A stretch of 64,000 nt of DNA from Xanthomonas hortorum pv. pelargonii (GTDB lineage Bacteria > Pseudomonadota > Gammaproteobacteria > Xanthomonadales > Xanthomonadaceae): positions 992,001 through 1,056,000 of the forward strand of contig NZ_CP098604.1 in NCBI RefSeq assembly GCF_024499015.1. Reading direction: 5' to 3'. Both the position numbers and the translations under genes were made by a program. The notes beneath the pieces are model-generated. The model saw nothing but the letters and a program-made list of their open reading frames with translations, was not told where the DNA came from and did no database searches. How positions within the stretch are numbered: the first letter of the stretch is position 1; each line of letters starts with the position of its first letter. Positions 1-64,000 of this stretch are shown here, in pieces.

Positions 1-1101
1 CTGGCGCTACGCCTGAAGAATTACGCCGAGGTCAATCCGGCCGACGACAAGCCTTTTTCCAGCAAGGCGCTGCGCGCCTGCTACCAGCAAGGTGCCGAGC
101 GCTTCGGTTGGGCGCAGCGCCCGTTGCAGCCGCGCGCGCGCAAGGAAGGCAACGAATGGGTCGGCTGGGGCATGGCCACCGGCCAATGGGATGCGATGCA
201 GATGTTTGCGCGCGCGCACGCCGTGTTGCATGCCGATGGGCGGCTGGTGGTGAGCAGTGCGGCCAGCGATATCGGCACCGGCACCTACACGGTGATGGCG
301 ATGATCGCCGCCGAAGCGCTGGGCTTGCCGCTGGAACAGGTCACCTTCCAGCTCGGCGATTCCACACTGCCGGTCGCACCGATCGAAGGCGGCTCGTCGC
401 ATGTGACCACGGTGGGTTCGGCGGTGGATGGTGCATGCGGAAAACTACGCGCGCGGCTGCTGCGGCTCGCTCAGGCATTGCCCAATTCGCGCTTTACCAA
501 GGCCAAACTGGACGAGGTGGTCTTCGCCGATGGCATGCTGGCATTGCGCGCCGATGCCGGCACCACCGTCGCCTTGACCGAGCTGTTGCGTGCCGCTCAG
601 CTGGACCAGATCGAAGACAAGTTCCTGCTGCTGCCCAACGTGTTCAAGCAACGCAAATACACCCGTGCCACCCATGGCGCGGTGTTCGTGGAAGTGCGCG
701 TGGACGAAGAGCTGGGCACGGTGCGGGTGACCCGCGTGGTCAGCGCGATCGCAGCCGGGCGCATCCTCAACCCGATCACCGCGCGCAGCCAGATTGTGGG
801 TGGTGTGGTGTGGGGCATCGGCCAGGCGTTGCACGAGCACACCCAGTCCGATCACCGTTTCGGCCGCTTCATGAATCACGATTTTGCGATGTATCACGTC
901 TCGGCCAACGCCGACATTCACGACATCGATGTGATCTTCGCCGACGAGGACGACCGCATCGTCAGCAGCCTGGGCGCGAAGGGCGTGGGCGAAATCGGCC
1001 TGGTCGGTGTTTCGGCGGCGATCTGCAATGCGATCTTCCATGCCACCGGCAAGCGCATCCGCAGCACACCGATGACGCCGGACAAGGTGATGGCGGACTG
1101 A
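1..1101 (+). CDS. Xanthine dehydrogenase-family molybdenum-binding subunit (PaoC-like), 3' part
   Basis: The reading frame is open from the first base of the window, so the gene begins upstream; 366 C-terminal residues are present. The sequence matches the molybdopterin-binding large subunit of periplasmic aldehyde oxidoreductases (PaoC/YagR type), which oxidise aldehydes to acids at a Mo-cofactor together with FeS (PaoA) and FAD (PaoB) subunits. Visible hallmarks are GMATGQWDAMQMFARAHAV in the middle domain, a segment NPITARSQIVGGVVWGIGQ, and near the C-terminus GAKGVGEIGLVGV, whose Glu corresponds to the catalytic glutamate of the family. The other subunit genes are expected just upstream, outside the window. 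A strong hairpin follows the stop codon. Confidence 0.9.
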   Translation: MALRLKNYAEVNPADDKPFSSKALRACYQQGAERFGWAQRPLQPRARKEGNEWVGWGMATGQWDAMQMFARAHAVLHADGRLVVSSAASDIGTGTYTVMAMIAAEALGLPLEQVTFQLGDSTLPVAPIEGGSSHVTTVGSAVDGACGKLRARLLRLAQALPNSRFTKAKLDEVVFADGMLALRADAGTTVALTELLRAAQLDQIEDKFLLLPNVFKQRKYTRATHGAVFVEVRVDEELGTVRVTRVVSAIAAGRILNPITARSQIVGGVVWGIGQALHEHTQSDHRFGRFMNHDFAMYHVSANADIHDIDVIFADEDDRIVSSLGAKGVGEIGLVGVSAAICNAIFHATGKRIRSTPMTPDKVMAD

Positions 1102-1161
1102 GAAATGCGGGGCGATGTGCTTGCGATACACAACGCCACTGGATGTTGATGAGGTACTCAG

Positions 1162-1192
1162 CGGGCCCAATGCATCCATTGCACTGGGCCCG
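1162..1192. terminator. Hairpin between convergent genes
   Basis: Inverted repeat CGGGCCCAATGCA / TGCACTGGGCCCG (1162-1174 and 1180-1192, one mismatch pair), followed on the plus strand by TTTCAGTTTC. It lies between the convergent molybdenum-subunit gene and the tetR-type gene and probably ends transcription of one or both. Confidence 0.65.
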
Positions 1193-1200
1193 TTTCAGTT

Positions 1201-1926
1201 TCAGCGCTGGTGTAGGTCCACGCGTGGTGTGCTGCTGCTCATCCATGCAACGAGTATGGAGTCAACGCCAATCAGCCAATCAACGGCGCGCGGTTTTTTC
1301 TTGCCTTGCGCATCGGCACCACCGGCCTGCACCGTTGCCAAGGCCATGGTGATCAACCCGGCGATCAACCGCCGCAGCACTGCCTCATTGTCGGCCGAGG
1401 CCTTCAAACTGGTGGTGGCAAGCCGCAGGATATACGCCAGATCGGCCGCCGACATGGCGCTATCGGCACGCACATGCGGGCTCAGCAGCTGCACCAGCGT
1501 GGTTTCCATCTGCTGGTACAGAGCGCCCAGCGCATCGGGCGCATACACCCCGCAGTTGGCCACCAGATCCATGCCGTTGTCCGAACCGATCACTGCCGCC
1601 ACCGGCTCCAGCACCCAGATATCGAACAAGTGCCGCAACTGGGTCTGCAAATCTTGTGAGCCACGCACGCGCTGGGCGGTTTCGACCATGCAGAATGCGC
1701 GCTGGCGCGCCACTTGCGCGGCGAAGATCGCCTCCTTGTTGGCGAAGGCGGCATACAGCGAGGGCCGCGACATCTGCGTGGCCTGCGCAATATCGCTCAT
1801 GCTCACCTTGCGGTAGCCATGACGCAGAAACAGCTGCAGCGCCACCTCCATGACGCGCGCCTCCTTGCTTACAGCCTGGGGCGCGGCAGGCGCAGGCACT
1901 GCCTTCGATGACTTTACACTTGACAT
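1201..1926 (-). CDS. TetR/AcrR-family transcriptional regulator
   Basis: The protein has 241 residues with the classical N-terminal TetR helix-turn-helix at about residues 25-70 (VMEVALQLFLRHGYRKVSMSDIAQATQMS, then RPSLYAAFANKEAIF) and a helical ligand-binding C-terminal domain. It is divergent from the zinc alcohol dehydrogenase starting at 1984; the intergenic gap of about 57 bp holds TGTAA/TTACA-type inverted repeats. By context it probably represses the dehydrogenase and itself, released by an aldehyde, alcohol or similar ligand. The target and ligand are inference; the family call is firm. Confidence 0.9.
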   Translation of the reverse strand: MSSVKSSKAVPAPAAPQAVSKEARVMEVALQLFLRHGYRKVSMSDIAQATQMSRPSLYAAFANKEAIFAAQVARQRAFCMVETAQRVRGSQDLQTQLRHLFDIWVLEPVAAVIGSDNGMDLVANCGVYAPDALGALYQQMETTLVQLLSPHVRADSAMSAADLAYILRLATTSLKASADNEAVLRRLIAGLITMALATVQAGGADAQGKKKPRAVDWLIGVDSILVAWMSSSTPRVDLHQR

Positions 1927-1970
1927 TATTTGTAAATAGGTAAACCTTACACGTTCCGCAGAGTGTAAAG
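1912..1970. promoter_or_regulatory. Candidate TetR operator region in the divergent promoter
   Basis: Two nested inverted repeats lie between the divergent tetR and alcohol dehydrogenase genes. The inner one is TGTAA-N11-TTACA (1931-1951). The outer one is CTTTACAC (1912-1919) against GTGTAAAG (1963-1970). The same TTACAC core recurs at 1947-1952. This is the geometry expected for an autoregulatory TetR site covering both promoters. Confidence 0.55.
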
Positions 1971-1983
1971 CACAGTGACCGCC

Positions 1984-3057
1984 ATGACCTCAACCGACAC
2001 CCATCCCGCCGGCCAGGGCCGCACCACCCGCGCCTATGCCGCACTTGAAAAAGAAGGCGCCATGGTGCCGTGGCAATTCGAACGCCGCGCGGTACGTGCC
2101 AACGATGTGGCGATCAAGGTGTTGTTCTGCGGCGTCTGCCACTCGGATCTGCATTCGGTAAACCACTGGGCCAGCGAGTACCCGCTGGTGCCCGGCCATG
2201 AAATCGTGGGCGAGGTCATCGAGCTGGGCGCGGATGTCGAAGGCTTTACGCTGGGGCAGCGGGTAATGATCGGCACCATCGTCGATTCCTGCCGGCAATG
2301 CCCGCCCTGCCAAGCGCACGATGAAGTGTATTGCCGCGAGTTCCCCACGCTCACCTTCGACGGGCTGGATCGCGTGGACGGCAGCCGCACCCGCGGCGGC
2401 TATTCGGAGTTCTACGTGTCCGATGCGCGCTTCGTGTACGCGCTGCCCGACGGCCTGGACCCGGCCGCTGCCGCGCCGCTGTTGTGCGCCGGCATCACCT
2501 GCTTTGCGCCACTGCATCGGTATGGCATCGGCCCCGGCCACACCGTGGGCGTGGTCGGTATCGGCGGGCTTGGCCACCTGGGCATTAAGTTCGCACGCGC
2601 GATGGGCGCGCATGTGGTGGCGTTCACCACCTCGCCGAAGAAAGCTGCCGAAGCCCAGCGCCTGGGCGCGCACGAAGTAGTGCTGTCCACCGACGCTGCA
2701 CAGATGCAGGCGCAGGCCTACCGCTTCGATTTCATCCTGGACACCGTCTCACGCAGCTATCCGATGAACGACATGCTCAAGGCACTCAACCTGGACGGCA
2801 CCTTGTGCACGCTGGGCCTGCCGGACCAGCTGGATTTCCGCCCGGTCATGCTCGCCATGGGCCGCCGCAAGATCACCAGCTCCGGCACCGGCGGCACCGC
2901 CGACACCCAGGCGATGCTCGCGTTCTGCCAACAGCACAACATCGTGGCCGACATCGAGTTGATCCGCATGCAGGACATCAACGACGCCTTCGCCCGCGTG
3001 CACGACAACGACGTGCATTACCGCTTTGTGATCGATCTGCAGGCCTCTGCGTTGTAA
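1984..3057 (+). CDS. Zinc-dependent alcohol/aldehyde dehydrogenase (YahK/cinnamyl-alcohol type)
   Basis: This is a medium-chain dehydrogenase/reductase of about 357 residues. The catalytic zinc site is seen in GVCHSDLHSV and PLVPGHEIVGEV near the N-terminus. The structural zinc site is the four-Cys cluster DSCRQCPPCQAHDEVYC. The nucleotide-binding Rossmann motif is GVVGIGGLGHLGIKFARAMGA. These features fit NADP-dependent broad-range alcohol dehydrogenases reducing aldehydes (YahK/CAD group). I use ATG 1984; an in-frame GTG at 1975 adds three residues and neither has a strong ribosome site. It is divergent from the tetR-type gene, which probably controls it. Confidence 0.88.
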   Translation: MTSTDTHPAGQGRTTRAYAALEKEGAMVPWQFERRAVRANDVAIKVLFCGVCHSDLHSVNHWASEYPLVPGHEIVGEVIELGADVEGFTLGQRVMIGTIVDSCRQCPPCQAHDEVYCREFPTLTFDGLDRVDGSRTRGGYSEFYVSDARFVYALPDGLDPAAAAPLLCAGITCFAPLHRYGIGPGHTVGVVGIGGLGHLGIKFARAMGAHVVAFTTSPKKAAEAQRLGAHEVVLSTDAAQMQAQAYRFDFILDTVSRSYPMNDMLKALNLDGTLCTLGLPDQLDFRPVMLAMGRRKITSSGTGGTADTQAMLAFCQQHNIVADIELIRMQDINDAFARVHDNDVHYRFVIDLQASAL

Positions 3058-3139
3058 CCGCGCGGAAAGCGAAAGCAGTCTGGTTACCTGCGTCGCCCAT
3101 CCTGTAGCGTGCACACCCACTCCACCCAAGAATCCTCAC

Positions 3140-5425
3140 ATGTCTCCACGCACGACGCGGCGCCAGCTGCTGGGTGGCGCAGCCGCGCTAGGCCTGCTCG
3201 CGCGCATTCCCACCGGCTGGGCGCTGCCGTCAGGGGCGGTGCGCACGCCTGCTTTCATCGACGCACTGATCGCGCGCATGAGCGTTGAAGAAAAAGCCGG
3301 GCAGCTCAGCCTGTTCAGCTCGGCGCAGCAGGATGGCAAGGCGATCGTCGCCAACCCGCTTGCACGCTCTGCCGATGGGGACGATCAGCTGGCTGCGGCC
3401 CGGGCCGGGCGGCTGACCGGGGTCTTCAATGGCTCCAACGTCCGCTGGCACCAGCAACTGCAGAAGGCAGCGCTGCAAAGCCGGCTGCGCATTCCGTTGC
3501 TGTTCGCCGCCGATGTGATCCATGGCTACACCACCGTCTTCCCTGTGCCGTTGGCCGAAGCGGCCAGCTTCGAGCCAGACCTGGCACGGCGCACGGCGCG
3601 CGCAGCGGCCATGGAGGCCAGTGCGGTGGGTCTGGACTGGACCTTCGCGCCGATGGTGGACATCGCCCGCGATGCACGCTGGGGCCGCGGTGTCGAGGGC
3701 GCTGGCGAAGACGTGCTGCTGGCGCGGCTGTTCGCACAGGCGCGGGTGCGCGGCTTCCAGGGCGATGCAGGATTGGCGAATCCCGATGCGATGGCAGCCT
3801 GCCCCAAGCATTTCGCCGCCTACGGCGCGGCCGAAGGAGGGCTGGATTACAACCGTGTGGATGTCTCCGAGCGGACGCTGCGCGAGGTCTATTTCCCGCC
3901 GTTTCAGTCCGCCTTCGCTGCCGGTGCGGTCACGACCATGGCGGCATTCAACGAACTGTCGGGCATTCCGGCAACGGCCAACGCGTGGTTGCTGGATGGC
4001 GTGCTGCGGCAGCAGTGGGACTATCCGGGCTTGGTCGTGTCCGACTTCAGCGCCGACCAGGAACTGGTCGCGCACGGCGTTGCAGCCGACGACCGCGAGG
4101 CGGCCAGGCTGGCCTTCATGGCCGGGGTGGACATCAGCATGGAAAGCGGCCTGTATCTGCGCTATCTGCCTGCCCTGGTTGCCGCAGGCGAGGTGCCGAT
4201 GGCACGTCTGGATGCCTCGGTGCGCCGCGTGCTGACGTTCAAGGCGGCGTTGGGGCTGTTCGACGATCCGTTCCGGCGTATCCGGCCCAGGCTCGCGCAG
4301 TCGCGTCAGCGCCGCGCCGAAACCCTGGCCTTGGCGCGCGAAGCCGCATGCAAATCGGTGGTGTTGCTGAAGAACGAGGGCGAGCTGTTGCCATTGCGAC
4401 GCAGCGGCCAGCGCATTGCGTTGATCGGGCCAATGGCGCGCGACTGGCTCAATCACGCCGGGCCGTGGAGCCTGTTCGATGAAGAGGACAACCGCAACAC
4501 GCTGGCCGCTGCGCTGTCGGGCGCGCTGGACGACCCCACTGCACTGCGCGTGGAGGACGGTTGCGGCTTCGATCAAGCGCTGCCGGGCGGCGTGCAGGCG
4601 GCAGTGGCAGCCGCTGGCAATGCCGATGTGGCGCTGCTGGCAATCGGTGAACCCTTGAGCTATTCGGGCGAGGCGCAGTCGCGCACCGAGATCAGCATTC
4701 CCGAGGTACAGCAGCAATTGCTGGCGGCAGTGATCGCCACCGGCACGCCGGTCGTGGTGCTGCTGAGCACCGGCCGTGCACTCGCGCTGGAGGGGCCGGT
4801 GCACGCATGCGCGTCAATCCTGGTCAGCTGGTTCCTGGGTTCGGAGGCGAGCGCTGCAGTGGCCGACATCCTGTTTGGCACGCGTGCGCCATCGGGCCGC
4901 TTGCCGGTGAGTTTTCCGCACGCGGCAGGCCAGGTGCCCTACTTCTACGCACACACCTCCAGCGGCCGCCCCAATCCGCAGCCGGATGTGCTGGAGCCGT
5001 ATAAAACGCACTACCGAACGGTGCCCAACACCGCACTGTTCCCCTTCGGGCACGGCTTGACCTATGGCCGCATCGAATACGGCGAGCTGCGCTTGAGCGA
5101 TACGCGGATGACGGCGACCGGCAGCCTGCGCATCAGCGCGCGCATCCACAACCGCGGCACGCGCGATGCCGAAGAAGTGGCGCAGCTCTACATCCGCGAC
5201 CGCAGTGCCAGCGTCACCCGCCCGGTGCGCGAGCTGAAGGATTTTCGCAAGGTTGCGGTACCGGCAGGCGGCAGCGTGGCGGTGGAATTCGTGCTGCGCC
5301 GTGAGGATCTGTTGTTTATCGGCCAGGCCTTGAAACCAACCGTGGAGCCCGGCGTGTTCGATGTGTGGGTGGCGCCATCGGCCGAAGCTGCAGGCGTTTC
5401 TGCGAGATTTGAACTGCTAGGGTGA
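3140..5425 (+). CDS. Exported glycoside hydrolase family 3 beta-glucosidase (BglX-like)
   Basis: The 761-residue protein starts with a twin-arginine signal (TTRRQLLGGAAALGLL), suggesting folded export through Tat. The GH3 N-terminal barrel shows RIPLLFAADVIHGY, CPKHFAAYG with the substrate-contacting Lys-His, and VVSDFSADQEL carrying the nucleophile Asp. The second alpha/beta domain begins around residue 400 (SVVLLKNEGELLPL). The last 90 residues form a fibronectin-III-like domain (EEVAQLYIRD). GH3 enzymes of this type release glucose from cello-oligosaccharides or related plant glucans in the periplasm. It stands alone, with no operon partner in view. Confidence 0.92.
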   Translation: MSPRTTRRQLLGGAAALGLLARIPTGWALPSGAVRTPAFIDALIARMSVEEKAGQLSLFSSAQQDGKAIVANPLARSADGDDQLAAARAGRLTGVFNGSNVRWHQQLQKAALQSRLRIPLLFAADVIHGYTTVFPVPLAEAASFEPDLARRTARAAAMEASAVGLDWTFAPMVDIARDARWGRGVEGAGEDVLLARLFAQARVRGFQGDAGLANPDAMAACPKHFAAYGAAEGGLDYNRVDVSERTLREVYFPPFQSAFAAGAVTTMAAFNELSGIPATANAWLLDGVLRQQWDYPGLVVSDFSADQELVAHGVAADDREAARLAFMAGVDISMESGLYLRYLPALVAAGEVPMARLDASVRRVLTFKAALGLFDDPFRRIRPRLAQSRQRRAETLALAREAACKSVVLLKNEGELLPLRRSGQRIALIGPMARDWLNHAGPWSLFDEEDNRNTLAAALSGALDDPTALRVEDGCGFDQALPGGVQAAVAAAGNADVALLAIGEPLSYSGEAQSRTEISIPEVQQQLLAAVIATGTPVVVLLSTGRALALEGPVHACASILVSWFLGSEASAAVADILFGTRAPSGRLPVSFPHAAGQVPYFYAHTSSGRPNPQPDVLEPYKTHYRTVPNTALFPFGHGLTYGRIEYGELRLSDTRMTATGSLRISARIHNRGTRDAEEVAQLYIRDRSASVTRPVRELKDFRKVAVPAGGSVAVEFVLRREDLLFIGQALKPTVEPGVFDVWVAPSAEAAGVSARFELLG

Positions 5426-5810
5426 GTGTTCTGCGTCGCTCAGTTTGGCGGCCTGGATCTCTCTCCCTCACGACACCACGTTTCTCGACTTCCAGCGTTT
5501 GCCTGACACCGGGCAAACTGCCGCGTAGATGCGGGAGACATTCAACGCGCACCTGGCGCGCACGGAACATAGACTGCGCACCGTGACACGTATCGATGCG
5601 ACGATCAACTTCGTATCGGCTCGACGAAGCGCACCGCTCGCGCGATCCCAGATGTATCGGATAATGAGGCTCGGACAATTGGCGTCGGCCAAGGCATGCT
5701 CCCCCGGCGTAGGACAAGCGGCCTGAAGTCCCATGCCTGATGATGCGAAAGCAACATTGCGCTGCGGAGCGACACAGCTGATTGAAACTGCACGATGCCT
5801 GGGTGGTCGG
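5426..5810. other. Intergenic region without a supported gene
   Basis: 385 bp between the convergent GH3 gene and the xopAM 3' end. Reading frames here are short and have no recognisable similarity. I see no clear terminator or repeat. Confidence 0.6.
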
Positions 5811-8285
5811 TTACCCCTGGCCAGAGGTGATCTGCCTGCCGGCGACGTCCTGGCCCGGGGCATCGTCATCCGACAATTCCTTCAGCATGGCCACCATTGC
5901 GGCATGCGCACCGGCGCCCAGATCACGCGCCTGCGTCACGACTGATCGCGCGGCAAGTGTCTGCTCGTCGATGTCGCGCAACGCCCCGACATCGTCTGCC
6001 AGCCGGGCGCAAAGACTATCTTTCAACGACACGAGCTCTGCGATGCGATCACGGGTCGCAGCCATCTGCTGCAAGGCGTTCTTCATCGCATCTTCAAGTG
6101 TCTTGATGGCCTCTGCCTTGCCCTCCGCATCAATCGCTTTTGCAGCGTCCGTCCCCCCAGCGTGCCTGTCCAATACCTGCAGCGCTTCGCCTCGGACCTC
6201 TACAAGGCGTTGTTCGGCATCTTCAAAAGCCCTGCGCTCCAGATCAGAGGCCTGACCCAGGCCATCGAGACGCGGCAGCAAGTCGTCCAGCCTGTCGTCC
6301 ATATCCCGGAGCTCTCGGTCCTGCACCTCATATATTTCTGCGGTCCGACGCAAGAGATCGTCGACTGCAGACACCAGCGTGTGATCGCACTCAGCAGCGC
6401 GCTGTAGAAATTCGAACGCATGTTGAACCGCCGTAATGTCCCTGTTCTCGGCGCGACTGGCGTCCATGTGGGTGCGGAAGTCGTCGTAGGCCTTGTTCAG
6501 CGCATCGGTTGCCTGATGCACAGCATCGCGACAGGCCTGCAGCGAAGCGAGCCTACGACGCAGGCCTGATCCGGTAATAGCCGCCTCGGTCACGCCGTCG
6601 TCTGCCGGTGCAAGCCTGGCCAGCAATTGATTGATGCGTTCGCCTACATTGGCCTGTGCGCCACTCACTGCATCTGCTAAAGCGTCGTGTGCCAGATACT
6701 GTGCCACGGTGCGCTGGGTCTGCTCCTCGAACCGTGTCAGGTCGCGCGTCAAGGAGCGCAGGTGTGGGCCGACCGGCACGACGCCCATCTGGAGATGGCG
6801 TTCGAATTCTAGGTCGCGCGCTTCCTTCAGCCTGGGCCGTTCGCCGCGCGGCGAGGCCGGAACGGATGACGGAATGTTCGCCCCCTGACGTTGCCCGAGC
6901 GCCTGAACACCCACCACCTGCAAGGGGTCCAGTGACTGTCGCAGTGCACGTACTCCTGCCTCGAGCACTTCGGCGCCCTCGATACGATCGTACAGCCCAT
7001 AACGGAACTGGATCTCTGCCTCGAACAGCTGGTGCGACGCCACTGCCGTAGCTGCCACATTCAGCAGCGGCAGGCCGACGCGACTGGTCACCGGGTTTTC
7101 GTCGGTATTGTGCACAGCGATAGCCGCCAGACGGTAGAGATCCGGCGACCGCTGCGCGGCAACGAGCGCATCACGCCAGGCCATTGCACCTGCGGGCTCC
7201 TGCAATCCCAGTGCGGTTGCAGCCTGCGCGTGCTGCTTGACCTCCAGCGCGTCGTTGATCGCGACAATCGCCTGGGGCCGCATTTCGAACACGAAGCGAA
7301 CCTGATTCACGTTGGGAATATCCTTGAACCTCTGCAATACCTCGCCCAGCCCGGGAATCTTGAGACGCATCTCCGCAACGTCGCGCATCTTCTCGCCCAA
7401 CGCGTAATGACCAATGGCATGGCTGACCACCGCGTCGAGCGATTCGCGCCCGAACATGTTGATCTCCACACGTGCGCCAGGAATGATGCGCGCACGTTGC
7501 TGGATGGCGGCAGCGTCCTCTTGCCGCAACTGGTGCAGCAGGTAGACCATGGCCGCGCGCTCGGAGGGCGAGCCGCCCTTCCATAGCGAGGACGCCTCGG
7601 CAAGGGTGGCTTGTTCGGCACGCGCACGTTGTTGCACCAGCGCCGGACCCTCCAGCAAGGCGCCAGCTTCGATCGCGCGCGCCTGCGCCCCCTGAATACG
7701 TTCGATTGCTGTCAGCAATACCTCCCGTCGCTCGCCTGGTGTCGCCGGATATCGCATTCCATCAAGTTCGGCCATGCTCTCCGGGATGATCTCTTCGAGC
7801 TGTTTGCGCATCGCGTTCCATGCCTGCGGGCCAATCGGCTGGGCGGCTTGCGTGTCAAGCGTGCGCTTGTAGCTGGCGGTCCCCAGCAAAGGCCCGGTGC
7901 GCGTATCGTCCAATGCCGCATCGGTCGGCAGTTGCACGTCGCTGGAGGCCACTCGAACACCGGCCAACTGCAGATTGCCGGCACCGGTAACCGCATTGAC
8001 CAGCCGTGCGAAATTTCGGCCAAGCACCGACGTCAATGCGCCCGAGAGATTGATGCCGCTGCTGACCTCGGCAGTGAGGCCGACGCGGCCCTGGAACTCG
8101 AGTCCGATGATCTCTTGCCACGCATGGTCCAGATGCAGCTCCATCTGGCTCCATTGCACACCGGCCTGCGCCGTCATGCTGAACGGCAAGGAGGCCGAGA
8201 CCGCGCTACGCGGGTTGTCGGTGCCGGCTGCGTCTGGCGCGGCGTTGGGTGCGACGGGCTGTCTTGGACCGTAAGGATGCCGCAC
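5811..8285 (-). pseudogene. xopAM: C-terminal part of AvrE-family effector XopAM, downstream of an in-frame stop
   Basis: This 824-codon stretch is in the same reading frame as the preceding 1220-codon part; only one TGA (8298-8300) and four sense codons separate them. The nominal start at 8285 is a GTG without a ribosome site, so it is not a natural gene start. It supplies the C-terminal region of an AvrE/DspE-type effector: a beta-strand-rich beginning (MTAQAGVQWSQMELHLDHAW), then long helical and coiled segments ending in GQDVAGRQITSGQG. Unless the stop is read through, this part is not made as one protein with the N-terminal part. The family assignment is from overall resemblance and context with the upstream half. 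Confidence 0.75.
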
Positions 8286-8297
8286 CGCGAGCGGCTG

Positions 8298-11200
8298 TCA
8301 GGTCAGGTTGACGTTGAGCGATGCATTGGCATTGGTTTCGAACAGATCCAGCCCGATCGCCCCCTCGTTCACGCCTGCACGCAATAGCTTGGTGGTGTCG
8401 TCATCATGACGATCAAACAACAGCCTGGCGAACTCAGGAATCGTCGATGGCGAGAGGATGACGGCTGCGCCCACGCCATGTTGGTAGGTACCGCCTGCGC
8501 TGAGATTTGCCGCACCGCCCCACGTCGCCGACAAGGTCCGTGCAGGATCCGCATCGTAGACATGTGCGCCGGTTCCTGGGCCAGGCCGCAGATCGATGCG
8601 TATGCCTGCCGTCCCTGACGCGGTTGCTTTGGCATGCCGAACGAAGAAGGCAACCAGTCCCGCATCGCCGTCCTTCGAGTCGCCGATGCGTTCGACACCC
8701 AGCGCGTGGATGGCTTCGCCGCCCATGCCGACGCTGACCGGATTGATATCCATCCATTGCGTAGAACCGAGAGAGCCGCGCAGCTCGGCAGAGCGCGCTC
8801 TGCTTGTGAAGAACGTGCTGCGATTGAACAGGTCCTGCAACACATCGATCATGCGCGCAGCCATTTCGTCCGGGGCCGCGCCTGGCGACAGGCCGATGCT
8901 CTTGAGCAATTGCAGCTGACGCGCGCTCCCCGGGGTGGCGACTTCCTCGCGGAAAGTGGTCACCACATCGTCGAAGGCCTCCAGTTCCTGCCATGACGAC
9001 AGACCCAGCTTCGCCAGGGCTCGCAGCCCGGATTGCCGATGCCTTGCGTCGGCAGCCTCCAAGGCCGCCGCATCATCGACATCCAGCAACGCGTTGTACT
9101 CCATCAGACCTGCGAGCAGGCATGCACTGCGCAGGGCATGCGGATCACTCGACGCATCGGTGGCGCGACCATTTCGGATCGGCAATCTGACCCCGGCAGC
9201 CTTGAGCCGATGACTGACCTCGCGCAATTCGGCCAGTTGTGCATGCTCCATAGCGGTCAACGCCTGCGGATGCAGCGACGCACCGCCGGCCAGCGCAGCG
9301 ATGCAACGATCCAAGTGCGGCAACATGTCATCGCTGTTCTGTACCGTCGTGCGCATCACGGCCGAACGCGCCCGCCGCCAAAGCTCGGCGGCGCGATAAC
9401 TTGCGGTCGAACTCGCGCGCTGGGTGCACCCGCCATCCGCCATGGAGAAATCGGCAGCCAGAACGCCCTCACGGAACCCGATCTTGCGCAGATCGCGCAG
9501 CAAGCCAGCCAAGGTTGTTTTACGCAGCGTCGTCAGTCGTTCGTGCTGGCTCTGCGACAGCGCGGTAGGCTGGTGCGGACCTGCGGCACCGGCAATACGC
9601 GCCTCTGCCAGTACCGGCAAGGTGTCGAACATCTCAAGCGCCGAGGACAGGACCCGCTCTGCCTCGGTACGGAAACGGGCGAGCCGCCGTTGCTGCGTGG
9701 TGGGCGCGTATCCAACGCCAGTCCACCCGGCCACGGCACGCGCAGTGCCGCCGGCAACGTCCGTGAGCACCTTTACGAGCGCAGCGGCCTGCGCGCGGCC
9801 GCCCTGTACGAGCACCCGTGCATTCGAGCGCAGGCTCAGTGGATCGGTGGAGGTGGTCCCCAGCAACGTGGTGCTGACCGCCGCATCGTGGTCCGGTGTC
9901 CTGAGACGGCTTGCCTGCTGCCGATTGACCCGTGCATTGGAGCCAGACTGGGTGCCGGAAACGGCCACGTCGTCAGGCGACGCATGCGCAGCCACGCGTG
10001 CAGGCAAGCGGGCCCCGTCGGGACCGGTCATCGCTGGCAGCACCGTGTGCCACTGCGCGCCGAGCCGTAACTGCAGCTGTCCGGTACGCGTGGTTCGCAG
10101 CGCACTCGGGAGTGGCGAGGTCTGCGGCAACGTAACCGGAAAAGCCTCCCACCGGTCATGGTCGTGCGAAAGACGGTGCACGTGTGCAGATCCATCGCCG
10201 GGTTGGCTCAAGGCGTACAAGGCATCATCCAATCCCACCGCGATCGCGACAACGCCTTCCAGCGCGGGCATGTCCCCGCTGCTTCGATCCGCATCGACCT
10301 TGATCAATCGCCCCGAGGCGGCCATCACCACAGCGCTGCGGTCTGCATGCACCGCCGCCTGCGCGATGTCTTCATCGAAGCGGGCGATCGGCAGGCAACG
10401 CACCTCCACCACGTCCGGCACCACGGCGAGCGGCCCACCCGAGGGTGTGCTGGGCGCCGCATGAGCAGCCAGCCAGGTGGTGCGCCCGGGAAGCTTGAGC
10501 TCGACCAATCGGAACGGTGCGGCCAGCAGTGCAAACACCGGACGACGATCGACAAAACCGCGCGGACCGCTATGCAGGGAGACAACGCCGGTCAACGGCG
10601 CGCCGCCGGGAAGCGTCAGCCGCTCCCATGGCTGGTTCGGAGCAGGCGAGTAATGCAGGACGCCGTCCAGATGTCCCAGTTGCGCGTGCCCATCGAGCAC
10701 CACCCGCGACTGCATCGCCTCATCCGCAGGCATCTGCAGCCCCTCGCTGCGCATGAGCAACAACGGACGATCCAGCATGAACGCCGGCTGGAACTGCGCT
10801 TGCCCTGCTGGCCGCTGCAGCGAGATGCGGCGGCCGTCGCTGTGTTCGAGCAGAAGATGCACGCTGTGATCGGTCGACAACCCCATGGAGGTCACCGCCC
10901 AGCCCTCCTCGCTGCCCATCGAGCGAGGCAACGTCAATCGTCGCGCGACAATTGGCCCGCTCCCGCGCATGTCGGCTTCATACACACGTCCCTTGTCATC
11001 AAGCACCAAGGCAGCAGCATGCGCCAGTGGCAACACATCCACAGGCATCGCAGGTGTCGACTCGAAGGCCGGGCCGCCAGCTACCGGACGCGTCAGCTCC
11101 ACGACCCGGCCGAGCTGATCGTCATCGCAGCGGCGCAGTACGCCAGCATGAAGCATGCATGGCCTGCCGTCCGCATCGAACCGCAGCACGGCGCCTTCGG

Positions 11201-11960
11201 GCGTCGGGCCCACCGCGATGGACATCTGCTCGTTGCCGGCACGCCAGCACAGCTCGCCTGCACGGACGTACACACCGCCATCGGCCTGCCGGCCAAGCAT
11301 GCAGAGATGGGCAATCCCATCACATGCCGGTGGCAGCGGTACGGCTGCCCAGTGCCCGGACGCCTCCACACGATGCAGCTGGTTGGCACGCAGGGCGAAA
11401 CATTGCCCGTCGGCAGCCTGCCAGATACCGGTCAGCTGGCCGATCGGCGGATCGGCGAGCTGACTAGCGACCTGGTCGGCCGTCGGCATAGTACCGATGC
11501 GGCGCTCGACCGCCGGATGCACGGTAAGAGCTGCGATCAGCAAGCCGGGGATGGTGGTGAAGAACGCCTCGTTGCGTGGCATGCGCGAGTCGTCACGATC
11601 CGGCATGTAGCGCAACAGACGTCCACCGCCACCCAGATTGGATTCGCTGTGAACGACGGGCCGACGTGCCAGACACGCCTCCATCAAGCTCATGACATCG
11701 CCGTCTGCGGCAGCCGCGCCCTCGAGATGCATGCGAGCCCGCCGTCCACCATGCGATGAAACGTTCTGCACGTGGAGCGCAGCATTGGCGGTCTTACTGG
11801 ATGCCCTGCGCCCCGCCCGCGCAGGCAAGGCGCCCAGGATGTCGGCCGCAGTCTCGGGTGCAGGCCTACTCTGCGGTGAAGCCGTCGCTGGTTCTGCAGG
11901 CTCCAGCGTTGGCGTTTGTCGCGACTGACTCGAACGTGTGATCGAATCCGGTGAGGTCAT
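8298..11960 (-). CDS. xopAM: N-terminal 1220 residues of AvrE/DspE-family type III effector (XopAM), truncated by TGA
   Basis: AvrE-family effectors are very large T3SS-delivered proteins that form water/solute-permeable pores in plant membranes and cause apoplast water-soaking. The Ser/Pro/Thr-rich N-terminus (MTSPDSITRSSQSRQTPTLE) fits a type III secretion signal. Residues about 140-620 contain WD40/propeller-like repeats (LTGIWQAADGQCFALRANQL, QLGHLDGVLHYSPAPNQPWE). A helical middle follows, and the last 150 residues are a beta-barrel-like stretch (SAGGTYQHGVGAAVILSPST) ending ASLNVNLT before TGA. Restored through the stop, the product would be about 2049 residues, close to the family size. 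A perfect PIP box lies at 12455-12479. An in-frame TAG at 11985-11987 limits upstream extension, so ATG 11960 is the start. Confidence 0.82.
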   Translation of the reverse strand: MTSPDSITRSSQSRQTPTLEPAEPATASPQSRPAPETAADILGALPARAGRRASSKTANAALHVQNVSSHGGRRARMHLEGAAAADGDVMSLMEACLARRPVVHSESNLGGGGRLLRYMPDRDDSRMPRNEAFFTTIPGLLIAALTVHPAVERRIGTMPTADQVASQLADPPIGQLTGIWQAADGQCFALRANQLHRVEASGHWAAVPLPPACDGIAHLCMLGRQADGGVYVRAGELCWRAGNEQMSIAVGPTPEGAVLRFDADGRPCMLHAGVLRRCDDDQLGRVVELTRPVAGGPAFESTPAMPVDVLPLAHAAALVLDDKGRVYEADMRGSGPIVARRLTLPRSMGSEEGWAVTSMGLSTDHSVHLLLEHSDGRRISLQRPAGQAQFQPAFMLDRPLLLMRSEGLQMPADEAMQSRVVLDGHAQLGHLDGVLHYSPAPNQPWERLTLPGGAPLTGVVSLHSGPRGFVDRRPVFALLAAPFRLVELKLPGRTTWLAAHAAPSTPSGGPLAVVPDVVEVRCLPIARFDEDIAQAAVHADRSAVVMAASGRLIKVDADRSSGDMPALEGVVAIAVGLDDALYALSQPGDGSAHVHRLSHDHDRWEAFPVTLPQTSPLPSALRTTRTGQLQLRLGAQWHTVLPAMTGPDGARLPARVAAHASPDDVAVSGTQSGSNARVNRQQASRLRTPDHDAAVSTTLLGTTSTDPLSLRSNARVLVQGGRAQAAALVKVLTDVAGGTARAVAGWTGVGYAPTTQQRRLARFRTEAERVLSSALEMFDTLPVLAEARIAGAAGPHQPTALSQSQHERLTTLRKTTLAGLLRDLRKIGFREGVLAADFSMADGGCTQRASSTASYRAAELWRRARSAVMRTTVQNSDDMLPHLDRCIAALAGGASLHPQALTAMEHAQLAELREVSHRLKAAGVRLPIRNGRATDASSDPHALRSACLLAGLMEYNALLDVDDAAALEAADARHRQSGLRALAKLGLSSWQELEAFDDVVTTFREEVATPGSARQLQLLKSIGLSPGAAPDEMAARMIDVLQDLFNRSTFFTSRARSAELRGSLGSTQWMDINPVSVGMGGEAIHALGVERIGDSKDGDAGLVAFFVRHAKATASGTAGIRIDLRPGPGTGAHVYDADPARTLSATWGGAANLSAGGTYQHGVGAAVILSPSTIPEFARLLFDRHDDDTTKLLRAGVNEGAIGLDLFETNANASLNVNLT

Positions 11961-12418
11961 TTGAATAGCCCAAAGATCTGGATACTAGGCATCGGCATCT
12001 ACTGACGACGATCTCGCATTCTCTGCAACGCCCACGCGCGCCTATGCGGCAGGCGTGCGAATCCACGACGCCAGAAAATGCATGCGTCCGATCGCTAGCT
12101 GGAAATGCATTCGAACCGCTGCGATACCGAAGGTGCACAAGGCATCCGACCACTGAGGCGAAGCAGTGCTTACGTCCCCAGCTGCGCAAGCCGAGCGCAC
12201 AGTCACGCAGCGCGGTCCATCTAGACCATCGCGCGCGGTGTTTGCACGCGCACTGCTGGCCGAAACATAAGCATCGTGATCAATACAGACCGACGCCGGC
12301 ACCGTTGCATTTTCCACAATCAAGCACATACCCGTCTCCCTCCCAGAAGAGTTGGCACATCGCGCGGGCACATAGTGTCCTAAGCACCCTAGACACCCAG
12401 CTTGGGTTAGTCCCGATT
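11961..12418 (-). other. Long 5' leader of xopAM
   Basis: About 450 nt separate the HrpX-type promoter from the xopAM ATG. A 109-codon minus-strand frame (12042-12371) lies inside it but resembles no family I know and has no convincing ribosome site. The xopAM frame is closed upstream by TAG at 11985-11987. The leader is long for a HrpX-regulated gene. Confidence 0.5.
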
Positions 12419-12479
12419 ACTTTAGTTCGATTATGTCGGTGCGGAAATGCACATGCGAAACTCTGCGCGAGCTGGCGAA
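12419..12479 (-). promoter_or_regulatory. Perfect PIP box with -10 box, HrpX promoter of xopAM
   Basis: On the minus strand the sequence reads TTCGC-N15-TTCGC (12479 to 12455), and exactly 30 nt downstream TAAAGT (12424 to 12419) matches the YANNNT -10 box. This is the full consensus of HrpX-activated promoters in Xanthomonas (TTCGB-N15-TTCGB with a -10 box 30-32 nt downstream). It points at xopAM and lies just beyond the 3' end of the uvrA-like gene. Confidence 0.9.
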
Positions 12480-12491
12480 CCTTCTTGACAC

Positions 12492-15068
12492 TTAGACAGC
12501 GCGTTGTCGTCCAACTGCGACATCTATCATTAAACAGATCAGCGCCCCGAGAAAGGGAGCAGTCCGGCTGCCGCGATGCCGTGCAACCACATCAGGTGTA
12601 CCCGCCACCACAACATTGCCGCCCGCACCACCCGCGCCCGGCCCCATGTCCAGCACCCAGTCGCTGCTGGCGGCCACGCGCATATCGTGTTCGACCACGA
12701 TCACCGTATTGCCCGCCACCACCAGGCCTTGCAGCTGGCGCATCAAGGTGTCCACGTCGGCCGGATGCAAGCCGGTGGTCGGCTCGTCCAGCACATAGAC
12801 GGTGTCGCGCCGCTGCGCGCGTTGCAGTTCGGTGGCCAGCTTGATGCGCTGCGCCTCGCCACCGGAGAGTTCGGTGGCCGGCTGGCCGAGACGCAGATAG
12901 CCCAGTCCTACTTCGCGCAACACCTGCAACGGACGCAGCACGCTGGCGTCTTCGGCAAAGAATGTGGCGGCTTGGTCCACCGTCATTTCCAACACCTGCG
13001 CGATGCTGTGACCACGCAGTTCGATCTCCAGGGTCTTGGCGTTGTAGCGCGTGCCATGACAGGTGGGGCACGGTGCGTAGACGCTGGGCATGAACAGCAA
13101 TTCCACGTGCACCGAGCCTTCGCCTTCGCAGGTGGCGCAGCGGCCCTTGGCGACATTGAACGAAAACTGCCCCGGGTCGTAACGGCGGCGACGCGCGGCT
13201 GGCGTGGCGGCGAATAGCTTGCGTACCGGATCGAATAAGCCGGTGTAAGTGGCCAGATTCGAACGCGGTGTGCGGCCGATCGGTTTTTGGTCTACGCGCA
13301 CCAGACGACGCACCTGTTCGAGTCCACCGACGATTGCGCCACCCAGCGGCACCTGCGTGCCACGCTCCAGCGGATCCAGCGCCTCGTCTTCCTCTGCCTG
13401 CGTTTGCCCAAGATGGGCGGCCAGCAATTCCACCAGCGCCTGGCTCACCAACGACGACTTGCCCGAGCCGGACACGCCGGTGACGGTGGTGAACACGCCC
13501 AGCGGCAAGTCCACATCCAGTGCGCGCACATTGTTGCGGGTGATGCCGCGCAACTGCAGCCACCCGGTGGCTGCGCGCGCATGGCTGTGCACCTGCGGCG
13601 GCGTGCCGAACAGATAGCGCCGCGTGGACGAGGCGTCCACCTGTTCCAGTCCCGCAGGCGGGCCGCTGTAGAGCACCTGCCCGCCATGCACGCCGGCAGC
13701 CGGGCCCACGTCCACGATCCAGTCGGCATGGCGGATCACATCCACCTCGTGTTCGACCACGAAAACCGAATTACCCGCAGCCTTGAGCTGATCCAGCGCA
13801 CCCAGCAATGCCTGCGCATCGGCCGGATGCAGGCCTGCCGAGGGCTCGTCCATCACATACACCACGCCGAACAATTGCGAGCGGATCTGCGTGGCCAGCC
13901 GCAGCCGTTGCAGCTCGCCTGGCGACAGCGTGGGCGTGCTGCGCTCCAGGCTGAGATAGCCCAGGCCCAGTGCCTGCACCACGGCGATCCGCGCGCGTAG
14001 ATCGGCAGCGATGCGTTGCGCGGCGATCGCTTGCTCGGGATGTGTGTCGGCCTGCGTGCGCGCGTTATTCCGCTTGCGCTTGCCAGCATCGCCCTCGGCA
14101 GCCGGGCGCAACAACTCGGCCACTTCATCCAGTGGCCTGCGCGACAGCTCGCCGATATCCAGCCCAGCAAAGGTCACCGACAACGCCTCGCGCCGTAGCC
14201 GCTTGCCATCGCACTGCGGGCACTGCGTGCTGATCAGATACTGCGCCACGCGCTTTTTCATCTGCGCGCTTTGGGTGGTGGCGAAGGTGTGCAGCACATA
14301 GCGCCGCGCACTGGTGAAGGTGCCCATGTAACTGGGTTCTTCCTTGCGGCGCAGCGCGCGCTTGACCTCGTCCAGGCTGTAGCCGGCATACACCGGCACC
14401 ACCGGTTGCTCGTCGGTGTAGAGAATCCAGTCGCGGGTTTTCTTCGGCAGCGTGTGCCACGGCACGTCGACGTCGTGGCCCAGCGTGGTGAGGATATCGC
14501 GCTGGTTCTGTCCATGCCAGGCACCGGGCCAGGCGGCCACTGCGCGATCGCGGATGCTCAGTGTGCGATCCAGCACCATGGTCGCTTCGGTGGCGTCGTA
14601 GATGCGCCCCAGGCCATGACAGGTGGGGCATGCACCGGCGGGGGTATTGGGCGAAAATCCGTCCGCATAGATGATCTCCTGCCCCGGCGGATACGTGCCT
14701 GCACGCGAATACAGCATGCGCAAGGAATTGGAGATGGTGGTGACGCTGCCCACCGACGAGCGCGCACTCGGTGCGCCGCGCGCCTGCTGCAAGGCCACTG
14801 CCGGCGGCAGGCCTTCGATGGAATCCACTTCCGGCACGCCAACCTGGTCGATCAGGCGCCGCGCATACGGCGAAATGGAATCCAGATAGCGACGTTGCGC
14901 CTCGGCAAAAATGGTGCCGAACGCCAGCGACGACTTGCCCGAGCCGGACACTCCGGTGAACACCACCAGCGCATCGCGCGGGATGTCCACGTCCACGTTC
15001 TTGAGGTTGTGCTCGCGCGCACCGCGCACACGCACCAGGCCAGAGGACGACGAGATTGCGTTGGACAT
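12492..15068 (-). CDS. UvrA-like ABC-type excinuclease ATPase (class II UvrA paralog)
   Basis: The 858-residue protein has two ABC ATPase modules as in UvrA, with Walker [14 protein letters not shown] near residue 40 and a second [13 protein letters not shown]. The zinc-finger pairs are [32 protein letters not shown] and [10 protein letters not shown]. The signature motif [15 protein letters not shown] is intact in the second half, while the first reads [15 protein letters not shown]. It is shorter than housekeeping UvrA (about 940 residues), as in UvrA2/DrrC-type paralogs linked to tolerance of DNA-damaging compounds rather than core excision repair. I choose ATG 15068 over the upstream TTG at 15092. 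Confidence 0.88.
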
Positions 15069-15205
15069 GACCACCAGACCGACGTTCGACAACGCACTAG
15101 CCTAGCGCGGCGCGCATGCAGCCGATGTCGTCGTCGCATCGTTTAGGTGCAGTCGATTGCTTTAGGTCAACAGTCAACAGCCTGGTCGGTCGAGGGCGCG
15201 GTGCC

Positions 15206-15296
15206 CTCGCCGCTCGCGGGACACGCCGCAAGTACGTCCTTGTAAGCTCGGTGGCGGCATCCATGCCGCCACACGGTCCCGCAATCGGCGAGGACA
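15206..15296. repeat. Imperfect inverted-repeat element
   Basis: A GC-rich intergenic palindromic element containing GGTGGCGGCATCCATGCCG, with an outer pair CGGGACACGCC and ACGGTCCCG. It carries the inverse complement of the GGCGTGTCCCGCG core found in the tandem repeats at 15501-15777, so it belongs to the same family in the other orientation. Confidence 0.6.
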
Positions 15297-15441
15297 CCGC
15301 ACCAGAAAGTGAGCCGGCTACTTTGTTGAAAGCCTGCCTGTTGATCTCGTTGTGTTGCGCAGCTGATCGGACGCGCAGTTATCTAGACAGCGCATGTCAT
15401 GCCTTGCTTGCAACCATGCATACCGACCATCTCCACTGGTC

Positions 15442-15541
15442 CTTGCCCGCCCACCGTCGCGGGACCTTACGCGGCATGGATGCCGCGTAAGAGCCTACAC
15501 GGACGTACTTGCGGCGTGTCCCGCGATGGTGGGCGGGCAAG
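15442..15541. repeat. Large inverted repeat
   Basis: CTTGCCCGCCCACCGTCGCG (from 15442) pairs with CGCGATGGTGGGCGGGCAAG (to 15541) with one mismatch. An internal palindrome, TTACGCGGCAT / ATGCCGCGTAA, lies between them. The right arm is also the start of the 97-bp tandem repeats. Confidence 0.75.
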
Positions 15542-15777
15542 GGCCCTGCAGCAAACTCGCAGATCAGCCGCGAACCAACGTGCCGATGACACTACAAGGA
15601 CTTACTTGCGGCGTGTCCCGCGATGGTGGGCGGGCAAGGGCCCTGCAACAAACCCGCAGATCAGCCGCGAACCAACGTGCCGATGACGCTACAAGGACGT
15701 ACTTGCGGCGTGTCCCGCGACGGTGGGCGGGCAAGGGCCCTGCAACAAACCCGCAAATCAGCCGCTCCACAACGCGA
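15501..15777. repeat. 97-bp tandem repeat, about 2.9 copies
   Basis: Units start at 15501, 15598 and 15695, each opening GGACGTACTTGCGGCGTGTC (the second has a C-to-T change) and ending at the next unit after about 97 bp. The copies are nearly identical; the last is cut short at the end of the HD-domain gene. Near identity indicates recent amplification. Confidence 0.85.
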
Positions 15778-16416
15778 TCACCCCAACGCATGCGCCGGCA
15801 CCGGCTGCTCGCCGGTATCGGCCAATGCCTGCATGCGCGCCACCACGCCACTGAACAACCGCGCAGTGGCGGCATCGCGCGTGCGAAAGATGGCTTCCAG
15901 CTCGCCGTAGTACCACAGCGTGCCCTCGCGCCCGGCGGTGAACACGTTGAAGATGTCCTGGCCCACGGCGGGGTTTTCCAGGTCCTGCACGATGGTGCGC
16001 GCGTTATAGAGCTTGTCGCAGCCCGATACCAATAGCGCGCGCTCCGGCGTCTTGCGCAAGTGGTCCAGGTAGGCCAACTTGCGCTCGCGCCAATCGCGTT
16101 TGCGTGCGCGCTCGGTGTTGTCCACTTCGGCCTTGTCTTCGGCAGTGGCGTCGGTACACGCCATCACGATGTCGGCCACGGTATCGCCGAACTGCGCGCG
16201 GATCGAGGCCTCATGGCCGCCGCCGCAGTCTTCCACCACATCGTGCAACAGCCCGGCAATGGCCTGCTCCTCATCGCCGCCGCATTCCAGCACCAGCGTG
16301 GACACGCCCAGCAAATGGCTCAGATACGGAATTTGCGTGCCCTTGCGCAGCTGCCCGGCATGGGCGATGCGCGCGTAATCCACAGCCAGGGCGTAACGTT
16401 CGGTGAGAGCGGTCAT
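15778..16416 (-). CDS. HD-domain phosphohydrolase (RelA/SpoT-type HD)
   Basis: The 212-residue protein begins with YALAVDYARIAHAGQLRKGT and PYLSHLLGV, the usual start of the HD domain of SpoT-like hydrolases. The metal-binding HD pair lies in AIAGLLHDVVED. Further conserved Asp residues follow in VSGCDKLYNAR. No synthetase, TGS or ACT domain is present, so it resembles a stand-alone small HD hydrolase; some relatives hydrolyse (p)ppGpp. The substrate here is not established. The 3' end runs into the tandem repeat array. Confidence 0.85.
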   Translation of the reverse strand: MTALTERYALAVDYARIAHAGQLRKGTQIPYLSHLLGVSTLVLECGGDEEQAIAGLLHDVVEDCGGGHEASIRAQFGDTVADIVMACTDATAEDKAEVDNTERARKRDWRERKLAYLDHLRKTPERALLVSGCDKLYNARTIVQDLENPAVGQDIFNVFTAGREGTLWYYGELEAIFRTRDAATARLFSGVVARMQALADTGEQPVPAHALG

Positions 16417-16562
16417 GGGGCGTCCGATGCGAGCGATGGCGCATTATCGCCGAGCTCGCCCAGACGCAGGGTGAGGACGCCGCGATGATGCGTGCAGGCT
16501 CAATGACACGCTGTTGCGGTCGATAAGGCTAGAGTTTCCCCACGCCGCACGATTGCTCAGCC

Positions 16563-17309
16563 ATGCCGACCCTTCCCGTTTGCAACGCCTGCCGCGATGG
16601 CCAGGACTTCCCCACCGCCATCACCATGGCGTTCCAGCCCATCGTCGATGTGTCCACCCGCACGGTCTATGCCGGCGAAGCGCTGGTGCGTGGCATCAAC
16701 GGCGAATCGGCCGGCAGCATCCTGGCCGCAGTGGATGAGCGCAACCGCTACGCCTTCGATCAGGCCTGCCGCATCAAGGCGATCGAATGCGCCGCGCAGA
16801 CCGCGCTGCCGGCCTTGTTGTCGATCAACTTCATGCCCAATGCGGTCTACAACCCCGAGCACTGCCTGCGCGCCACGCTCTCGGCCACCGAGCAATACGG
16901 CTGGCCGCTGGACGCCATCATCTTCGAGGTCAGCGAACAGGAACACCTGGCCGAGCCGGCGCATCTGCTCGACATCATGCGCACCTATCAAGCGCGCGGC
17001 CTGAAGACCGCCATCGACGACTTCGGCGCCGGCTATTCCGGCCTCGGCCTGCTCGCAGACTTCCAACCGGATCTGCTCAAGCTGGACATCGCGTTGGTGC
17101 GCGGCATCGACGCCGACCGCAGCCGCCAGACCATCGTCCGCCACACCACCCGCATGTGCGAAGAACTCGGCATCGCGGTGATTGCCGAAGGCATCGAACA
17201 CCCCGACGAATACCGCGCCCTGCGCGATATGGGCATCCACCTGCAACAAGGCTATCTGTTCGCCCGCCCGCAGATTGGTGTGTTGCCGCAGGTGCATTGG
17301 CCGGAGTGA
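16563..17309 (+). CDS. Stand-alone EAL-domain cyclic-di-GMP phosphodiesterase
   Basis: The 248-residue protein consists of an EAL domain only, with a short Cys-containing N-terminus (CNACRDG). The catalytic signatures are present: EALVRG, the Asn in SINFMPNA, FEVSEQE, DDFGAGYSGLGLL, LKLDIALVRG, IAEGIE and QQGYLFARP. It is therefore likely to linearise c-di-GMP to pGpG, lowering c-di-GMP levels that control motility, biofilm and virulence. No sensory or GGDEF domain is attached. It is a single gene, and the regulation is not visible. Confidence 0.9.
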   Translation: MPTLPVCNACRDGQDFPTAITMAFQPIVDVSTRTVYAGEALVRGINGESAGSILAAVDERNRYAFDQACRIKAIECAAQTALPALLSINFMPNAVYNPEHCLRATLSATEQYGWPLDAIIFEVSEQEHLAEPAHLLDIMRTYQARGLKTAIDDFGAGYSGLGLLADFQPDLLKLDIALVRGIDADRSRQTIVRHTTRMCEELGIAVIAEGIEHPDEYRALRDMGIHLQQGYLFARPQIGVLPQVHWPE

Positions 17310-17430
17310 TTCGCATGTGTGCGAGTGAAGCAAGCGAACCAGCACGCACCCCATCAGCGGGTGCCACTAGCAATCAGCAACGCACAACGTCCCAACAGGA
17401 AAGAAATTAAACGCACGGAATCCGCCGTTG

Positions 17431-17468
17431 CGATTCCCGATTCCCGATTCCCCAATCCCGATTCCCGG
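17431..17468. repeat. Short GATTCCCGATTCCC-type repeat
   Basis: Four near-tandem copies of a 7-8 bp unit ATTCCCG(A/G) in the gap after the EAL gene. Similar runs are common in Xanthomonas intergenic regions. Confidence 0.7.
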
Positions 17469-17517
17469 CGGCGCCCCAGCCCTCATCAACGCCCCCGATC
17501 AATACCCCGCGCCGCCA

Positions 17518-17823
17518 TCACACATACCGCGGAATCGGCCCCAGCTGCGGCGTCTGATCCGGCAACGCCACTTCCACCTCGTCCACATAGCACCAGCCCC
17601 ACCCTTCGGGCGGGTCGTAGCCTTCGATGATGGGGTGGTGTGTGGCGCGGTAATGCGCAGTGGCGTGTTTGTGCGGCGAATCATCGCAGCAGCCCACATG
17701 GCCGCAACTGCGGCACAGGCGCAGATGCACCCAGGGGCTGTCGATTGCCAGGCAGTCTTCGCAGCCACGCGCGCTCGGCGTGACGCCGGCAATCTGCCCG
17801 GTATGCGTGCATGGATCACTCAT
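17518..17823 (-). CDS. UBP-type zinc finger protein
   Basis: A 101-residue protein with the zinc-binding pattern of UBP/ZnF-UBP domains: C5 and H7 near the start, C21-x2-C24, C37-x2-C40, C45/C46, and the His-rich segment H51, H53, H57 and H61-H62. Bacterial proteins of this family are small single-domain zinc proteins of unknown role. Its ATG overlaps the stop of the upstream flavoprotein gene by ATGA (17820-17823), so the two are translationally coupled and probably act together. Confidence 0.85.
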   Translation of the reverse strand: MSDPCTHTGQIAGVTPSARGCEDCLAIDSPWVHLRLCRSCGHVGCCDDSPHKHATAHYRATHHPIIEGYDPPEGWGWCYVDEVEVALPDQTPQLGPIPRYV

Positions 17824-19529
17824 GATGTGGCGGACTCCTGGGTGGCAGTGGCAAGTTCGGACTCGGGCACCGGGTTGGCCTGGTGCGCAAGGTACTGGTG
17901 AATCTGCGCCACCACTGCAGCGCCCTCGCCCACTGCGGCCGCCACACGCTTGACCGAGCCGGCGCGCACATCGCCGATGGCGAACACGCCCGGGCGATTG
18001 GTTTCCAGCGGCAGGCACGCCGGCACACCATCGCCGCGCGTGGTGCCGGTGATGACGAATCCGCGTGCATCGGTCTCCACGCACTGCTGCAACCAACCGG
18101 TGTTGGGGTCGGCACCGACGAACAGAAACAGATGCCGCAGTTCCACATGCGTGGTCTGCCCGTCCGCGCGCGTGCGCAACACCGCCGCCTGCAGACCGCG
18201 CTCCGGGTCGCCTTCCAGTGCGGACACTTCGGTGCCGGTATGCAGCTGCACATTCGGCAGCGCCGCGATGCGTTCGATCAGGTATTGCGACATCGACGAT
18301 TCCAGGCCTTCGCCTCGAATGATCAGGTGCAATTGCTTCACCCGCGGTGCCAGAAACGCCACCGCCTGGCCGGCCGAATTGCCACCGCCCACCAGCGCCA
18401 CCACCCCGCCCTCGCACAGCCGCGCTTCCACCGGCGAGGCCCAGTACGACACCCCGTGGCCTTCGAAACGGTCCAGCCCTTCGATCTCCGGGCGCCGGTA
18501 ACGCGCACCCGAGGCGATCACCACGGTGCTGGCCAGCAGCTGTTTGCCATCGGCAAGATCCAGCTTCAGCGCACCGTCTTCGCGCCCGCATTCCAGCGTG
18601 CCGGCCTCGATCGGGATCGCCAGTTCGGCGCCGAATTTCAGCGCCTGGTTATAGGCGCGCCCGGCCAGGGCCTGGCCGGAAATCCCGGTTGGAAAACCCA
18701 GATAATTTTCGATGCGTGCCGAGGCACCGGCCTGCCCGCCGATGGCACGCTGGTCCAGCACCATCACCGACAGGCCTTCGGAGGCGGCATACACCGCGGT
18801 GGCCAGACCGGCCGGCCCGGCGCCGACAATCGCCACGTCGTAGCGCTTGTCCGGGTCGATCTCCGGGGTCATGCCCAGGCAATGCGCGGCTTCGGTATCG
18901 CTGGGCTGGCGCAACACGCGGCCGCTGGGGCACACCATCACCGGCAAATCGTGTTCCTGGATGCCCAACCGCTCGACCAACGCGCGGCCTTCCTCATCGG
19001 AGACATCCATCACCGTGTTCGGGTAGCCATTGCGGGTCAAAAAGCCCTGCAAACGGGTCAGATGCGGGTCGTCCGGCTCGCCGATCAACACCGACCCCGA
19101 GGCATCGCCTTCGATCAAACCCACGCGGCGCAGGATCAACGCGCGCATCACCACCTCGCCCACTTCCGCCGAGCTGATCAATAAGGCGCGCAAATGTGCG
19201 GTGTCGAAGGGCAATGCCAGGCAACCTTCCGGCCCGGCGCGTCCGCCGGCCAGCGACGCGCGCCCGGCCAGTTGGCTGACCTCACCGGTGAACTGGCCGG
19301 GCGTATGCAAGGTGATGGGCTTTTCGTTGCCCAACCCGTCGCGGCGCACCACCTCGATGGCGCCTTGCAGCACCACCCACACCGGCGCATGCGCATCGCC
19401 GACCTCGAACACGGTCTCGCCCGCATCGAAACGCTGTGCCGGCCCGCTGGCAAAACGCCGCGTGATCGCCAATTGGCCCGAGTCCAGCTCGGGAAACATC
19501 TGATGGTGGCGGGTATCGGCCAGGGACAT
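17820..19529 (-). CDS. Cyclic-nucleotide-binding-domain thioredoxin reductase-like flavoprotein without CXXC
   Basis: The protein has about 569 residues. The N-terminal 130 residues form a cNMP-binding (CRP-like) domain (FDAGETVFEVGDAHAPVWVV). A middle segment of about residues 140-220 resembles a thioredoxin-like fold. The C-terminal half is a class II pyridine nucleotide-disulfide oxidoreductase with FAD motif VAIVGAGPAGLATAVYAA, NADPH motif VALVGGGNSAGQAVAFLA and terminal GVFAIGDVRAG. The redox CXXC of true thioredoxin reductases is replaced by SYWASPVEARLC. It therefore should not reduce thioredoxin in the usual way and may act as an NADPH-dependent flavoprotein sensor. I use ATG 19529 rather than TTG 19589. 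Confidence 0.88.
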   Translation of the reverse strand: MSLADTRHHQMFPELDSGQLAITRRFASGPAQRFDAGETVFEVGDAHAPVWVVLQGAIEVVRRDGLGNEKPITLHTPGQFTGEVSQLAGRASLAGGRAGPEGCLALPFDTAHLRALLISSAEVGEVVMRALILRRVGLIEGDASGSVLIGEPDDPHLTRLQGFLTRNGYPNTVMDVSDEEGRALVERLGIQEHDLPVMVCPSGRVLRQPSDTEAAHCLGMTPEIDPDKRYDVAIVGAGPAGLATAVYAASEGLSVMVLDQRAIGGQAGASARIENYLGFPTGISGQALAGRAYNQALKFGAELAIPIEAGTLECGREDGALKLDLADGKQLLASTVVIASGARYRRPEIEGLDRFEGHGVSYWASPVEARLCEGGVVALVGGGNSAGQAVAFLAPRVKQLHLIIRGEGLESSMSQYLIERIAALPNVQLHTGTEVSALEGDPERGLQAAVLRTRADGQTTHVELRHLFLFVGADPNTGWLQQCVETDARGFVITGTTRGDGVPACLPLETNRPGVFAIGDVRAGSVKRVAAAVGEGAAVVAQIHQYLAHQANPVPESELATATQESATS

Positions 19530-19742
19530 GGGATGGCGACGCTGAGGGGGACTGCACGCAAGCATGGCCAGCCGTGAGGGCGATGGCAATCACCCGAATG
19601 CGCAAGACCGGCGATGACACGCAGCACACGGGCACGCGAACAAAAGCTGCTGCTGTGCAAGGACATGTGCAGCGTTTGCGGAGGAACCGGGCCAGCGGCG
19701 TGCTACCGAACTCAACGCAGCAATCAACCGCAACCGTGCGCA

Positions 19743-20372
19743 CTATCTCTGCGCCTGCTCCCAATGTGGGCCGTGCTGCCCGGCAGCCATGCGCTCGGCC
19801 GGGCGCACACGAAACACCACACTGATGCGCTCGCCTACCGCACGGGCCGTCTTGGGAATGCCGTGTTCGTGGGTGACTTGCGAGGCATGGCTCATTGCCA
19901 GCAGGCTCCCGGGCGCCAGGTCCACACCCATCGCACGCGTGCTGCCGTCTTTTACCCGCAACTGCATCCGGCGCGGCGCGCCCAACGAGATCAAGGCAAT
20001 CGGGTGCGGCGCCAGCAGCGTTTGTAGTTTGTCGTGATGCATTGCCACGCTGTCGCGGCCATCGCGATACAGATTCAAGCCCACTGCGTTGTACGGCGCG
20101 GGCAGCACGGCCTGCACTGCCGCGAGCAGCGCGTGCAATGGCAACCCGGGCGGCAGCGGTGCATCCAGCCGATACGAGGCGAGCATGCGCGGCACCGCGA
20201 CGATGCGGTCGTACATCTCGCGGTGTTGGCTGCGCCAGTCGGTTGCCTCACGCAATGCAGCGAAGCATTCCTGTGCCAGCGAAGGCGTCAGCAGCTGCGG
20301 CCAATAGCGCACACCGCCCTCGGCATCGTGCAGCACCTGCAAGGGCATGGAAGAAGCGTCGAACAGATCCAT
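19743..20372 (-). CDS. AlkB-like 2-oxoglutarate/Fe(II) dioxygenase
   Basis: A 209-residue protein of the AlkB superfamily. The iron ligands are seen in SVAMHHDKLQTL (HxD) and VTHEHGIPKT (distal His). The 2-oxoglutarate-binding arginines are in ERISVVFRVRP, and NAVGLNLYRDG precedes the HxD as in AlkB. Members directly reverse N-alkyl damage in DNA or RNA by oxidative demethylation. It lacks the longer N-terminal lid of E. coli AlkB and resembles the shorter AlkB2-like bacterial group. No Ada or Ogt gene is adjacent. Confidence 0.88.
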   Translation of the reverse strand: MDLFDASSMPLQVLHDAEGGVRYWPQLLTPSLAQECFAALREATDWRSQHREMYDRIVAVPRMLASYRLDAPLPPGLPLHALLAAVQAVLPAPYNAVGLNLYRDGRDSVAMHHDKLQTLLAPHPIALISLGAPRRMQLRVKDGSTRAMGVDLAPGSLLAMSHASQVTHEHGIPKTARAVGERISVVFRVRPAERMAAGQHGPHWEQAQR

Positions 20373-20545
20373 CTGCGTGATATGCGGACGGTCTGCGCGA
20401 TTTCAGCAGCACGGCCTTGAGTTTTTCTTTGGCAAACGCTTTGCGTACAAACCAGCGAGCTCAACGATGCAGGCGCACGATGCCACGCGATCAAGCCCGA
20501 CAGCTGTGCTACGGTCCGGCGCTGCATCCGCCTGGAACCTTCCGC

Positions 20546-22900
20546 ATGCAGCATCGGTCGATCGCCTTGTCTCCTCTGCGCTGGCTGGCGCTGTTTGCCG
20601 CCCTCGCCACGTCTGCCGGCGTCGCTGCGCCACGCGTTGCAGACGCCGGCTTCCAGCCGGTGGATCCCTTCATCGGCACCGGTGGCGAAGGCCACACCTA
20701 TCCTGGCGCCACGGTGCCGTTCGGCATGGTGCAGCTGAGCCCGGACACGCAGATCAAACCGCGCAAGGAAGCCTACGGCTGGGCCGCCGGTTACCGGCAT
20801 AGCGACAGCACGATTGTCGGTTTCTCGCATAAGCATTTTTCCGGCTCCGGGCATTCGGACCTGGGCGATATCTTGCTGATGCCGCAAACCGGCGAGGTCA
20901 AACTCGAACGCGGCGATGTCGCCACACCCGGCAGCGGCTACACCGCGCAGTTCGACCATGCCAGCGAGCAGGCCCAGCCCGGGTATTACGCGGTGACATT
21001 GAAAGACCGCAACATCCGCGCCGAACTCACCGCCAGTGCGCGCGTGGGTGTGCATCGCTACACCTTCCCCAAGGACACACCGGCACACGTGCTGGTGGAC
21101 CTGCGCACCAGCCTGTACGACTACCCGGGCAAGGTGCAGTGGTCGCGGCTACGCGTGCGCGGCGATGGCACCGTCACCGGCTTTCGCCAAACCCGCGGCT
21201 GGGCGCCAGGCCGGCAGTTGTATTTCGCCATGCGTTTTTCGCGCCCACTCACCGCTACCCAACTGCACGACACCGAGCAGGACATCCCGTACAAGGGCTT
21301 TCCGCCGCCGGGCGAGAAGAACCCCGCACAGCGCGCACAGATCGAGGGCCGCCAACTGGTGGGCGTGTTCGATGTCGCCAACGACGGCACCCCGCTGGTG
21401 GTCAAGGTCGCGCTCTCGCCGGTCAGCGAAGCTGGCGCCATCGCCAATCTGCAGGCCGAAGTACCCGACTTCGATTTCGACCGTGTGCGCGCCGATGCGC
21501 GCGCGCAATGGACGCAGGCGCTGTCGGCGATCGATGCGCAAGGCACGCCGCAACAACGCACCCAGCTCTATACCGCGCTGTATCACACGCTGCTCGGGCC
21601 CACGTTGTTCATGGACAGCGATGGCCAGTACCGCGGGCCGGACAATGCCGTGCATCAGGCCAAGGGCTGGACCAACTACTCCACTTTCTCGCTGTGGGAC
21701 ACCTACCGCGCCCTGCATCCGCTGCTCACCCTGGTGCAGCCGCCGCAACGCACTAGCGATGTGGTCAATTCACTGCTCGCATCGCGCCGCGAAAGCGCTT
21801 ACGGCATCCTCCCCGTCTGGGCGTTCCACGGCCTGGAAACCTGGTGCATGATCGGCTACCACGCGGTGCCGGTGATTGCCGACGCCTACATGAAAGGCAT
21901 CGGCGGCTTCGATGCCAACGAAGCGTTGGAGGCCATGGTCGCCAGCGCCAACTACGGCCCCTACGACGGCATCGCGCAATACCGCGAGCTGGGCTATGTG
22001 CCCATCGACGAAGAAGGCGAAGCCGCCTCCAAGACGCTGGAATACGCCTTCGACGACTGGACCATCGCGCGCATGGCCGACAAGCTCGGCAAGCCCGCCA
22101 TCGCCGCAGAATTCAGCAAGCGCGCCAGCAACTGGAAACACGCCTTCGATCCCGCTACCGGCTACATGCGCGCGCGGACCCGCGCCGGCAACTTCCGCGA
22201 ACCGTTCGATCCATCCGCCAGCGGCTATGGCAGCGACTACACCGAAGGCAATGCCTGGCAGTACTCGTGGTACGTGCCGCAGGACGTCGCCGGGCTTGCG
22301 GCCGCGCATGGCGGCGACGACAAACTGCTGGCACGTCTGGATGCGGTGTTCGATGCCAAAGTCGACCCAAAGGTGTTCGAGCACATGGAAGACATCACCG
22401 GCCTGATCGGCTGGTACGCGCACGGCAACGAGCCCAGCCACCATGTCGCCTATCTGTACGCCTACGCCAGCCAGCCCTGGCGCACCCAGGCGCGGCTGAG
22501 CCAGATCATGGACACCCAGTACCACGCCGGCCCCGAAGGCCTGGCCGGCAACGACGACCTCGGCCAGATGTCGGCGTGGTACGTGTTCACCACGTTGGGT
22601 TTTTATCCCGTCGCACCGGGCAGCAACCAATACATCATCGGCCGCCCGTTCCTGCCGCGCGTCACGCTCAACCTGCCCAACGGCAAGCGCTTCAGCGTGA
22701 TCGCCGAGGGATTGAGCACTGCGCGCGCCTATATCGGCAGCGTCACCCTCAACGGCCAACCGCTGACCCGCGCCTACCTAACCCACGAGCAGATTCAAGC
22801 CGGCGGCGAATTGCGCTTCCGCATGCAGGCCACGCCGAACACGCAATGGGCCACCGACCCGGCGCAGCGGCCGTATTCGATGTCCATCCAGACGCACTGA
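20546..22900 (+). CDS. Exported GH92 alpha-mannosidase
   Basis: The 784-residue protein begins, from ATG 20546, with a Sec-type signal (RWLALFAALATSAGVAA). GH92 hallmarks are FIGTGGEGHTYPGATVPFG near the mature N-terminus, WDTYRALHPLLTLVQP, CMIGYHAVPVIADAYMKG, GNAWQYSWYVPQDVAGL and GNDDLGQMSAWYVFTTLGFYP. GH92 enzymes are calcium-dependent exo-alpha-mannosidases, mostly alpha-1,2, acting on N-glycan or other mannans. In Xanthomonas such enzymes degrade plant N-glycans in the periplasm. Upstream in-frame starts (TTG 20417, ATG 20480) would destroy the signal peptide. Confidence 0.92.
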   Translation: MQHRSIALSPLRWLALFAALATSAGVAAPRVADAGFQPVDPFIGTGGEGHTYPGATVPFGMVQLSPDTQIKPRKEAYGWAAGYRHSDSTIVGFSHKHFSGSGHSDLGDILLMPQTGEVKLERGDVATPGSGYTAQFDHASEQAQPGYYAVTLKDRNIRAELTASARVGVHRYTFPKDTPAHVLVDLRTSLYDYPGKVQWSRLRVRGDGTVTGFRQTRGWAPGRQLYFAMRFSRPLTATQLHDTEQDIPYKGFPPPGEKNPAQRAQIEGRQLVGVFDVANDGTPLVVKVALSPVSEAGAIANLQAEVPDFDFDRVRADARAQWTQALSAIDAQGTPQQRTQLYTALYHTLLGPTLFMDSDGQYRGPDNAVHQAKGWTNYSTFSLWDTYRALHPLLTLVQPPQRTSDVVNSLLASRRESAYGILPVWAFHGLETWCMIGYHAVPVIADAYMKGIGGFDANEALEAMVASANYGPYDGIAQYRELGYVPIDEEGEAASKTLEYAFDDWTIARMADKLGKPAIAAEFSKRASNWKHAFDPATGYMRARTRAGNFREPFDPSASGYGSDYTEGNAWQYSWYVPQDVAGLAAAHGGDDKLLARLDAVFDAKVDPKVFEHMEDITGLIGWYAHGNEPSHHVAYLYAYASQPWRTQARLSQIMDTQYHAGPEGLAGNDDLGQMSAWYVFTTLGFYPVAPGSNQYIIGRPFLPRVTLNLPNGKRFSVIAEGLSTARAYIGSVTLNGQPLTRAYLTHEQIQAGGELRFRMQATPNTQWATDPAQRPYSMSIQTH

Positions 22901-22901
22901 G

Positions 22902-23609
22902 TCAGTAGTGGATGCCCATGCGTAGCCCGCAGGCGTCCCGCTCCACCACCGCCGGCAGGCTGCCGGCGGTACCTGCGGCAATGCGCTGCGCGCTCCAGCA
23001 GGCCACCAGGGCATCCAGCACATCGTCCGGCTTGGCCAGCGCACGCGGCACGCGCTCCAGCAATGCGGCGACTTGCCTTGCGCCGTAGCACTGGCCCAGC
23101 AAGGCGGCTCGCTGTTGGTGGCCCGCACTGCTCTTCTTTCCCGCCGTCAGGCCCTGCCCGCCAGCGAGCACGGCGAACGACACTTCCGGGTGCACCTCGA
23201 ATACGCGCTCCGCCCATACCGGATCGGCGCGCAAGGCGCTGTCCCAGTCGCGAATCTTCGACAGCAGCGCAAACGACTGCACGCCAAAGCCACGCTGCCC
23301 GTCGTGATCCAGCACCCGATGCAACGCAGAGGCTTCCACCTGCGTGCTTGCATGCAATATCCCGCGCAGCGGCGCGGCAAAGATGCTGCATGCGCGTCTG
23401 CCGCCCACAAAGCGCCGCGCCTGCACATCCGCAGCGCGGGGCGCGTGCTCGCTCAAGCCGATTGGAATATCCACGCCGAGCACATCGATGTGGCGCAGTG
23501 CGCTCGCCAAGGCGCCAACTGTCGGATAGCAGGCAAATTGCAGCCCATCGTCTGTCTCCCACACCGCCAACCAACCGCTGCCGGCGCCATCGATCCCCAC
23601 ACACTGCAT
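22902..23609 (-). CDS. DUF429 family protein
   Basis: A 235-residue protein starting [17 protein letters not shown], the nuclease/kinase-like beginning typical of DUF429, with [11 protein letters not shown] and the conserved [17 protein letters not shown] segment, then [16 protein letters not shown] and a terminal [16 protein letters not shown]429 proteins have a predicted RNase H-like fold; no biochemical function is established here. It is convergent with the GH92 gene, the stops being adjacent. Confidence 0.82.
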
Positions 23610-23792
23610 TGCTGTTCTCCGGTCGTAACGTGCGTGCACAGCGCTGCAGCCTCGCTCGCACGCGATCTGCGTGACGCGTTCACATCATGCACAACATTCT
23701 TTCACCCGCACGCATCGCGGTGCTTTCCAGACTGCTCTGCATCGGGCCGCAGCACGCTGCGGCCTGCCATCCCCCAATGCAGGAGCCAGTGC

Positions 23793-24695
23793 ATGTCCAG
23801 CACCAAGAACCAGTACGAAATGCAGAACCCGCTCACCCAATTTCCGCAGCCCAAGTTTCCCGAGCAAACCCAGGAAGCGCCAGGCACCATCCATGCATTG
23901 CAACCCAAGGCCGACCACGGCGAGCAGAGCTACCGGGGCTTCGGCCGCCTGAAGGGCCGCAAGGCGCTGATCACCGGCGCCGATTCGGGCATCGGCCGCG
24001 CCACCGCGATTGCCTACGCACGCGAAGGCGCCGACATCGTGCTGAACTACCTGCCGGAAGAAGAACAGGACGCGGCGGAGGTGGTGCAGTTGATCCAGGC
24101 CGAAGGCCGCACCGCCATCAGCATCCCGGGCGACCTCAAGGACGAAGCCTTCTGCAATGAACTGGTCGCACGCGCGGTCAATGAACTTGGTGGGCTGGAT
24201 CTGCTGGTCAACATCGCCGGCAAGCAGACCGCGGTGAAAGACATCGCCGACATCACCACCGAGCAGTTCGACGCCACCTACAAGACCAACGTCTACGCGA
24301 TGTTCTGGCTATGCAAGGCGGCCATTCCGCATCTGCCACCGGGTGCATCCATCATCAATACCGGCTCGATCCAGTCGTATCAGCCCTCGCCCACCCTGCT
24401 CGACTACGCCTCCACCAAGGCCGCCATCGTCAACTTCACCAAGGGCCTGGCCCAGCAGGTCGCCGAAAAGGGTATCCGCGTCAACGCGGTCGCACCCGGA
24501 CCGGTGTGGACCCCGCTGCAACCCAGCGGTGGCCAACCGCCGGAGAAGATTCCCGATTTTGGCTCGGAAACCCCGCTCAAGCGTGCCGGCCAGCCGGTGG
24601 AGATGGCGCCGCTGTATGTGATCCTGGCTTCGCAGGAATCCAGCTACGTCACTGGCGAAGTGTTCGGTGCCACCGGTGGTCTGCTGCTGTCCTGA
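23793..24695 (+). CDS. SDR-family oxidoreductase (YghA-like)
   Basis: A 300-residue classical short-chain dehydrogenase with the N-terminal extension of the YghA/general-stress subgroup ([20 protein letters not shown]). NAD(P) binding is shown by [22 protein letters not shown], and the active site by NIAG, the Ser in [10 protein letters not shown], and YASTKAA (Tyr-x3-Lys). The subgroup reduces aldehydes and ketones such as glyoxal-type compounds in E. coli; the physiological substrate here is unknown. ATG 23793 follows an AGGAG-like site (GCAGGAGCC). A long perfect hairpin follows the gene. Confidence 0.9.
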
Positions 24696-24751
24696 GCCAA
24701 CAGGCTGTCCTGAGTCAACAGAAGGAGCTTCCGCCGTAGCGCCACCAAAAC

Positions 24752-24785
24752 CTTGCCGATCGCTGCATGCGCAGCGATCGGCAAG
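24752..24785. terminator. Perfect 15-bp-stem hairpin
   Basis: CTTGCCGATCGCTGC and its exact complement flank a four-base loop. A weaker outer pair, CGCCACC / GGTGGCG, surrounds it and is followed by TTTTT, consistent with termination of the SDR gene on the plus strand. Confidence 0.75.
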
Positions 24786-24918
24786 CGTCTCTTCGGTGGC
24801 GTTTTTGGTACTGGCGACAGTATCGACTGGTGATGCATCAGTAAGTGATGCATCAGTAAGACGGATACGCAAGTTAGTTCGACCGGCTACGCAAAGATGG
24901 CTTCGATCACGCAAGCCC

Positions 24919-24965
24919 CTCCTTCTCCCGCCGGGAGAAGGTGCCCGAAGGGCGGATGAGGGTAC
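24919..24965. repeat. REP-like palindromic element, copy 1
   Basis: CTTCTCCCG / CGGGAGAAG followed by GTGCCCGAAGGGC and GGATGAGGGTACG. A near-identical copy in the same orientation lies at 26709-26758, so the two bracket the GH30 gene. Confidence 0.8.
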
Positions 24966-25001
24966 GCAATCTCCCACCAGCACTGCGACCACCATCCACG
25001 T

Positions 25002-26609
25002 TTACTGCGTCATCACCACCGTCTGGATCGCATGTGCCGGAATCTCCAATTCGCGCGACGCCTCGCCCACATACAGGTTGTAGCGGATCGCCACATCGCT
25101 GGCATTCATCACCACCGTCGCCAGTGAGCCATCGCGGTTCGCAAATGCAGTGGTCATCAGATTGCTACGGCTACTGGCCGCACTCACCCGCCGCGCACCC
25201 GGCCGGATGAATTTGGAAAAATGGCCGATATACCAATAGCTCGGCGTATAGATCACCTCACCGGTGCGCGTGTCGGCATGCACAGGTGCAAAGCAGTAAT
25301 TGCCCACATGGTTGGGGCCGCCGTTCTGGTCGAGCAGGATGTTCCAATCGGTCCAGCCCACCGCGCCGTGATTGAGATCATTGATGATCGCCGTGCCATA
25401 GCGCTCGCCATTGGGCCAGTACTGCAACCTGGCGGGGTCGAACTTTTCCACCGCCGCCTCGGTGAGCAGCAGATGCTTGTCCGGGTACGCCTGCGCCACC
25501 GCCGCCACGTTCTCCACCATCGGCGCAAACCCGGCCCAGGTCTCGTACCAGTGGAAGCCCATGCCCCACGCATACTTGGCCGCTTCCGGGTCGTCGAAGA
25601 TCACGTGCGCGCGGTGCACCATCATGTCGCGGTTGTGGTCCCACACGATGATCTTGCGATCGCCGTAGCCGGCTTTTGCCATGGTCGGCCCGAGGTGGTT
25701 TTTGAGGAAATCGCGTTCTTCTTCCGCAGAAAACTGCATCGATTCCCAGGTCTGCACCGCCATCGGCTCGTTCTGCAGGCTGATGCCCCAGATCGGGATG
25801 CCGGCTTTTTCGTAGGCCGCAATGAAGCGTGTGTAGTACGTGGCCCAGGCCTGCGCATACGCAGGCAATAATTTGCCGCCCTTGAGCATGCTGTTGCTGT
25901 CTTTCATGAAGGCCGGCGCACTCCAGGGGCTGGCAAATGTCGTCAACTTGCCGCCGGCCGCCGCGATGGCCTGGCGCAGCATCGGGAGGCGATAGCGCTG
26001 ATCGTGCTTGACCGAGAAGGTCTTCAGCGCCGTATCGCCCTCCTTGATGTAGGTGTAGCTGGCGCTGCTGAAATCGGAGCTATGGATGGTGGTGCGCGCC
26101 AGCGTATAACCGATGCCTTTTTGCGGATCGTAGTAGGCAGTGAGCAGTTCGCGCTGCGCACGCTTGGGCAGCTTAGCGAAGGTCTCCGCACTGGAATCGG
26201 TGATCGCCCCGCCAATGCCCAGCACCTCCTGAAAGCGATGTTGCGGATTGACGAAGATGCTGTTCTCTTTCTCCGTCAACGCATGCCCGGTCTTGAGTGC
26301 CTCGACGGTGCTGACGCGCATCTGCTGCGTCGCGCCTTGGGCGGTGGTGTAAACGCGTAGCGCGCCGGCGGGTGCTGCTGGCTGCGTAGCCGCATCCGCA
26401 ACTGCGGCATCCGCCACTTTCGATGCAGGTGTAGAGACAGATGATGTCGTCGATGTCGGCATCGGAATCGGCGTTACTGCAGTTGTTGTTGCTGCAGTTT
26501 CTGCAGCTGTTGTTGCTGTTAATGCAGATGCAGATGCCAACACCATTTCAGTCGCAGCGCCCCAAACCCCCAACAGTCCCACCATCGACCACGCAATCGT
26601 TCGCTTCAC
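25002..26609 (-). CDS. Secreted GH30 glycoside hydrolase (glucosylceramidase / beta-1,6-glucanase type)
   Basis: The 535-residue product starts at GTG 26609, which has a GGGAGGG ribosome site; the ATG at 26891 would lie across a repeat element. A signal peptide (WSMVGLLGVWGAATEMVLASASA) and an Ala/Thr/Ser-rich linker precede the catalytic domain. GH30 features are GIGGAITDSSAETF, TFASPWSAPAFMKDS, the acid/base Glu in WGISLQNEP and the nucleophile Glu in LLLTEAAVEKF. A small beta domain with NRDGSLATVVMN ends the protein. Substrates in the family are glucosylceramide or beta-1,6-glucan; which one applies cannot be told from sequence. REP-like elements flank the gene. Confidence 0.9.
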   Translation of the reverse strand: MKRTIAWSMVGLLGVWGAATEMVLASASALTATTAAETAATTTAVTPIPMPTSTTSSVSTPASKVADAAVADAATQPAAPAGALRVYTTAQGATQQMRVSTVEALKTGHALTEKENSIFVNPQHRFQEVLGIGGAITDSSAETFAKLPKRAQRELLTAYYDPQKGIGYTLARTTIHSSDFSSASYTYIKEGDTALKTFSVKHDQRYRLPMLRQAIAAAGGKLTTFASPWSAPAFMKDSNSMLKGGKLLPAYAQAWATYYTRFIAAYEKAGIPIWGISLQNEPMAVQTWESMQFSAEEERDFLKNHLGPTMAKAGYGDRKIIVWDHNRDMMVHRAHVIFDDPEAAKYAWGMGFHWYETWAGFAPMVENVAAVAQAYPDKHLLLTEAAVEKFDPARLQYWPNGERYGTAIINDLNHGAVGWTDWNILLDQNGGPNHVGNYCFAPVHADTRTGEVIYTPSYWYIGHFSKFIRPGARRVSAASSRSNLMTTAFANRDGSLATVVMNASDVAIRYNLYVGEASRELEIPAHAIQTVVMTQ

Positions 26610-26708
26610 CGTGCACCCTCCCAGGTTGGTGAGCAAGCCTAACCGACCAACGCGCCGCAACATCGCACGAAAAACGAGCGCAACCATGCATCCTTCTACC
26701 ACCGGACG

Positions 26709-26758
26709 CTCCCTTCTCCCCTCGGGAGAAGGTGGCCCGAAGGGCCGGATGAGGGTAC
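26709..26758. repeat. REP-like palindromic element, copy 2
   Basis: CCTTCTCCCCTCGGGAGAAG then GTGGCCCGAAGGGCC and GGATGAGGGTACG, matching the copy at 24919-24965. It lies in the 333-bp gap upstream of the GH30 start, where I see no other gene. Confidence 0.8.
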
Positions 26759-26942
26759 GTCTGCACGGACTGCTGGCCAGCCCGTAAACCAACGCAGCAA
26801 CAGAGATGCCGACCAGGACAACACGTCCCCAACACCCGTAGTCACCACCGCCCACGCGTTGCTCCCAGACACGCGCGCCAGTGGCACGCAAGCCAGGCCC
26901 TCTCGCTCAACAGGACAACAACTCAAATCGTCCGCGAGCCGA

Positions 26943-27818
26943 CTACCGCGCAGCCCGCGCCAACCGATCCAAAATCCCCGGCACTTCCAGCCCAAGCTCA
27001 CGCGCCAGAAACCCCACCGTCCCAATCCGTTTCGACAGCAGCTTCCCCGCCGCCGCATGCACAAACACACCCCATAACGCAGCCGTCAACGCATCGCAGC
27101 CACGCGCGGCAAACCCGGCAATCAATCCGGCCAGCACATCGCCCGATCCGGAGGTTCCCAAGCCGGACGCACCACCGCGATGCATCCACAACGCCCCCTC
27201 CGGCCCGGCAATAAAACTGTCCGCGCCTTTGACAATCACCACACTGCGCAGTTTCTTCGCATAGGTCAGCGCGTACGCACCCGGCGCCGCTTCTATCGCT
27301 GCCTTGTCGTCTCCAGCCAATGCCGCCATCTCGCCCGCATGCGGCGTCAATACAAATGGCCGCCCAACCGGCGCACGCAAGCCGCGCGACAACGCTCCCG
27401 CATCCAGCACCAACGTGCAAACCGCTTTTTCAGCCGCGCGTTTAACCAATGCAGCGGTGGTCGCCGATGACGCCATCCCCGGCCCAATCACCGCCGCATC
27501 GCAGGCCTCCAATGCCGCATCCAGTGCACGATGCCCACGCGTAATTTCGCCCTGCCCGTTCTGCGCCAATCCCAGCACCAGGGCCTCCGGCACCGCCAAC
27601 GCCATGCCGGGCGCCACGCTCGCAGCGGTGGCGATCTGCAACTTGCCCGCACCTGCGCGCAGTGCCGCCTCGCCGGCAAGCAACACCGCGCCAGGAACAC
27701 GCATCGACCCACCCACAATTAACACCCGCCCACGCTGCTCCTTGTCGCCACCGGGCGATGGCAGTGGCAGCGCACGCAATGCGGCAGCGCTGAGCGTGCG
27801 GACGCGTGCGGTGGCCAT
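26943..27818 (-). CDS. nnrD: ADP/ATP-dependent NAD(P)H-hydrate dehydratase (NnrD domain only)
   Basis: A 291-residue ribokinase-like protein with GRVLIVGGSMRVPGAVLLAGE near the N-terminus, LVLDAGALS, FVLTPHAGEMAAL and the nucleotide-binding GTSGSGDVLAGLIAGF. It repairs hydrated NAD(P)H (the S-form) using a nucleotide. In many bacteria this domain is fused to the NnrE epimerase; here it stands alone, so the epimerase should be elsewhere. Its ATG overlaps the stop of the histidine phosphatase gene (27818-27820), indicating an operon. Confidence 0.9.
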   Translation of the reverse strand: MATARVRTLSAAALRALPLPSPGGDKEQRGRVLIVGGSMRVPGAVLLAGEAALRAGAGKLQIATAASVAPGMALAVPEALVLGLAQNGQGEITRGHRALDAALEACDAAVIGPGMASSATTAALVKRAAEKAVCTLVLDAGALSRGLRAPVGRPFVLTPHAGEMAALAGDDKAAIEAAPGAYALTYAKKLRSVVIVKGADSFIAGPEGALWMHRGGASGLGTSGSGDVLAGLIAGFAARGCDALTAALWGVFVHAAAGKLLSKRIGTVGFLARELGLEVPGILDRLARAAR

Positions 27819-28597
27819 CAGCGTGCTCCGGCCGGGCGGTCGGATTCGGTGGTCACCGGCTCATCGGCAAGCTCGGGCGAGACGAAGTTGGTCCGCACCA
27901 GGTGCAACGCCTGCCCCTCGCGGCCGGCCACGTATTCGGTGACACCGCAGTTGGGCACCTCGCCTTCGCGGTCGATGCCCAGAATCGTGGCCTCATCCAT
28001 GCGTTCGGCCAGATAACGGAAACAATTGACGATCACCTGATGCCCCACGATCAATACGCGCGCGCCCACATGATTTCGCTGCAGATCGCCAACCACCGCG
28101 CGCAGCCGGAAGATCACATCGCACCAACTCTCGCCACCGGGCGGGCGGAAGTAGAACTTGCCCACCAACTTGCGTTGCTCGGCCAGCTCCGGAAACGTCG
28201 CGAGGATGCCGGCCGTGGTGTAACGGTCGAGCACGCCGAACTCCTTCTCGCGCAGGCGCTCGTCGATGCTGAGCATATCGTCGCCGTGGCCCAGCGCGCG
28301 CACCACCGCTGTGGCGGTCTGGCGCGCACGCACATAGGGCGAACACAGCACCACCGTGGGCCGCTCGCGCTGCGGCAGACCCAACATCCACGTGCCCAAC
28401 GCATGCGCCTGACGCTCGCCCAACGCCGACAGCGGCACATCCGCATCGCGATGTTCCAGATCGATCAATGCATGGCCGTGCGCCTCTGCCACATCGCGCG
28501 CCACGTTGCCCGAACTCTGCCCATGCCGCACCACCCACAACCGCTCGGGCCACTGGGTGGACACGCCAGCCACCGCACTTTTCTCACTCACATCCAT
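27818..28597 (-). CDS. Histidine phosphatase superfamily protein
   Basis: A phosphoglycerate-mutase-like protein of about 259 residues with the catalytic RHG motif in LWVVRHGQSSGNVARDVAE. It also has DVPLSALGERQAHALG, VVLCSPYVRARQTA, and the second catalytic His in RVLIVGHQVIVNCF. The substrate is unknown; relatives include SixA-, CobC- and PhoE-type enzymes. ATG 28597 is chosen; GTG 28606 and GTG 28591 are alternatives. The gene is coupled to nnrD downstream by a four-base overlap. Confidence 0.87.
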   Translation of the reverse strand: MDVSEKSAVAGVSTQWPERLWVVRHGQSSGNVARDVAEAHGHALIDLEHRDADVPLSALGERQAHALGTWMLGLPQRERPTVVLCSPYVRARQTATAVVRALGHGDDMLSIDERLREKEFGVLDRYTTAGILATFPELAEQRKLVGKFYFRPPGGESWCDVIFRLRAVVGDLQRNHVGARVLIVGHQVIVNCFRYLAERMDEATILGIDREGEVPNCGVTEYVAGREGQALHLVRTNFVSPELADEPVTTESDRPAGAR

Positions 28598-28768
28598 CTC
28601 CTGCACAAATCAGCCTCACGTGTCGCACAGCGCCCGTGAAAACGTGGTCGATCACCCATTGCCTGCAGGCGTTTCAGCAACGCGCGCAACACAGCACACC
28701 AACAAGCAGGCACAACGGGGCAATAACGCCGCGCCGGTATACTGCAGCCCCCTGGCACCCTGCTGCCC

Positions 28769-29398
28769 ATGTCCAACGTTCTGCTGTTGCGCACGGCGAA
28801 AGAGCGCGAAGAACTGCTGCGGGAAGAGGTGCTGGACGCCGCCGAGCAATGCATCGACGCCGCCGGCCTGGGCGCCACCAGCTTCGAACTGATTGCCGAG
28901 CGCGCCAAGGTCAGCTGCGGCTGCCTGCTGCAGCGATTCGAAGACAAGGACGCGCTGGTGCGCGCCTTGCTGGAGCGCAACTACATGCGCGCCATCCGCC
29001 AGATGTGGCTGGTGGAACGCCCCGCCAACGTGCACGTGGTGGATTTCATCGCCGGCCTGCTCGAAGAATGGCTGCTGCAGGAAATCAATATCAAGCGCAC
29101 CCGCATCGACCTGGAACTGCACCTGGCCACCCTGCGCGACCCGGTGCTGGCCGCCTTCATGCGCAGGCAGAGCGCATCGCTGATCGAACACCTCAGCGCG
29201 CTGCTCAAGCGCCTGCTGCGCGGCCACGCCGACCCGGCCAGCAGCGAGCAGGAATTCCAGGCCCGCGTCTTCGCCGTGGCCGCCATGTGCGGCGGCCTGC
29301 ACAACGTGATGACCAGCGGCATGGAACTCAACCGCATGCATTTGCAGCTGATTTTGCGGGAGAGTTTGTCGGGGATTTTGAAGTCTGCGCCGGTGTAG
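28769..29398 (+). CDS. TetR-family regulator
   Basis: A 209-residue protein with the N-terminal HTH (VLDAAEQCIDAAGLGATSFELIAERAKVS, then LLQRFEDKDALVRALLE) and an all-helical C-terminal domain. The recognition helix has CGCLLQRF in place of the usual SLYYHF. It is divergent from the histidine phosphatase/nnrD pair. The target is not evident. Confidence 0.85.
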   Translation: MSNVLLLRTAKEREELLREEVLDAAEQCIDAAGLGATSFELIAERAKVSCGCLLQRFEDKDALVRALLERNYMRAIRQMWLVERPANVHVVDFIAGLLEEWLLQEINIKRTRIDLELHLATLRDPVLAAFMRRQSASLIEHLSALLKRLLRGHADPASSEQEFQARVFAVAAMCGGLHNVMTSGMELNRMHLQLILRESLSGILKSAPV

Positions 29399-29462
29399 TT
29401 CGGAAAACCCGGCAGGGCATGCGTGGCCCGCCACTCCAACCAGCAACGCGTGGGATCACCTT

Positions 29463-30212
29463 TCAACTGCCGTACGATGCAGACGCCTCTGCAGACGCGC
29501 GGGCTCTTGCGGCCAAGAGCAGTTGAGTAACCAATGCGCAGGCGTCGTCGCCAACGCCGCTGGCAGCGCGCCAGAGCTCTGGCGGCAGCCGGGAACGGTC
29601 TGCGGTTGCCAGGTTCTGAAGATCTGCTGCCAGCGCAGCTGCCTCTTCTTCGGTCATCTCACCCCCGGGACCGGCCACCTCCCCCTTGTTCACCATGGCA
29701 ACGGCCGCGTCCAGACATGCTTCGGTGACGCCCAACTCCTTCGCCCTGTCGGCCTTGCTGACACTCGTCTGCGACTGCGCTTGCAGGTACCGGTTCGCCA
29801 GATACTGCACGGCAGACAGCGTGCCCATCACCACGGCGTAGGCCAAGGCCGGCGCAAGCGTGACACCCGCATTCTTTTTCCAGGACACCTCCCCTTTTGC
29901 ATATTCATATGCCGCCGCAGCGGGCGCATGCACCGCGTCCAGAACTGCGGCTTCGGCAGGCCCTGCGACCGCAGAGGTGGCAAACCGCGCTGCCTGCAGC
30001 CCGGTGTTCGCAATGTGCACACCGATGGGCACGCGTGGGGCCTTGAGCCGCGCCGCACGCACGGGCGCACGCGACAGGTCTTGCTTCAATTGTGGATTGG
30101 CCTGCGGGTCGCCGCGTTGCGAGGAGTAACCCACCTCACGCGGGGCCTGCGCCTCGCGTTGATCGTGTCTTACCGCTTCACGAGCCGCATAAGTCACTGG
30201 GATGGAACTCAT
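29463..30212 (-). CDS. Unknown protein, tandem paralog B (candidate effector)
   Basis: I do not recognise a family for this 249-residue protein. It is clearly paralogous to the next gene (30337-31086): shared blocks are APRVPIGVHIANTG, YLQAQSQTSVSKADRAKELG, TEACLDAAVAMV, and near the end ATADRSRLPPELWRAASGVG plus RASAEASAS. The N-terminus is polar and Ser/Arg/Gln-rich. The middle, about residues 75-145, is hydrophobic and Ala-rich (VTLAPALAYAVVMGTLSAVQ), possibly membrane-inserting. A good ribosome site (GAGGTGAGG) precedes ATG. A degenerate PIP-like pair lies upstream at 30292-30316. Proximity to xopQ suggests a T3SS substrate, but that is inference. Confidence 0.7.
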   Translation of the reverse strand: MSSIPVTYAAREAVRHDQREAQAPREVGYSSQRGDPQANPQLKQDLSRAPVRAARLKAPRVPIGVHIANTGLQAARFATSAVAGPAEAAVLDAVHAPAAAAYEYAKGEVSWKKNAGVTLAPALAYAVVMGTLSAVQYLANRYLQAQSQTSVSKADRAKELGVTEACLDAAVAMVNKGEVAGPGGEMTEEEAAALAADLQNLATADRSRLPPELWRAASGVGDDACALVTQLLLAARARASAEASASYGS

Positions 30213-30291
30213 TCCTCACCTCTTCTAACAGTTCACCAAAGTGGCTGCGTTCCACTGCGCTACGCAAGCGTTATTGCACTTGGACGCAAGA

Positions 30292-30316
30292 CCGAAACAA
30301 TAGACCGTGTGGCGAC
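30292..30316 (-). promoter_or_regulatory. Degenerate PIP-like element upstream of paralog B
   Basis: The minus strand reads GTCGC-N15-TTCGG, one mismatch from TTCGB-N15-TTCGB, in the position corresponding to the PIP box of paralog A. No good YANNNT follows at 30-32 nt (TAGCGC at 30). It may be a decayed or weak HrpX site. Confidence 0.35.
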
Positions 30317-30336
30317 GTACATGCGTGGCAGAGCGC

Positions 30337-31086
30337 TCAGCCAGCAGACGATGCAGACGCTTCCGCAGACGCGCGAATTCGCGCAGCCGCAAGTAAGTTA
30401 CTGACCAATGTATAGGCATCGTCGCCGACGCCACTGGCAGCGCTCCAGATTTCAGGAGGCAATCGGGAACGGTCTGCCGTTGCCAGGTGCAGAAGATCCA
30501 TGGCCAGTGCAGTCCGCTCACCTTCGCTCATTTCAGGGGTGGGAGTCTCTGCGTCAGGCATGGTGACCATCTCGATGGCGGCATCCAGACATGCTTCCGT
30601 TGTTCCTAGCTCGGTCGCCCTGGCTGCCTTTGTAACAGATGCCTGCGCTTGTGCTTGCAGATACCAGGCCGCCAGGCGTTCAACTGAATATGTAGCGCCC
30701 AATGCACTCAACGACGCCACAACAGGGAGACAGGCGACCATTGCATAGTTTTTCAAGTACGGATCATCTGTCGCGTAACCGTAAGCTGCCGCGAAAGGCG
30801 CCGATAATGCGTTCAAGCCGGTAGGAATGGTGGAGATAGCTGCCAGTGTCGTGCCCGCATGCGCTACCTGACTTCCAACGTTTGCAATCTGTACGCCGAT
30901 GGGTACGTTTGGCTCTCTGAGACGCGCCTCACGCACTGGTGGCCGCCTTAGGTTTTCCGTCAATTGCGTGTTCTCATCGGGGTCTGTTCGCTCAGAGGAG
31001 GCGCCCACGCCACGCTCGGCTGGCATGTCCTGTTGATCGTGTCTTGCCCCTCTACGTGTTGCTGATGTCAAATTCACCGGGCGCAT
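30337..31086 (-). CDS. Unknown protein, tandem paralog A (candidate effector)
   Basis: A 249-residue protein of no family known to me, the same length as its paralog downstream and with the same layout. It has a polar N-terminus rich in Arg/Glu/Ser, then EPNVPIGVQIANVGSQVA, a hydrophobic Ala-rich middle (NYAMVACLPVVASLSALGAT), a helical YLQAQAQASVTKAARATELG, and a conserved C-terminal ATADRSRLPPEIWSAASGVG followed by RASAEASASSAG. It is divergent from xopQ, and the intergenic region holds a PIP box facing each gene. The ribosome site AGAGGTGAAGC is good. By promoter, location and composition it is a candidate type III effector; no catalytic motif is visible. Confidence 0.72.
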   Translation of the reverse strand: MRPVNLTSATRRGARHDQQDMPAERGVGASSERTDPDENTQLTENLRRPPVREARLREPNVPIGVQIANVGSQVAHAGTTLAAISTIPTGLNALSAPFAAAYGYATDDPYLKNYAMVACLPVVASLSALGATYSVERLAAWYLQAQAQASVTKAARATELGTTEACLDAAIEMVTMPDAETPTPEMSEGERTALAMDLLHLATADRSRLPPEIWSAASGVGDDAYTLVSNLLAAARIRASAEASASSAG

Positions 31087-31156
31087 GCTTCACCTCTTCA
31101 CCAGGTTGTCCAAGTCGCTAATGTTCCATTCGGACGTCAGTGCGTACAGCGAATAA

Positions 31157-31181
31157 CCGAAAGATCGAAGCTTCTGGCGAA
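31157..31181 (-). promoter_or_regulatory. PIP box facing unknown paralog A
   Basis: The minus strand reads TTCGC-N15-TTCGG (31181 to 31157), which satisfies TTCGB-N15-TTCGB and lies 70 nt upstream of the ATG at 31086. A clear YANNNT at 30-32 nt is not present, so activity is uncertain. Confidence 0.55.
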
Positions 31182-31413
31182 ACAGACAAATCTGCACCTT
31201 GCAGAGTTACAAGATATCGGCGTGAGCACCACGCAATTGCATGACTCTGCGGCCACTCGCCTGAAGGGAGCATCTGACAGCGGCGTAGAAGGCAATCGTC
31301 AGGCAGACGGCAATGGCATCGTGAGGCCCAGAGTCTCTGCGGATCGCAACGCGCGCTCACCATGCTGATGGTCACGCTTTCAGGCTCAAAGCAGTGCAAC
31401 AGGCAACCGGCGC

Positions 31414-31475
31414 TTCGTGTCGTTGCAACGCCCTTCGCCGATCGATATCCCAGAGAATGGAGCCGCCTCCATCCT
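31414..31475 (+). promoter_or_regulatory. PIP box and -10 box of xopQ
   Basis: TTCGT-N15-TTCGC (31414-31438) fits TTCGB-N15-TTCGB. CATCCT (31470-31475) matches YANNNT at a spacing of 31 nt. The xopQ ATG follows 38 nt later. This is a standard HrpX-dependent promoter layout. Confidence 0.8.
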
Positions 31476-31513
31476 GATCGCCTCATTGGCCAGCATCGAC
31501 GCGAGGACAGCAG

Positions 31514-32902
31514 ATGACCCCCATCAGTCCGCAACTCACACGCGCGGCAAGTCAACCCTGTATGGGCGCTTCGGTGGCGTCCGGGTCTATGGGTGAGTGC
31601 ACTGCACCCGCGGCGGCAGCGCAACCCCTGCCCCATGCGAATGTCAGCGATGGAGTGCTGCAGGCATTGCCGCGGAAAAGACCACAAGGCGCTGCCGTTC
31701 TCAAACGCTCACTCAGTGTGCCTGCGCTGACGGCAACACAGCGCCGAATGCTTGCCGAACTCGGGTCTGAAGGCGGTACGTGCCTGACGCCCGACGAAGC
31801 AGCGATGCTGCGGGAGCTCAGTTTCCACACCCCGGCGACACCGCGCGACACGGTGCTGTTTACCGACCCCAACAAGGACCCCGACGATGTGGTCGCCTAC
31901 ACCATCGGCAAGCAACTGCAGGTAGCAGGCTTTGTACGCCTCACCGACGTTGCGGTGACCTTGGGCGATGCCAGCGTGCGCGAGCAGCGCGCCCGGCTCG
32001 CCAAGGGCGTCTTCAACCGCCTGCAATTACCCGATGTGCGTGTCTCACGCGGGCAGGACTACCCGATGAGTGCGAAACAGGCCGAGGACCATGCCAAATT
32101 CCTGCAGGAAGGCCAGGGGTTGCATGCGGAATCGGCCGAAATTTGCGACAACAGCCTGCAAGCGCTGCACGAGCGCCTGATGCAGGCACCGCAGGGGCTG
32201 AGCATGGTGGTGATTGCCGGCATGACCGACGCCCATGCGCTGGTCGATGCGCATCCGGCGCTTGTGCGCGAGCGCGTCAAGAGCATCGCCATCATGGGGG
32301 GCGTCGAGCCGGCCAGGGACGCTGACGGCCATGTGCAGCCCGACGCACGCGCCTACAACAATGCGACAGACCTGGACGCGGCCCGTGGCCTGTACCGCAA
32401 GGCACAGCAACTGCGCATCCCGTTGCGCATCGTTACCAAGGAAGCTGCCTACAAGACAGCGGTGTCGCCCTCGTTCTACGAAGGCCTCGCGAAAAGTGGG
32501 CATTCGGTGGGCAGGTATCTCGAAGACGTGCAGAAAAACGCCTTGAACGGCTTGTGGGAAGGGATTCAGGCAGGGCTGCTTCCGGGCCTGGATCAGGCGT
32601 GGTTCTTTCGCACGTTCACCGCAGACGCACTACCGCAGGCAAACAGCCCGCAAGAGGGCGCAAATCAAGCCATGGCCTTCGACCAGATCTGGCCGAAGGT
32701 CACCAAACTCAACTTGTACGACCCGTTGACGCTGCTGGCCTCGGTTCCCGGCGCGGCGGGCATGCTGTTCACGCCAAGGCCGATACACACCGATGGCTGC
32801 AGCGTTGTGGAGCTGGTGGGCGAACAGGAAGTCAAGCATCCAGAAAAGGCGAAGCTGTTGATGTCTGCATTGGCAAAAGTGGCGCTTGCTTCTGAAAAAT
32901 GA
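31514..32902 (+). CDS. xopQ: Type III effector XopQ (HopQ1-like nucleoside hydrolase fold)
   Basis: The 462-residue protein matches XopQ/HopQ1, a T3SS effector with an inosine-uridine nucleoside N-ribohydrolase fold that suppresses plant immunity and is recognised by Roq1 in Nicotiana. The N-terminal 60 residues are unstructured with Ser/Ala/Pro bias, as expected for secretion. RSLSVP at residues 65-70 fits the 14-3-3-binding RSxSxP motif. TDPNKDPDDVVAY from about residue 117 is the modified Asp-rich motif of this subfamily, altered from the DTDPGxDDA of true hydrolases. A PIP box and -10 box precede it. An IS5-family transposase remnant abuts the 3' end. Confidence 0.95.
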   Translation: MTPISPQLTRAASQPCMGASVASGSMGECTAPAAAAQPLPHANVSDGVLQALPRKRPQGAAVLKRSLSVPALTATQRRMLAELGSEGGTCLTPDEAAMLRELSFHTPATPRDTVLFTDPNKDPDDVVAYTIGKQLQVAGFVRLTDVAVTLGDASVREQRARLAKGVFNRLQLPDVRVSRGQDYPMSAKQAEDHAKFLQEGQGLHAESAEICDNSLQALHERLMQAPQGLSMVVIAGMTDAHALVDAHPALVRERVKSIAIMGGVEPARDADGHVQPDARAYNNATDLDAARGLYRKAQQLRIPLRIVTKEAAYKTAVSPSFYEGLAKSGHSVGRYLEDVQKNALNGLWEGIQAGLLPGLDQAWFFRTFTADALPQANSPQEGANQAMAFDQIWPKVTKLNLYDPLTLLASVPGAAGMLFTPRPIHTDGCSVVELVGEQEVKHPEKAKLLMSALAKVALASEK

Positions 32903-32934
32903 AGGGCAAATCATTGCAGTTACACTTTGAGTCC

Positions 32935-33330
32935 GCGTTAGGAAAAATTGCCGAAGGCCGCCCCGGCGTGCCATTGGCGGTGCGCCTCACTGGCACCAAT
33001 CGGCACGACTCGGTCGTGTTCGAGGAGTCGATCGACGCCTTGCCGCCAATTGGTGGCAAACCAGGGCGCCCGCGACGTTGGCCAGACAAATTGCACGCCG
33101 ACCAGGCCTACGACATCGCCCGCTGTCGCACCTTCCTCAAGCAGCGCGGCATCATTGCCCGGATCGCACGCAAAGACATTGAGCGCAACCACCGGTTGGG
33201 CCGTCATCGCTGGGTCGTCGAGCGCACCCATGCCTGGTTCGCAGGCCTGGGCAAACTGCGCATCCGCTTTGAACGCCGCATCGATCTCCACATGACGTTG
33301 CTCTTGCTTGCTTGCTCCATCATCTGCTGA
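32935..33330 (+). pseudogene. IS5-family transposase, C-terminal remnant
   Basis: Only the C-terminal 130 or so residues of an IS5-family DDE transposase remain (GRPGVPLAVRLTGTNRHDSV, then KLHADQAYD with the second Asp and HRWVVERTHAWF with the catalytic Glu). The N-terminus is missing and the frame begins right after xopQ. Such remnants commonly border mobile effector genes in Xanthomonas. Confidence 0.85.
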
Positions 33331-33412
33331 CGACTTCTTCCTGGGTTTTGTTAACCGCCCTTAAAATAGAGATAAAGTCTCGAAAAATCCAGTTCGACTA
33401 AACGTTCTTTAT

Positions 33413-33430
33413 TGCGAAGAGTTCTTCGCA
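33413..33430. promoter_or_regulatory. 8-2-8 perfect palindrome upstream of the papain-like gene
   Basis: TGCGAAGA-GT-TCTTCGCA lies in the 270-bp gap before the protease gene. It could be a dimeric repressor/activator site or a small hairpin; no regulator gene is adjacent. Confidence 0.4.
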
Positions 33431-33600
33431 TTGCGGTGAGCATGGCCCCGGTGCGGGCATCATATTGTGCTGCGGCTGGGGAGCCGCGAAAATCTGCTTT
33501 TTTATACTCTTCACCAACCAAACCGCCGTCACTCACACTGCGTGGTGCATGCCCACGCGGCTGCTCTGTGCGACTCACTCCTTAAGCGAACCAGAAACCA

Positions 33601-34416
33601 ATGAAAAAATTATGCTCGATTTCCACTTGCCTCGTTGTATTGATGGGGTGCTCCACCATGTCCCTTGCACAGGCTGCAACCCATGGCAAAGGCCTCAAGC
33701 AGTCTTTGATGGTCCAGCCAGTCACCCCCATCTTTGGCACCATGAGCACCGGTGCCGGCGACCTACCCGCCAGTGTTGATCTGCGCGGCTTTGCCATTGA
33801 GCCCGGTGACCAGGGGCAAGTCAATTCCTGCGGATCCTGGGCCACGGCTCACACATTGGGCGGCTGGTACGCCAACGCAGGGAAGCAGGCAGTTAAACGA
33901 TTTGCCCCCATGTATCTTTATAGCCAAGTAAATAATGGTGTCGATGAAGGTAGCACCATTGAAGCGAACCTGGATACAGCGCTTTCACAAGGAATCGACA
34001 CGGAGCAGCATTATTCCTGGGGCAACTACGACTGGAAGCACAAACCAACCGCAGCCGACCGTGCCAGTGCGGCAAACCATCGAACGCCGTACAAGAAATA
34101 CACTGTGATTTATTCGGGTAGCGGGAACGGAAATGCCCCGCTGATCGAACAGATAAAACGAGCGCTAGCTGCATCAACACCGGTGGTGATCGGCTTCAAC
34201 ACCAGACAAGGCTTTAACGACCTAGGCGCCAACGAAGTGGACAACGACACTACCAGTCCGGTCGATGGTGGGCACGGCGTCGTAGCACTTGGCTATAATC
34301 AAAGCGGGCTGATTATCGAGAACAGTTGGGGCGAGAACTGGGGCTCTCGAGGCTTTGGCACGCTGTCTTGGGAAGTAGTTGGCAAGGATGTCTTCATAGC
34401 GGTAGTAGCTCATTAG
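33601..34416 (+). CDS. Small secreted papain-like (C1A) cysteine peptidase without propeptide
   Basis: A 271-residue protein with a Sec signal (LCSISTCLVVLMGCSTMSLAQA). The C1A catalytic elements are the oxyanion Gln and nucleophile Cys in DQGQVNSCGSWATAHTLGG, the His in DGGHGVVALGYN, and the Asn in IENSWGENWGSRGFG. The usual SCWAF is SCGSWA. The usual inhibitory prodomain (ERFNIN) is absent; only about 40 residues precede the mature start (LPASVDLRG). A lipoprotein-like Cys (LMGC) is possible, but the signal peptidase I site AQA fits better. Base composition is lower in GC than the neighbourhood, suggesting transfer. It is probably an extracellular or periplasmic virulence-associated protease; that role is inference. 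Confidence 0.87.
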   Translation: MKKLCSISTCLVVLMGCSTMSLAQAATHGKGLKQSLMVQPVTPIFGTMSTGAGDLPASVDLRGFAIEPGDQGQVNSCGSWATAHTLGGWYANAGKQAVKRFAPMYLYSQVNNGVDEGSTIEANLDTALSQGIDTEQHYSWGNYDWKHKPTAADRASAANHRTPYKKYTVIYSGSGNGNAPLIEQIKRALAASTPVVIGFNTRQGFNDLGANEVDNDTTSPVDGGHGVVALGYNQSGLIIENSWGENWGSRGFGTLSWEVVGKDVFIAVVAH

Positions 34417-34986
34417 AAGCCGCTAAAGGAAACATGATGAGGGCCGCGTCCGCCGCAAGTGCGGGCGCGGCCAACTTCCGGACGAAGGGTACCGCCTCAG
34501 TGCATCTGACTCCACTGCCAGCGTCAAACACTTGGAAATTCAATGCTCAGCGCTACAAACCAAGAACCGTTAACAACCCCCTGAATATTGTTTCGCCAGC
34601 GGCAAAATTGCGACCACTCACCTACGGCAGCTGCATTCGGCACGATTGATGGCCCTAGACTATCTTTAGGGAACCTCTGAACAATGCGCGGCGTTGCGGG
34701 CGAACTTGGGATTTCGCTTTCTCGCAACGGTCGCCCATGCTAAAAATCAATCACTGGCACCTGATGAAGATTGCCTCAGGTGTCGAGGCTGTGGCGAGGT
34801 CGCCAAGCGCGACTTGTGAGAGGCCTGCATTGTCAATGCTGAGTATATTTTATAGAAACTTCACTAAATCAGGGGTTATTGGCCTGCTTCGCATCAGCTT
34901 GTAGATTTGCGCACTTGGATAGCAACAACGTATAGGCGAAGGTATAGTGCGCGCCACATCCACTTGACATAATAACTATATACATT
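34417..34986. other. Gene-free low-GC stretch
   Basis: About 570 bp between the papain-like gene and xopG. A GC-rich hairpin, GGCCGCG / CGCGGCC (34442-34472), follows the protease gene and may terminate it. Around 34673, GGGAACCTCTGAACAATG resembles the terminal inverted repeats of Xanthomonas insertion sequences, but no transposase remains. The xopG promoter occupies the end. Confidence 0.55.
34888..34948 (+). promoter_or_regulatory. Imperfect PIP box with consensus -10 box, xopG promoter
   Basis: TTCGC-N15-TGCGC (34888-34912; one mismatch in the second half-site) is followed after exactly 30 nt by TATAGT (34943-34948), matching YANNNT. The spacing to the xopG ATG (38 nt) equals that of xopQ. 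Confidence 0.7.
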
Positions 34987-35667
34987 ATGCCAATCCAAAC
35001 CAATTATAGCGGGATCTACTCACAAAGCATGCCCAATACGCCCCGCGACCAAGATCGGTTTAATGCGGAAGTGAATGTGCATCTCGATCATCTCAACTCT
35101 CGACCAACTGGCAACCAGTTACTGGACAAGCTACAGCAGCTTAGTGGAAAAAGAAGACACAAGGTCACTATTCATGAGATCGCTCCCCCCGAAAATCCAG
35201 GTGCAGAGCCCGTTCTCTCACGGCACCAATTAGACGCTCATCCTGAGCTAAGCAGATTCAAAGATATTCGCGAGAAAGCCGGCCGTTCATATGCTCTGAA
35301 GAAGCCGGGAGGCGAAAAAAACCAGGGATCAAGTGTTGTTGTGTCATGGAGTGCCCGTCAGACGAGCATTGAGCTGGACGACGATGGGGACCCAACCACT
35401 AAGGTGACCTCCAGTCCCATCGACAAAGTTTCAGTGTTGGGGCACGAATTGGTGCATGCAAAGCATATGATGGCTGGAACGTGGAAAGGCTCATATGAAG
35501 ATGATCGTGGCCCAGACACTCCCACCGGGAAGGAAGAGTTGCGTGCCGTCGGCTTAGGAAAATACAAATATTCTCAGTCAGGCGAACCATCGGAAAATTC
35601 TATTCGAGCCGAGCACGGTTTACCAAAACGGGTTAGCTACCATCACATTGGCTATAGAAGCGAGTGA
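34987..35667 (+). CDS. xopG: Type III effector XopG (HopH1-like zinc metalloprotease)
   Basis: A 226-residue protein of the HopH1/XopG family, related to clostridial-toxin (M27) zinc proteases. The zinc site is LGHELVHAKHMMAG with HELVH at residues 153-157, and a downstream acidic segment (KEELRAVGLG, about 182-191) supplies the third ligand. The N-terminus (MPIQTNYSGIYSQS) and the C-terminal block SENSIRAEHGLPKR are typical of the family. Length matches HopH1 (about 218). An imperfect PIP box with consensus -10 precedes it. GC content is clearly lower than the chromosome average, consistent with horizontal acquisition together with the neighbouring IS remnants. Confidence 0.92.
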   Translation: MPIQTNYSGIYSQSMPNTPRDQDRFNAEVNVHLDHLNSRPTGNQLLDKLQQLSGKRRHKVTIHEIAPPENPGAEPVLSRHQLDAHPELSRFKDIREKAGRSYALKKPGGEKNQGSSVVVSWSARQTSIELDDDGDPTTKVTSSPIDKVSVLGHELVHAKHMMAGTWKGSYEDDRGPDTPTGKEELRAVGLGKYKYSQSGEPSENSIRAEHGLPKRVSYHHIGYRSE

Positions 35668-35861
35668 ATCACACGACGGCGCGACCTTTCGCCCACGCCA
35701 TTTTGACGAGAGCACGTTGCGTGCTACCGGCTTCTGCAAAATGTAGGAATGCGCCACTTGATGGACCATGTTTAGCCGGTCCCGGATCTCTGCACCACCC
35801 AAAGTGCAGAACCTGTAGCTGCATTCATCTTTCGCTAACGCTCAATGGCCACAGCGGCCCA

Positions 35862-36131
35862 TCAAAGCCGCTGAAGCGCCAACTGATCCAGGATGGTGCG
35901 CATCGCACCGGCCGCATCAAAGATCGCGCTGCCCAGCACGGGCAAGGTGCGGCGGTCCAGCCGATCGGCGTTGCCGGCAGCGATCACATCGCCATGGGCG
36001 GCAATGGTCAGCAACAACTGATCCAGTGCATCCACCTGCTCCATCGTGATGCCGAAGGCAAACGCATCACACGGCTTGTCATCCCCTGCCCGCCTGCGCG
36101 CGCGGGCCGACGCCATCACCGACCGGCTCAT
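35862..36131 (-). CDS. Small hypothetical protein (second of a coupled pair)
   Basis: An 89-residue protein, unrecognised. The N-terminus is Arg/Ala-rich and the centre reads FGITMEQVDALDQLLLTIAAHG, a helical region, then VLGSAIFDAAGAMRTILDQL. Its ATG overlaps the stop of the upstream 98-residue gene by ATGA, so the pair is co-translated. Small coupled genes of this type are found scattered in Xanthomonas accessory regions; no function is claimed. Confidence 0.65.
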   Translation of the reverse strand: MSRSVMASARARRRAGDDKPCDAFAFGITMEQVDALDQLLLTIAAHGDVIAAGNADRLDRRTLPVLGSAIFDAAGAMRTILDQLALQRL

Positions 36132-36424
36132 GCGGCCTCCCCGGCGTCAGCACGCGCGCTGTCAGAGGCGTCGGGCTCCAGGCGCGCGGGCCACTGCACC
36201 TGCGCCAGTGCCTGCGTCACCTGCTCGGCCAGCAGCTCCAGGCAGCACGCCAACTCCTCCATGCAGATGCCTGGCTGCCGCAACTGCTCTTCGGCCTGCG
36301 TGCGCGGCTGCGCCAGGCGCGCTAGAAACCGCATGTGGTCGCGCAGTTGCTGCAAACGGTATTGCGCGCCTTCTGGCAGGTAGTAGCCCGGGTGTGACTG
36401 CGCATCTCGTACAACGTCCGACAT
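36128..36424 (-). CDS. Small hypothetical protein (first of a coupled pair)
   Basis: A 98-residue, mostly helical protein with no recognised family (SHPGYYLPEGAQYRLQQLRD, then EELACCLELLAEQVTQALAQ). It is followed with a four-base overlap by the 89-residue gene and preceded by a structured leader containing an 84-codon frame. Confidence 0.65.
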   Translation of the reverse strand: MSDVVRDAQSHPGYYLPEGAQYRLQQLRDHMRFLARLAQPRTQAEEQLRQPGICMEELACCLELLAEQVTQALAQVQWPARLEPDASDSARADAGEAA

Positions 36425-36434
36425 GGCCTGCTCC

Positions 36435-36689
36435 TCATTCCATGGAATCAGCCCGCCCGCCGCAAGGCGGCGGACGGGAAGTCGGGAGGCTCGAAACCGC
36501 GTGTAGCCGGCGGGCGTATTCCCCTTGCGGGTGTTGTATTAGCCGCCCTCCCGACGCAGGCATCACGTCGGTTGCACCCCTAAACAAGCAGGCACAAAAA
36601 CCCACCGGTTTGTCGGAGGTGGGTACCGCTACACGTGGAGTTTCGAGGCTCCGTGCAGCAAGACTGCTACTGAAATTCGGATGAGTCAA
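36435..36689 (-). CDS. Possible 84-residue leader protein / structured 5' region
   Basis: The frame ends 10 nt before the small gene pair. Its product (GFCACLFRGATDVMPASGGR, then SLPTSRPPPCGGRADSME) is Cys/Pro/Arg-rich and looks like the translated leaders found upstream of small gene cassettes in prophage-like regions, but I cannot name a family. The DNA contains a hairpin CCCACC / GGTGGG followed by TTTTTGTG (minus strand, about 36585-36625), which may instead act as an RNA regulatory element or attenuator. Confidence 0.35.
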   Translation of the reverse strand: MTHPNFSSSLAARSLETPRVAVPTSDKPVGFCACLFRGATDVMPASGGRLIQHPQGEYARRLHAVSSLPTSRPPPCGGRADSME

Positions 36690-36839
36690 TACGAGAGGCG
36701 GTAGCAGTGATCTCTGTAGCCGTGGCTACAGGTCGAACGGGTCGCAAACAGACATAGTCACAGTTGTATCATCGCCTACTTTTTCCTGCCAAGAAGGTCG
36801 GTTTGCCTACGTACCTTCCCAAAACGAGAAAACGGCTGA

Positions 36840-38917
36840 TCACTTTTGCAGCAAGTCCTGAAGGAATTCTGATTCAGGCTTCACCGCTGAGACATGCAAT
36901 TGATCGCGGGCACGGGTGCAAGCTACGTACAACAACTGGCGCTCGGTGTTGTAAATTTCGGTCAGCTCGGCCTCGTCGGCGGCAGTGTCGATGCGCGCCT
37001 GTGAAGGAATGATTGCATCATCGCAGGCCATCACTGCGACCACGCGGAATTCCATGCCCTTAGCCAAATGCTTGGTGGTGATGCTGACGAAGCCCTCTTC
37101 CGTCGCCATATCCTTGCCAAGCACGCGCCCCTGTAGGCCAGCGGCCTTTACTGCCGCCTGTGCGCGAGACAGTTCGCTTTCGGATCGGACGAAGACACCG
37201 ATTTCCTGCGGCTGCACGCCACTGCTGCTGCACTGCTTCAACCATACGCCAACGGCTTCGCTTTCCGTCTGGGCATCGGCATAGCCGCAGATGGTCGGCT
37301 CCGGCCCATTGAACACGGAAACCGTGCCCTTGCGGCTTTCGACGTTTCCGTCCACATCGGATACCTCGGGGCCGAGCAGACGATCGGCCTGCGAGCGAAT
37401 CTGGTGCGATGTGCGGTAATTGATATTGAGCGTGCGCGATCGACCACGCACATCAACACCCAAATGTTTCCACGAGAAAGGCGTCTGGAAGATGCGTTGA
37501 CCGAGGTCGCCGGCGAAGAAGAGCGCATTGGCGCGGTTGCCGCCAATCGCTGCAAGGAAGCGCAATTGTTGCACGCTGATATCCTGCGCTTCATCCACCA
37601 CGATGTAATCGAATACCGGATGTTTGCGATTGGGCATGACTTCGGCCAGCTTGGCGAACATTTCGGCAGTAGTGATCTTGCCGGCCTGTTTCAATTGCGC
37701 TTGCACCTGGGTGAAAACCTGCCAATACAACGCTCGCTGCGCCTCCGGCAAACGTGTCTTGCGCCCTAACCGCTTGGCATCGCGGTAAGCCTCCCAGCTT
37801 TCCACTTGCCATGTATCCACCACGTCGTCCCATTCGGACAGCAAAAACGCAGCGTTGGCCTTCAGGCCATCGACCTGCGTAGCAGCTGACTTCAGCATAG
37901 AGAAAGTTTCATCACGACTGGCAAATACCGGCTTGCCGAATTCCGCCGCATACAAGCGGATACCAAGAGCATCCATGGCGAATACGTCGATACGTTCACC
38001 TAGCTTCGGCGTGTTCCAGATCAGCCGATACAGATTGCCGCGCAAGGCGTTGGCCAACGTGTCCGAAAACGTGGAAAGAAGGACGCGTGCGTCTTCGTCC
38101 TTTGCACCAAATGCACAGCCCGGTGCAAGGCAACCACTGTCTTGCCCGTGCCCGCCGAGCCAGACACACGCGCCGCACCGTTGTAATGACGTTCGACAAG
38201 TTGCCGTTGTGCCGGATGCAGGAAAACTGTCCACTTGTCCCACGGGTATTCCAAGGCGCGAGCCAGCTCGTCCATATCGGACATGACGCGGAAGCGACGC
38301 TGCGCGTCCGGGTGCTGGAACGGATCCGCGCCCCTACCCGCCACCTCCGGCAACGCCGGCGTGCCGCCGGTCGCCAGTTCAAGCAGGGCTTCTGCCGCCT
38401 CACCGGGAAGATGATGGGCCAGCTCAAGCAGCGAATCCTCGTCGACAGCTTTCACGTCGGCAAGCCATTCCTGCGGCACCCCATAGGCCAGCAGTTGGTC
38501 GTCACCATGTTTCGCGAACAGTTTCGGCTTCCGCCACGTGGCAGGCCTGCTGTCCTCGACGTACTTCGGAACGAGGATCTCCTCGACACGCTCGCGGACT
38601 TCGACAAGCTGCGCTGCGCCGGTGGTCGGGTGCACTTCCAGCTTGCGCCGCTCGGCCCATTGATAGGCCTTATCGTGATGATCGACATAGCAGAGCAGCA
38701 GACTGCCAGCGGTCTTGTGGACGATCAGGCGAATATCGCGGCTGACACGCACCGACCAGAAGTTCGGATCTTTGGCTCTGTCGAGCTTATGGAAGCTCAT
38801 GCCGTTACCAACAGGATCCACCTGCAAATCGAAGGCGGTGGTCTTGGCTGCCTTTTGCTCATCGCCGGTCAAGCGCGCAAGACTAGTGGTAAAGGTGTCG
38901 GCGATGCGGAATTCCAT
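36840..38917 (-). pseudogene. RelE-like domain fused to UvrD/Rep-type helicase, frameshifted
   Basis: The N-terminal 95 residues from ATG 38917 resemble a RelE/ParE toxin fold (FTTSLARLTGDEQKAAKTTA, FWSVRVSRDIRLIVHKTAG, CYVDHHDKAYQWA). The rest is a superfamily 1 helicase: Walker A GSAGTGKTVVALHRA, motif II YIVVDEAQDIS, ALFFAGDLGQRIFQTPFSW, INYRTSHQIR, TTKHLAKGMEFR and YVACTRARDQLHV. The frame breaks at 38101-38103, where three A residues (minus strand) occur; four would give a continuous HLVQKDEDARVLL and an intact protein of about 692 residues. It is the last gene of the res-mod operon and probably a nucleic-acid-processing partner of that system. Confidence 0.82.
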
Positions 38918-38939
38918 CAGTTCCTCTCAATTCTGGCAA

Positions 38940-39312
38940 CTACGCCGCGCGGTACTGGCTACCGCGATCCACCGCAAATTTTTTCAGCTTCTTCGCCAGC
39001 TTCCGACACTCTTTTTCGGTGACCGCGTTGAAATTAATAATCGCGTGCGCTGGGTTCCCGACGACGGGATCGGGCTGATGTATCAGCCCAACCGATGCGG
39101 CCTCTGCGCCACTGACAGCCCACACACCAACGGACTCCAAACCGAGATCCAGTGTGTAGTGATGATGCGATGCCTCCGCGGTAGTCTGATCGCCATCGTA
39201 AACGGACAGCTTTCCGTCATCCTTTGGGAAAGGGAAAAAGCCTGGCTGGAGACTTCACCATCGGGGAAAAATTCGGATGCACCTGGCGCAGCAATAAGGT
39301 CTGATCGTTCAT
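38940..39312 (-). pseudogene. Unknown operon protein Z, two frameshifts
   Basis: The ATG at 39312 overlaps the stop of the upstream gene (ATGA). Reading MNDQTLLLRQVHPNF, then FFPDGEVSSQAF, then FPKDDGKLSVYDGDQ requires one extra base in each of two A5 runs (39267-39271 and 39235-39239, plus strand). The corrected product is about 123 residues ending in a basic ECRKLAKKLKKFAVDRGSQY. No family is recognised. The position between protein Y and the helicase suggests a component of the same system. Confidence 0.65.
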
Positions 39313-39746
39313 GCCTGCTGCACCTTGATGGTGTCATTCAAGAACGCGAACAGGGATTGCCAGCCGACAGGATCGAGATTGAAGTCTCTCTCCACGTCCT
39401 CCTCATCGGCCCCGAACGCATGGTAACTGGCCTGCAAGTTCGTCAAGTCGATGTCCAGCGACGGATCACCTTCGACTTTCCATTCGAGCAAAATATTGCC
39501 ATCCTGCTTTGAAACAATTATGGGTGACGGTAATTTATCCGGGTAATCAGCGATTATTTTTTCAGAGACACTAGACAGCCTGTCGGCATCGGGCGCCAGA
39601 CCACTACCCGCGAACCAGCCATTTTTAAGCTGGGAGATCTCGTCGAAGCGCGCCGAGATGGCATAGTTCTTGGTGACTTCCAGTGACTCGATGGAAATTA
39701 TTTTTTGCAGGCGTTCGTAAGAATCGTACGCACCTACGCCTATCAC
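39309..39746 (-). CDS. Unknown operon protein Y
   Basis: A 145-residue protein with IISIESLEVTKNYAISARFD, the segment LKNGWFAGSGLAPDADRLSS, and LPSPIIVSKQDGNILLEWKV. It is acidic and probably soluble. I do not recognise a domain. It is intact and overlaps both neighbours by four bases (39743-39746 and 39309-39312), a sign of translational coupling in the res-mod operon. Confidence 0.75.
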   Translation of the reverse strand: MIGVGAYDSYERLQKIISIESLEVTKNYAISARFDEISQLKNGWFAGSGLAPDADRLSSVSEKIIADYPDKLPSPIIVSKQDGNILLEWKVEGDPSLDIDLTNLQASYHAFGADEEDVERDFNLDPVGWQSLFAFLNDTIKVQQA

Positions 39747-40408
39747 GCTAATCTGATGACGCTCGCGCCCCCATAGATGCGAGCCGTGTTATGAAACGAG
39801 TCCACCATGGGAATAACAACGGCCGGGCTATTGTCTGCCGGCTTCAGGCGAAATGAGGATTTGGCGAAATCAACCTCTTCAATGTAGCCATTGAGCGAAA
39901 TTTCTCGCTCATATACCTGGTCCGCAGCCAGCACCAGTTGCTTGCGTTTTTCCTGCGTTAGGCGGGCCGGATTTCCGATCTGAAGTGGCAACTCTAAAGC
40001 TTCATCGGCACGCAAAGAACGTCCGAACTGATTGAAGTGCCCTAACAATTCTTTCGGAAATGCATCTGGCAATGCAGTAACCGGTGCTGCGATACACTCA
40101 GCCACCAAATCACGGGCACGCTCGAAATAATCTCTCTCACCGCCTTGTAGGGCAAGCGCGCCAGCCATGACCAACGCCAGCATCGGCTTGGTGCTACCTT
40201 CGTCGATGCGCTCAATATCCAAGCGGAAACCCGCTTCAAAGCCCTTGGGCACACGCTGCCGTCCTGGGTGCTCCTGCAAATACAGATGCTTGGCCAGTTC
40301 GACAATCAGACGTTCATAAGCCGCAAGATCACGAGCCACATCGACGGGCAATGTATGCTCGTCAAAGCGTGCGCCAGTGAACTTGGGCTGGGAGAAGTCG
40401 ATCTTCAT
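39743..40408 (-). CDS. Unknown operon protein X
   Basis: A 221-residue intact protein starting MKIDFSQPKFTGARFDEHTL, with AYERLIVELAKHLYLQEHPG and a C-terminal LNGYIEEVDFAKSSFRLKPA followed by VVIPMVDSFHNTARIYGG. No family is recognised; the C-terminal part looks beta-rich. It starts 4 nt after the methyltransferase gene and overlaps protein Y, so it is part of the same operon. Confidence 0.75.
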   Translation of the reverse strand: MKIDFSQPKFTGARFDEHTLPVDVARDLAAYERLIVELAKHLYLQEHPGRQRVPKGFEAGFRLDIERIDEGSTKPMLALVMAGALALQGGERDYFERARDLVAECIAAPVTALPDAFPKELLGHFNQFGRSLRADEALELPLQIGNPARLTQEKRKQLVLAADQVYEREISLNGYIEEVDFAKSSFRLKPADNSPAVVIPMVDSFHNTARIYGGASVIRLA

Positions 40409-40412
40409 ATAT

Positions 40413-43347
40413 CTAGCTTACCTTGAAAACCTTCATCACCTCATCACCGAGGTGATTGATGACCTTCACCGCAAACCGACCGTTACTCGGTTTCGGGAAA
40501 GGGCGCGAGGTGTCGCAGTTGAGCGTTGCCCAAGCGTCGGGGTCGATTTCAGCTTTGAGGGTAGTCTTCAGAGCCTTGTACGGGTCATTCGCGCCGAGGA
40601 AGTAGGCATGGCGGACGAAGAAGGATTCCTCGTTGTAGTCGGTATCCAAAACCAGCAAGCGATGCCGTCTGCACCGTCGCTACGCACTTCACCGGTGCTG
40701 GGGTGGAACACATCCACGCCGTTGATGCGCACCACCAGTTGCCCGTCGGCAGGTACCTCGATAACGTCACGCTTGCCATCGTATCGGCGGATGCTGTGGC
40801 CCTGTGTGTCCAGCACGTCCACATCCGGCTCGCCGAAGATCACGAACAGATTGCCCTTGCCGGTGTTCTTCAGGTCTTCGGCCATGTGTAGGTCGGCGTT
40901 CATACGCGCCTTTAGTACATTGATACGGCCCAACTTGCTGAATTCGGTGGCCGGTGCGTCGTAGTTGAAGGCGCAGGCGATGAGCACGTCGAAATTGGCA
41001 TCGCCAGCCTCGCGGGCAGCATCGACCAAATCTGCACGGGTGACTGTGCCGAACTCTGGGCCGACCAGGATGCCGGCACGCTTTACCTGTCCGTTTTCCA
41101 GATAGCGGCCTTCGGCGCAGATCAAATCGCCCGGCCACGGCTCCAGTGAGGTGAACTCTATCTTGTCGGCCTTGTGCGCCTGCTGCACGCCAGCGGTGCG
41201 CAGATTGGCCAGGATCAGGCTGGCAAAGTCCTGTCCGTACTCCGCTTGAGTCTCGGCCACGTGGTCGATCAGGTTGTCTTCCTCGTCCACGCCCAGCACG
41301 CGATGCGGCGACAGGGATTCCACAGTGAAGGGGCCGGCCACACGTACCATCTTCCTGTCCTCATATGGTTTGTCGTGGAGGTACTCAAACTCAGCCTTAG
41401 CGGCAATAGAGGCATCGATTTCCTGTTGGCGGGCGATGCGTTGTTGCCACCAGTCGGCGTGGAGTTTCTTGGCTTCAGCAGTCCACTCGGTCTCTACCTC
41501 GCGCGGGATTTGCCATTCCTGCCACTGCTTGCCGAGTGATTTGTTCAGCGCTTCACGCAGCGATTCCAGCACGGTCTGGAATCTTTCCCAAATGACGTCG
41601 ATCTCTGCGTTGTTGGCAATCGTTTCGAGCATGATGTGCGGCACGCGCTCGCAGACAAAGCCGTGGGCAATATTGTCCCACGTGGGCTGGCTGGACGGCG
41701 CACTGCGGGTGATCTCGGCTTCCTTCAACTGCCCTTCTTTGCTGTCCGCCAGCAGATAGAACGGATAGCGGGCACCCATGATTCGAGCGCGGGCCAGCGC
41801 CAACGATACGCGCGAGGTGTCAATGGTGATCCAGCGGCGGCCCCATTGTTCGGCAACATAGGCGGTAGTGCCGGAACCGCAAGTGGGATCAAGCACCAAG
41901 TCGCCAGGGTCGGTTGCCATCTGTAGGCAGCGCTCAATCACTTTGGTGTTCGTTTGGACGACGTAGACCTTTTCTTCCGTGAAGCTGCCAGTGCTTACAT
42001 CCGTCCAAACATTCCCATGGGCCGACAGCTCAAAGTCAGTGTGATAACGGATGAATCTCAGTGAGTTTTCAGCAACATGAATGCGCCCAGCTTTTGCAAG
42101 CCTGTCCATTCCCGTTGGGAATGATGCCTTCCAATGCGAGTTCTTCTCCCAAGTATCGTAGCCTTTCCCGCGAAAAGTGAATGGCTGATGCTCCTTGGCA
42201 CGACCTTGTGAAAGAAGATTGTCTGGAGCATATGGCAATGAACCTTCTGGAACTGGAATATCGCCACGCTTTTCAGCTGCTGACACGCCACGATAGGTGA
42301 AATCAGGAAACATCAACCAGCGAGCGTTTCCTTCTCCAAGCTCAAACTTTTTGCGGAACATGGGCGAACGCGCTTTACGAGCGCCAAGTGCTTTGTCTTT
42401 GGCGTACCAAAGGATATGGTCACTCACATTGCCGACATAGTTCGTCACGAAGCCCGTCGTTGTCTGTACCGTGATCAAACTAATGAAGTTCCTGTCACCA
42501 AAAACTTCATCCATTACCGCCCGCACGCGATGCACATTCTCATCGCCGATCTGCACAAAGATCGAACCGCTGTTCGTCAACAAATCCCGCGCCACAACTA
42601 GTCGGTCGCGTAAATAAGTTAGGTACGAATGAATGCCATCGCGCCACGTATCGCGAAACGCTTTTACCTGCTCCGGCTCGCGGGTGATGTGGCCCACGTT
42701 ACCGTCCTTCACGTCGCGGCTGGTGGTGGACCACTGAAAATTACTGTTGAATTTGATGCCATAGGGCGGATCGAAATAGATGCACTGCACCTTGCCGCGA
42801 AGCCCCTCGCGCTCGGCCAGGCTAGCCATCACTTGCAAGGAGTCGCCCAGGATCATCCGGTTCTGCCAATGCCCCTCATGTTGGTAGAACTCGGTGCGAT
42901 CCGCTCCTTCGGGAAGGCCATTGAAGTCGCCGAACAAATCGAGCGAGTCCTGTTTCGGCGTGGCAGCTTCGCGTCGTTCTTCGGTCTGGCGGCGCAGATC
43001 GTCGATCAGCGCCTTGGGTTTCACCTTCTCTTGGATGTACAGCGGCGGCGCATTGACGACCAGATCTGACCAGTCTTGCTGATCCTTGCCTCGCCAAATG
43101 AGTTGTGGATCGAGGTCGCGGTTAAGCCGCTGCTGGAATTCCGGGAAACCTTTCCCCCGTCATGCAAGGCGCACAGTTCCCCTAGCCATTGCCTGTTGGC
43201 ACGCGGATAGGCCACTTGCACAGGCGCTTGCTCGTGGTGCTGCATCACGGACTGATGCTCCACCGTCGGAATGTTCTTCCGCTTGGCCTCGGTGTGGGTG
43301 ATCTGCTCGATACTCTTGCCGGGATTCTCTGTTTTCTTCGTTGCCAT
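40413..43347 (-). pseudogene. Type III R-M-like DNA methyltransferase (Mod), two frameshifts
   Basis: The corrected product of about 978 residues is a beta-class amino-methyltransferase: catalytic motif IV DPPY in VQCIYFDPPYGIKF precedes the AdoMet motif I in DLVLDPTCGSGTTAYVAEQW, with a target-recognition region between, as in Mod subunits. Two single-base losses break it. Near 43149-43150 (plus) CC should be CCC, joining the 5' piece ELCALHDGGK to GFPEFQQRLN. At 40648-40651 an A4 run should be A5, joining GIACWF to LDTDYNEESF. The large middle frame (40568-43024) still holds all catalytic motifs. It follows res by 11 nt, the reverse of the usual mod-res order. Confidence 0.85.
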
Positions 43348-43358
43348 CTTAGTACTCC

Positions 43359-46316
43359 TTATTTCCCCGGCGCGGGCACAGCCGTTTCAATCATTTGGTT
43401 GAACTTCGCCTCGACCTCTTTCGCGAAGTCATGCTGCATTTCGTACACGTCGCCAAACTCGGCGAAGGCCCAGCGGCCATGTCTGCCGAGGTGGTTCACG
43501 CCGGGAATCCAATAGGTGTCCATAGTGGACTTCTTCTCCTTCGCGTCTTCGCGCCTGTAACCCTTAATCTCAACGATCAAGTTCAGCGGATCACCCTTAC
43601 CGCGTCCATCGTCCACTTGCACGATAAAATCCGGGATGTAGATGCGGTTGGCCGAGCCAAAGCGGTAAGGTACTTCCAGGCCGAGATTGTGGTTTTTAGT
43701 GTAGGCCAGCACCTTGGGATGCGATTCGGCGATGCGGCAGAATTCGCCTTCCCAGCCGCTGTCCAGAATCACCCAGTTGACCTGATTTTTCGGCTGGTTC
43801 TCCACGCCGAGGGTTTCCCAGCGTTCAATGCACGGACGAGAAGTGTTGAAACGCACGTGCGCGGTGCTGCCGGTCGGGTTGAATGGGTCGAGGATGGCCT
43901 TAACCTGCCGACCCTTCTCCAGTTCCTTCGCGGTGATGCCCTTGGTGATGCGCTGGCAGGCCATATCTGCCAGTTCGCGGTACATCAACTGCGCCGGGTA
44001 GGTGCCACCCTTACATTCCAGGCACTGGTCCAGCCACTGGCGCACGATACGCTTGAGCTGCCCGAACAAGGCAATCGGTGCATCCTGGCCTAGATCACGC
44101 CAATGCTGGAACAGCAGATGCTTGGTCAACTCCATCAGTAGGGTGGACTGGCGCACGTCTCCCAGATGCTTGATATCCAGCTCTACCGCTTCGCCAATGA
44201 TGCCGGCGTTGTGGGTCCTGGTCGCGCCGACCATGTCAGGCGTCAGGCTGAGGTGGTGATCGTCGTTGAATTCTGCTTCGAGTTGTTCTTCTGGCAGTTC
44301 AACGCGATAGCCCTGTACGCGCGGGAACCAGATTTCCAGATGATCGCGTTCCGGACGCAGTGCCTTGACTGTAATGGTTTCGCGGGGCTTGGGCGGCGTG
44401 ATGATGACAGGCTCGGCTGTGAAGTCGAAGGGGATGCCGAATATGTCGGCGTACTCCACGTCGAAGAGACCTTGCTCGTTCAGCTCATAGGACTGGCGAC
44501 GCAGGGCACGGCCAATCACCTGCTCGCACAGCAGCTGAGTACCAAAGGCACGCACGCCGAGGATGTGGGTAACTGTATTGGCATCCCAGCCTTCCGTGAG
44601 CATCGACACCGACACCACACAGCGGATTTGTTCACCCAAGCGACCCTGCTTGCCAACGGTGTTCATCACCTCGCGCAGCAATTCGCTGTCACTCAGGTTC
44701 TCAGCCTGACGACGATCGCCGGTGCGCTCGATGATTTCGCGCTTGAAGCGTTCTATCTCGTCGGCCGCCATCCCCCGGAAGTTATCATCCAGCGCCTCGC
44801 CTGATTCGAGTTGCTCGCTGTCTATCAGCAGGGTGTTCGGACGTGCTAACGGACCGTGTTCATCATGGTTTCGGAACAATTCAAGCCTGCCGGGTACAGG
44901 CTTGATGAAGCCATTCTCATCCGTGCGCTCAAAACCGGAGATGTAATCAAACACCAATTTTGAAGTCGCGGTGTTATTGCACACCACGATAAAGCACGGT
45001 GGCGCTTGAATGCCTGCCTGCTTCCACGCTTCGTAGGTTTTGAGGTAGTGGCCGTACAGGGCTTCCAGTGCGGTCTGCAATTCCACCGGAATGGCCAATG
45101 GATCGAGCTGGGCGTTTTTGCCGCGCCCCTTCTTCGGCATCTTCTTGCCGATGTGCTTCCAAAGCTCACGATAGATGGGCATTTCCGCGCCGGGAATGTT
45201 GTCGGCGACCGGCACGCGCGGCAACTTGACGATGCCGCACTCGATAGCGTCCATCAGCGAAAAATCGCTCATCGTCCACGGAAAGAGCGTGCCCTCCACA
45301 TAGCCAGAGCCGGCGAGGAAGAAAGGCGTCGCTGACAGGTCCATCACCTGCTGCAGCCCCAGCTTGCGGTTGACCGCTTCTAGGCCAGAAATCCAAAGCC
45401 GGGCGGCTTCATTGTTGTCCTCGGCTTCCGCTTTCTGATCTTTATCAGGATCTTCGTCGTCCACGGCAGCGTGCGGCTTCTCCCGATAGCAATGGTGTGC
45501 CTCGTCGTTGATGGCAAGAATATTCTTCAGCCCCATCAATTCCGGCATGACTCGCTGGAGCATCTGTCCCTCGGTTTCCAGCGTTTCCAGCTCGCTGCCG
45601 GTACGGCCTTGCAACAGGCGGCGGCCGCCCTTGGACAGCTCCATGCGTTCGCGCCGCTTGAAAGCGTGGTAATTAGTGATAACGATTTTGGCCTTGTCCA
45701 AATCGGACAGCATGTCGCGCGGCACGATTTCGCGGTTGACGTAGTAGCTGTCTGCATCATTGGGCAATAGCACACGCAAACGATCCTTGATGGTCAGGCC
45801 AGGGGCAACCAGCAAGAAACCACGGGTGAATTTCTTGCTCTGCGGATGCCGTACAGCATTGACCGTCTGCCATGCAATGAGCATGGCCATGACTGTGGTC
45901 TTGCCAGCACCAGTCGCCAGCTTCAGCGCCAAACGCATCAAGCCGGGATTGGCATCAGTGCTGGCCTTTTTCAGGTGATCGAGGAAGCGCTCGCCGCTCT
46001 TTCCAAGCTGTGGAGCGACCTCGGTCAACCAGATGGCGGTCTCGGCCGCTTCTATTTGGCAAAAGAATGGGCGCACACCGGCGAACTTGTGGTTGCGCCA
46101 ATGTTCCAGTAAGCGGGCTGTTTCAGGGGTGACGCGCCACTGCGCAGGTGGCAAGAGACGCCAAGCATCGACCTCGCGCCGCACCGAATTGATCAGCTCA
46201 GAGTGTCGGTAGCGCTGCCCGTCGTCAGCCAGGCTCTCAACTTCATCCAGCGCCAGGGTAGCCTGCTCGCCCTGGTGCCGACGTGGCTTTGGAATCGGAC
46301 TAGGGCCTGTTAACAC
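43359..46316 (-). CDS. Type III restriction-type helicase-nuclease (BPTD_3080-like Res), 5'-truncated by IS
   Basis: A DEAD/DEAH helicase of about 985 residues with LALKLATGAGKTTVMAMLIA (Walker A), NILAINDEAHHCYREK (DEAH), VMDLSATPFFLAGS, SMLTEGWDANTVTHILGVRA and QVIGRALRR. A C-terminal PD-(D/E)XK nuclease follows: RIYIPDFIVQVDDG and LNLIVEIKGYRRED. The native start is at 47248; an IS inserted after codon 39 or so separates it, and the current ATG (46316, MLTGPSP) is supplied by the IS terminal repeat. Loss of the short N-terminus may or may not kill activity, because helicase and nuclease motifs are complete. Confidence 0.87.
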   Translation of the reverse strand: MLTGPSPIPKPRRHQGEQATLALDEVESLADDGQRYRHSELINSVRREVDAWRLLPPAQWRVTPETARLLEHWRNHKFAGVRPFFCQIEAAETAIWLTEVAPQLGKSGERFLDHLKKASTDANPGLMRLALKLATGAGKTTVMAMLIAWQTVNAVRHPQSKKFTRGFLLVAPGLTIKDRLRVLLPNDADSYYVNREIVPRDMLSDLDKAKIVITNYHAFKRRERMELSKGGRRLLQGRTGSELETLETEGQMLQRVMPELMGLKNILAINDEAHHCYREKPHAAVDDEDPDKDQKAEAEDNNEAARLWISGLEAVNRKLGLQQVMDLSATPFFLAGSGYVEGTLFPWTMSDFSLMDAIECGIVKLPRVPVADNIPGAEMPIYRELWKHIGKKMPKKGRGKNAQLDPLAIPVELQTALEALYGHYLKTYEAWKQAGIQAPPCFIVVCNNTATSKLVFDYISGFERTDENGFIKPVPGRLELFRNHDEHGPLARPNTLLIDSEQLESGEALDDNFRGMAADEIERFKREIIERTGDRRQAENLSDSELLREVMNTVGKQGRLGEQIRCVVSVSMLTEGWDANTVTHILGVRAFGTQLLCEQVIGRALRRQSYELNEQGLFDVEYADIFGIPFDFTAEPVIITPPKPRETITVKALRPERDHLEIWFPRVQGYRVELPEEQLEAEFNDDHHLSLTPDMVGATRTHNAGIIGEAVELDIKHLGDVRQSTLLMELTKHLLFQHWRDLGQDAPIALFGQLKRIVRQWLDQCLECKGGTYPAQLMYRELADMACQRITKGITAKELEKGRQVKAILDPFNPTGSTAHVRFNTSRPCIERWETLGVENQPKNQVNWVILDSGWEGEFCRIAESHPKVLAYTKNHNLGLEVPYRFGSANRIYIPDFIVQVDDGRGKGDPLNLIVEIKGYRREDAKEKKSTMDTYWIPGVNHLGRHGRWAFAEFGDVYEMQHDFAKEVEAKFNQMIETAVPAPGK

Positions 46317-47115
46317 ATCCGAAGCCCATCAACGACTAGGACGAAGCTGAGGAATCCAAGGAACATGACATCCAGCTTCTCGAAGCGCGAGAAAATCCGG
46401 CGGTAGCCTTTCAAGCGACGGAACAGTCTCTCCACTTCGTTACGCCGCTTGTACATCTCCCGGTTGTATTCCCAAGGCTCGACCCGATTGGATTTCGGCG
46501 GGACCACCGGCACGAAGCCAAGATCGAGCGCCAACTGGCGTGTTTCGTTGCCTTCGTAAGCACGGTCCATCAACAAATGAATCGGCCGCTCCACTGGCCC
46601 CAGGTGTTCAAGCAACGCGCGGCCTGCAGGTGCGTCATGCACGTTGCCAGGCGTCAATCCAAAGGTGATGGCTGTTCGAGCATCTGCGGCAACCATATGA
46701 ATCTTGGTGTTCCATCCACCGCGAGACTTGCCGACGGCCTGCGGGCCGTTTTTTTAATGCACCCGTGCCATCGGGATGGACCTTGACGCTGGTGGAGTCC
46801 AGCGAGACTGCTTCGATCTTGATGCGCACGATCTGGGACTTCTGCAATTGGGCGAACATCCGGTCCAGCACACCCGCCTTGGCCCAACGGTTCATGCGTG
46901 TGTAGACCGTATGCCAGTTGCCAAAGCGCTTGGGTAGGCCGCGCCATTTGCAGCCATGCTCGGCAACGTAAAGGATGGCGTTGACCACTTGCAGGTTGGT
47001 CATGCTGACATTGCTGCGCTGCGCCGGCAGGCAGTGTTCGATCAGAGAAAATTGTGCTGGCGTGATCTCCATACCCAATAGTTTAATCGCTCGGGCCATT
47101 AGTGTTAACAGGCCC
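46303..47115 (-). mobile_element. IS5-family (IS427-like) insertion sequence, 813 bp, inserted in res
   Basis: Perfect 14-bp terminal repeats GGGCCTGTTAACAC (46303-46316) and its complement (47102-47115) are flanked by TA target duplications (46301-46302, 47116-47117). Excising the element plus one TA fuses ASSFI to SPIPKPRRHQ in frame in res. Confidence 0.95.
46310..47099 (-). CDS. IS5-family transposase in two overlapping frames
   Basis: The first frame (46635-47099) carries the N-terminal domain (MEITPAQFSLIEHCLP, CKWRGLPKRFGNWHTVYTRM) and the first catalytic Asp in VSLDSTSVKVH. The second (46310-46696) carries IHLLMDRAYEGNETR with the second Asp and RNEVERLFRRLKGYRRIFSR with the Glu. An A7 run on the minus strand (GCATTAAAAAAACGG, near 46750) is a standard -1 slippage site that joins the two frames into one DDE protein of about 260 residues. 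Confidence 0.88.
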
Positions 47116-47248
47116 TAATGAAGCTGGATGCTCGGCGAGATTCGACTACTTGCTGTGTAGGTTGACCCTTTTCGTCGAGCTCCCAGTGCAAAGACGGGTA
47201 ACCGTATGGAGAATTGAGAATAGGCTGATTGAAAAACTGGTCACTCAT
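47116..47248 (-). pseudogene. Separated 5' end of res
   Basis: From ATG 47248 the minus strand encodes MSDQFFNQPILNSPYGYPSL and continues HWELDEKGQPTQQVVESRRA then SSFI, where the IS begins. This is the N-terminus missing from the helicase-nuclease frame. The promoter of the whole six-gene operon should lie upstream of it. Confidence 0.88.
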
Positions 47249-47321
47249 TATCTTTAACCCCTGATCTTGGCCCTAGCCGGACATCGACTCTCACGCCACC
47301 AGTTGGATGCAGGTGATCAAC

Positions 47322-47630
47322 TCAATGATAGTCGTCTTCACGCTGATGCCTGACTGCCAAAACGGTGACGACCTGATTGCTTTCAACCTCAAACAGCAGG
47401 ACGTAGCCGCTGACACCGAAGCCGATCACCAACTCCCGCAAGAACGGGTCTGCCACCCCCGCCTTGCGGCAGCTCAAAGGAGCCAGTTCAAGCACGGTGA
47501 CGCCATCGCCGATGGCCTGCAGCGCACGTTCGGCAACGGTGAAGTCGCCTTCGGCACGCTGTAGCAGCCAGTCGTAAAGCCGCGCGAGATCGTCGCGCGC
47601 TTCCTGAGTGAAGCGGACAGAAAATCCCAC
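47322..47630 (-). CDS. RelE/ParE-family toxin
   Basis: A 102-residue protein with the ParE/RelE pattern: VRFTQEARDDLARLYDWLLQ, then LRELVIGFGVSGYVLLFEVE and VVTVLAVRHQREDDYH, the usual strand-rich end. The gene lies 6 nt after its antitoxin. ParE toxins inhibit gyrase and RelE toxins cleave mRNA; the sequence is closer to ParE. Confidence 0.87.
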   Translation of the reverse strand: MGFSVRFTQEARDDLARLYDWLLQRAEGDFTVAERALQAIGDGVTVLELAPLSCRKAGVADPFLRELVIGFGVSGYVLLFEVESNQVVTVLAVRHQREDDYH

Positions 47631-47636
47631 GTTGGC

Positions 47637-47900
47637 TTAGCCCTTGCGCGCCTTGTCCAGTTTGGATTGCAGCCCGGCCAGCACATCCTTTGCGTCGATG
47701 TACCGCCCCGACGCCTTGGCGCTGTCACGCGAGGCCAGCCCGCGTGCAATGAAGGCTTCCTGCTGCTGACGCTGCTGCACCTGGGCACGCACGGAGTGCT
47801 CGACGAAGCTGGAAAGCGTCTCACCCTTCTGCAACACAGCTTCGGCCGCTTCGCGCAGCGCCGGGTCTACCCGGAGCGATGGAAGAGATGCGGATTTCAT
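47637..47900 (-). CDS. Antitoxin (ribbon-helix-helix type) of ParE-like toxin
   Basis: An 87-residue protein starting MKSASLPSLRVDPALREAAE with ETLSSFVEHSVRAQV, a ribbon-helix-helix-like N-terminus, and a charged C-terminal tail (DVLAGLQSKLDKARKG) expected to wrap the toxin. ATG 47900 is preferred to TTG 47921. Its upstream end nearly touches the truncated hsdR on the opposite strand. Confidence 0.82.
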   Translation of the reverse strand: MKSASLPSLRVDPALREAAEAVLQKGETLSSFVEHSVRAQVQQRQQQEAFIARGLASRDSAKASGRYIDAKDVLAGLQSKLDKARKG

Positions 47901-47996
47901 GGCTGGTCCAGTGCGTTGCAATTGCGATGCATCATCGCAAGCGAGCGGCGGTGCTTCAAGGTTTTCTTTGCAGACCTAAGCCGACGATGTCGCAGC

Positions 47997-49661
47997 TACG
48001 CTGATGCCTGCCGTATCGGCCTGACCGCCACGCCGGCCAAGCACACCACCGAGATCTTCGGCAAGCCGATCTACACCTACAGCTACCGCGAAGCAGTGGC
48101 AGATGACTGGCTGATCGACCACGAGCCGCCCATCCGCTACACCACCGCGCTCGGCAAGAACGGCATCCACTTCGATCGCGGCGAGCGCGTCAGCGTTATC
48201 AACACGCAGACCGGCGAAGTCGATACCGCTGACCTGGAAGACGAGCTCGACTTCAATATCGAGTCGTTCAACCGGCGTGTGATCACCGCGGACTTCGACC
48301 GGGTCGTCTGCGAGCAGCTCGCCATCGAACTGGACCCGGACGGCGAGGAAAAGTCCCTGATCTTCTGCGTCAGCCAGCCCCACGCCGAACGCGTCAAGAA
48401 CCAGCTGGACGAGGCCTTCAAACAGGTCCATGGCAATTACTACAACCAGGCCAGCGTCGCGGTGATCACCGGCAAAAGCGACAAGGTCGACCAGTTGATC
48501 CGCAACTACAAGAACGAGCGCTACCCCAATATCGCCATCACCGTCGACCTGCTGACCACCGGAATCGATGTGCCGCGTATCGCCAACCTGGTGTTCATGC
48601 GCCGGGTCCGCTCGCGCATCCTCTACGAACAGATGAAGGGCCGCGCCACCCGCCGCTGCGACGACATCGGCAAGACCGTGTTCCGCATCTTCGATCCGGT
48701 CGATCTGTACACCGCGCTCGAACACGTCGACACCATGCGCCCGCTGGTCAAGGACCCCAACATCAGCATCGAGCAGCTGGTCCACGAGCTCGGCCAGCAG
48801 CGCAGCTTCGATGCCCCCGGCAGCAACGGCGGCAGCCATGCCGACGACGCGCTCGACCAATTGAGCCAGCGCATCATGCGCGTGCTGCGCAAGGCCCAGC
48901 ATCGCGCCGAGCAGCGCCCGGATCTGCGCGACAAGCTCAGCGAGCTGGAAACCTCCTGGGGCGTGGTGCCCGCCGTGCTGCACACCCACCTGCACAAGCT
49001 CGGCGCGCGCAATGCCGCCAGCTTCCTCCGCGAGCACTCGCGTCTGGTGGAGCAACTGGCCGAAGTGGGCGTGCTGCTGGGCACGGACCGCTATCCGGTC
49101 ATTTCCGAACACCTCGACACCTTGCTCGAACGCGCACAGAACTACGGTGTCAACGAAGCCCCAGCCGATTACCTGGACAGCTTCAACGCCTTCATCCGCG
49201 AGCAGATCAACCAGTCCGCCGCGCTCAGCGTCATCGTCAACCGCCCCCGCGACCTCACCCGCGCCCAGTTGCGCGAGGTACGCCTGCTGCTCGACCAGCA
49301 CGGCTACAGCGAGGCCCACCTGCGCGGCGCGTGGCGCGACAGCACCCAGCAGGAGGTCGCCGCCAGCATCATCGGCTACATCCGCCGTGCCGCGCTGGGC
49401 GAGGCATTGGTGCCGTTCGAGCAGCGCGTCGACAAGGCGATGCAGGGCATCTATGCCCAGCGCAGCTGGACGCCGGTGCAGCGGCGCTGGCTCAAGCGGC
49501 TGGCCCAGCAGCTGATACACGAGGTGGTGATGGACCGCGACACCGTGCAACGCAACTTCAGCGGCGACGGCGGCGCCCTGCAGTTGGACCGCCTGCTCGA
49601 TGGCCGGCTGGACCAAATCTTGGGCGATCTGGGCGAGCAACTGTGGGATCAGACTGGCTGA
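47997..49661 (+). pseudogene. hsdR: HsdR, C-terminal half of a type I restriction enzyme
   Basis: About 554 residues remain, starting at YADACRIGLTATPAKHT (helicase motif III) and continuing through SLIFCVSQPHAERVKNQL, TVDLLTTGIDVPRIANLVFM and MKGRATRRC (motifs V-VI) to the helical C-terminal domain that binds HsdM/S. The N-terminal PD-(D/E)XK nuclease, Walker A and DEAH motifs are missing; a normal HsdR has about 1000 residues. The break is next to the toxin-antitoxin pair. The enzyme cannot restrict DNA. Confidence 0.88.
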
Positions 49662-49681
49662 GTCGCTAGTTCACTGGCGTA

Positions 49682-49743
49682 TGAGCCGATTAGTCGGGAT
49701 AATCGGCTCACCCAACGAGCCAATTAATCCAGCCAATCGGCTC
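49682..49743. promoter_or_regulatory. Two tandem palindromic operators before fic
   Basis: TGAGCCGATTA-N7-TAATCGGCTCA (49682-49710) is a perfect inverted repeat. GAGCCAATTA-N7-CAATCGGCTC (49717-49743) is an imperfect second copy with the same spacing, ending 4 bp before the fic ATG. This suggests repression by a dimeric DNA-binding protein, possibly the winged-helix C-terminus of Fic itself. Confidence 0.75.
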
Positions 49744-49747
49744 ACCG

Positions 49748-50950
49748 ATGCCCAATCGAATAACCGATCCCCGCCCCCGCTGGATCTGGCAGCAGCCCGA
49801 CTGGCCTCGCTTCCACTGGCAGGCCGATGCCCTGGCGGCTCTGCTGCGCGACTGCCAGCACGCGCACGGCCAGCTGCTCGGCATGGCTGGCGCGGTCGCC
49901 GGCGACCAGCAGGCCGCCGAAGCGCTGGACACCCTGCTCTCCAACATCGTCACCTCCTCGGCCATCGAGGGCGAGCGGCTGGATGTCGGCTCGGTACGCT
50001 CCTCGCTGGCCCGCCATCTGGGCCTGGCCGAAGACAGTCCTCGCCGCACCACTGGCCGCAGCGAGGGGCTGGCCGAGCTGATGCTAGACGCCACCGGCCA
50101 CGCCGACGCCCCGCTGGACCTGCCCCGCCTGCTGCAATGGCACCACTGGCTGTTTGCCGAACAGGACAGCCTGCTGCCCACGCGCATCCGCATCGGCGCG
50201 CTACGTGGCGATGAGCCGATGCAGGTCATCTCCGGCCGCCTTGACCGCCCTACCGTCCACTTCGAAGCCCCGCCGCGCGACGGGCTCGACGCCCAGCTCG
50301 CCGCCTTCCTCGACTGGTTCGCCAGCTCGCGCACCGACGCCACGCTGGACCCGCTGCTGCGCGCCGGCATCGCCCACCTGTGGTTCGTCACTCTGCACCC
50401 GTTCGACGACGGCAATGGCCGCCTCACCCGCGCACTCACCGATCTCGCCCTGGCCCAGGCGCAACCGCAGGCGATCCGTCTCCATGCACTGTCGGCCAGC
50501 ATCCTTGCCGACCGCAGCGGCTATTACCGCAGCCTGGAAACTACCCAGAAAGGCCTGCTCGACATCACCCACTGGCTGCACTGGTTCCTGACCACCTTGC
50601 ATGACAGCCTCGTGCAGGCCCTGCACCGCATCGACCGCGTGCTGGCCAAGGCGCGCTTCTGGCAGCTACACCACGCACAGCCGCTGTCGGCCGAACAGGT
50701 CAAGGTGCTCAACCGCCTGCTCGATGGCGGCGAGCGCGGCTTCGAACACGGCATCAGCGCCTCGCAATACCAGGCCGTGGCCAAGGTCTCCAAGGCCACC
50801 GCCACCCGCCATCTGGCCGACCTGCTGGAAAAAGGCTGCCTGCGCCGCCTGCCCGGCAGTGGCCGCAGCACCCGTTACGCCATCAACACGCCGGCCTCCA
50901 GCATCGCGCTGCCGGCCCGCACCACTTCAGAACAAGGCAGCACCCCATGA
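49748..50950 (+). CDS. Fic-family AMP-transferase with C-terminal winged helix
   Basis: The 400-residue protein has an N-terminal inhibitory motif SSAIEGE (S-x3-E-G, class II Fic) at about residue 75. The catalytic loop is HPFDDGNGRLTRAL at about residue 217, with all key residues (His, Asp, Asn, Arg). A winged-helix/HTH-like C-terminus (VAKVSKATATRHLADLLEKG) follows. Fic proteins transfer AMP to target Ser, Thr or Tyr hydroxyls. The gene overlaps hsdM by ATGA (50947-50950), embedding it in the type I R-M operon, and palindromic operators precede it. It appears intact although its neighbours are broken. Confidence 0.92.
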   Translation: MPNRITDPRPRWIWQQPDWPRFHWQADALAALLRDCQHAHGQLLGMAGAVAGDQQAAEALDTLLSNIVTSSAIEGERLDVGSVRSSLARHLGLAEDSPRRTTGRSEGLAELMLDATGHADAPLDLPRLLQWHHWLFAEQDSLLPTRIRIGALRGDEPMQVISGRLDRPTVHFEAPPRDGLDAQLAAFLDWFASSRTDATLDPLLRAGIAHLWFVTLHPFDDGNGRLTRALTDLALAQAQPQAIRLHALSASILADRSGYYRSLETTQKGLLDITHWLHWFLTTLHDSLVQALHRIDRVLAKARFWQLHHAQPLSAEQVKVLNRLLDGGERGFEHGISASQYQAVAKVSKATATRHLADLLEKGCLRRLPGSGRSTRYAINTPASSIALPARTTSEQGSTP

Positions 50951-51045
50951 CCCATAACGACATCGTCCAGAAACTCTGGAACTGATACGCCCAGGGTTTC
51001 CTAGACATCTCAAGGCCATGGAAAATGGTCGATTCGGAGGTGTCT

Positions 51046-51318
51046 ATGAGCAGCAAGCGGTATACGGATGAGTTCAAGATCGAGGCGGTCCGGCAAGTGA
51101 CTGATCGTGGGTTCAAGGTGGCAGAAGTCGCCGAGCGGCTGGGTGTCACGACGCACAGCCTGTACGCCTGGCTGCGCACGTTCGGCAAGTCTGGCGTGGT
51201 GCATCGCGCCGAGGTGGACCAGAGCGCCGAGGTTCGGCGGCTGAAGGCAGAGTTGCGTCGAGTGACCGAGGAGCGCGACATCCTAAAAAAGGCCGCCGCG
51301 TACTTTGCCAAGGGGTAA
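51046..51318 (+). CDS. IS3-family transposase OrfA
   Basis: About 90 residues from MSSKRYTDEFKIEAVRQVTD, an HTH (VAEVAERLGVTTHSLYAWLR) and a leucine-zipper-like end (EVRRLKAELRRVTEERDIL) typical of IS3 OrfA. The slippery AAAAAAG at 51285-51291 allows -1 frameshifting into OrfB. An earlier in-frame start at 51025 exists. Confidence 0.9.
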   Translation: MSSKRYTDEFKIEAVRQVTDRGFKVAEVAERLGVTTHSLYAWLRTFGKSGVVHRAEVDQSAEVRRLKAELRRVTEERDILKKAAAYFAKG

Positions 51319-51335
51319 AGGCAAAGTACGCCTTC

Positions 51336-52190
51336 ATGCAAGCCCACTGCAGGGAATTCAGGGTGTGTGCGATGTGCCGGGTATTGCGGGTCAACCGGTC
51401 GGGTTATTACGCCTGGTTGTGCTCGCCCAACAGTGAGCGCGCCAAGGAAGATGATCGCTTGCTTGGACTAATCAAGCACCACTGGCTGGCCAGCGGCAGT
51501 GTCTATGGGCATCGCAAGATCACCACGGATCTGCGCGATCTGGGTGAGCGTTGTAGTCGCCATCGGGTGCATCGGCTGATGCGCACCGAGGGACTGCGTG
51601 CCCAGGTGGGCTATGGTCGCAAACCGCGCTTCCATGGAGGGATGCAGTGCAAGGCGGCTGCCAATCTGCTTGACCGACAGTTCGACGTGACGGAGCCGGA
51701 CACGGCCTGGGCGAGCGATTTCACCTTCATCCGCACGCATGAAGGCTGGATGTACCTGGCTGTTGTGATCGATCTGTTTTCCAGGCAGGTCGTCGGCTGG
51801 GCGATGCGCGATCGGGCCGACACCGAGTTGGTCGTGCAGGCCTTGTTGTCTGCGGTGTGGCGGCGCAAACCCAACACTGGTTGCTTGGTTCACTCGGACC
51901 AAGGGTCTGTCTACACCAGCGATGACTGGCGCAGTTTCCTGGCGTCCCATGGCTTGGTGTGCAGCATGAGTCGGCGTGGCAACTGCCACGACAACGCACC
52001 CGTAGAGAGCTTCTTCGGCCTGCTCAAACGCGAGCGGATCAGGCGGCGGACCTATCCCACCAAGGACGCCGCTCGCGCCGAGGTATTCGACTACATCGAG
52101 ATGTTCTACAACCCCAACCGCCGCCACGGTTCAACTGGCGACTTGTCCCCTGTAGAGTTTGAACGGCGCTACGCGCAACGAGGGTCTTGA
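51336..52190 (+). CDS. IS3-family transposase OrfB (integrase core)
   Basis: 284 residues with the HTH_21 region (GSVYGHRKITTDLRDLGERC) and the rve DDE core: TAWASDFTFIRTHEGWMYLA (first Asp), GCLVHSDQGSVYTS (second Asp) and NCHDNAPVESFFGLLKRE (Glu). It appears intact and is normally made as an OrfAB fusion by frameshifting. Confidence 0.93.
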   Translation: MQAHCREFRVCAMCRVLRVNRSGYYAWLCSPNSERAKEDDRLLGLIKHHWLASGSVYGHRKITTDLRDLGERCSRHRVHRLMRTEGLRAQVGYGRKPRFHGGMQCKAAANLLDRQFDVTEPDTAWASDFTFIRTHEGWMYLAVVIDLFSRQVVGWAMRDRADTELVVQALLSAVWRRKPNTGCLVHSDQGSVYTSDDWRSFLASHGLVCSMSRRGNCHDNAPVESFFGLLKRERIRRRTYPTKDAARAEVFDYIEMFYNPNRRHGSTGDLSPVEFERRYAQRGS

Positions 52191-53714
52191 GTGTCTACGG
52201 AACCCTGGGCGTATCAAACCTCTGCGACGTCCTGCGCGACGACGGCATCAACTACAGCGACTACGTCACCGAGCTGGTGCTGCTGCTGTTCGTCAAGATG
52301 GAATACGAGCAGGTACGCAACAACGACGCCTTCGAGCACAAGCTGCCCGCCGGCAGCCGCTGGCCCGATCTCAACGGCAAGTCAGGCCTCAACCTGCTCA
52401 ACCACTACCGGCAGATGCTGCTGGACCTGGGCAAGAGCAGCGATCCGATGATCGCCGCCATTTACGCCGATGCGCAGACCCGCCTCAAGGAACCGCGCCA
52501 TCTGGAAACCCTGGTCACCGCGCTCGACGGGCTGGACTGGTTCAGCGCGCGCGAGGACGGCCTGGGCGACCTTTACGAAGGCCTGCTGCAGAAGAACGCC
52601 AACGAGACCAAGTCCGGCGCCGGCCAGTACTTCACCCCGCGCCCGCTGATCGACGCCATCATCCGCTGCCTGCAGCCGCAGCCCGGCGAAACCCTGCAGG
52701 ATCCGGCCGCCGGTACCGCCGGCTTTCTGATCGCCGCCGATGCCTACATCAAGGCCAACACCGACGCTCTGTACACGCTCGACGACAAGGCCCGCCGCTT
52801 CCAGCAGCACAAGGCCTACACCGGCATGGAGCTGGTGCCCGGCACCCGCCGCCTGGCGCTGATGAACTGCCTGCTGCACGGCATGTCCGGCGAAGGCGCC
52901 GGCGTGGTCCAGCTCGGCAACAGCCTCGGCAATGCCGGCGCCGCCTTGCCCAAGGTGGACATCATCCTGTCCAACCCGCCCTTCGGCACCGCCAAGGGCG
53001 GCGGCGGACCCACCCGTGACGACCTCACCTACAAGACCAGCAACAAGCAGCTCGCCTTCCTGCAGCACATCTACCGTGGCCTGAAGCCCGGTGGCCGCGC
53101 CGCCGTGGTGCTGCCGGACAACGTGCTGTTCGAGGCCGGCGTCGGTACCGAGATTCGCCGCGACCTGATGGACAAGTGCAACCTGCACACCCTGCTGCGC
53201 CTGCCCACCGGCATCTTCTACGCGCAGGGCGTCAAGACCAATGTGCTGTTCTTCCAGAAAGGCACCGCCACCAACCCGCGCCAGGACACCGGCTGCACGC
53301 AGGCAACGTGGGTCTACGACCTGCGCAGCAACATGCCCAACTTCGGCAAGCGCACCCCGTTCGGGCCGACGCACCTCAAACCGTTTGAGGAGGCCTACGG
53401 CACCGACCCCAACGGCGCCAGCCCACGCACCGATGAAGGCGAGCAAGGCCGCTTCCGTTGCTTCACCCGCGCCCAGATCGCCGAGCGCGGCGACTCACTG
53501 GATATCAGCTGGCTCAAGGACGCCGACAGCGTCGATGCTAATAGCCTGCCCGCGCCCGAAGTGCTGGCCGCCGAAGCGATGGCCGAACTCAGCGAAGCGC
53601 TGCGCGAACTCGACGCGCTGATGCAGGCGCTGGGCGCCGGTGATGAGGCACTGGAACAGAAGCGGCTGCTGGCCGAGGTGATGGGGCTGGAAGTGGCGAG
53701 TGGTGAGGTGGGCG

Positions 53715-55054
53715 GTGAGTGAGTTGCCGGGTGGATGGATGGAGCTCAAGCTCGGCGATGTTGTCAATTACGCAGACAACACAACCGTGCAACCGGATGC
53801 GATGCAAGAAGACGCATGGCTACTCGAGCTCGAAGACATCGAGCGCGACTCGTCACACATCCTCGCCTACGAAACGGTCGGCAAACGCAAACCACAAAGT
53901 GCCAAAAACAGCTTCCATGCGGGCGACGTGCTTTACGGAAAGTTGCGCCCTTATCTCAATAAGGTGGTTCGCGCAGACCGCAATGGATATAGCTCAAGTG
54001 AAATTATCGCCATTAAGCCTAATCAGCTAGACGGTGGCTATCTATTTCACTACCTCAAATCGCCACGCTTCCGCGACTACGTACAAGCAGTGACACATGG
54101 CGTGAGAATGCCGCGCCTCGGAACAGAACAAGCAAAAACTGCCCCGTTTCTGCTGCCGCCGCTCGCAGAGCAAAGCGCATCGCGCAGAAGCTGGATACGC
54201 TGCTGGCCCAGGTCGACACCCTCAAGGCCCGCATCGACGCCATCCCCGCCCTCCTCAAGCGCTTCATACAGTCTGTACTGACTTCCGCAGCGACATGCGA
54301 GCTGACAAGCGAATGGCGCGCGACGCAAGGTTTGGATGATCCCGTCCCAACGAAACTGGGCGAGCTCATCCGGACGGGGCCGCAGAACGGGCTGTATAAG
54401 CCATCAAGCGCATACGGCTCTGGAACAAAAATCGTCAGGATTGATGGCTTCTATTCCGGCGAGCTAAGGGATTGGCACTCTTTCCGGTCGCTCCAACTCG
54501 ACGCACGCGAAGAACAGGTGTGGGCGCTCAAAGTAGGTGACATCCTCATCAATCGCGTCAACAGCATCGAATATCTCGGCAAGTGCGCGCTTGTGCGTTC
54601 GCTCCCAGGACCGACGGTTTTTGAAAGCAATATGATGCGAATAGCCGTCGATGAGCGGGTGATCGAACCCGAATTCTTGATGCGTGCATTGAGCGCCGAG
54701 ATTGGACGTGCAAGGCTAATCGCCAACGCGAAGCATGCGGTCAATCAGGCAAGCATCAATCAGAGAGACGTCAAAGCCTGCTCGATTCTGGTCCCCACTT
54801 TGTCCGAACAAACCGAAATCGTCCGCCGCGTCGAACAGCTCTTCGCCTATGCCGACCAGCTGGAAACCAAGGTCGCCACTGCCCAGCAGCGCATCAACAC
54901 GATGACCCAGAGCCTGCTCGCCAAAGCCTTCCGCGGCGAACTAGTGCCGCAGGACCCCAGCGACGAACCGGCCAGCGTGCTGCTGGAACGCATCCGCAAC
55001 CAGCGCGCCGCCACGCCCAAACCAAAGCGCGGCCGCAAGGCGGCCGCACACTGA
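53715..55054 (+). pseudogene. hsdS: HsdS specificity subunit, frameshifted
   Basis: GTG 53715 (SELPGGWMELKLGDV) overlaps the hsdM stop by 8 bp. Target-recognition domain 1 spans the first half, ending LLPPLAEQ. Domain 2 starts near 54330 (DDPVPTKLGELIRTG) and ends with the conserved LVPTLSEQTEIVRRVEQLFA and LLAKAFRGELVPQDP. The frame breaks at 54172-54174: AAA should be AAAA, giving EQKRIAQKLDTLLAQVDTLK and a product of about 446 residues. Both recognition domains and both conserved helical regions are otherwise present. Confidence 0.87.
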
Positions 55055-55095
55055 CTTTCTTTATTCATCACATCCATCACAAGGAAGCGAAGCAC

Positions 55096-56898
55096 ATGAC
55101 CACATTCGACAGCACCAAGCTGCCATTGAAGGACCTGCTCAAGGACGTCGTCCAAGGCAAGATCCAGCTACCGGATTTCCAGCGCGGCTGGGTCTGGGAT
55201 GACGAACATGTGCGCAGCCTGCTGGTCAGCCTGGGGCGCTCGTTCCCGGTGGGTGCAGTGATGCTGCTGGAAACCGGCGGCGAGGTGCGCTTCCAGGTCC
55301 GCCCGGTGGAGAACGTGCCGCTGCAAGGACTGGCCGCGCCGGAGAAGCTGATCCTCGACGGTCAGCAGCGTCTGACTACGCTGACCCAGGTGCTCAAGCT
55401 GTCCGGCCCGGTCAAGACCACGACCGACAAAGGCAAGCCGGTCGACCGCCACTACTACATCCACATCCCCACCGCCCTGGCCGGCCCGGACCGGCTGGAC
55501 GAGGCCATCATCGCCACCGACGGCAGCCGCCAGCAGCGCAGCGATTTCGGCCGTAGGCTGGATCTGGACCTGTCCACGCGCGAGCTGGAATGCAAACAGC
55601 TGTACTTCCCATGCTCGGAGATCCTGGAGGCGATGGGTTGGCTGCAGGACCTGTACGAACACAACGCCGAAGCGGTGGCGCAGTTCTTCGAGTTCAAGAA
55701 GCAGGTACTCGACGCCTATAACGAGTACCAGATCCCGCTGATCGTGCTGAAGAAAGAAACCAGCAAGGAAGCGGTGTGCCTGGTGTTCGAGAAGGTCAAT
55801 ACCGGCGGCGTACCGCTATCGGTGTTCGAGCTGGTGACCGCCAGCTACGCCGCCGATGGCTACAACCTGCGCGACGACTGGTATGGCAGCGAGCTGCGTA
55901 AGGTGTCGTCGCGCTACAAGCGGCTGGCCAAGGAACCAATCCTACGCGGGGTGGAGAACACCGACTTTCTGCAGGCGGTGACCATGCTACACACGCTGGA
56001 AAAGCGCCGTGCCGACATTGAGGCCGGCAAGACCGGCAAGCAGGTGGCCCCGGTCAGCGCCAAGCGCGCATCCGTACTGGAACTGCCGCTGGATGCCTAC
56101 AAGCGCTGGGCCGACCCGGTTGAGCAAGGCTTCCTGCGTGCGGCCAAGTTCCTGCGCCAGGAATGTTTCACCGCGCCACGCGACTTGCCTTACCGCACCC
56201 AGCTGGCGCCGTTGGCGGCGGTGTTGGCACTGATCGGCGCCGAAGAGCACTGGCGCGAGCCGCGCATCCACCAGAAGCTGGCGCAGTGGTTCTGGTGCGG
56301 CGTGCTGGGCGAACTCTACGGCGGCGCGGTGGAGACCCGTATTGCAAATGACGTCGATGAGCTGCTGAGCTGGATCGAGCACGATGGCCAACCGCCGCGC
56401 ACGATTGCCGATGCCACCTTCCAGATCGACCGCCTCGCCTCGCTGACCTCGCGCCTGAGCGCCGCCTACAAGGGCATCAACGTGCTGGTGCTGCGCGAAG
56501 GCGCACAGGACCTGTTCTGGAAATCGCGTATCCGCGACCTGGAAGCCGACGAGGTGGCGCTGGACATCCACCACATCTTCCCGCGCGATTGGTGCGAAAA
56601 GCAGGACATCCCGCGTCGGCTCTACGACTCGATCATCAACAAGACGCCGATCTCCTACAAGGCCAACCGCATGATTGGCGGATCGGCCCCCTCCAGCTAT
56701 CTGGCCGCCCTGCAGGCCCACAAGCAGGTCCAGCTGGACAACGTTGGCATGGATGCGCTGCTGGCCAGCCATCGCATCCCGGTAGCCGCCCTGCGTGCCG
56801 ATGACTTCGACAGCTTCTGCGATCAGCGCCAGCAGAACCTCTTGGCGCTGATCGAGGCGGCAATGGGAAAGCGCGCTGCAGCGGTGGAGACTGACTGA
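55096..56898 (+). CDS. GmrSD-like DUF262 / HNH (DUF1524) protein
   Basis: 600 residues. The N-terminal DUF262 domain shows IQLPDFQRGWVWDDEHVRSL and EKLILDGQQRLTTLTQVLKL, the ParB-like nucleotide-binding DGQQR motif. The C-terminal DUF1524 HNH nuclease has VALDIHHIFPRDWCEKQ and later NRMIGGSAPSSYL. This two-domain layout is that of type IV-like GmrSD enzymes that cut modified DNA, and of similar proteins associated with R-M loci. It starts 41 nt after hsdS and is intact. Confidence 0.88.
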   Translation: MTTFDSTKLPLKDLLKDVVQGKIQLPDFQRGWVWDDEHVRSLLVSLGRSFPVGAVMLLETGGEVRFQVRPVENVPLQGLAAPEKLILDGQQRLTTLTQVLKLSGPVKTTTDKGKPVDRHYYIHIPTALAGPDRLDEAIIATDGSRQQRSDFGRRLDLDLSTRELECKQLYFPCSEILEAMGWLQDLYEHNAEAVAQFFEFKKQVLDAYNEYQIPLIVLKKETSKEAVCLVFEKVNTGGVPLSVFELVTASYAADGYNLRDDWYGSELRKVSSRYKRLAKEPILRGVENTDFLQAVTMLHTLEKRRADIEAGKTGKQVAPVSAKRASVLELPLDAYKRWADPVEQGFLRAAKFLRQECFTAPRDLPYRTQLAPLAAVLALIGAEEHWREPRIHQKLAQWFWCGVLGELYGGAVETRIANDVDELLSWIEHDGQPPRTIADATFQIDRLASLTSRLSAAYKGINVLVLREGAQDLFWKSRIRDLEADEVALDIHHIFPRDWCEKQDIPRRLYDSIINKTPISYKANRMIGGSAPSSYLAALQAHKQVQLDNVGMDALLASHRIPVAALRADDFDSFCDQRQQNLLALIEAAMGKRAAAVETD

Positions 56899-56934
56899 CA
56901 CCCATCGCTTGGAGCTTCGCCGCCAGCTCCTACA

Positions 56935-57270
56935 GCAGCGCGTTTTCCAGCTAACAGGGCACGTTTGGCTGTGACCTGCGCGCTTGGCCACACCTGTGCC
57001 CCCCTGGGGAGCTGGCAACGCAGTGGACAGCGGGGGCACGCCAAAGGCCGTAGGAATGCCACGCTTTAGCGGCCCGATGACCGCAGGAAAGGCGTAACGC
57101 ACGCCGTGGACCGCAAACTCGTGCAGCGCCGTGCGCACCGTCTCCCACTCGCCGCGGCTTTTCCCCAGCGCCAAGCCGGATGCCACCGCGCGCTTGACGC
57201 TGCGATGCACCTGAGAGGCGCTCATGCCCAGCGCTTCTCCAAGGAAGGCATAGGTCCAGGCCTGAAATGA
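56935..57270 (-). pseudogene. Remnant of a MarR-like/winged-helix protein
   Basis: From 57270 the minus strand reads TSFQAWTYAFLGEALGMSAS and continues QVHRSVKRAVASGLALGKSR to GVPPLSTALPAPQGGTG. The frame then shifts, and the family-typical continuation VWPSAQVTAKRALLAGK appears in another frame. The N-terminal 15 or so residues are also missing. It resembles small winged-helix proteins often found near restriction or toxin genes; broken at both ends. Confidence 0.65.
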
Positions 57271-57303
57271 GGTCTACCGCTCAACGGCAGAAGCCAGACA
57301 CGC

Positions 57304-57779
57304 TCACCCAATTCCCCGCAGCGCCACCCGAAGCGCCTCCCCCGCCAACCGCGCACTCGCCAACAGACGCTCCAGGCTCTGCCCATGCCGAGCGCTGGCG
57401 GACAGCCCGGCCATGGTGGTGCTGACGAAATCGGCCAGCCGGTCTGCGTCGTGCGGGCACTGCTTGGCGATGTGGGAGCGGATCAACTCCTGGGCCGCGA
57501 CATGAAAGCCGCAGGCCGCTTCGCGCGCCTGCGCGTCGTTGCTGCGCGTGCCTTCCAGCACCAGGCAGCCGGTGGCGATGGGGTCTGCGGCGTAGCAGCG
57601 GGCGGCCTGCTCCAGTACGTCGGCCAGCGCGTCGGCTAGCGGGCGGTTGGCGTCCAGAATCTGCGGCAGCGGGATGGCCCCGGTCTGCGCGTAGCGGTCG
57701 AGGATGCGCGCATACAGGCCGGCCTTGCTGCCGAAGGCGGCATAGAAACTCGGCGGGTTGATGCCCAGCGCCTGGGTGA
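57304..57779 (-). pseudogene. bdcR: BdcR-like TetR regulator, N-terminus deleted
   Basis: The C-terminal 158 residues of a TetR regulator remain, from LTQALGINPPSFYAAFGSKA, the recognition helix segment characteristic of BdcR, to the stop at 57304. The first half of the HTH domain is missing; upstream the same bases encode the truncated SDR on the other strand. BdcR represses the divergent bdcA in E. coli. Confidence 0.8.
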
Positions 57780-58336
57780 GGACCGCGGTGCTGGCCGACA
57801 GCGCCGACCGCGATGCGGTCATCGACACGGTGCGACGCAGCGGGCCGCTGGATGTGCTGGTGATCAACTCCGGCATCGCCTTGTTCGGCGATGCGCTGGA
57901 CCAGGATCCGGACGCGGTGGACCGGCTGTTCCGCATCAACGTGCACGCGCCCTACCACGCCGCCGTGGAGGCCGCGCGGCAGATGCCGCCCGGCGGGCGC
58001 ATCATCGTGATCGGCTCGGTCAACGGCGACCGCATGCCGCTGCCCGGCATGGCGTCCTACGCGCTGAGCAAATCCGCGCTGCAAGGGCTGGCACGCGGGC
58101 TGGCCCGCGACTTCGGGCCGCGTGGCATCACCATCAACGTGGTGCAACCGGGCCCGATCGATACCGACGCCAACCCGGAAAACGGGCCGATGAAAGACCT
58201 GATGCACAGCTTCATGGCGATCAAACGCCACGGCCGTGCCGACGAAGTGGCCGGCATGGTGGCCTGGCTGGCTGGACCGGAAGCGAGCGTTGTCACCGGC
58301 GCGATGCATACGATCGATGGTGCGTTTGGAGCATGA
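57780..58336 (+). pseudogene. bdcA: BdcA-like SDR, N-terminus deleted
   Basis: About 185 C-terminal residues from TAVLADSADRDAVIDTVRRS remain. VLVINSGIALFGDALDQDPD, IIVIGSVNGDRMPLPGMASY (active-site Ser and Tyr), ARDFGPRGITINVVQPGPID and VTGAMHTIDGAFGA match BdcA, the c-di-GMP-binding biofilm-dispersal SDR. The N-terminal Rossmann glycine motif is gone, fused directly to the bdcR remnant, so no promoter or start remains. Confidence 0.82.
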
Positions 58337-58382
58337 CGCGGCGGCGTCTGCATTGGCTACGGCGATGAGGGAACTGCGGACA

Positions 58383-58679
58383 TCACGGCCCCGCAAAGCC
58401 CGCCTCACGTTGCGAGCGAACGGCCAGCACAAACACCGTGTCGATCTGCGCGACATGGCGGTACAGCGCCAGATAGCCGTGCGCGCCGCGACCGATCACC
58501 AGTTCGCGCTTGTCGCCGCCAGCCGGCCGGCCGATCAGCGGATTGGTTTCCAGCACATCGATTGCCGCAATGATCTCGTGCAGGCGTGCTGCGACATGTG
58601 CGGCCTCATGGCGCTGGAGGTGGTCGAAGATCCGCTCAAGATCCTGTGCAACCTCCGGTGCCAGCTCGATACGCGCCAT
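58383..58679 (-). CDS. RelE/ParE-family toxin
   Basis: 98 residues with ELAPEVAQDLERIFDHLQRH, NPLIGRPAGGDKRELVIGRG and YLALYRHVAQIDTVFVLAVR, a clear ParE/RelE plasmid-stabilisation pattern. It starts one base after its antitoxin gene ends. Confidence 0.9.
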   Translation of the reverse strand: MARIELAPEVAQDLERIFDHLQRHEAAHVAARLHEIIAAIDVLETNPLIGRPAGGDKRELVIGRGAHGYLALYRHVAQIDTVFVLAVRSQREAGFAGP

Positions 58680-58680
58680 G

Positions 58681-58965
58681 CTACCGGGCTAGTTTGCGGG
58701 CCGTGGGACGCTTTGCCGGTTCGCCGGCCATGCGCTTTTCCAGATAGCCACGCATGTCGTCCCAGGCGATGGTCTTCCCGGACGCCACGATGCCGGCATA
58801 ACGCTGCTCGGCAACCGCATCGAAATCGGCACGACGCTCGACCGATTCCGCCTTTTCGGCGATCGCTTCCAGGATGAAACTATGTGCCGTCGTGCCGCCC
58901 CGCTTCGCGGCTGCAGCAACGCGCATCTTGAGTTCGTCTGGAAGACGGATGGTTGTGGTGCTCAT
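58681..58965 (-). CDS. Ribbon-helix-helix antitoxin
   Basis: 94 residues starting MSTTTIRLPDELKMRVAAAA (RHH strand and helix), then AHSFILEAIAEKAE, and a charged C-terminal tail for toxin binding (DMRGYLEKRMAGEPAKRPTA). ATG 58965 is chosen because the RHH strand begins there. It pairs with the ParE-like toxin downstream. Confidence 0.9.
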   Translation of the reverse strand: MSTTTIRLPDELKMRVAAAAKRGGTTAHSFILEAIAEKAESVERRADFDAVAEQRYAGIVASGKTIAWDDMRGYLEKRMAGEPAKRPTARKLAR

Positions 58966-59295
58966 GAAATCCTCGAGCTTGTGCATTCGTACGCGCGAAT
59001 GTAGCACAGCTGTGTCACAGCACCTTGCATCTACACCGCATGCCGGTTGCCGGCCCGCTCGAAAGCGACCGCGTCCGGGCGGGCGCCTACGCGCCTCCCC
59101 CCAGGGCGGACCGGGGCACTGCACTGACAGCGTGGAGCACCTAAAGCACTGCAACCAGGCGTGCGAGTCAGGGTCTGCTCACCCCCTTCTGCTTTTGCAA
59201 GCACGCCTCGCTCCCCACCTCCCGGTGACTGCCGGCCCGGCAAGGAAAAGCCCGGCAAGGCCGGGCTGTTTCCTGTGCTGCGATGACTGCAACGC
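58966..59295. other. Intergenic region, no gene supported
   Basis: About 330 bp between the antitoxin and the aminopeptidase stop. It holds the aminopeptidase terminator and probably the toxin-antitoxin promoter near 58970-59010; nothing else is recognised. Confidence 0.6.
59246..59267 (-). terminator. Intrinsic terminator of the M1 aminopeptidase gene
   Basis: On the minus strand GCCCGG-CCTTG-CCGGGC is followed by TTTTCC, about 30 nt after the stop codon: a compact GC stem with a short U-run. Confidence 0.8.
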
Positions 59296-61959
59296 TCAGC
59301 GTTTGCGCTGTTTCAACCACGCCTTGATCTGCGGCAGCAACGCCGCCCGCAGCTTCACCCGCGTCTGGATCGTGTTGATGGCGTTGTCTGCGGCCTGCCG
59401 CGAGGTGGGCGCGATGTACTGCTCGGCATAGGCCTTGATCCGGTCGGCCGTGGCAAGCTCGGCCGAGCCCATGCCCAGGCTGGGGTAGTAGCGGGCACGC
59501 GAGGTGGAGTTCACCAGGGTGTCCACCTGCGTGCGATGCGCCACGGCGAAGTCAAAGCCAAGCTCCGGATGCTGGGAGGCGACCCGGTCGATCATGCTTG
59601 CGCCGGTGGTGGCGCCCGGCTCCGGTGTCAGCGCCAGTTCCAGCGCGCGCTTGGCCAGCGCCTCGTCGTTGGGCATGGAGAGGAAGTCGTAATAGGTGTC
59701 GCGCACCATCGACGAGGTTTCCTGCCTGGCCAAGGCATGCAAGGCGTCCCAGGTGGCGGCGTCGGCATTGCGCGCGACCGCGCCCAGCACGCTGTCGCGC
59801 AGCTCCGGCGACAACGAGGCGGGGTTGGCCTGGAAGGCGGCAAAGCGCCGGCGCGCCTCGGCGATCACGGCGGCATCGCCCATGTCGCTGAGGCTGGCGA
59901 TCAGGCGGCTACGCAACTGCTGGATCTGCGCCGAGTCGCCGGCGCGGTTGTCCCAGCCCAGCGTTGCAAATTCGGCCGACAGGCGCGGCACGGCATAGGC
60001 ACGCCACGCAGCGCGCGCAGCCGGGTCGCGCTCGAAGCTGGCATCCACGCCATCGTAGATGCTGGCCACCATGTCCCAGACATCGGGCGATGCGCCTGCC
60101 ACCACCTGGGCAGTGAGATCCAACATGTCGGCCTGTGGCTGTACGCCGGCAACGGCCAGTGCGCTGGTGTCGTTCAACACGCCCAACTGGTCCACCACCG
60201 GCAGCGTTCCAAAGCTGTCGGTCAGCGCCTTGAACTGCGCAGGCGCATACAACGTGCGGAAGTAGCCCTTCTGCCCGGCATTGACGACCACTGGCGCGTT
60301 GCAGCCCGGCACCTGCACCTGGGCAGTGCCGTCTACCAGCACGCGCACCGGCGTGCCATCGCCGCCGCGCAGGACCACCGGCACATGCCAGCGCAACGGC
60401 TGCTTGTCGGGGCGGTCCAGCGTGAACTCGCCCTGCTCCAGCGTCACCGCGGTCTGGCCGCCGACGCAGCGGCTGCTGGCCTTGATCAGCGGCACGCCCG
60501 GCTGCAGGGTGAAGTCGTGCGCCACCTGGGTGAATTGCTTGCCCAGGGCCACCGCGTCGATCTGCTGCCACAACTGGTCGGTCACCGCATTGCCGTACTG
60601 GTGCTGCTTGATGTAACTCTGCACGCCCGCACGCCAGTGATCCGAGCCGACGTAGTCTTCCAGCATGGCAATCACCGCCTCGCCCTTCTGGTAGGTGATG
60701 GCGTCGAAGGCCTGGCTGGCCTGTTCCACGGTGGCCACGTGCTGCACCACCGGGTGGGTGGTCGCATACGCATCGCGCCGCATCGCCGCGCGGCTCTTCT
60801 GCGCAGGGCCGGTCTTGTCGATATCCCATTCCGGATGCAGTTTTGCGGTGGTGCGCGCTTCCATCCAGTTGGCGAAGCCTTCGTTGAGCCACAGGTCGTC
60901 CCACCACGCCATGGTCACCAGATTGCCGAACCATTGGTGGGCGATTTCGTGGGCAGCGATGGTGAAGACGCCCTGCTTGTCGTTGATGTTGGACACCGCC
61001 GGATCCAGCAACAACGAGTATTCGAAGGTAAAGATCGCGCCCCAGTTTTCCATGGCGCTGAAGAACTGGCTGCGTCCGGGCGCGGCGATATTGTCCAACT
61101 TGGGCAGCGGGTACGGGATGCCGAAGTAGTCGTTGTACTCGTGCAAGACATCGCGGCCGGATTCCAGTGCGAATTGCGCCTGGTCCACCTTGCCCTTCTG
61201 CGCGATGACGCCGATCTCGGTGCCGTTGTCGGCCTTGACGGTGGAACGTTCGAAATCGCCCACGCTGACGAACAGCAGGTATGTGGACATCTTGGGCGAG
61301 GTCTGGAACGCGATGCGGGTGCGACCGTTTGCGCCCGGCCGGGACGAGGCAACGGGCATGTTGCTCACCGCCATCTGCCCGGCCGGCGCATTGATCGCCA
61401 GGTCGAAAGTGGCCTTGAAGTTGGGCTCGTCCCAGGAAGGAATGAAGCGGCGCGCATCGGAGTTTTCAAACTGGGTGAACAGCGCGCGGCGCGGACCTTG
61501 TGCGGTGGTGGAATCCAGCGCGAACAAGCCGTTGGCCTGCGTGTTGATCACGCCACTGTAGTCGATGGACAGCACGTACTCGCCCACTGCCAGCGGCTTG
61601 CCGAACGCGAACGTGGCAGTCTGCGCATCGGCATCGGTGCTGACCTTGGCCGTTTGCGGCTTGCCGCCTTTTTGCATGAGCGTGCCACGCGCGAAGCTCA
61701 ACTTGGCCGCCTGCAACACGATGCGGTCGGTGGGCTGCAGCACGCTGATGTTGATGGCGACCTTGCCGTCGAACGTCATCTTGTCGGCGTGCGGAGTGAT
61801 CTCCACTGCGTAATGCGTGGGCTTGGCCGTGCGCGGCAACTGGGTGGTGATGGACGAGGCATCGACGCTCGCCGGCACGGGCGCAGCTGCGAAGACGGAG
61901 GCAGCCGGACTTGTACCAACCAGGGCCAGTGCGATGGCGGTCACCAGGGGAAGACGCAT
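59296..61959 (-). CDS. Exported M1-family zinc aminopeptidase
   Basis: 887 residues from ATG 61959, beginning with a Sec signal (LVTAIALALVGTSPAASVFA). M1 features are the N-terminal beta domain (PTHYAVEITPHADKMTFDGK), the exopeptidase motif SAMENWGAIF, the zinc site TIAAHEIAHQWFGNLVTMAW with the distal Glu in LWLNEGFANWMEA, and an ERAP/PepN-like C-terminal helical domain (ELRDSVLGAVARNADAATWD). It removes N-terminal residues from peptides in the periplasm or outside. The upstream in-frame start (62046) lies before the signal and is rejected. Confidence 0.93.
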   Translation of the reverse strand: MRLPLVTAIALALVGTSPAASVFAAAPVPASVDASSITTQLPRTAKPTHYAVEITPHADKMTFDGKVAINISVLQPTDRIVLQAAKLSFARGTLMQKGGKPQTAKVSTDADAQTATFAFGKPLAVGEYVLSIDYSGVINTQANGLFALDSTTAQGPRRALFTQFENSDARRFIPSWDEPNFKATFDLAINAPAGQMAVSNMPVASSRPGANGRTRIAFQTSPKMSTYLLFVSVGDFERSTVKADNGTEIGVIAQKGKVDQAQFALESGRDVLHEYNDYFGIPYPLPKLDNIAAPGRSQFFSAMENWGAIFTFEYSLLLDPAVSNINDKQGVFTIAAHEIAHQWFGNLVTMAWWDDLWLNEGFANWMEARTTAKLHPEWDIDKTGPAQKSRAAMRRDAYATTHPVVQHVATVEQASQAFDAITYQKGEAVIAMLEDYVGSDHWRAGVQSYIKQHQYGNAVTDQLWQQIDAVALGKQFTQVAHDFTLQPGVPLIKASSRCVGGQTAVTLEQGEFTLDRPDKQPLRWHVPVVLRGGDGTPVRVLVDGTAQVQVPGCNAPVVVNAGQKGYFRTLYAPAQFKALTDSFGTLPVVDQLGVLNDTSALAVAGVQPQADMLDLTAQVVAGASPDVWDMVASIYDGVDASFERDPAARAAWRAYAVPRLSAEFATLGWDNRAGDSAQIQQLRSRLIASLSDMGDAAVIAEARRRFAAFQANPASLSPELRDSVLGAVARNADAATWDALHALARQETSSMVRDTYYDFLSMPNDEALAKRALELALTPEPGATTGASMIDRVASQHPELGFDFAVAHRTQVDTLVNSTSRARYYPSLGMGSAELATADRIKAYAEQYIAPTSRQAADNAINTIQTRVKLRAALLPQIKAWLKQRKR

Positions 61960-62078
61960 GGGAAATTCTCGATGGGGGCGAAGTAGGCACGCAACGGCGC
62001 CAGTCCGCGGATGATCCGCCGGAACAGTGCACGCAGGCACCGCCAAAAGTCATGCCAAATCTCAGTAATCCTCAAACG

Positions 62079-62107
62079 CCAACGGCCCGGACAAGCCGGG
62101 CCGTTGG
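62079..62107 (-). terminator. Strong hairpin after purA
   Basis: A perfect 12-bp stem CCAACGGCCCGG / CCGGGCCGTTGG with a 5-nt loop, about 25 nt past the purA stop. The following T-run is poor (CGTTTG). Confidence 0.7.
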
Positions 62108-62133
62108 ACGATGCCGCGATTGGCGTCAGCCGA

Positions 62134-63633
<1,500 letters not shown>

Positions 63634-63760
63634 CTACCCCTTGCAGGCGGCGGATCGGGGAGCTGGTCAGATTGCGGCTGGCCGTCGGTTGCGCGGTGCT
63701 CCGAGCGCTGCCGGCCCCTAGCCTGGGAGATCCCGTAGCGACAATCCCAATGGGTCGTAA

Positions 63761-63817
63761 GAGCGCACCAGGGCGCGACAGGCATTACCGGTAAAGCCGT
63801 CGCGCCCAGGTGCGCTC
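63761..63817. repeat. REP-like inverted repeat
   Basis: GAGCGCACCAGGGCGCGAC (63761-63779) and its near-exact complement (63799-63817) form a long stem, a widespread Xanthomonas intergenic element. It lies in the 427-bp gap between yjeT and purA, where no gene is seen. Confidence 0.85.
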
Positions 63818-63853
63818 CTACGCTGCCCGTTGCGGTCGGAATGGACCACCCAC

Positions 63854-64000
63854 TCAGTGGCGCACGATCCACAGCGCGATCGCGCCCAGCACCAAGGTCA
63901 CGCCGCCAATGGCGCGCAGTTGGGCGGTGGGCAGGCTGAACAGTTGCTCGACCATGCGCTTCCAGGCGGCGGGCACGGCAAACAGCAGCAGGCCTTCGAT
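63854..64000 (-). CDS. yjeT: YjeT (DUF2065) inner-membrane protein, 3' part
   Basis: The last 48 residues of a small two-helix membrane protein: IEGLLLFAVPAAWKRMVEQL, then LRAIGGVTLVLGAIALWIVR and a final His. The gene continues beyond the window end. The match to DUF2065 and the position upstream of purA (hflC side) support the call. Confidence 0.85.
   Translation of the reverse strand: MEGLLLFAVPAAWKRMVEQLFSLPTAQLRAIGGVTLVLGAIALWIVRH

What the first reader, a model, noticed from the sequence alone, without database searches (positions are those of the whole stretch)
36840..47248. Six-gene res-mod-X-Y-Z-helicase operon: possible undescribed defence system
On the minus strand the genes are tightly packed: res to mod 11 nt, mod to X 4 nt, X/Y and Y/Z overlaps of 4 nt, Z to helicase about 22 nt. 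The order res before mod is opposite to classical type III R-M. Three conserved-looking unknown proteins and a RelE-helicase fusion are added. Tight coupling implies one functional complex: methylation, ATP-dependent translocation, cleavage and processing. I know Res-like BPTD_3080 proteins and Mod, but not a named system with this whole set.
Basis: partly seen in the sequence, partly recalled or inferred. Interest (0 to 1): 0.85.

Follow-up and report, generated by a model that had tools for sequence, protein, structure and literature searches.

The report
Swappable-cargo restriction-modification operon, decayed copy
This is a broken copy of a bacterial anti-virus operon that usually has three fixed genes (a DNA cutter, a DNA methylase and a helicase) with two pockets between them in which different bacteria carry different extra defence genes.

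Summary

Other loci carry DarTG, SIR2-HerA, IetAS, Fic, Schlafen-like, VapC-like or TIR genes. Cargo families keep to one pocket (85 of 88 members; shuffle maximum 73) although most carriers are scattered on the Res tree. M32B is predicted to have an ADP-ribosyltransferase-like fold.

Verdict: a known Res family (BPTD_3080) plus a known candidate (PDC-M32). The new part is the three-gene core with two pocket-specific cargo slots. Function is inferred.

The parts
47117..47248 (-). Res (BPTD_3080 family), N-terminal piece, residues 1-44
   Evidence: tblastn of intact relatives; NF046055 positions 1-40
46303..47115 (-). IS5-family insertion sequence that interrupts res; 14-bp inverted ends; 14 copies at 99-100% in the genome
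   Evidence: (NF033580 104 bits for one ORF, below its cut-off of 110)
43359..46301 (-). Res, remaining part: SF2 helicase plus C-terminal nuclease-like region
   Evidence: NF046055 1288 bits against cut-off 800; ResIII 8.8e-10
43021..43347 (-). Mod, first frame piece (the ORF; only its first part aligns to Mod)
40568..43024 (-). Mod, middle frame piece with the N6/N4 methylase domain
   Evidence: PF01555 7.7e-32; PADLOC MTase_III PDLC03632 1433 bits
40413..40658 (-). Mod, last frame piece
39743..40408 (-).
   Evidence: PDC-M32A positions 1-214, E 2.6e-85
39309..39746 (-).
   Evidence: PDC-M32A positions 231-374, E 2.2e-46
38940..39312 (-).
   Evidence: PDC-M32B 9.6e-12 for the C-terminal piece; two tblastn pieces
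38021..38917 (-). Helicase, first frame piece: RelE/HigB-like N-terminus and start of the UvrD domain
   Evidence: PF00580 4.5e-5, PF05015 0.046
36840..38243 (-). Helicase, second frame piece (UvrD)
   Evidence: PF13361 2.6e-15, PF00580 7e-8
47322..47630 (-). ParE-like toxin gene that borders the island and is kept at the same place in a same-genus genome; not part of the system
   Evidence: PF05016 1.7e-14; 92.8% identical stretch in L196

Best explanation
The window holds a decayed copy of a three-gene restriction-modification system of the BPTD_3080 family (Res-Mod-UvrD helicase, in that order) that carries the two-gene candidate module PDC-M32 (M32A, M32B) as cargo in the pocket between Mod and helicase. 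Shown: gene content, order, decay, the three-gene core in most near relatives, two cargo pockets with pocket-specific content, and cargo turnover. Inferred: Mod marks self DNA by adenine or cytosine N-methylation (most likely N6-adenine); Res translocates and cuts unmarked DNA as a type III-like enzyme; the helicase unwinds or processes the cut DNA; the cargo is a second line (abortive-infection or toxin-antitoxin type) that fires when the core is blocked or bypassed, as PrrC does in EcoprrI. For M32, the inferred scheme is that M32B is an ADP-ribosyltransferase-like effector held in check by the C-terminal domain of M32A, whose N-terminal and OB-fold parts tie it to the R-M complex or to DNA. 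In this genome the copy is most likely dead.
Confidence: 0.75

Rival explanations
1. One reading: one co-evolved system in which Res, Mod, X, Y, Z and helicase all act in one complex.
For: Tight spacing and overlaps; intact five-gene sets exist in L090 and L128; between the window and L090 M32A is about as conserved as the core (81% and 69% for the two halves against 72% for Mod and 84% for Res).
Against: X and Y are one gene; M32A/B is missing from 48 of the 50 helicase-bearing core loci and from the same-genus L170 and lives in type I R-M operons elsewhere.
Confidence: 0.06
2. Ordinary type III-like R-M pair in a generic defence island: the helicase and the cargo are neighbours by chance of island clustering, with no functional pockets.
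For: The window is a defence-rich region (hsdR half, hsdM-, Fic- and DUF262-like genes, ParE), an unrelated SNF2-Mod cassette occupies the same site in a same-genus genome, and distant copies lack the helicase.
Against: Helicase in 39 of 48 near loci, always same order and strand; cargo in pockets far more often than in flanks; pocket fidelity; bare cores with touching or overlapping genes.
Confidence: 0.14
3. M32A/B is not a toxin pair but an accessory of the methylase (specificity, regulation or anti-inhibitor sensing), since in both host types it sits just behind the methylase gene.
For: Position behind Mod (window, L090, L128) and behind HsdM (L021, L022, L023); an extra N-terminal ~220 aa in R-M-linked forms, absent from the C-domain+M32B pairs in L026 and L027; OB fold in M32A.
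Against: M32B looks like an ADP-ribosyltransferase-type fold; C-domain+M32B pairs occur with no R-M gene recognised by eye nearby; many other tenants of the pocket are effector modules.
Confidence: 0.25

Closest known systems
BPTD_3080 family restriction endonuclease (NCBIfam NF046055)
   Same: Res matches over nearly the whole model, 1288 bits against cut-off 800; plasmid copies carry this name beside a 'site-specific DNA-methyltransferase' and a '3'-5' exonuclease' or 'UvrD-helicase domain-containing protein'.
   Different: The family name covers Res alone; I saw no description of the helicase as third core gene or of the pockets (0 papers with the name).
PDC-M32 (PADLOC phage defence candidate, M32A + M32B)
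   Different: Here the host operon is the BPTD_3080 core, and the copy is broken. The founding preprint (Payne et al. 2024, seen only as a reference) is not held, so I cannot say whether this host was listed there.
Type III R-M (EcoP15I type)
   Same: N6/N4 Mod and SF2 Res; PADLOC files this Mod as MTase_III.
   Different: Res is far from classical type III Res models (17.6 bits against cut-off 564); res lies before mod; a UvrD helicase is added in the near clade.
EcoprrI with PrrC, and the RptR-RMS-DarTG-M48 island
   Same: A toxin-type gene or TA pair embedded inside an R-M operon (PMC12707154 passages; PMC12255303 passages); DarTG is also cargo here (L140).
   Different: Those are type I hosts with one cargo each in the passages seen; here one core has two pockets and many different tenants.
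Hma (helicase, methylase, ATPase) with embedded candidates
   Same: A three-gene defence core that hosts other systems (PMC8565338 passages; PMC10855318).
   Different: HmaB is an m5C methylase and HmaC an ATPase; here the methylase is of the N6/N4 type and the third gene is a UvrD helicase.

Membership tests
BPTD_3080 family (NF046055) | Res over the curated cut-off | tested here: met
   1288.3 bits against 800 for the large piece
PDC-M32 | M32A and M32B adjacent | tested here: met
   X 2.6e-85, Y 2.2e-46 to M32A; Z piece 9.6e-12 to M32B
PDC-M32 | intact genes | tested here: not met
   both genes are split over frames in the window; intact in L090, L128
Type III R-M | N6/N4 methylase Mod with DPPY-type motif | tested here: met
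   PF01555 7.7e-32; DPPY in the translated sequence
Type III R-M | Res over a type III Res model | tested here: not met
   PRK15483 17.6 bits against 564; PADLOC REase_III at most 17.7 bits
Type III R-M | C-terminal PD-(D/E)XK nuclease in Res | tested here: inconclusive
   RE_endonuc 17.2 bits, TnsA-like 18.8 bits, both below cut-off; P938, D939, E959 and K961 invariant in the 9 rows of A1
Type III R-M | two-gene operon with mod before res | tested here: not met
   Mod follows Res in 65 of 65 readable loci; helicase in 39 of 48
Type III R-M | cleavage needs ATP and two inverted sites | not testable with these tools
   needs purified enzymes
Hma | m5C methylase HmaB | tested here: not met
   Mod is PF01555 N6_N4_Mtase
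Gabija | GajA partner beside the UvrD helicase GajB | tested here: not met
   helicase hits several GajB models at moderate scores (best 88.8 bits for the first member); the recurrent partners are Res and Mod
ADP-ribosyltransferase toxins (M32B) | ART fold | tested here: inconclusive
ADP-ribosyltransferase toxins (M32B) | sequence relation or catalytic motif | tested here: inconclusive
   no Pfam or PDB sequence match and no hhalign match to one RES or one DarT sequence; R9, S37, Y39 and E71 are highly conserved but not placed on a template

The most novel reading that the evidence does not exclude
The Res-Mod-helicase core is a general-purpose immune chassis with two functionally different docking positions. 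The Res/Mod pocket mostly takes one-gene effectors or regulators and simple TA pairs (Fic, Schlafen-like, NYN, Bro-N, VapC-like). The Mod/helicase pocket mostly takes two- or three-gene modules (DarTG, SIR2-HerA, IetAS, XRE-protease with DUF4411, AAA with DUF4276-type partner, M32A/B). Position in the operon would set stoichiometry or physical contact with the core, so that any tenant is triggered by the state of the same R-M sensor.
Probability: 0.28. Interest if true: 0.78.

Novelty: new variant of a known kind. Interest (0 to 1): 0.6.

Why it matters
It turns a supposed six-gene oddity into a testable rule. If cargo is triggered through the core, this gives one experimental frame to ask how bacteria couple restriction to suicide modules, and a place to look for new ones: unassigned tenants of the pockets are ready candidates. 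It also shows how a frame break can make one gene look like two new ones.

Tried and rejected
Rejected: X and Y as separate genes. M32A/B as a fixed part. Carriage of M32A in the phage collection (protein search) or plasmid collection (DNA search with the window's stretch): no match. Filing the core as Hma, Gabija or classical type III. The MORC-type R-M operons of PMC2292703: different genes. M32B as RES-domain or DarT relative by sequence: no support. M32B in the PDB by profile: nothing below E 1. The C-terminal domain of M32A (250-366) was not folded alone, so its fold is untested. Literature: papers were seen as search listings and as passages only.

Rows dropped before counts: L075 and L077 (distant, Mod before Res) are outside the core counts; L042, L074 and L079 had no Mod in the held stretch; pocket ORFs under 70 aa and one low-complexity cluster (15) were left out of the fidelity test; profile hits under 150 (Res) or 60 bits (Mod, helicase) were ignored. 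Cluster 5 lumps full M32A (L090, L128) with C-domain-only proteins (L104, L119, L152). Genes in loci were called by a simple longest-ORF rule, not by a gene finder. Clusters are single-linkage at phmmer E 1e-5. The Res tree is a quick LG+G4 tree of 79 rows, and its change counts were not compared with shuffled labels.

Full report
What is at the coordinates. Res is cut after residue 44 by an 813-bp IS5-family element at 46303-47115, of which the genome has 14 copies at 99-100% identity, which suggests a recent insertion. Pieces of intact relatives show Mod spread over three frames and M32A, M32B and the helicase over two each. All five genes are therefore broken in this copy. The genome is held as 2 contigs at 100% completeness. 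Each of 13 control genes from same-genus genomes gave one aligned piece on the rest of the window, though several cover only part of the gene and three have a stop inside the match; some frame breaks in the operon could still be errors, the IS could not. No call names the organism. It looks like a Xanthomonas: one M32B relative is from Xanthomonas sp. NCPPB 1068; the genus is my inference.

X and Y are one gene. PADLOC's PDC-M32A profile (375 positions) is matched by X at 1-214 and by Y at 231-374; Z's C-terminal piece matches PDC-M32B. Of the best 120 of 355 relatives of the intact protein from L090, 116 are 362-372 aa. The 4-nt X/Y overlap is a frame break, not a gene junction.

What is fixed and what is not. 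In 299 genomes of the phylum, 19 hold a Res over the NF046055 cut-off and 13 a PDC-M32A match (six of the 13 include the N-terminal part). Only the window's own genome has both at one place; the three others with a Res over the cut-off and M32A (G069, G133, G185) have them on different contigs. In 247 genomes of the family only the window's has a match to the N-terminal part, with one weak C-terminal hit in another. In 35 genomes of the genus two have Res over the cut-off, the window's and G562. G562 (L170) has intact Res (1034 aa), Mod (992 aa) and helicase (692 aa), the Mod end and helicase start meeting at base 12532: the pocket is empty. Annotated with profiles built from intact loci, 65 of the 65 loci with at least 1.5 kb after Res have Mod next; 48 have a Mod of at least 850 aa and 4 kb or more after it, and 39 of these have the helicase, all in the order Res-Mod-helicase on one strand (L116 has only a helicase fragment). 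Of the nine without a helicase hit, L089, L154 and L159 run off the held stretch, and L086, L091, L093, L102, L124 and L138 show none in it.

Plasmids. A protein search found Res relatives in 55 plasmid records; I examined ten with the same profiles. Five have Res, Mod and helicase (L171, L172, L173, L175, L176; Mod of L176 in two pieces). L174 has Res only, followed by a Tn3 transposase. The four most distant (L177-L180, Res at most about 45% identical to L090's) have Res and Mod but no helicase by profile. So the helicase belongs to the near clade, not to every BPTD_3080 system. In p1NCPPB4222 of Pseudomonas avellanae, a conjugative plasmid, the three genes stand bare, with 1 nt between Res and Mod and a 1-nt overlap between Mod and the helicase.

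The two pockets. Between Res and Mod (pocket 1) and between Mod and helicase (pocket 2) the loci hold changing genes. Pfam and PADLOC name many by their representatives: SoFic (Fic), Schlafen AlbA_2, NYN, Bro-N (PDC-S13), PIN with DUF2281 and GmrSD_N in pocket 1; DarT with Macro/DarG, SIR2 with HerA, IetA with IetS, XRE-Peptidase_M78 with DUF4411, AAA15/21 with DUF4276, ThsB-like TIR, RlaP, RhuM and M32A with M32B in pocket 2. Exceptions: one Schlafen-like gene in pocket 2 (L095) and one XRE-M78/DUF4411 pair in pocket 1 (L147). A distant plasmid copy without the helicase holds a CBASS phospholipase and cyclase behind Mod. Several tenants have no match. For the 50 helicase-bearing loci, the nearest neighbour by Res shares a pocket-2 cargo cluster in 6 cases and a pocket-1 cluster in 1 (8 more have pocket 1 empty in both); L097 and L104 share 90% of Res yet carry Fic against Schlafen and an unknown against a three-gene set. 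Of 88 members of cargo families seen in two or more loci, 85 lie in the family's majority pocket; 10,000 shuffles gave a mean of 61.4 and a maximum of 73. Shared descent would inflate this, but on the Res tree the 8 Fic carriers need 8 changes, the 7 AAA15/21 carriers 7, and the 8 Schlafen carriers 7; NYN (6 carriers, 4 changes), Bro-N (6, 5), PIN (4, 3) and M32A/C-domain (5, 4) are less scattered. The same families were found 3 times in 487 kb outside the core of the 50 helicase loci, against 71 members in 137 kb of pockets; since families were defined from the pockets this control is partly circular.

M32 elsewhere. Full M32A plus M32B sits in pocket 2 in Burkholderia stagnalis (L090) and a Comamonadaceae bacterium (L128), both with all five genes in single open frames. 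In L021, L022 and L023 it lies directly behind hsdM (Pfam for all three); hsdS and hsdR follow in L021 and L022 (Pfam) and in L023 (by eye); in L025 it lies before hsdS with the upstream side cut by the contig end. A C-terminal domain plus M32B, without the N-terminal half, occurs in L026 and L027 and, at a contig edge, in L029; L028 has the domain in a longer reading frame. So M32A/B is a guest of more than one kind of R-M locus.

Site. In the same-genus genome G359 the flanks match on both sides (window 36177-36669 and 47324-48007) and an unrelated cassette of about 12.4 kb with a SNF2-type helicase and an N6/N4 methylase lies between them. This suggests a hotspot where defence cassettes are swapped; it rests on one comparison genome.

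Novelty. Res family and PDC-M32 are known names. I found no paper on the Res-Mod-helicase core or its pockets in the searches made, but bioRxiv is not held and the founding PDC preprint could not be read. I rate it a new variant of a known kind.

Noticed in passing
window 47322-47921: ParE-like toxin gene with a small upstream ORF that looks like its antitoxin borders the island; the stretch is kept, 92.8% identical, at the same place in same-genus genome G359.
   Followed up: partly
window 47990-49661: Only the C-terminal half of an HsdR (model positions 577-1122) is present; the genome-wide search gave no other match to that model.
   Followed up: partly
window 49748-56898: Further defence-like genes by their sequence: Fic-type protein, hsdM- and hsdS-like genes and a DUF262-like protein, with an IS3-type transposase among them (by eye).
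   Followed up: no
L196:13714-20000 and L197:1-6115: A different SNF2 helicase / 1032-aa protein / Mod / Res-like cassette sits at the same chromosomal site in a same-genus genome.
   Followed up: partly
L104, L119, L152 pocket 2: A three-gene set (a ~260-aa protein that resembles the TIGR04255 family by recall, an M32A C-domain protein of 181-204 aa, and a ~140-aa unknown) recurs as cargo; the M32A C-domain thus seems to have more than one kind of partner.
   Followed up: partly
window 33601-35667: A papain-like protein and a 226-aa protein with a zinc-protease-like motif, which looks like a plant-pathogen secreted effector (recalled resemblance, no search made).
   Followed up: no
L077:9422-18157: A distant Mod-Res pair in the opposite order also has a UvrD-type helicase gene next to it (by eye).
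   Followed up: no
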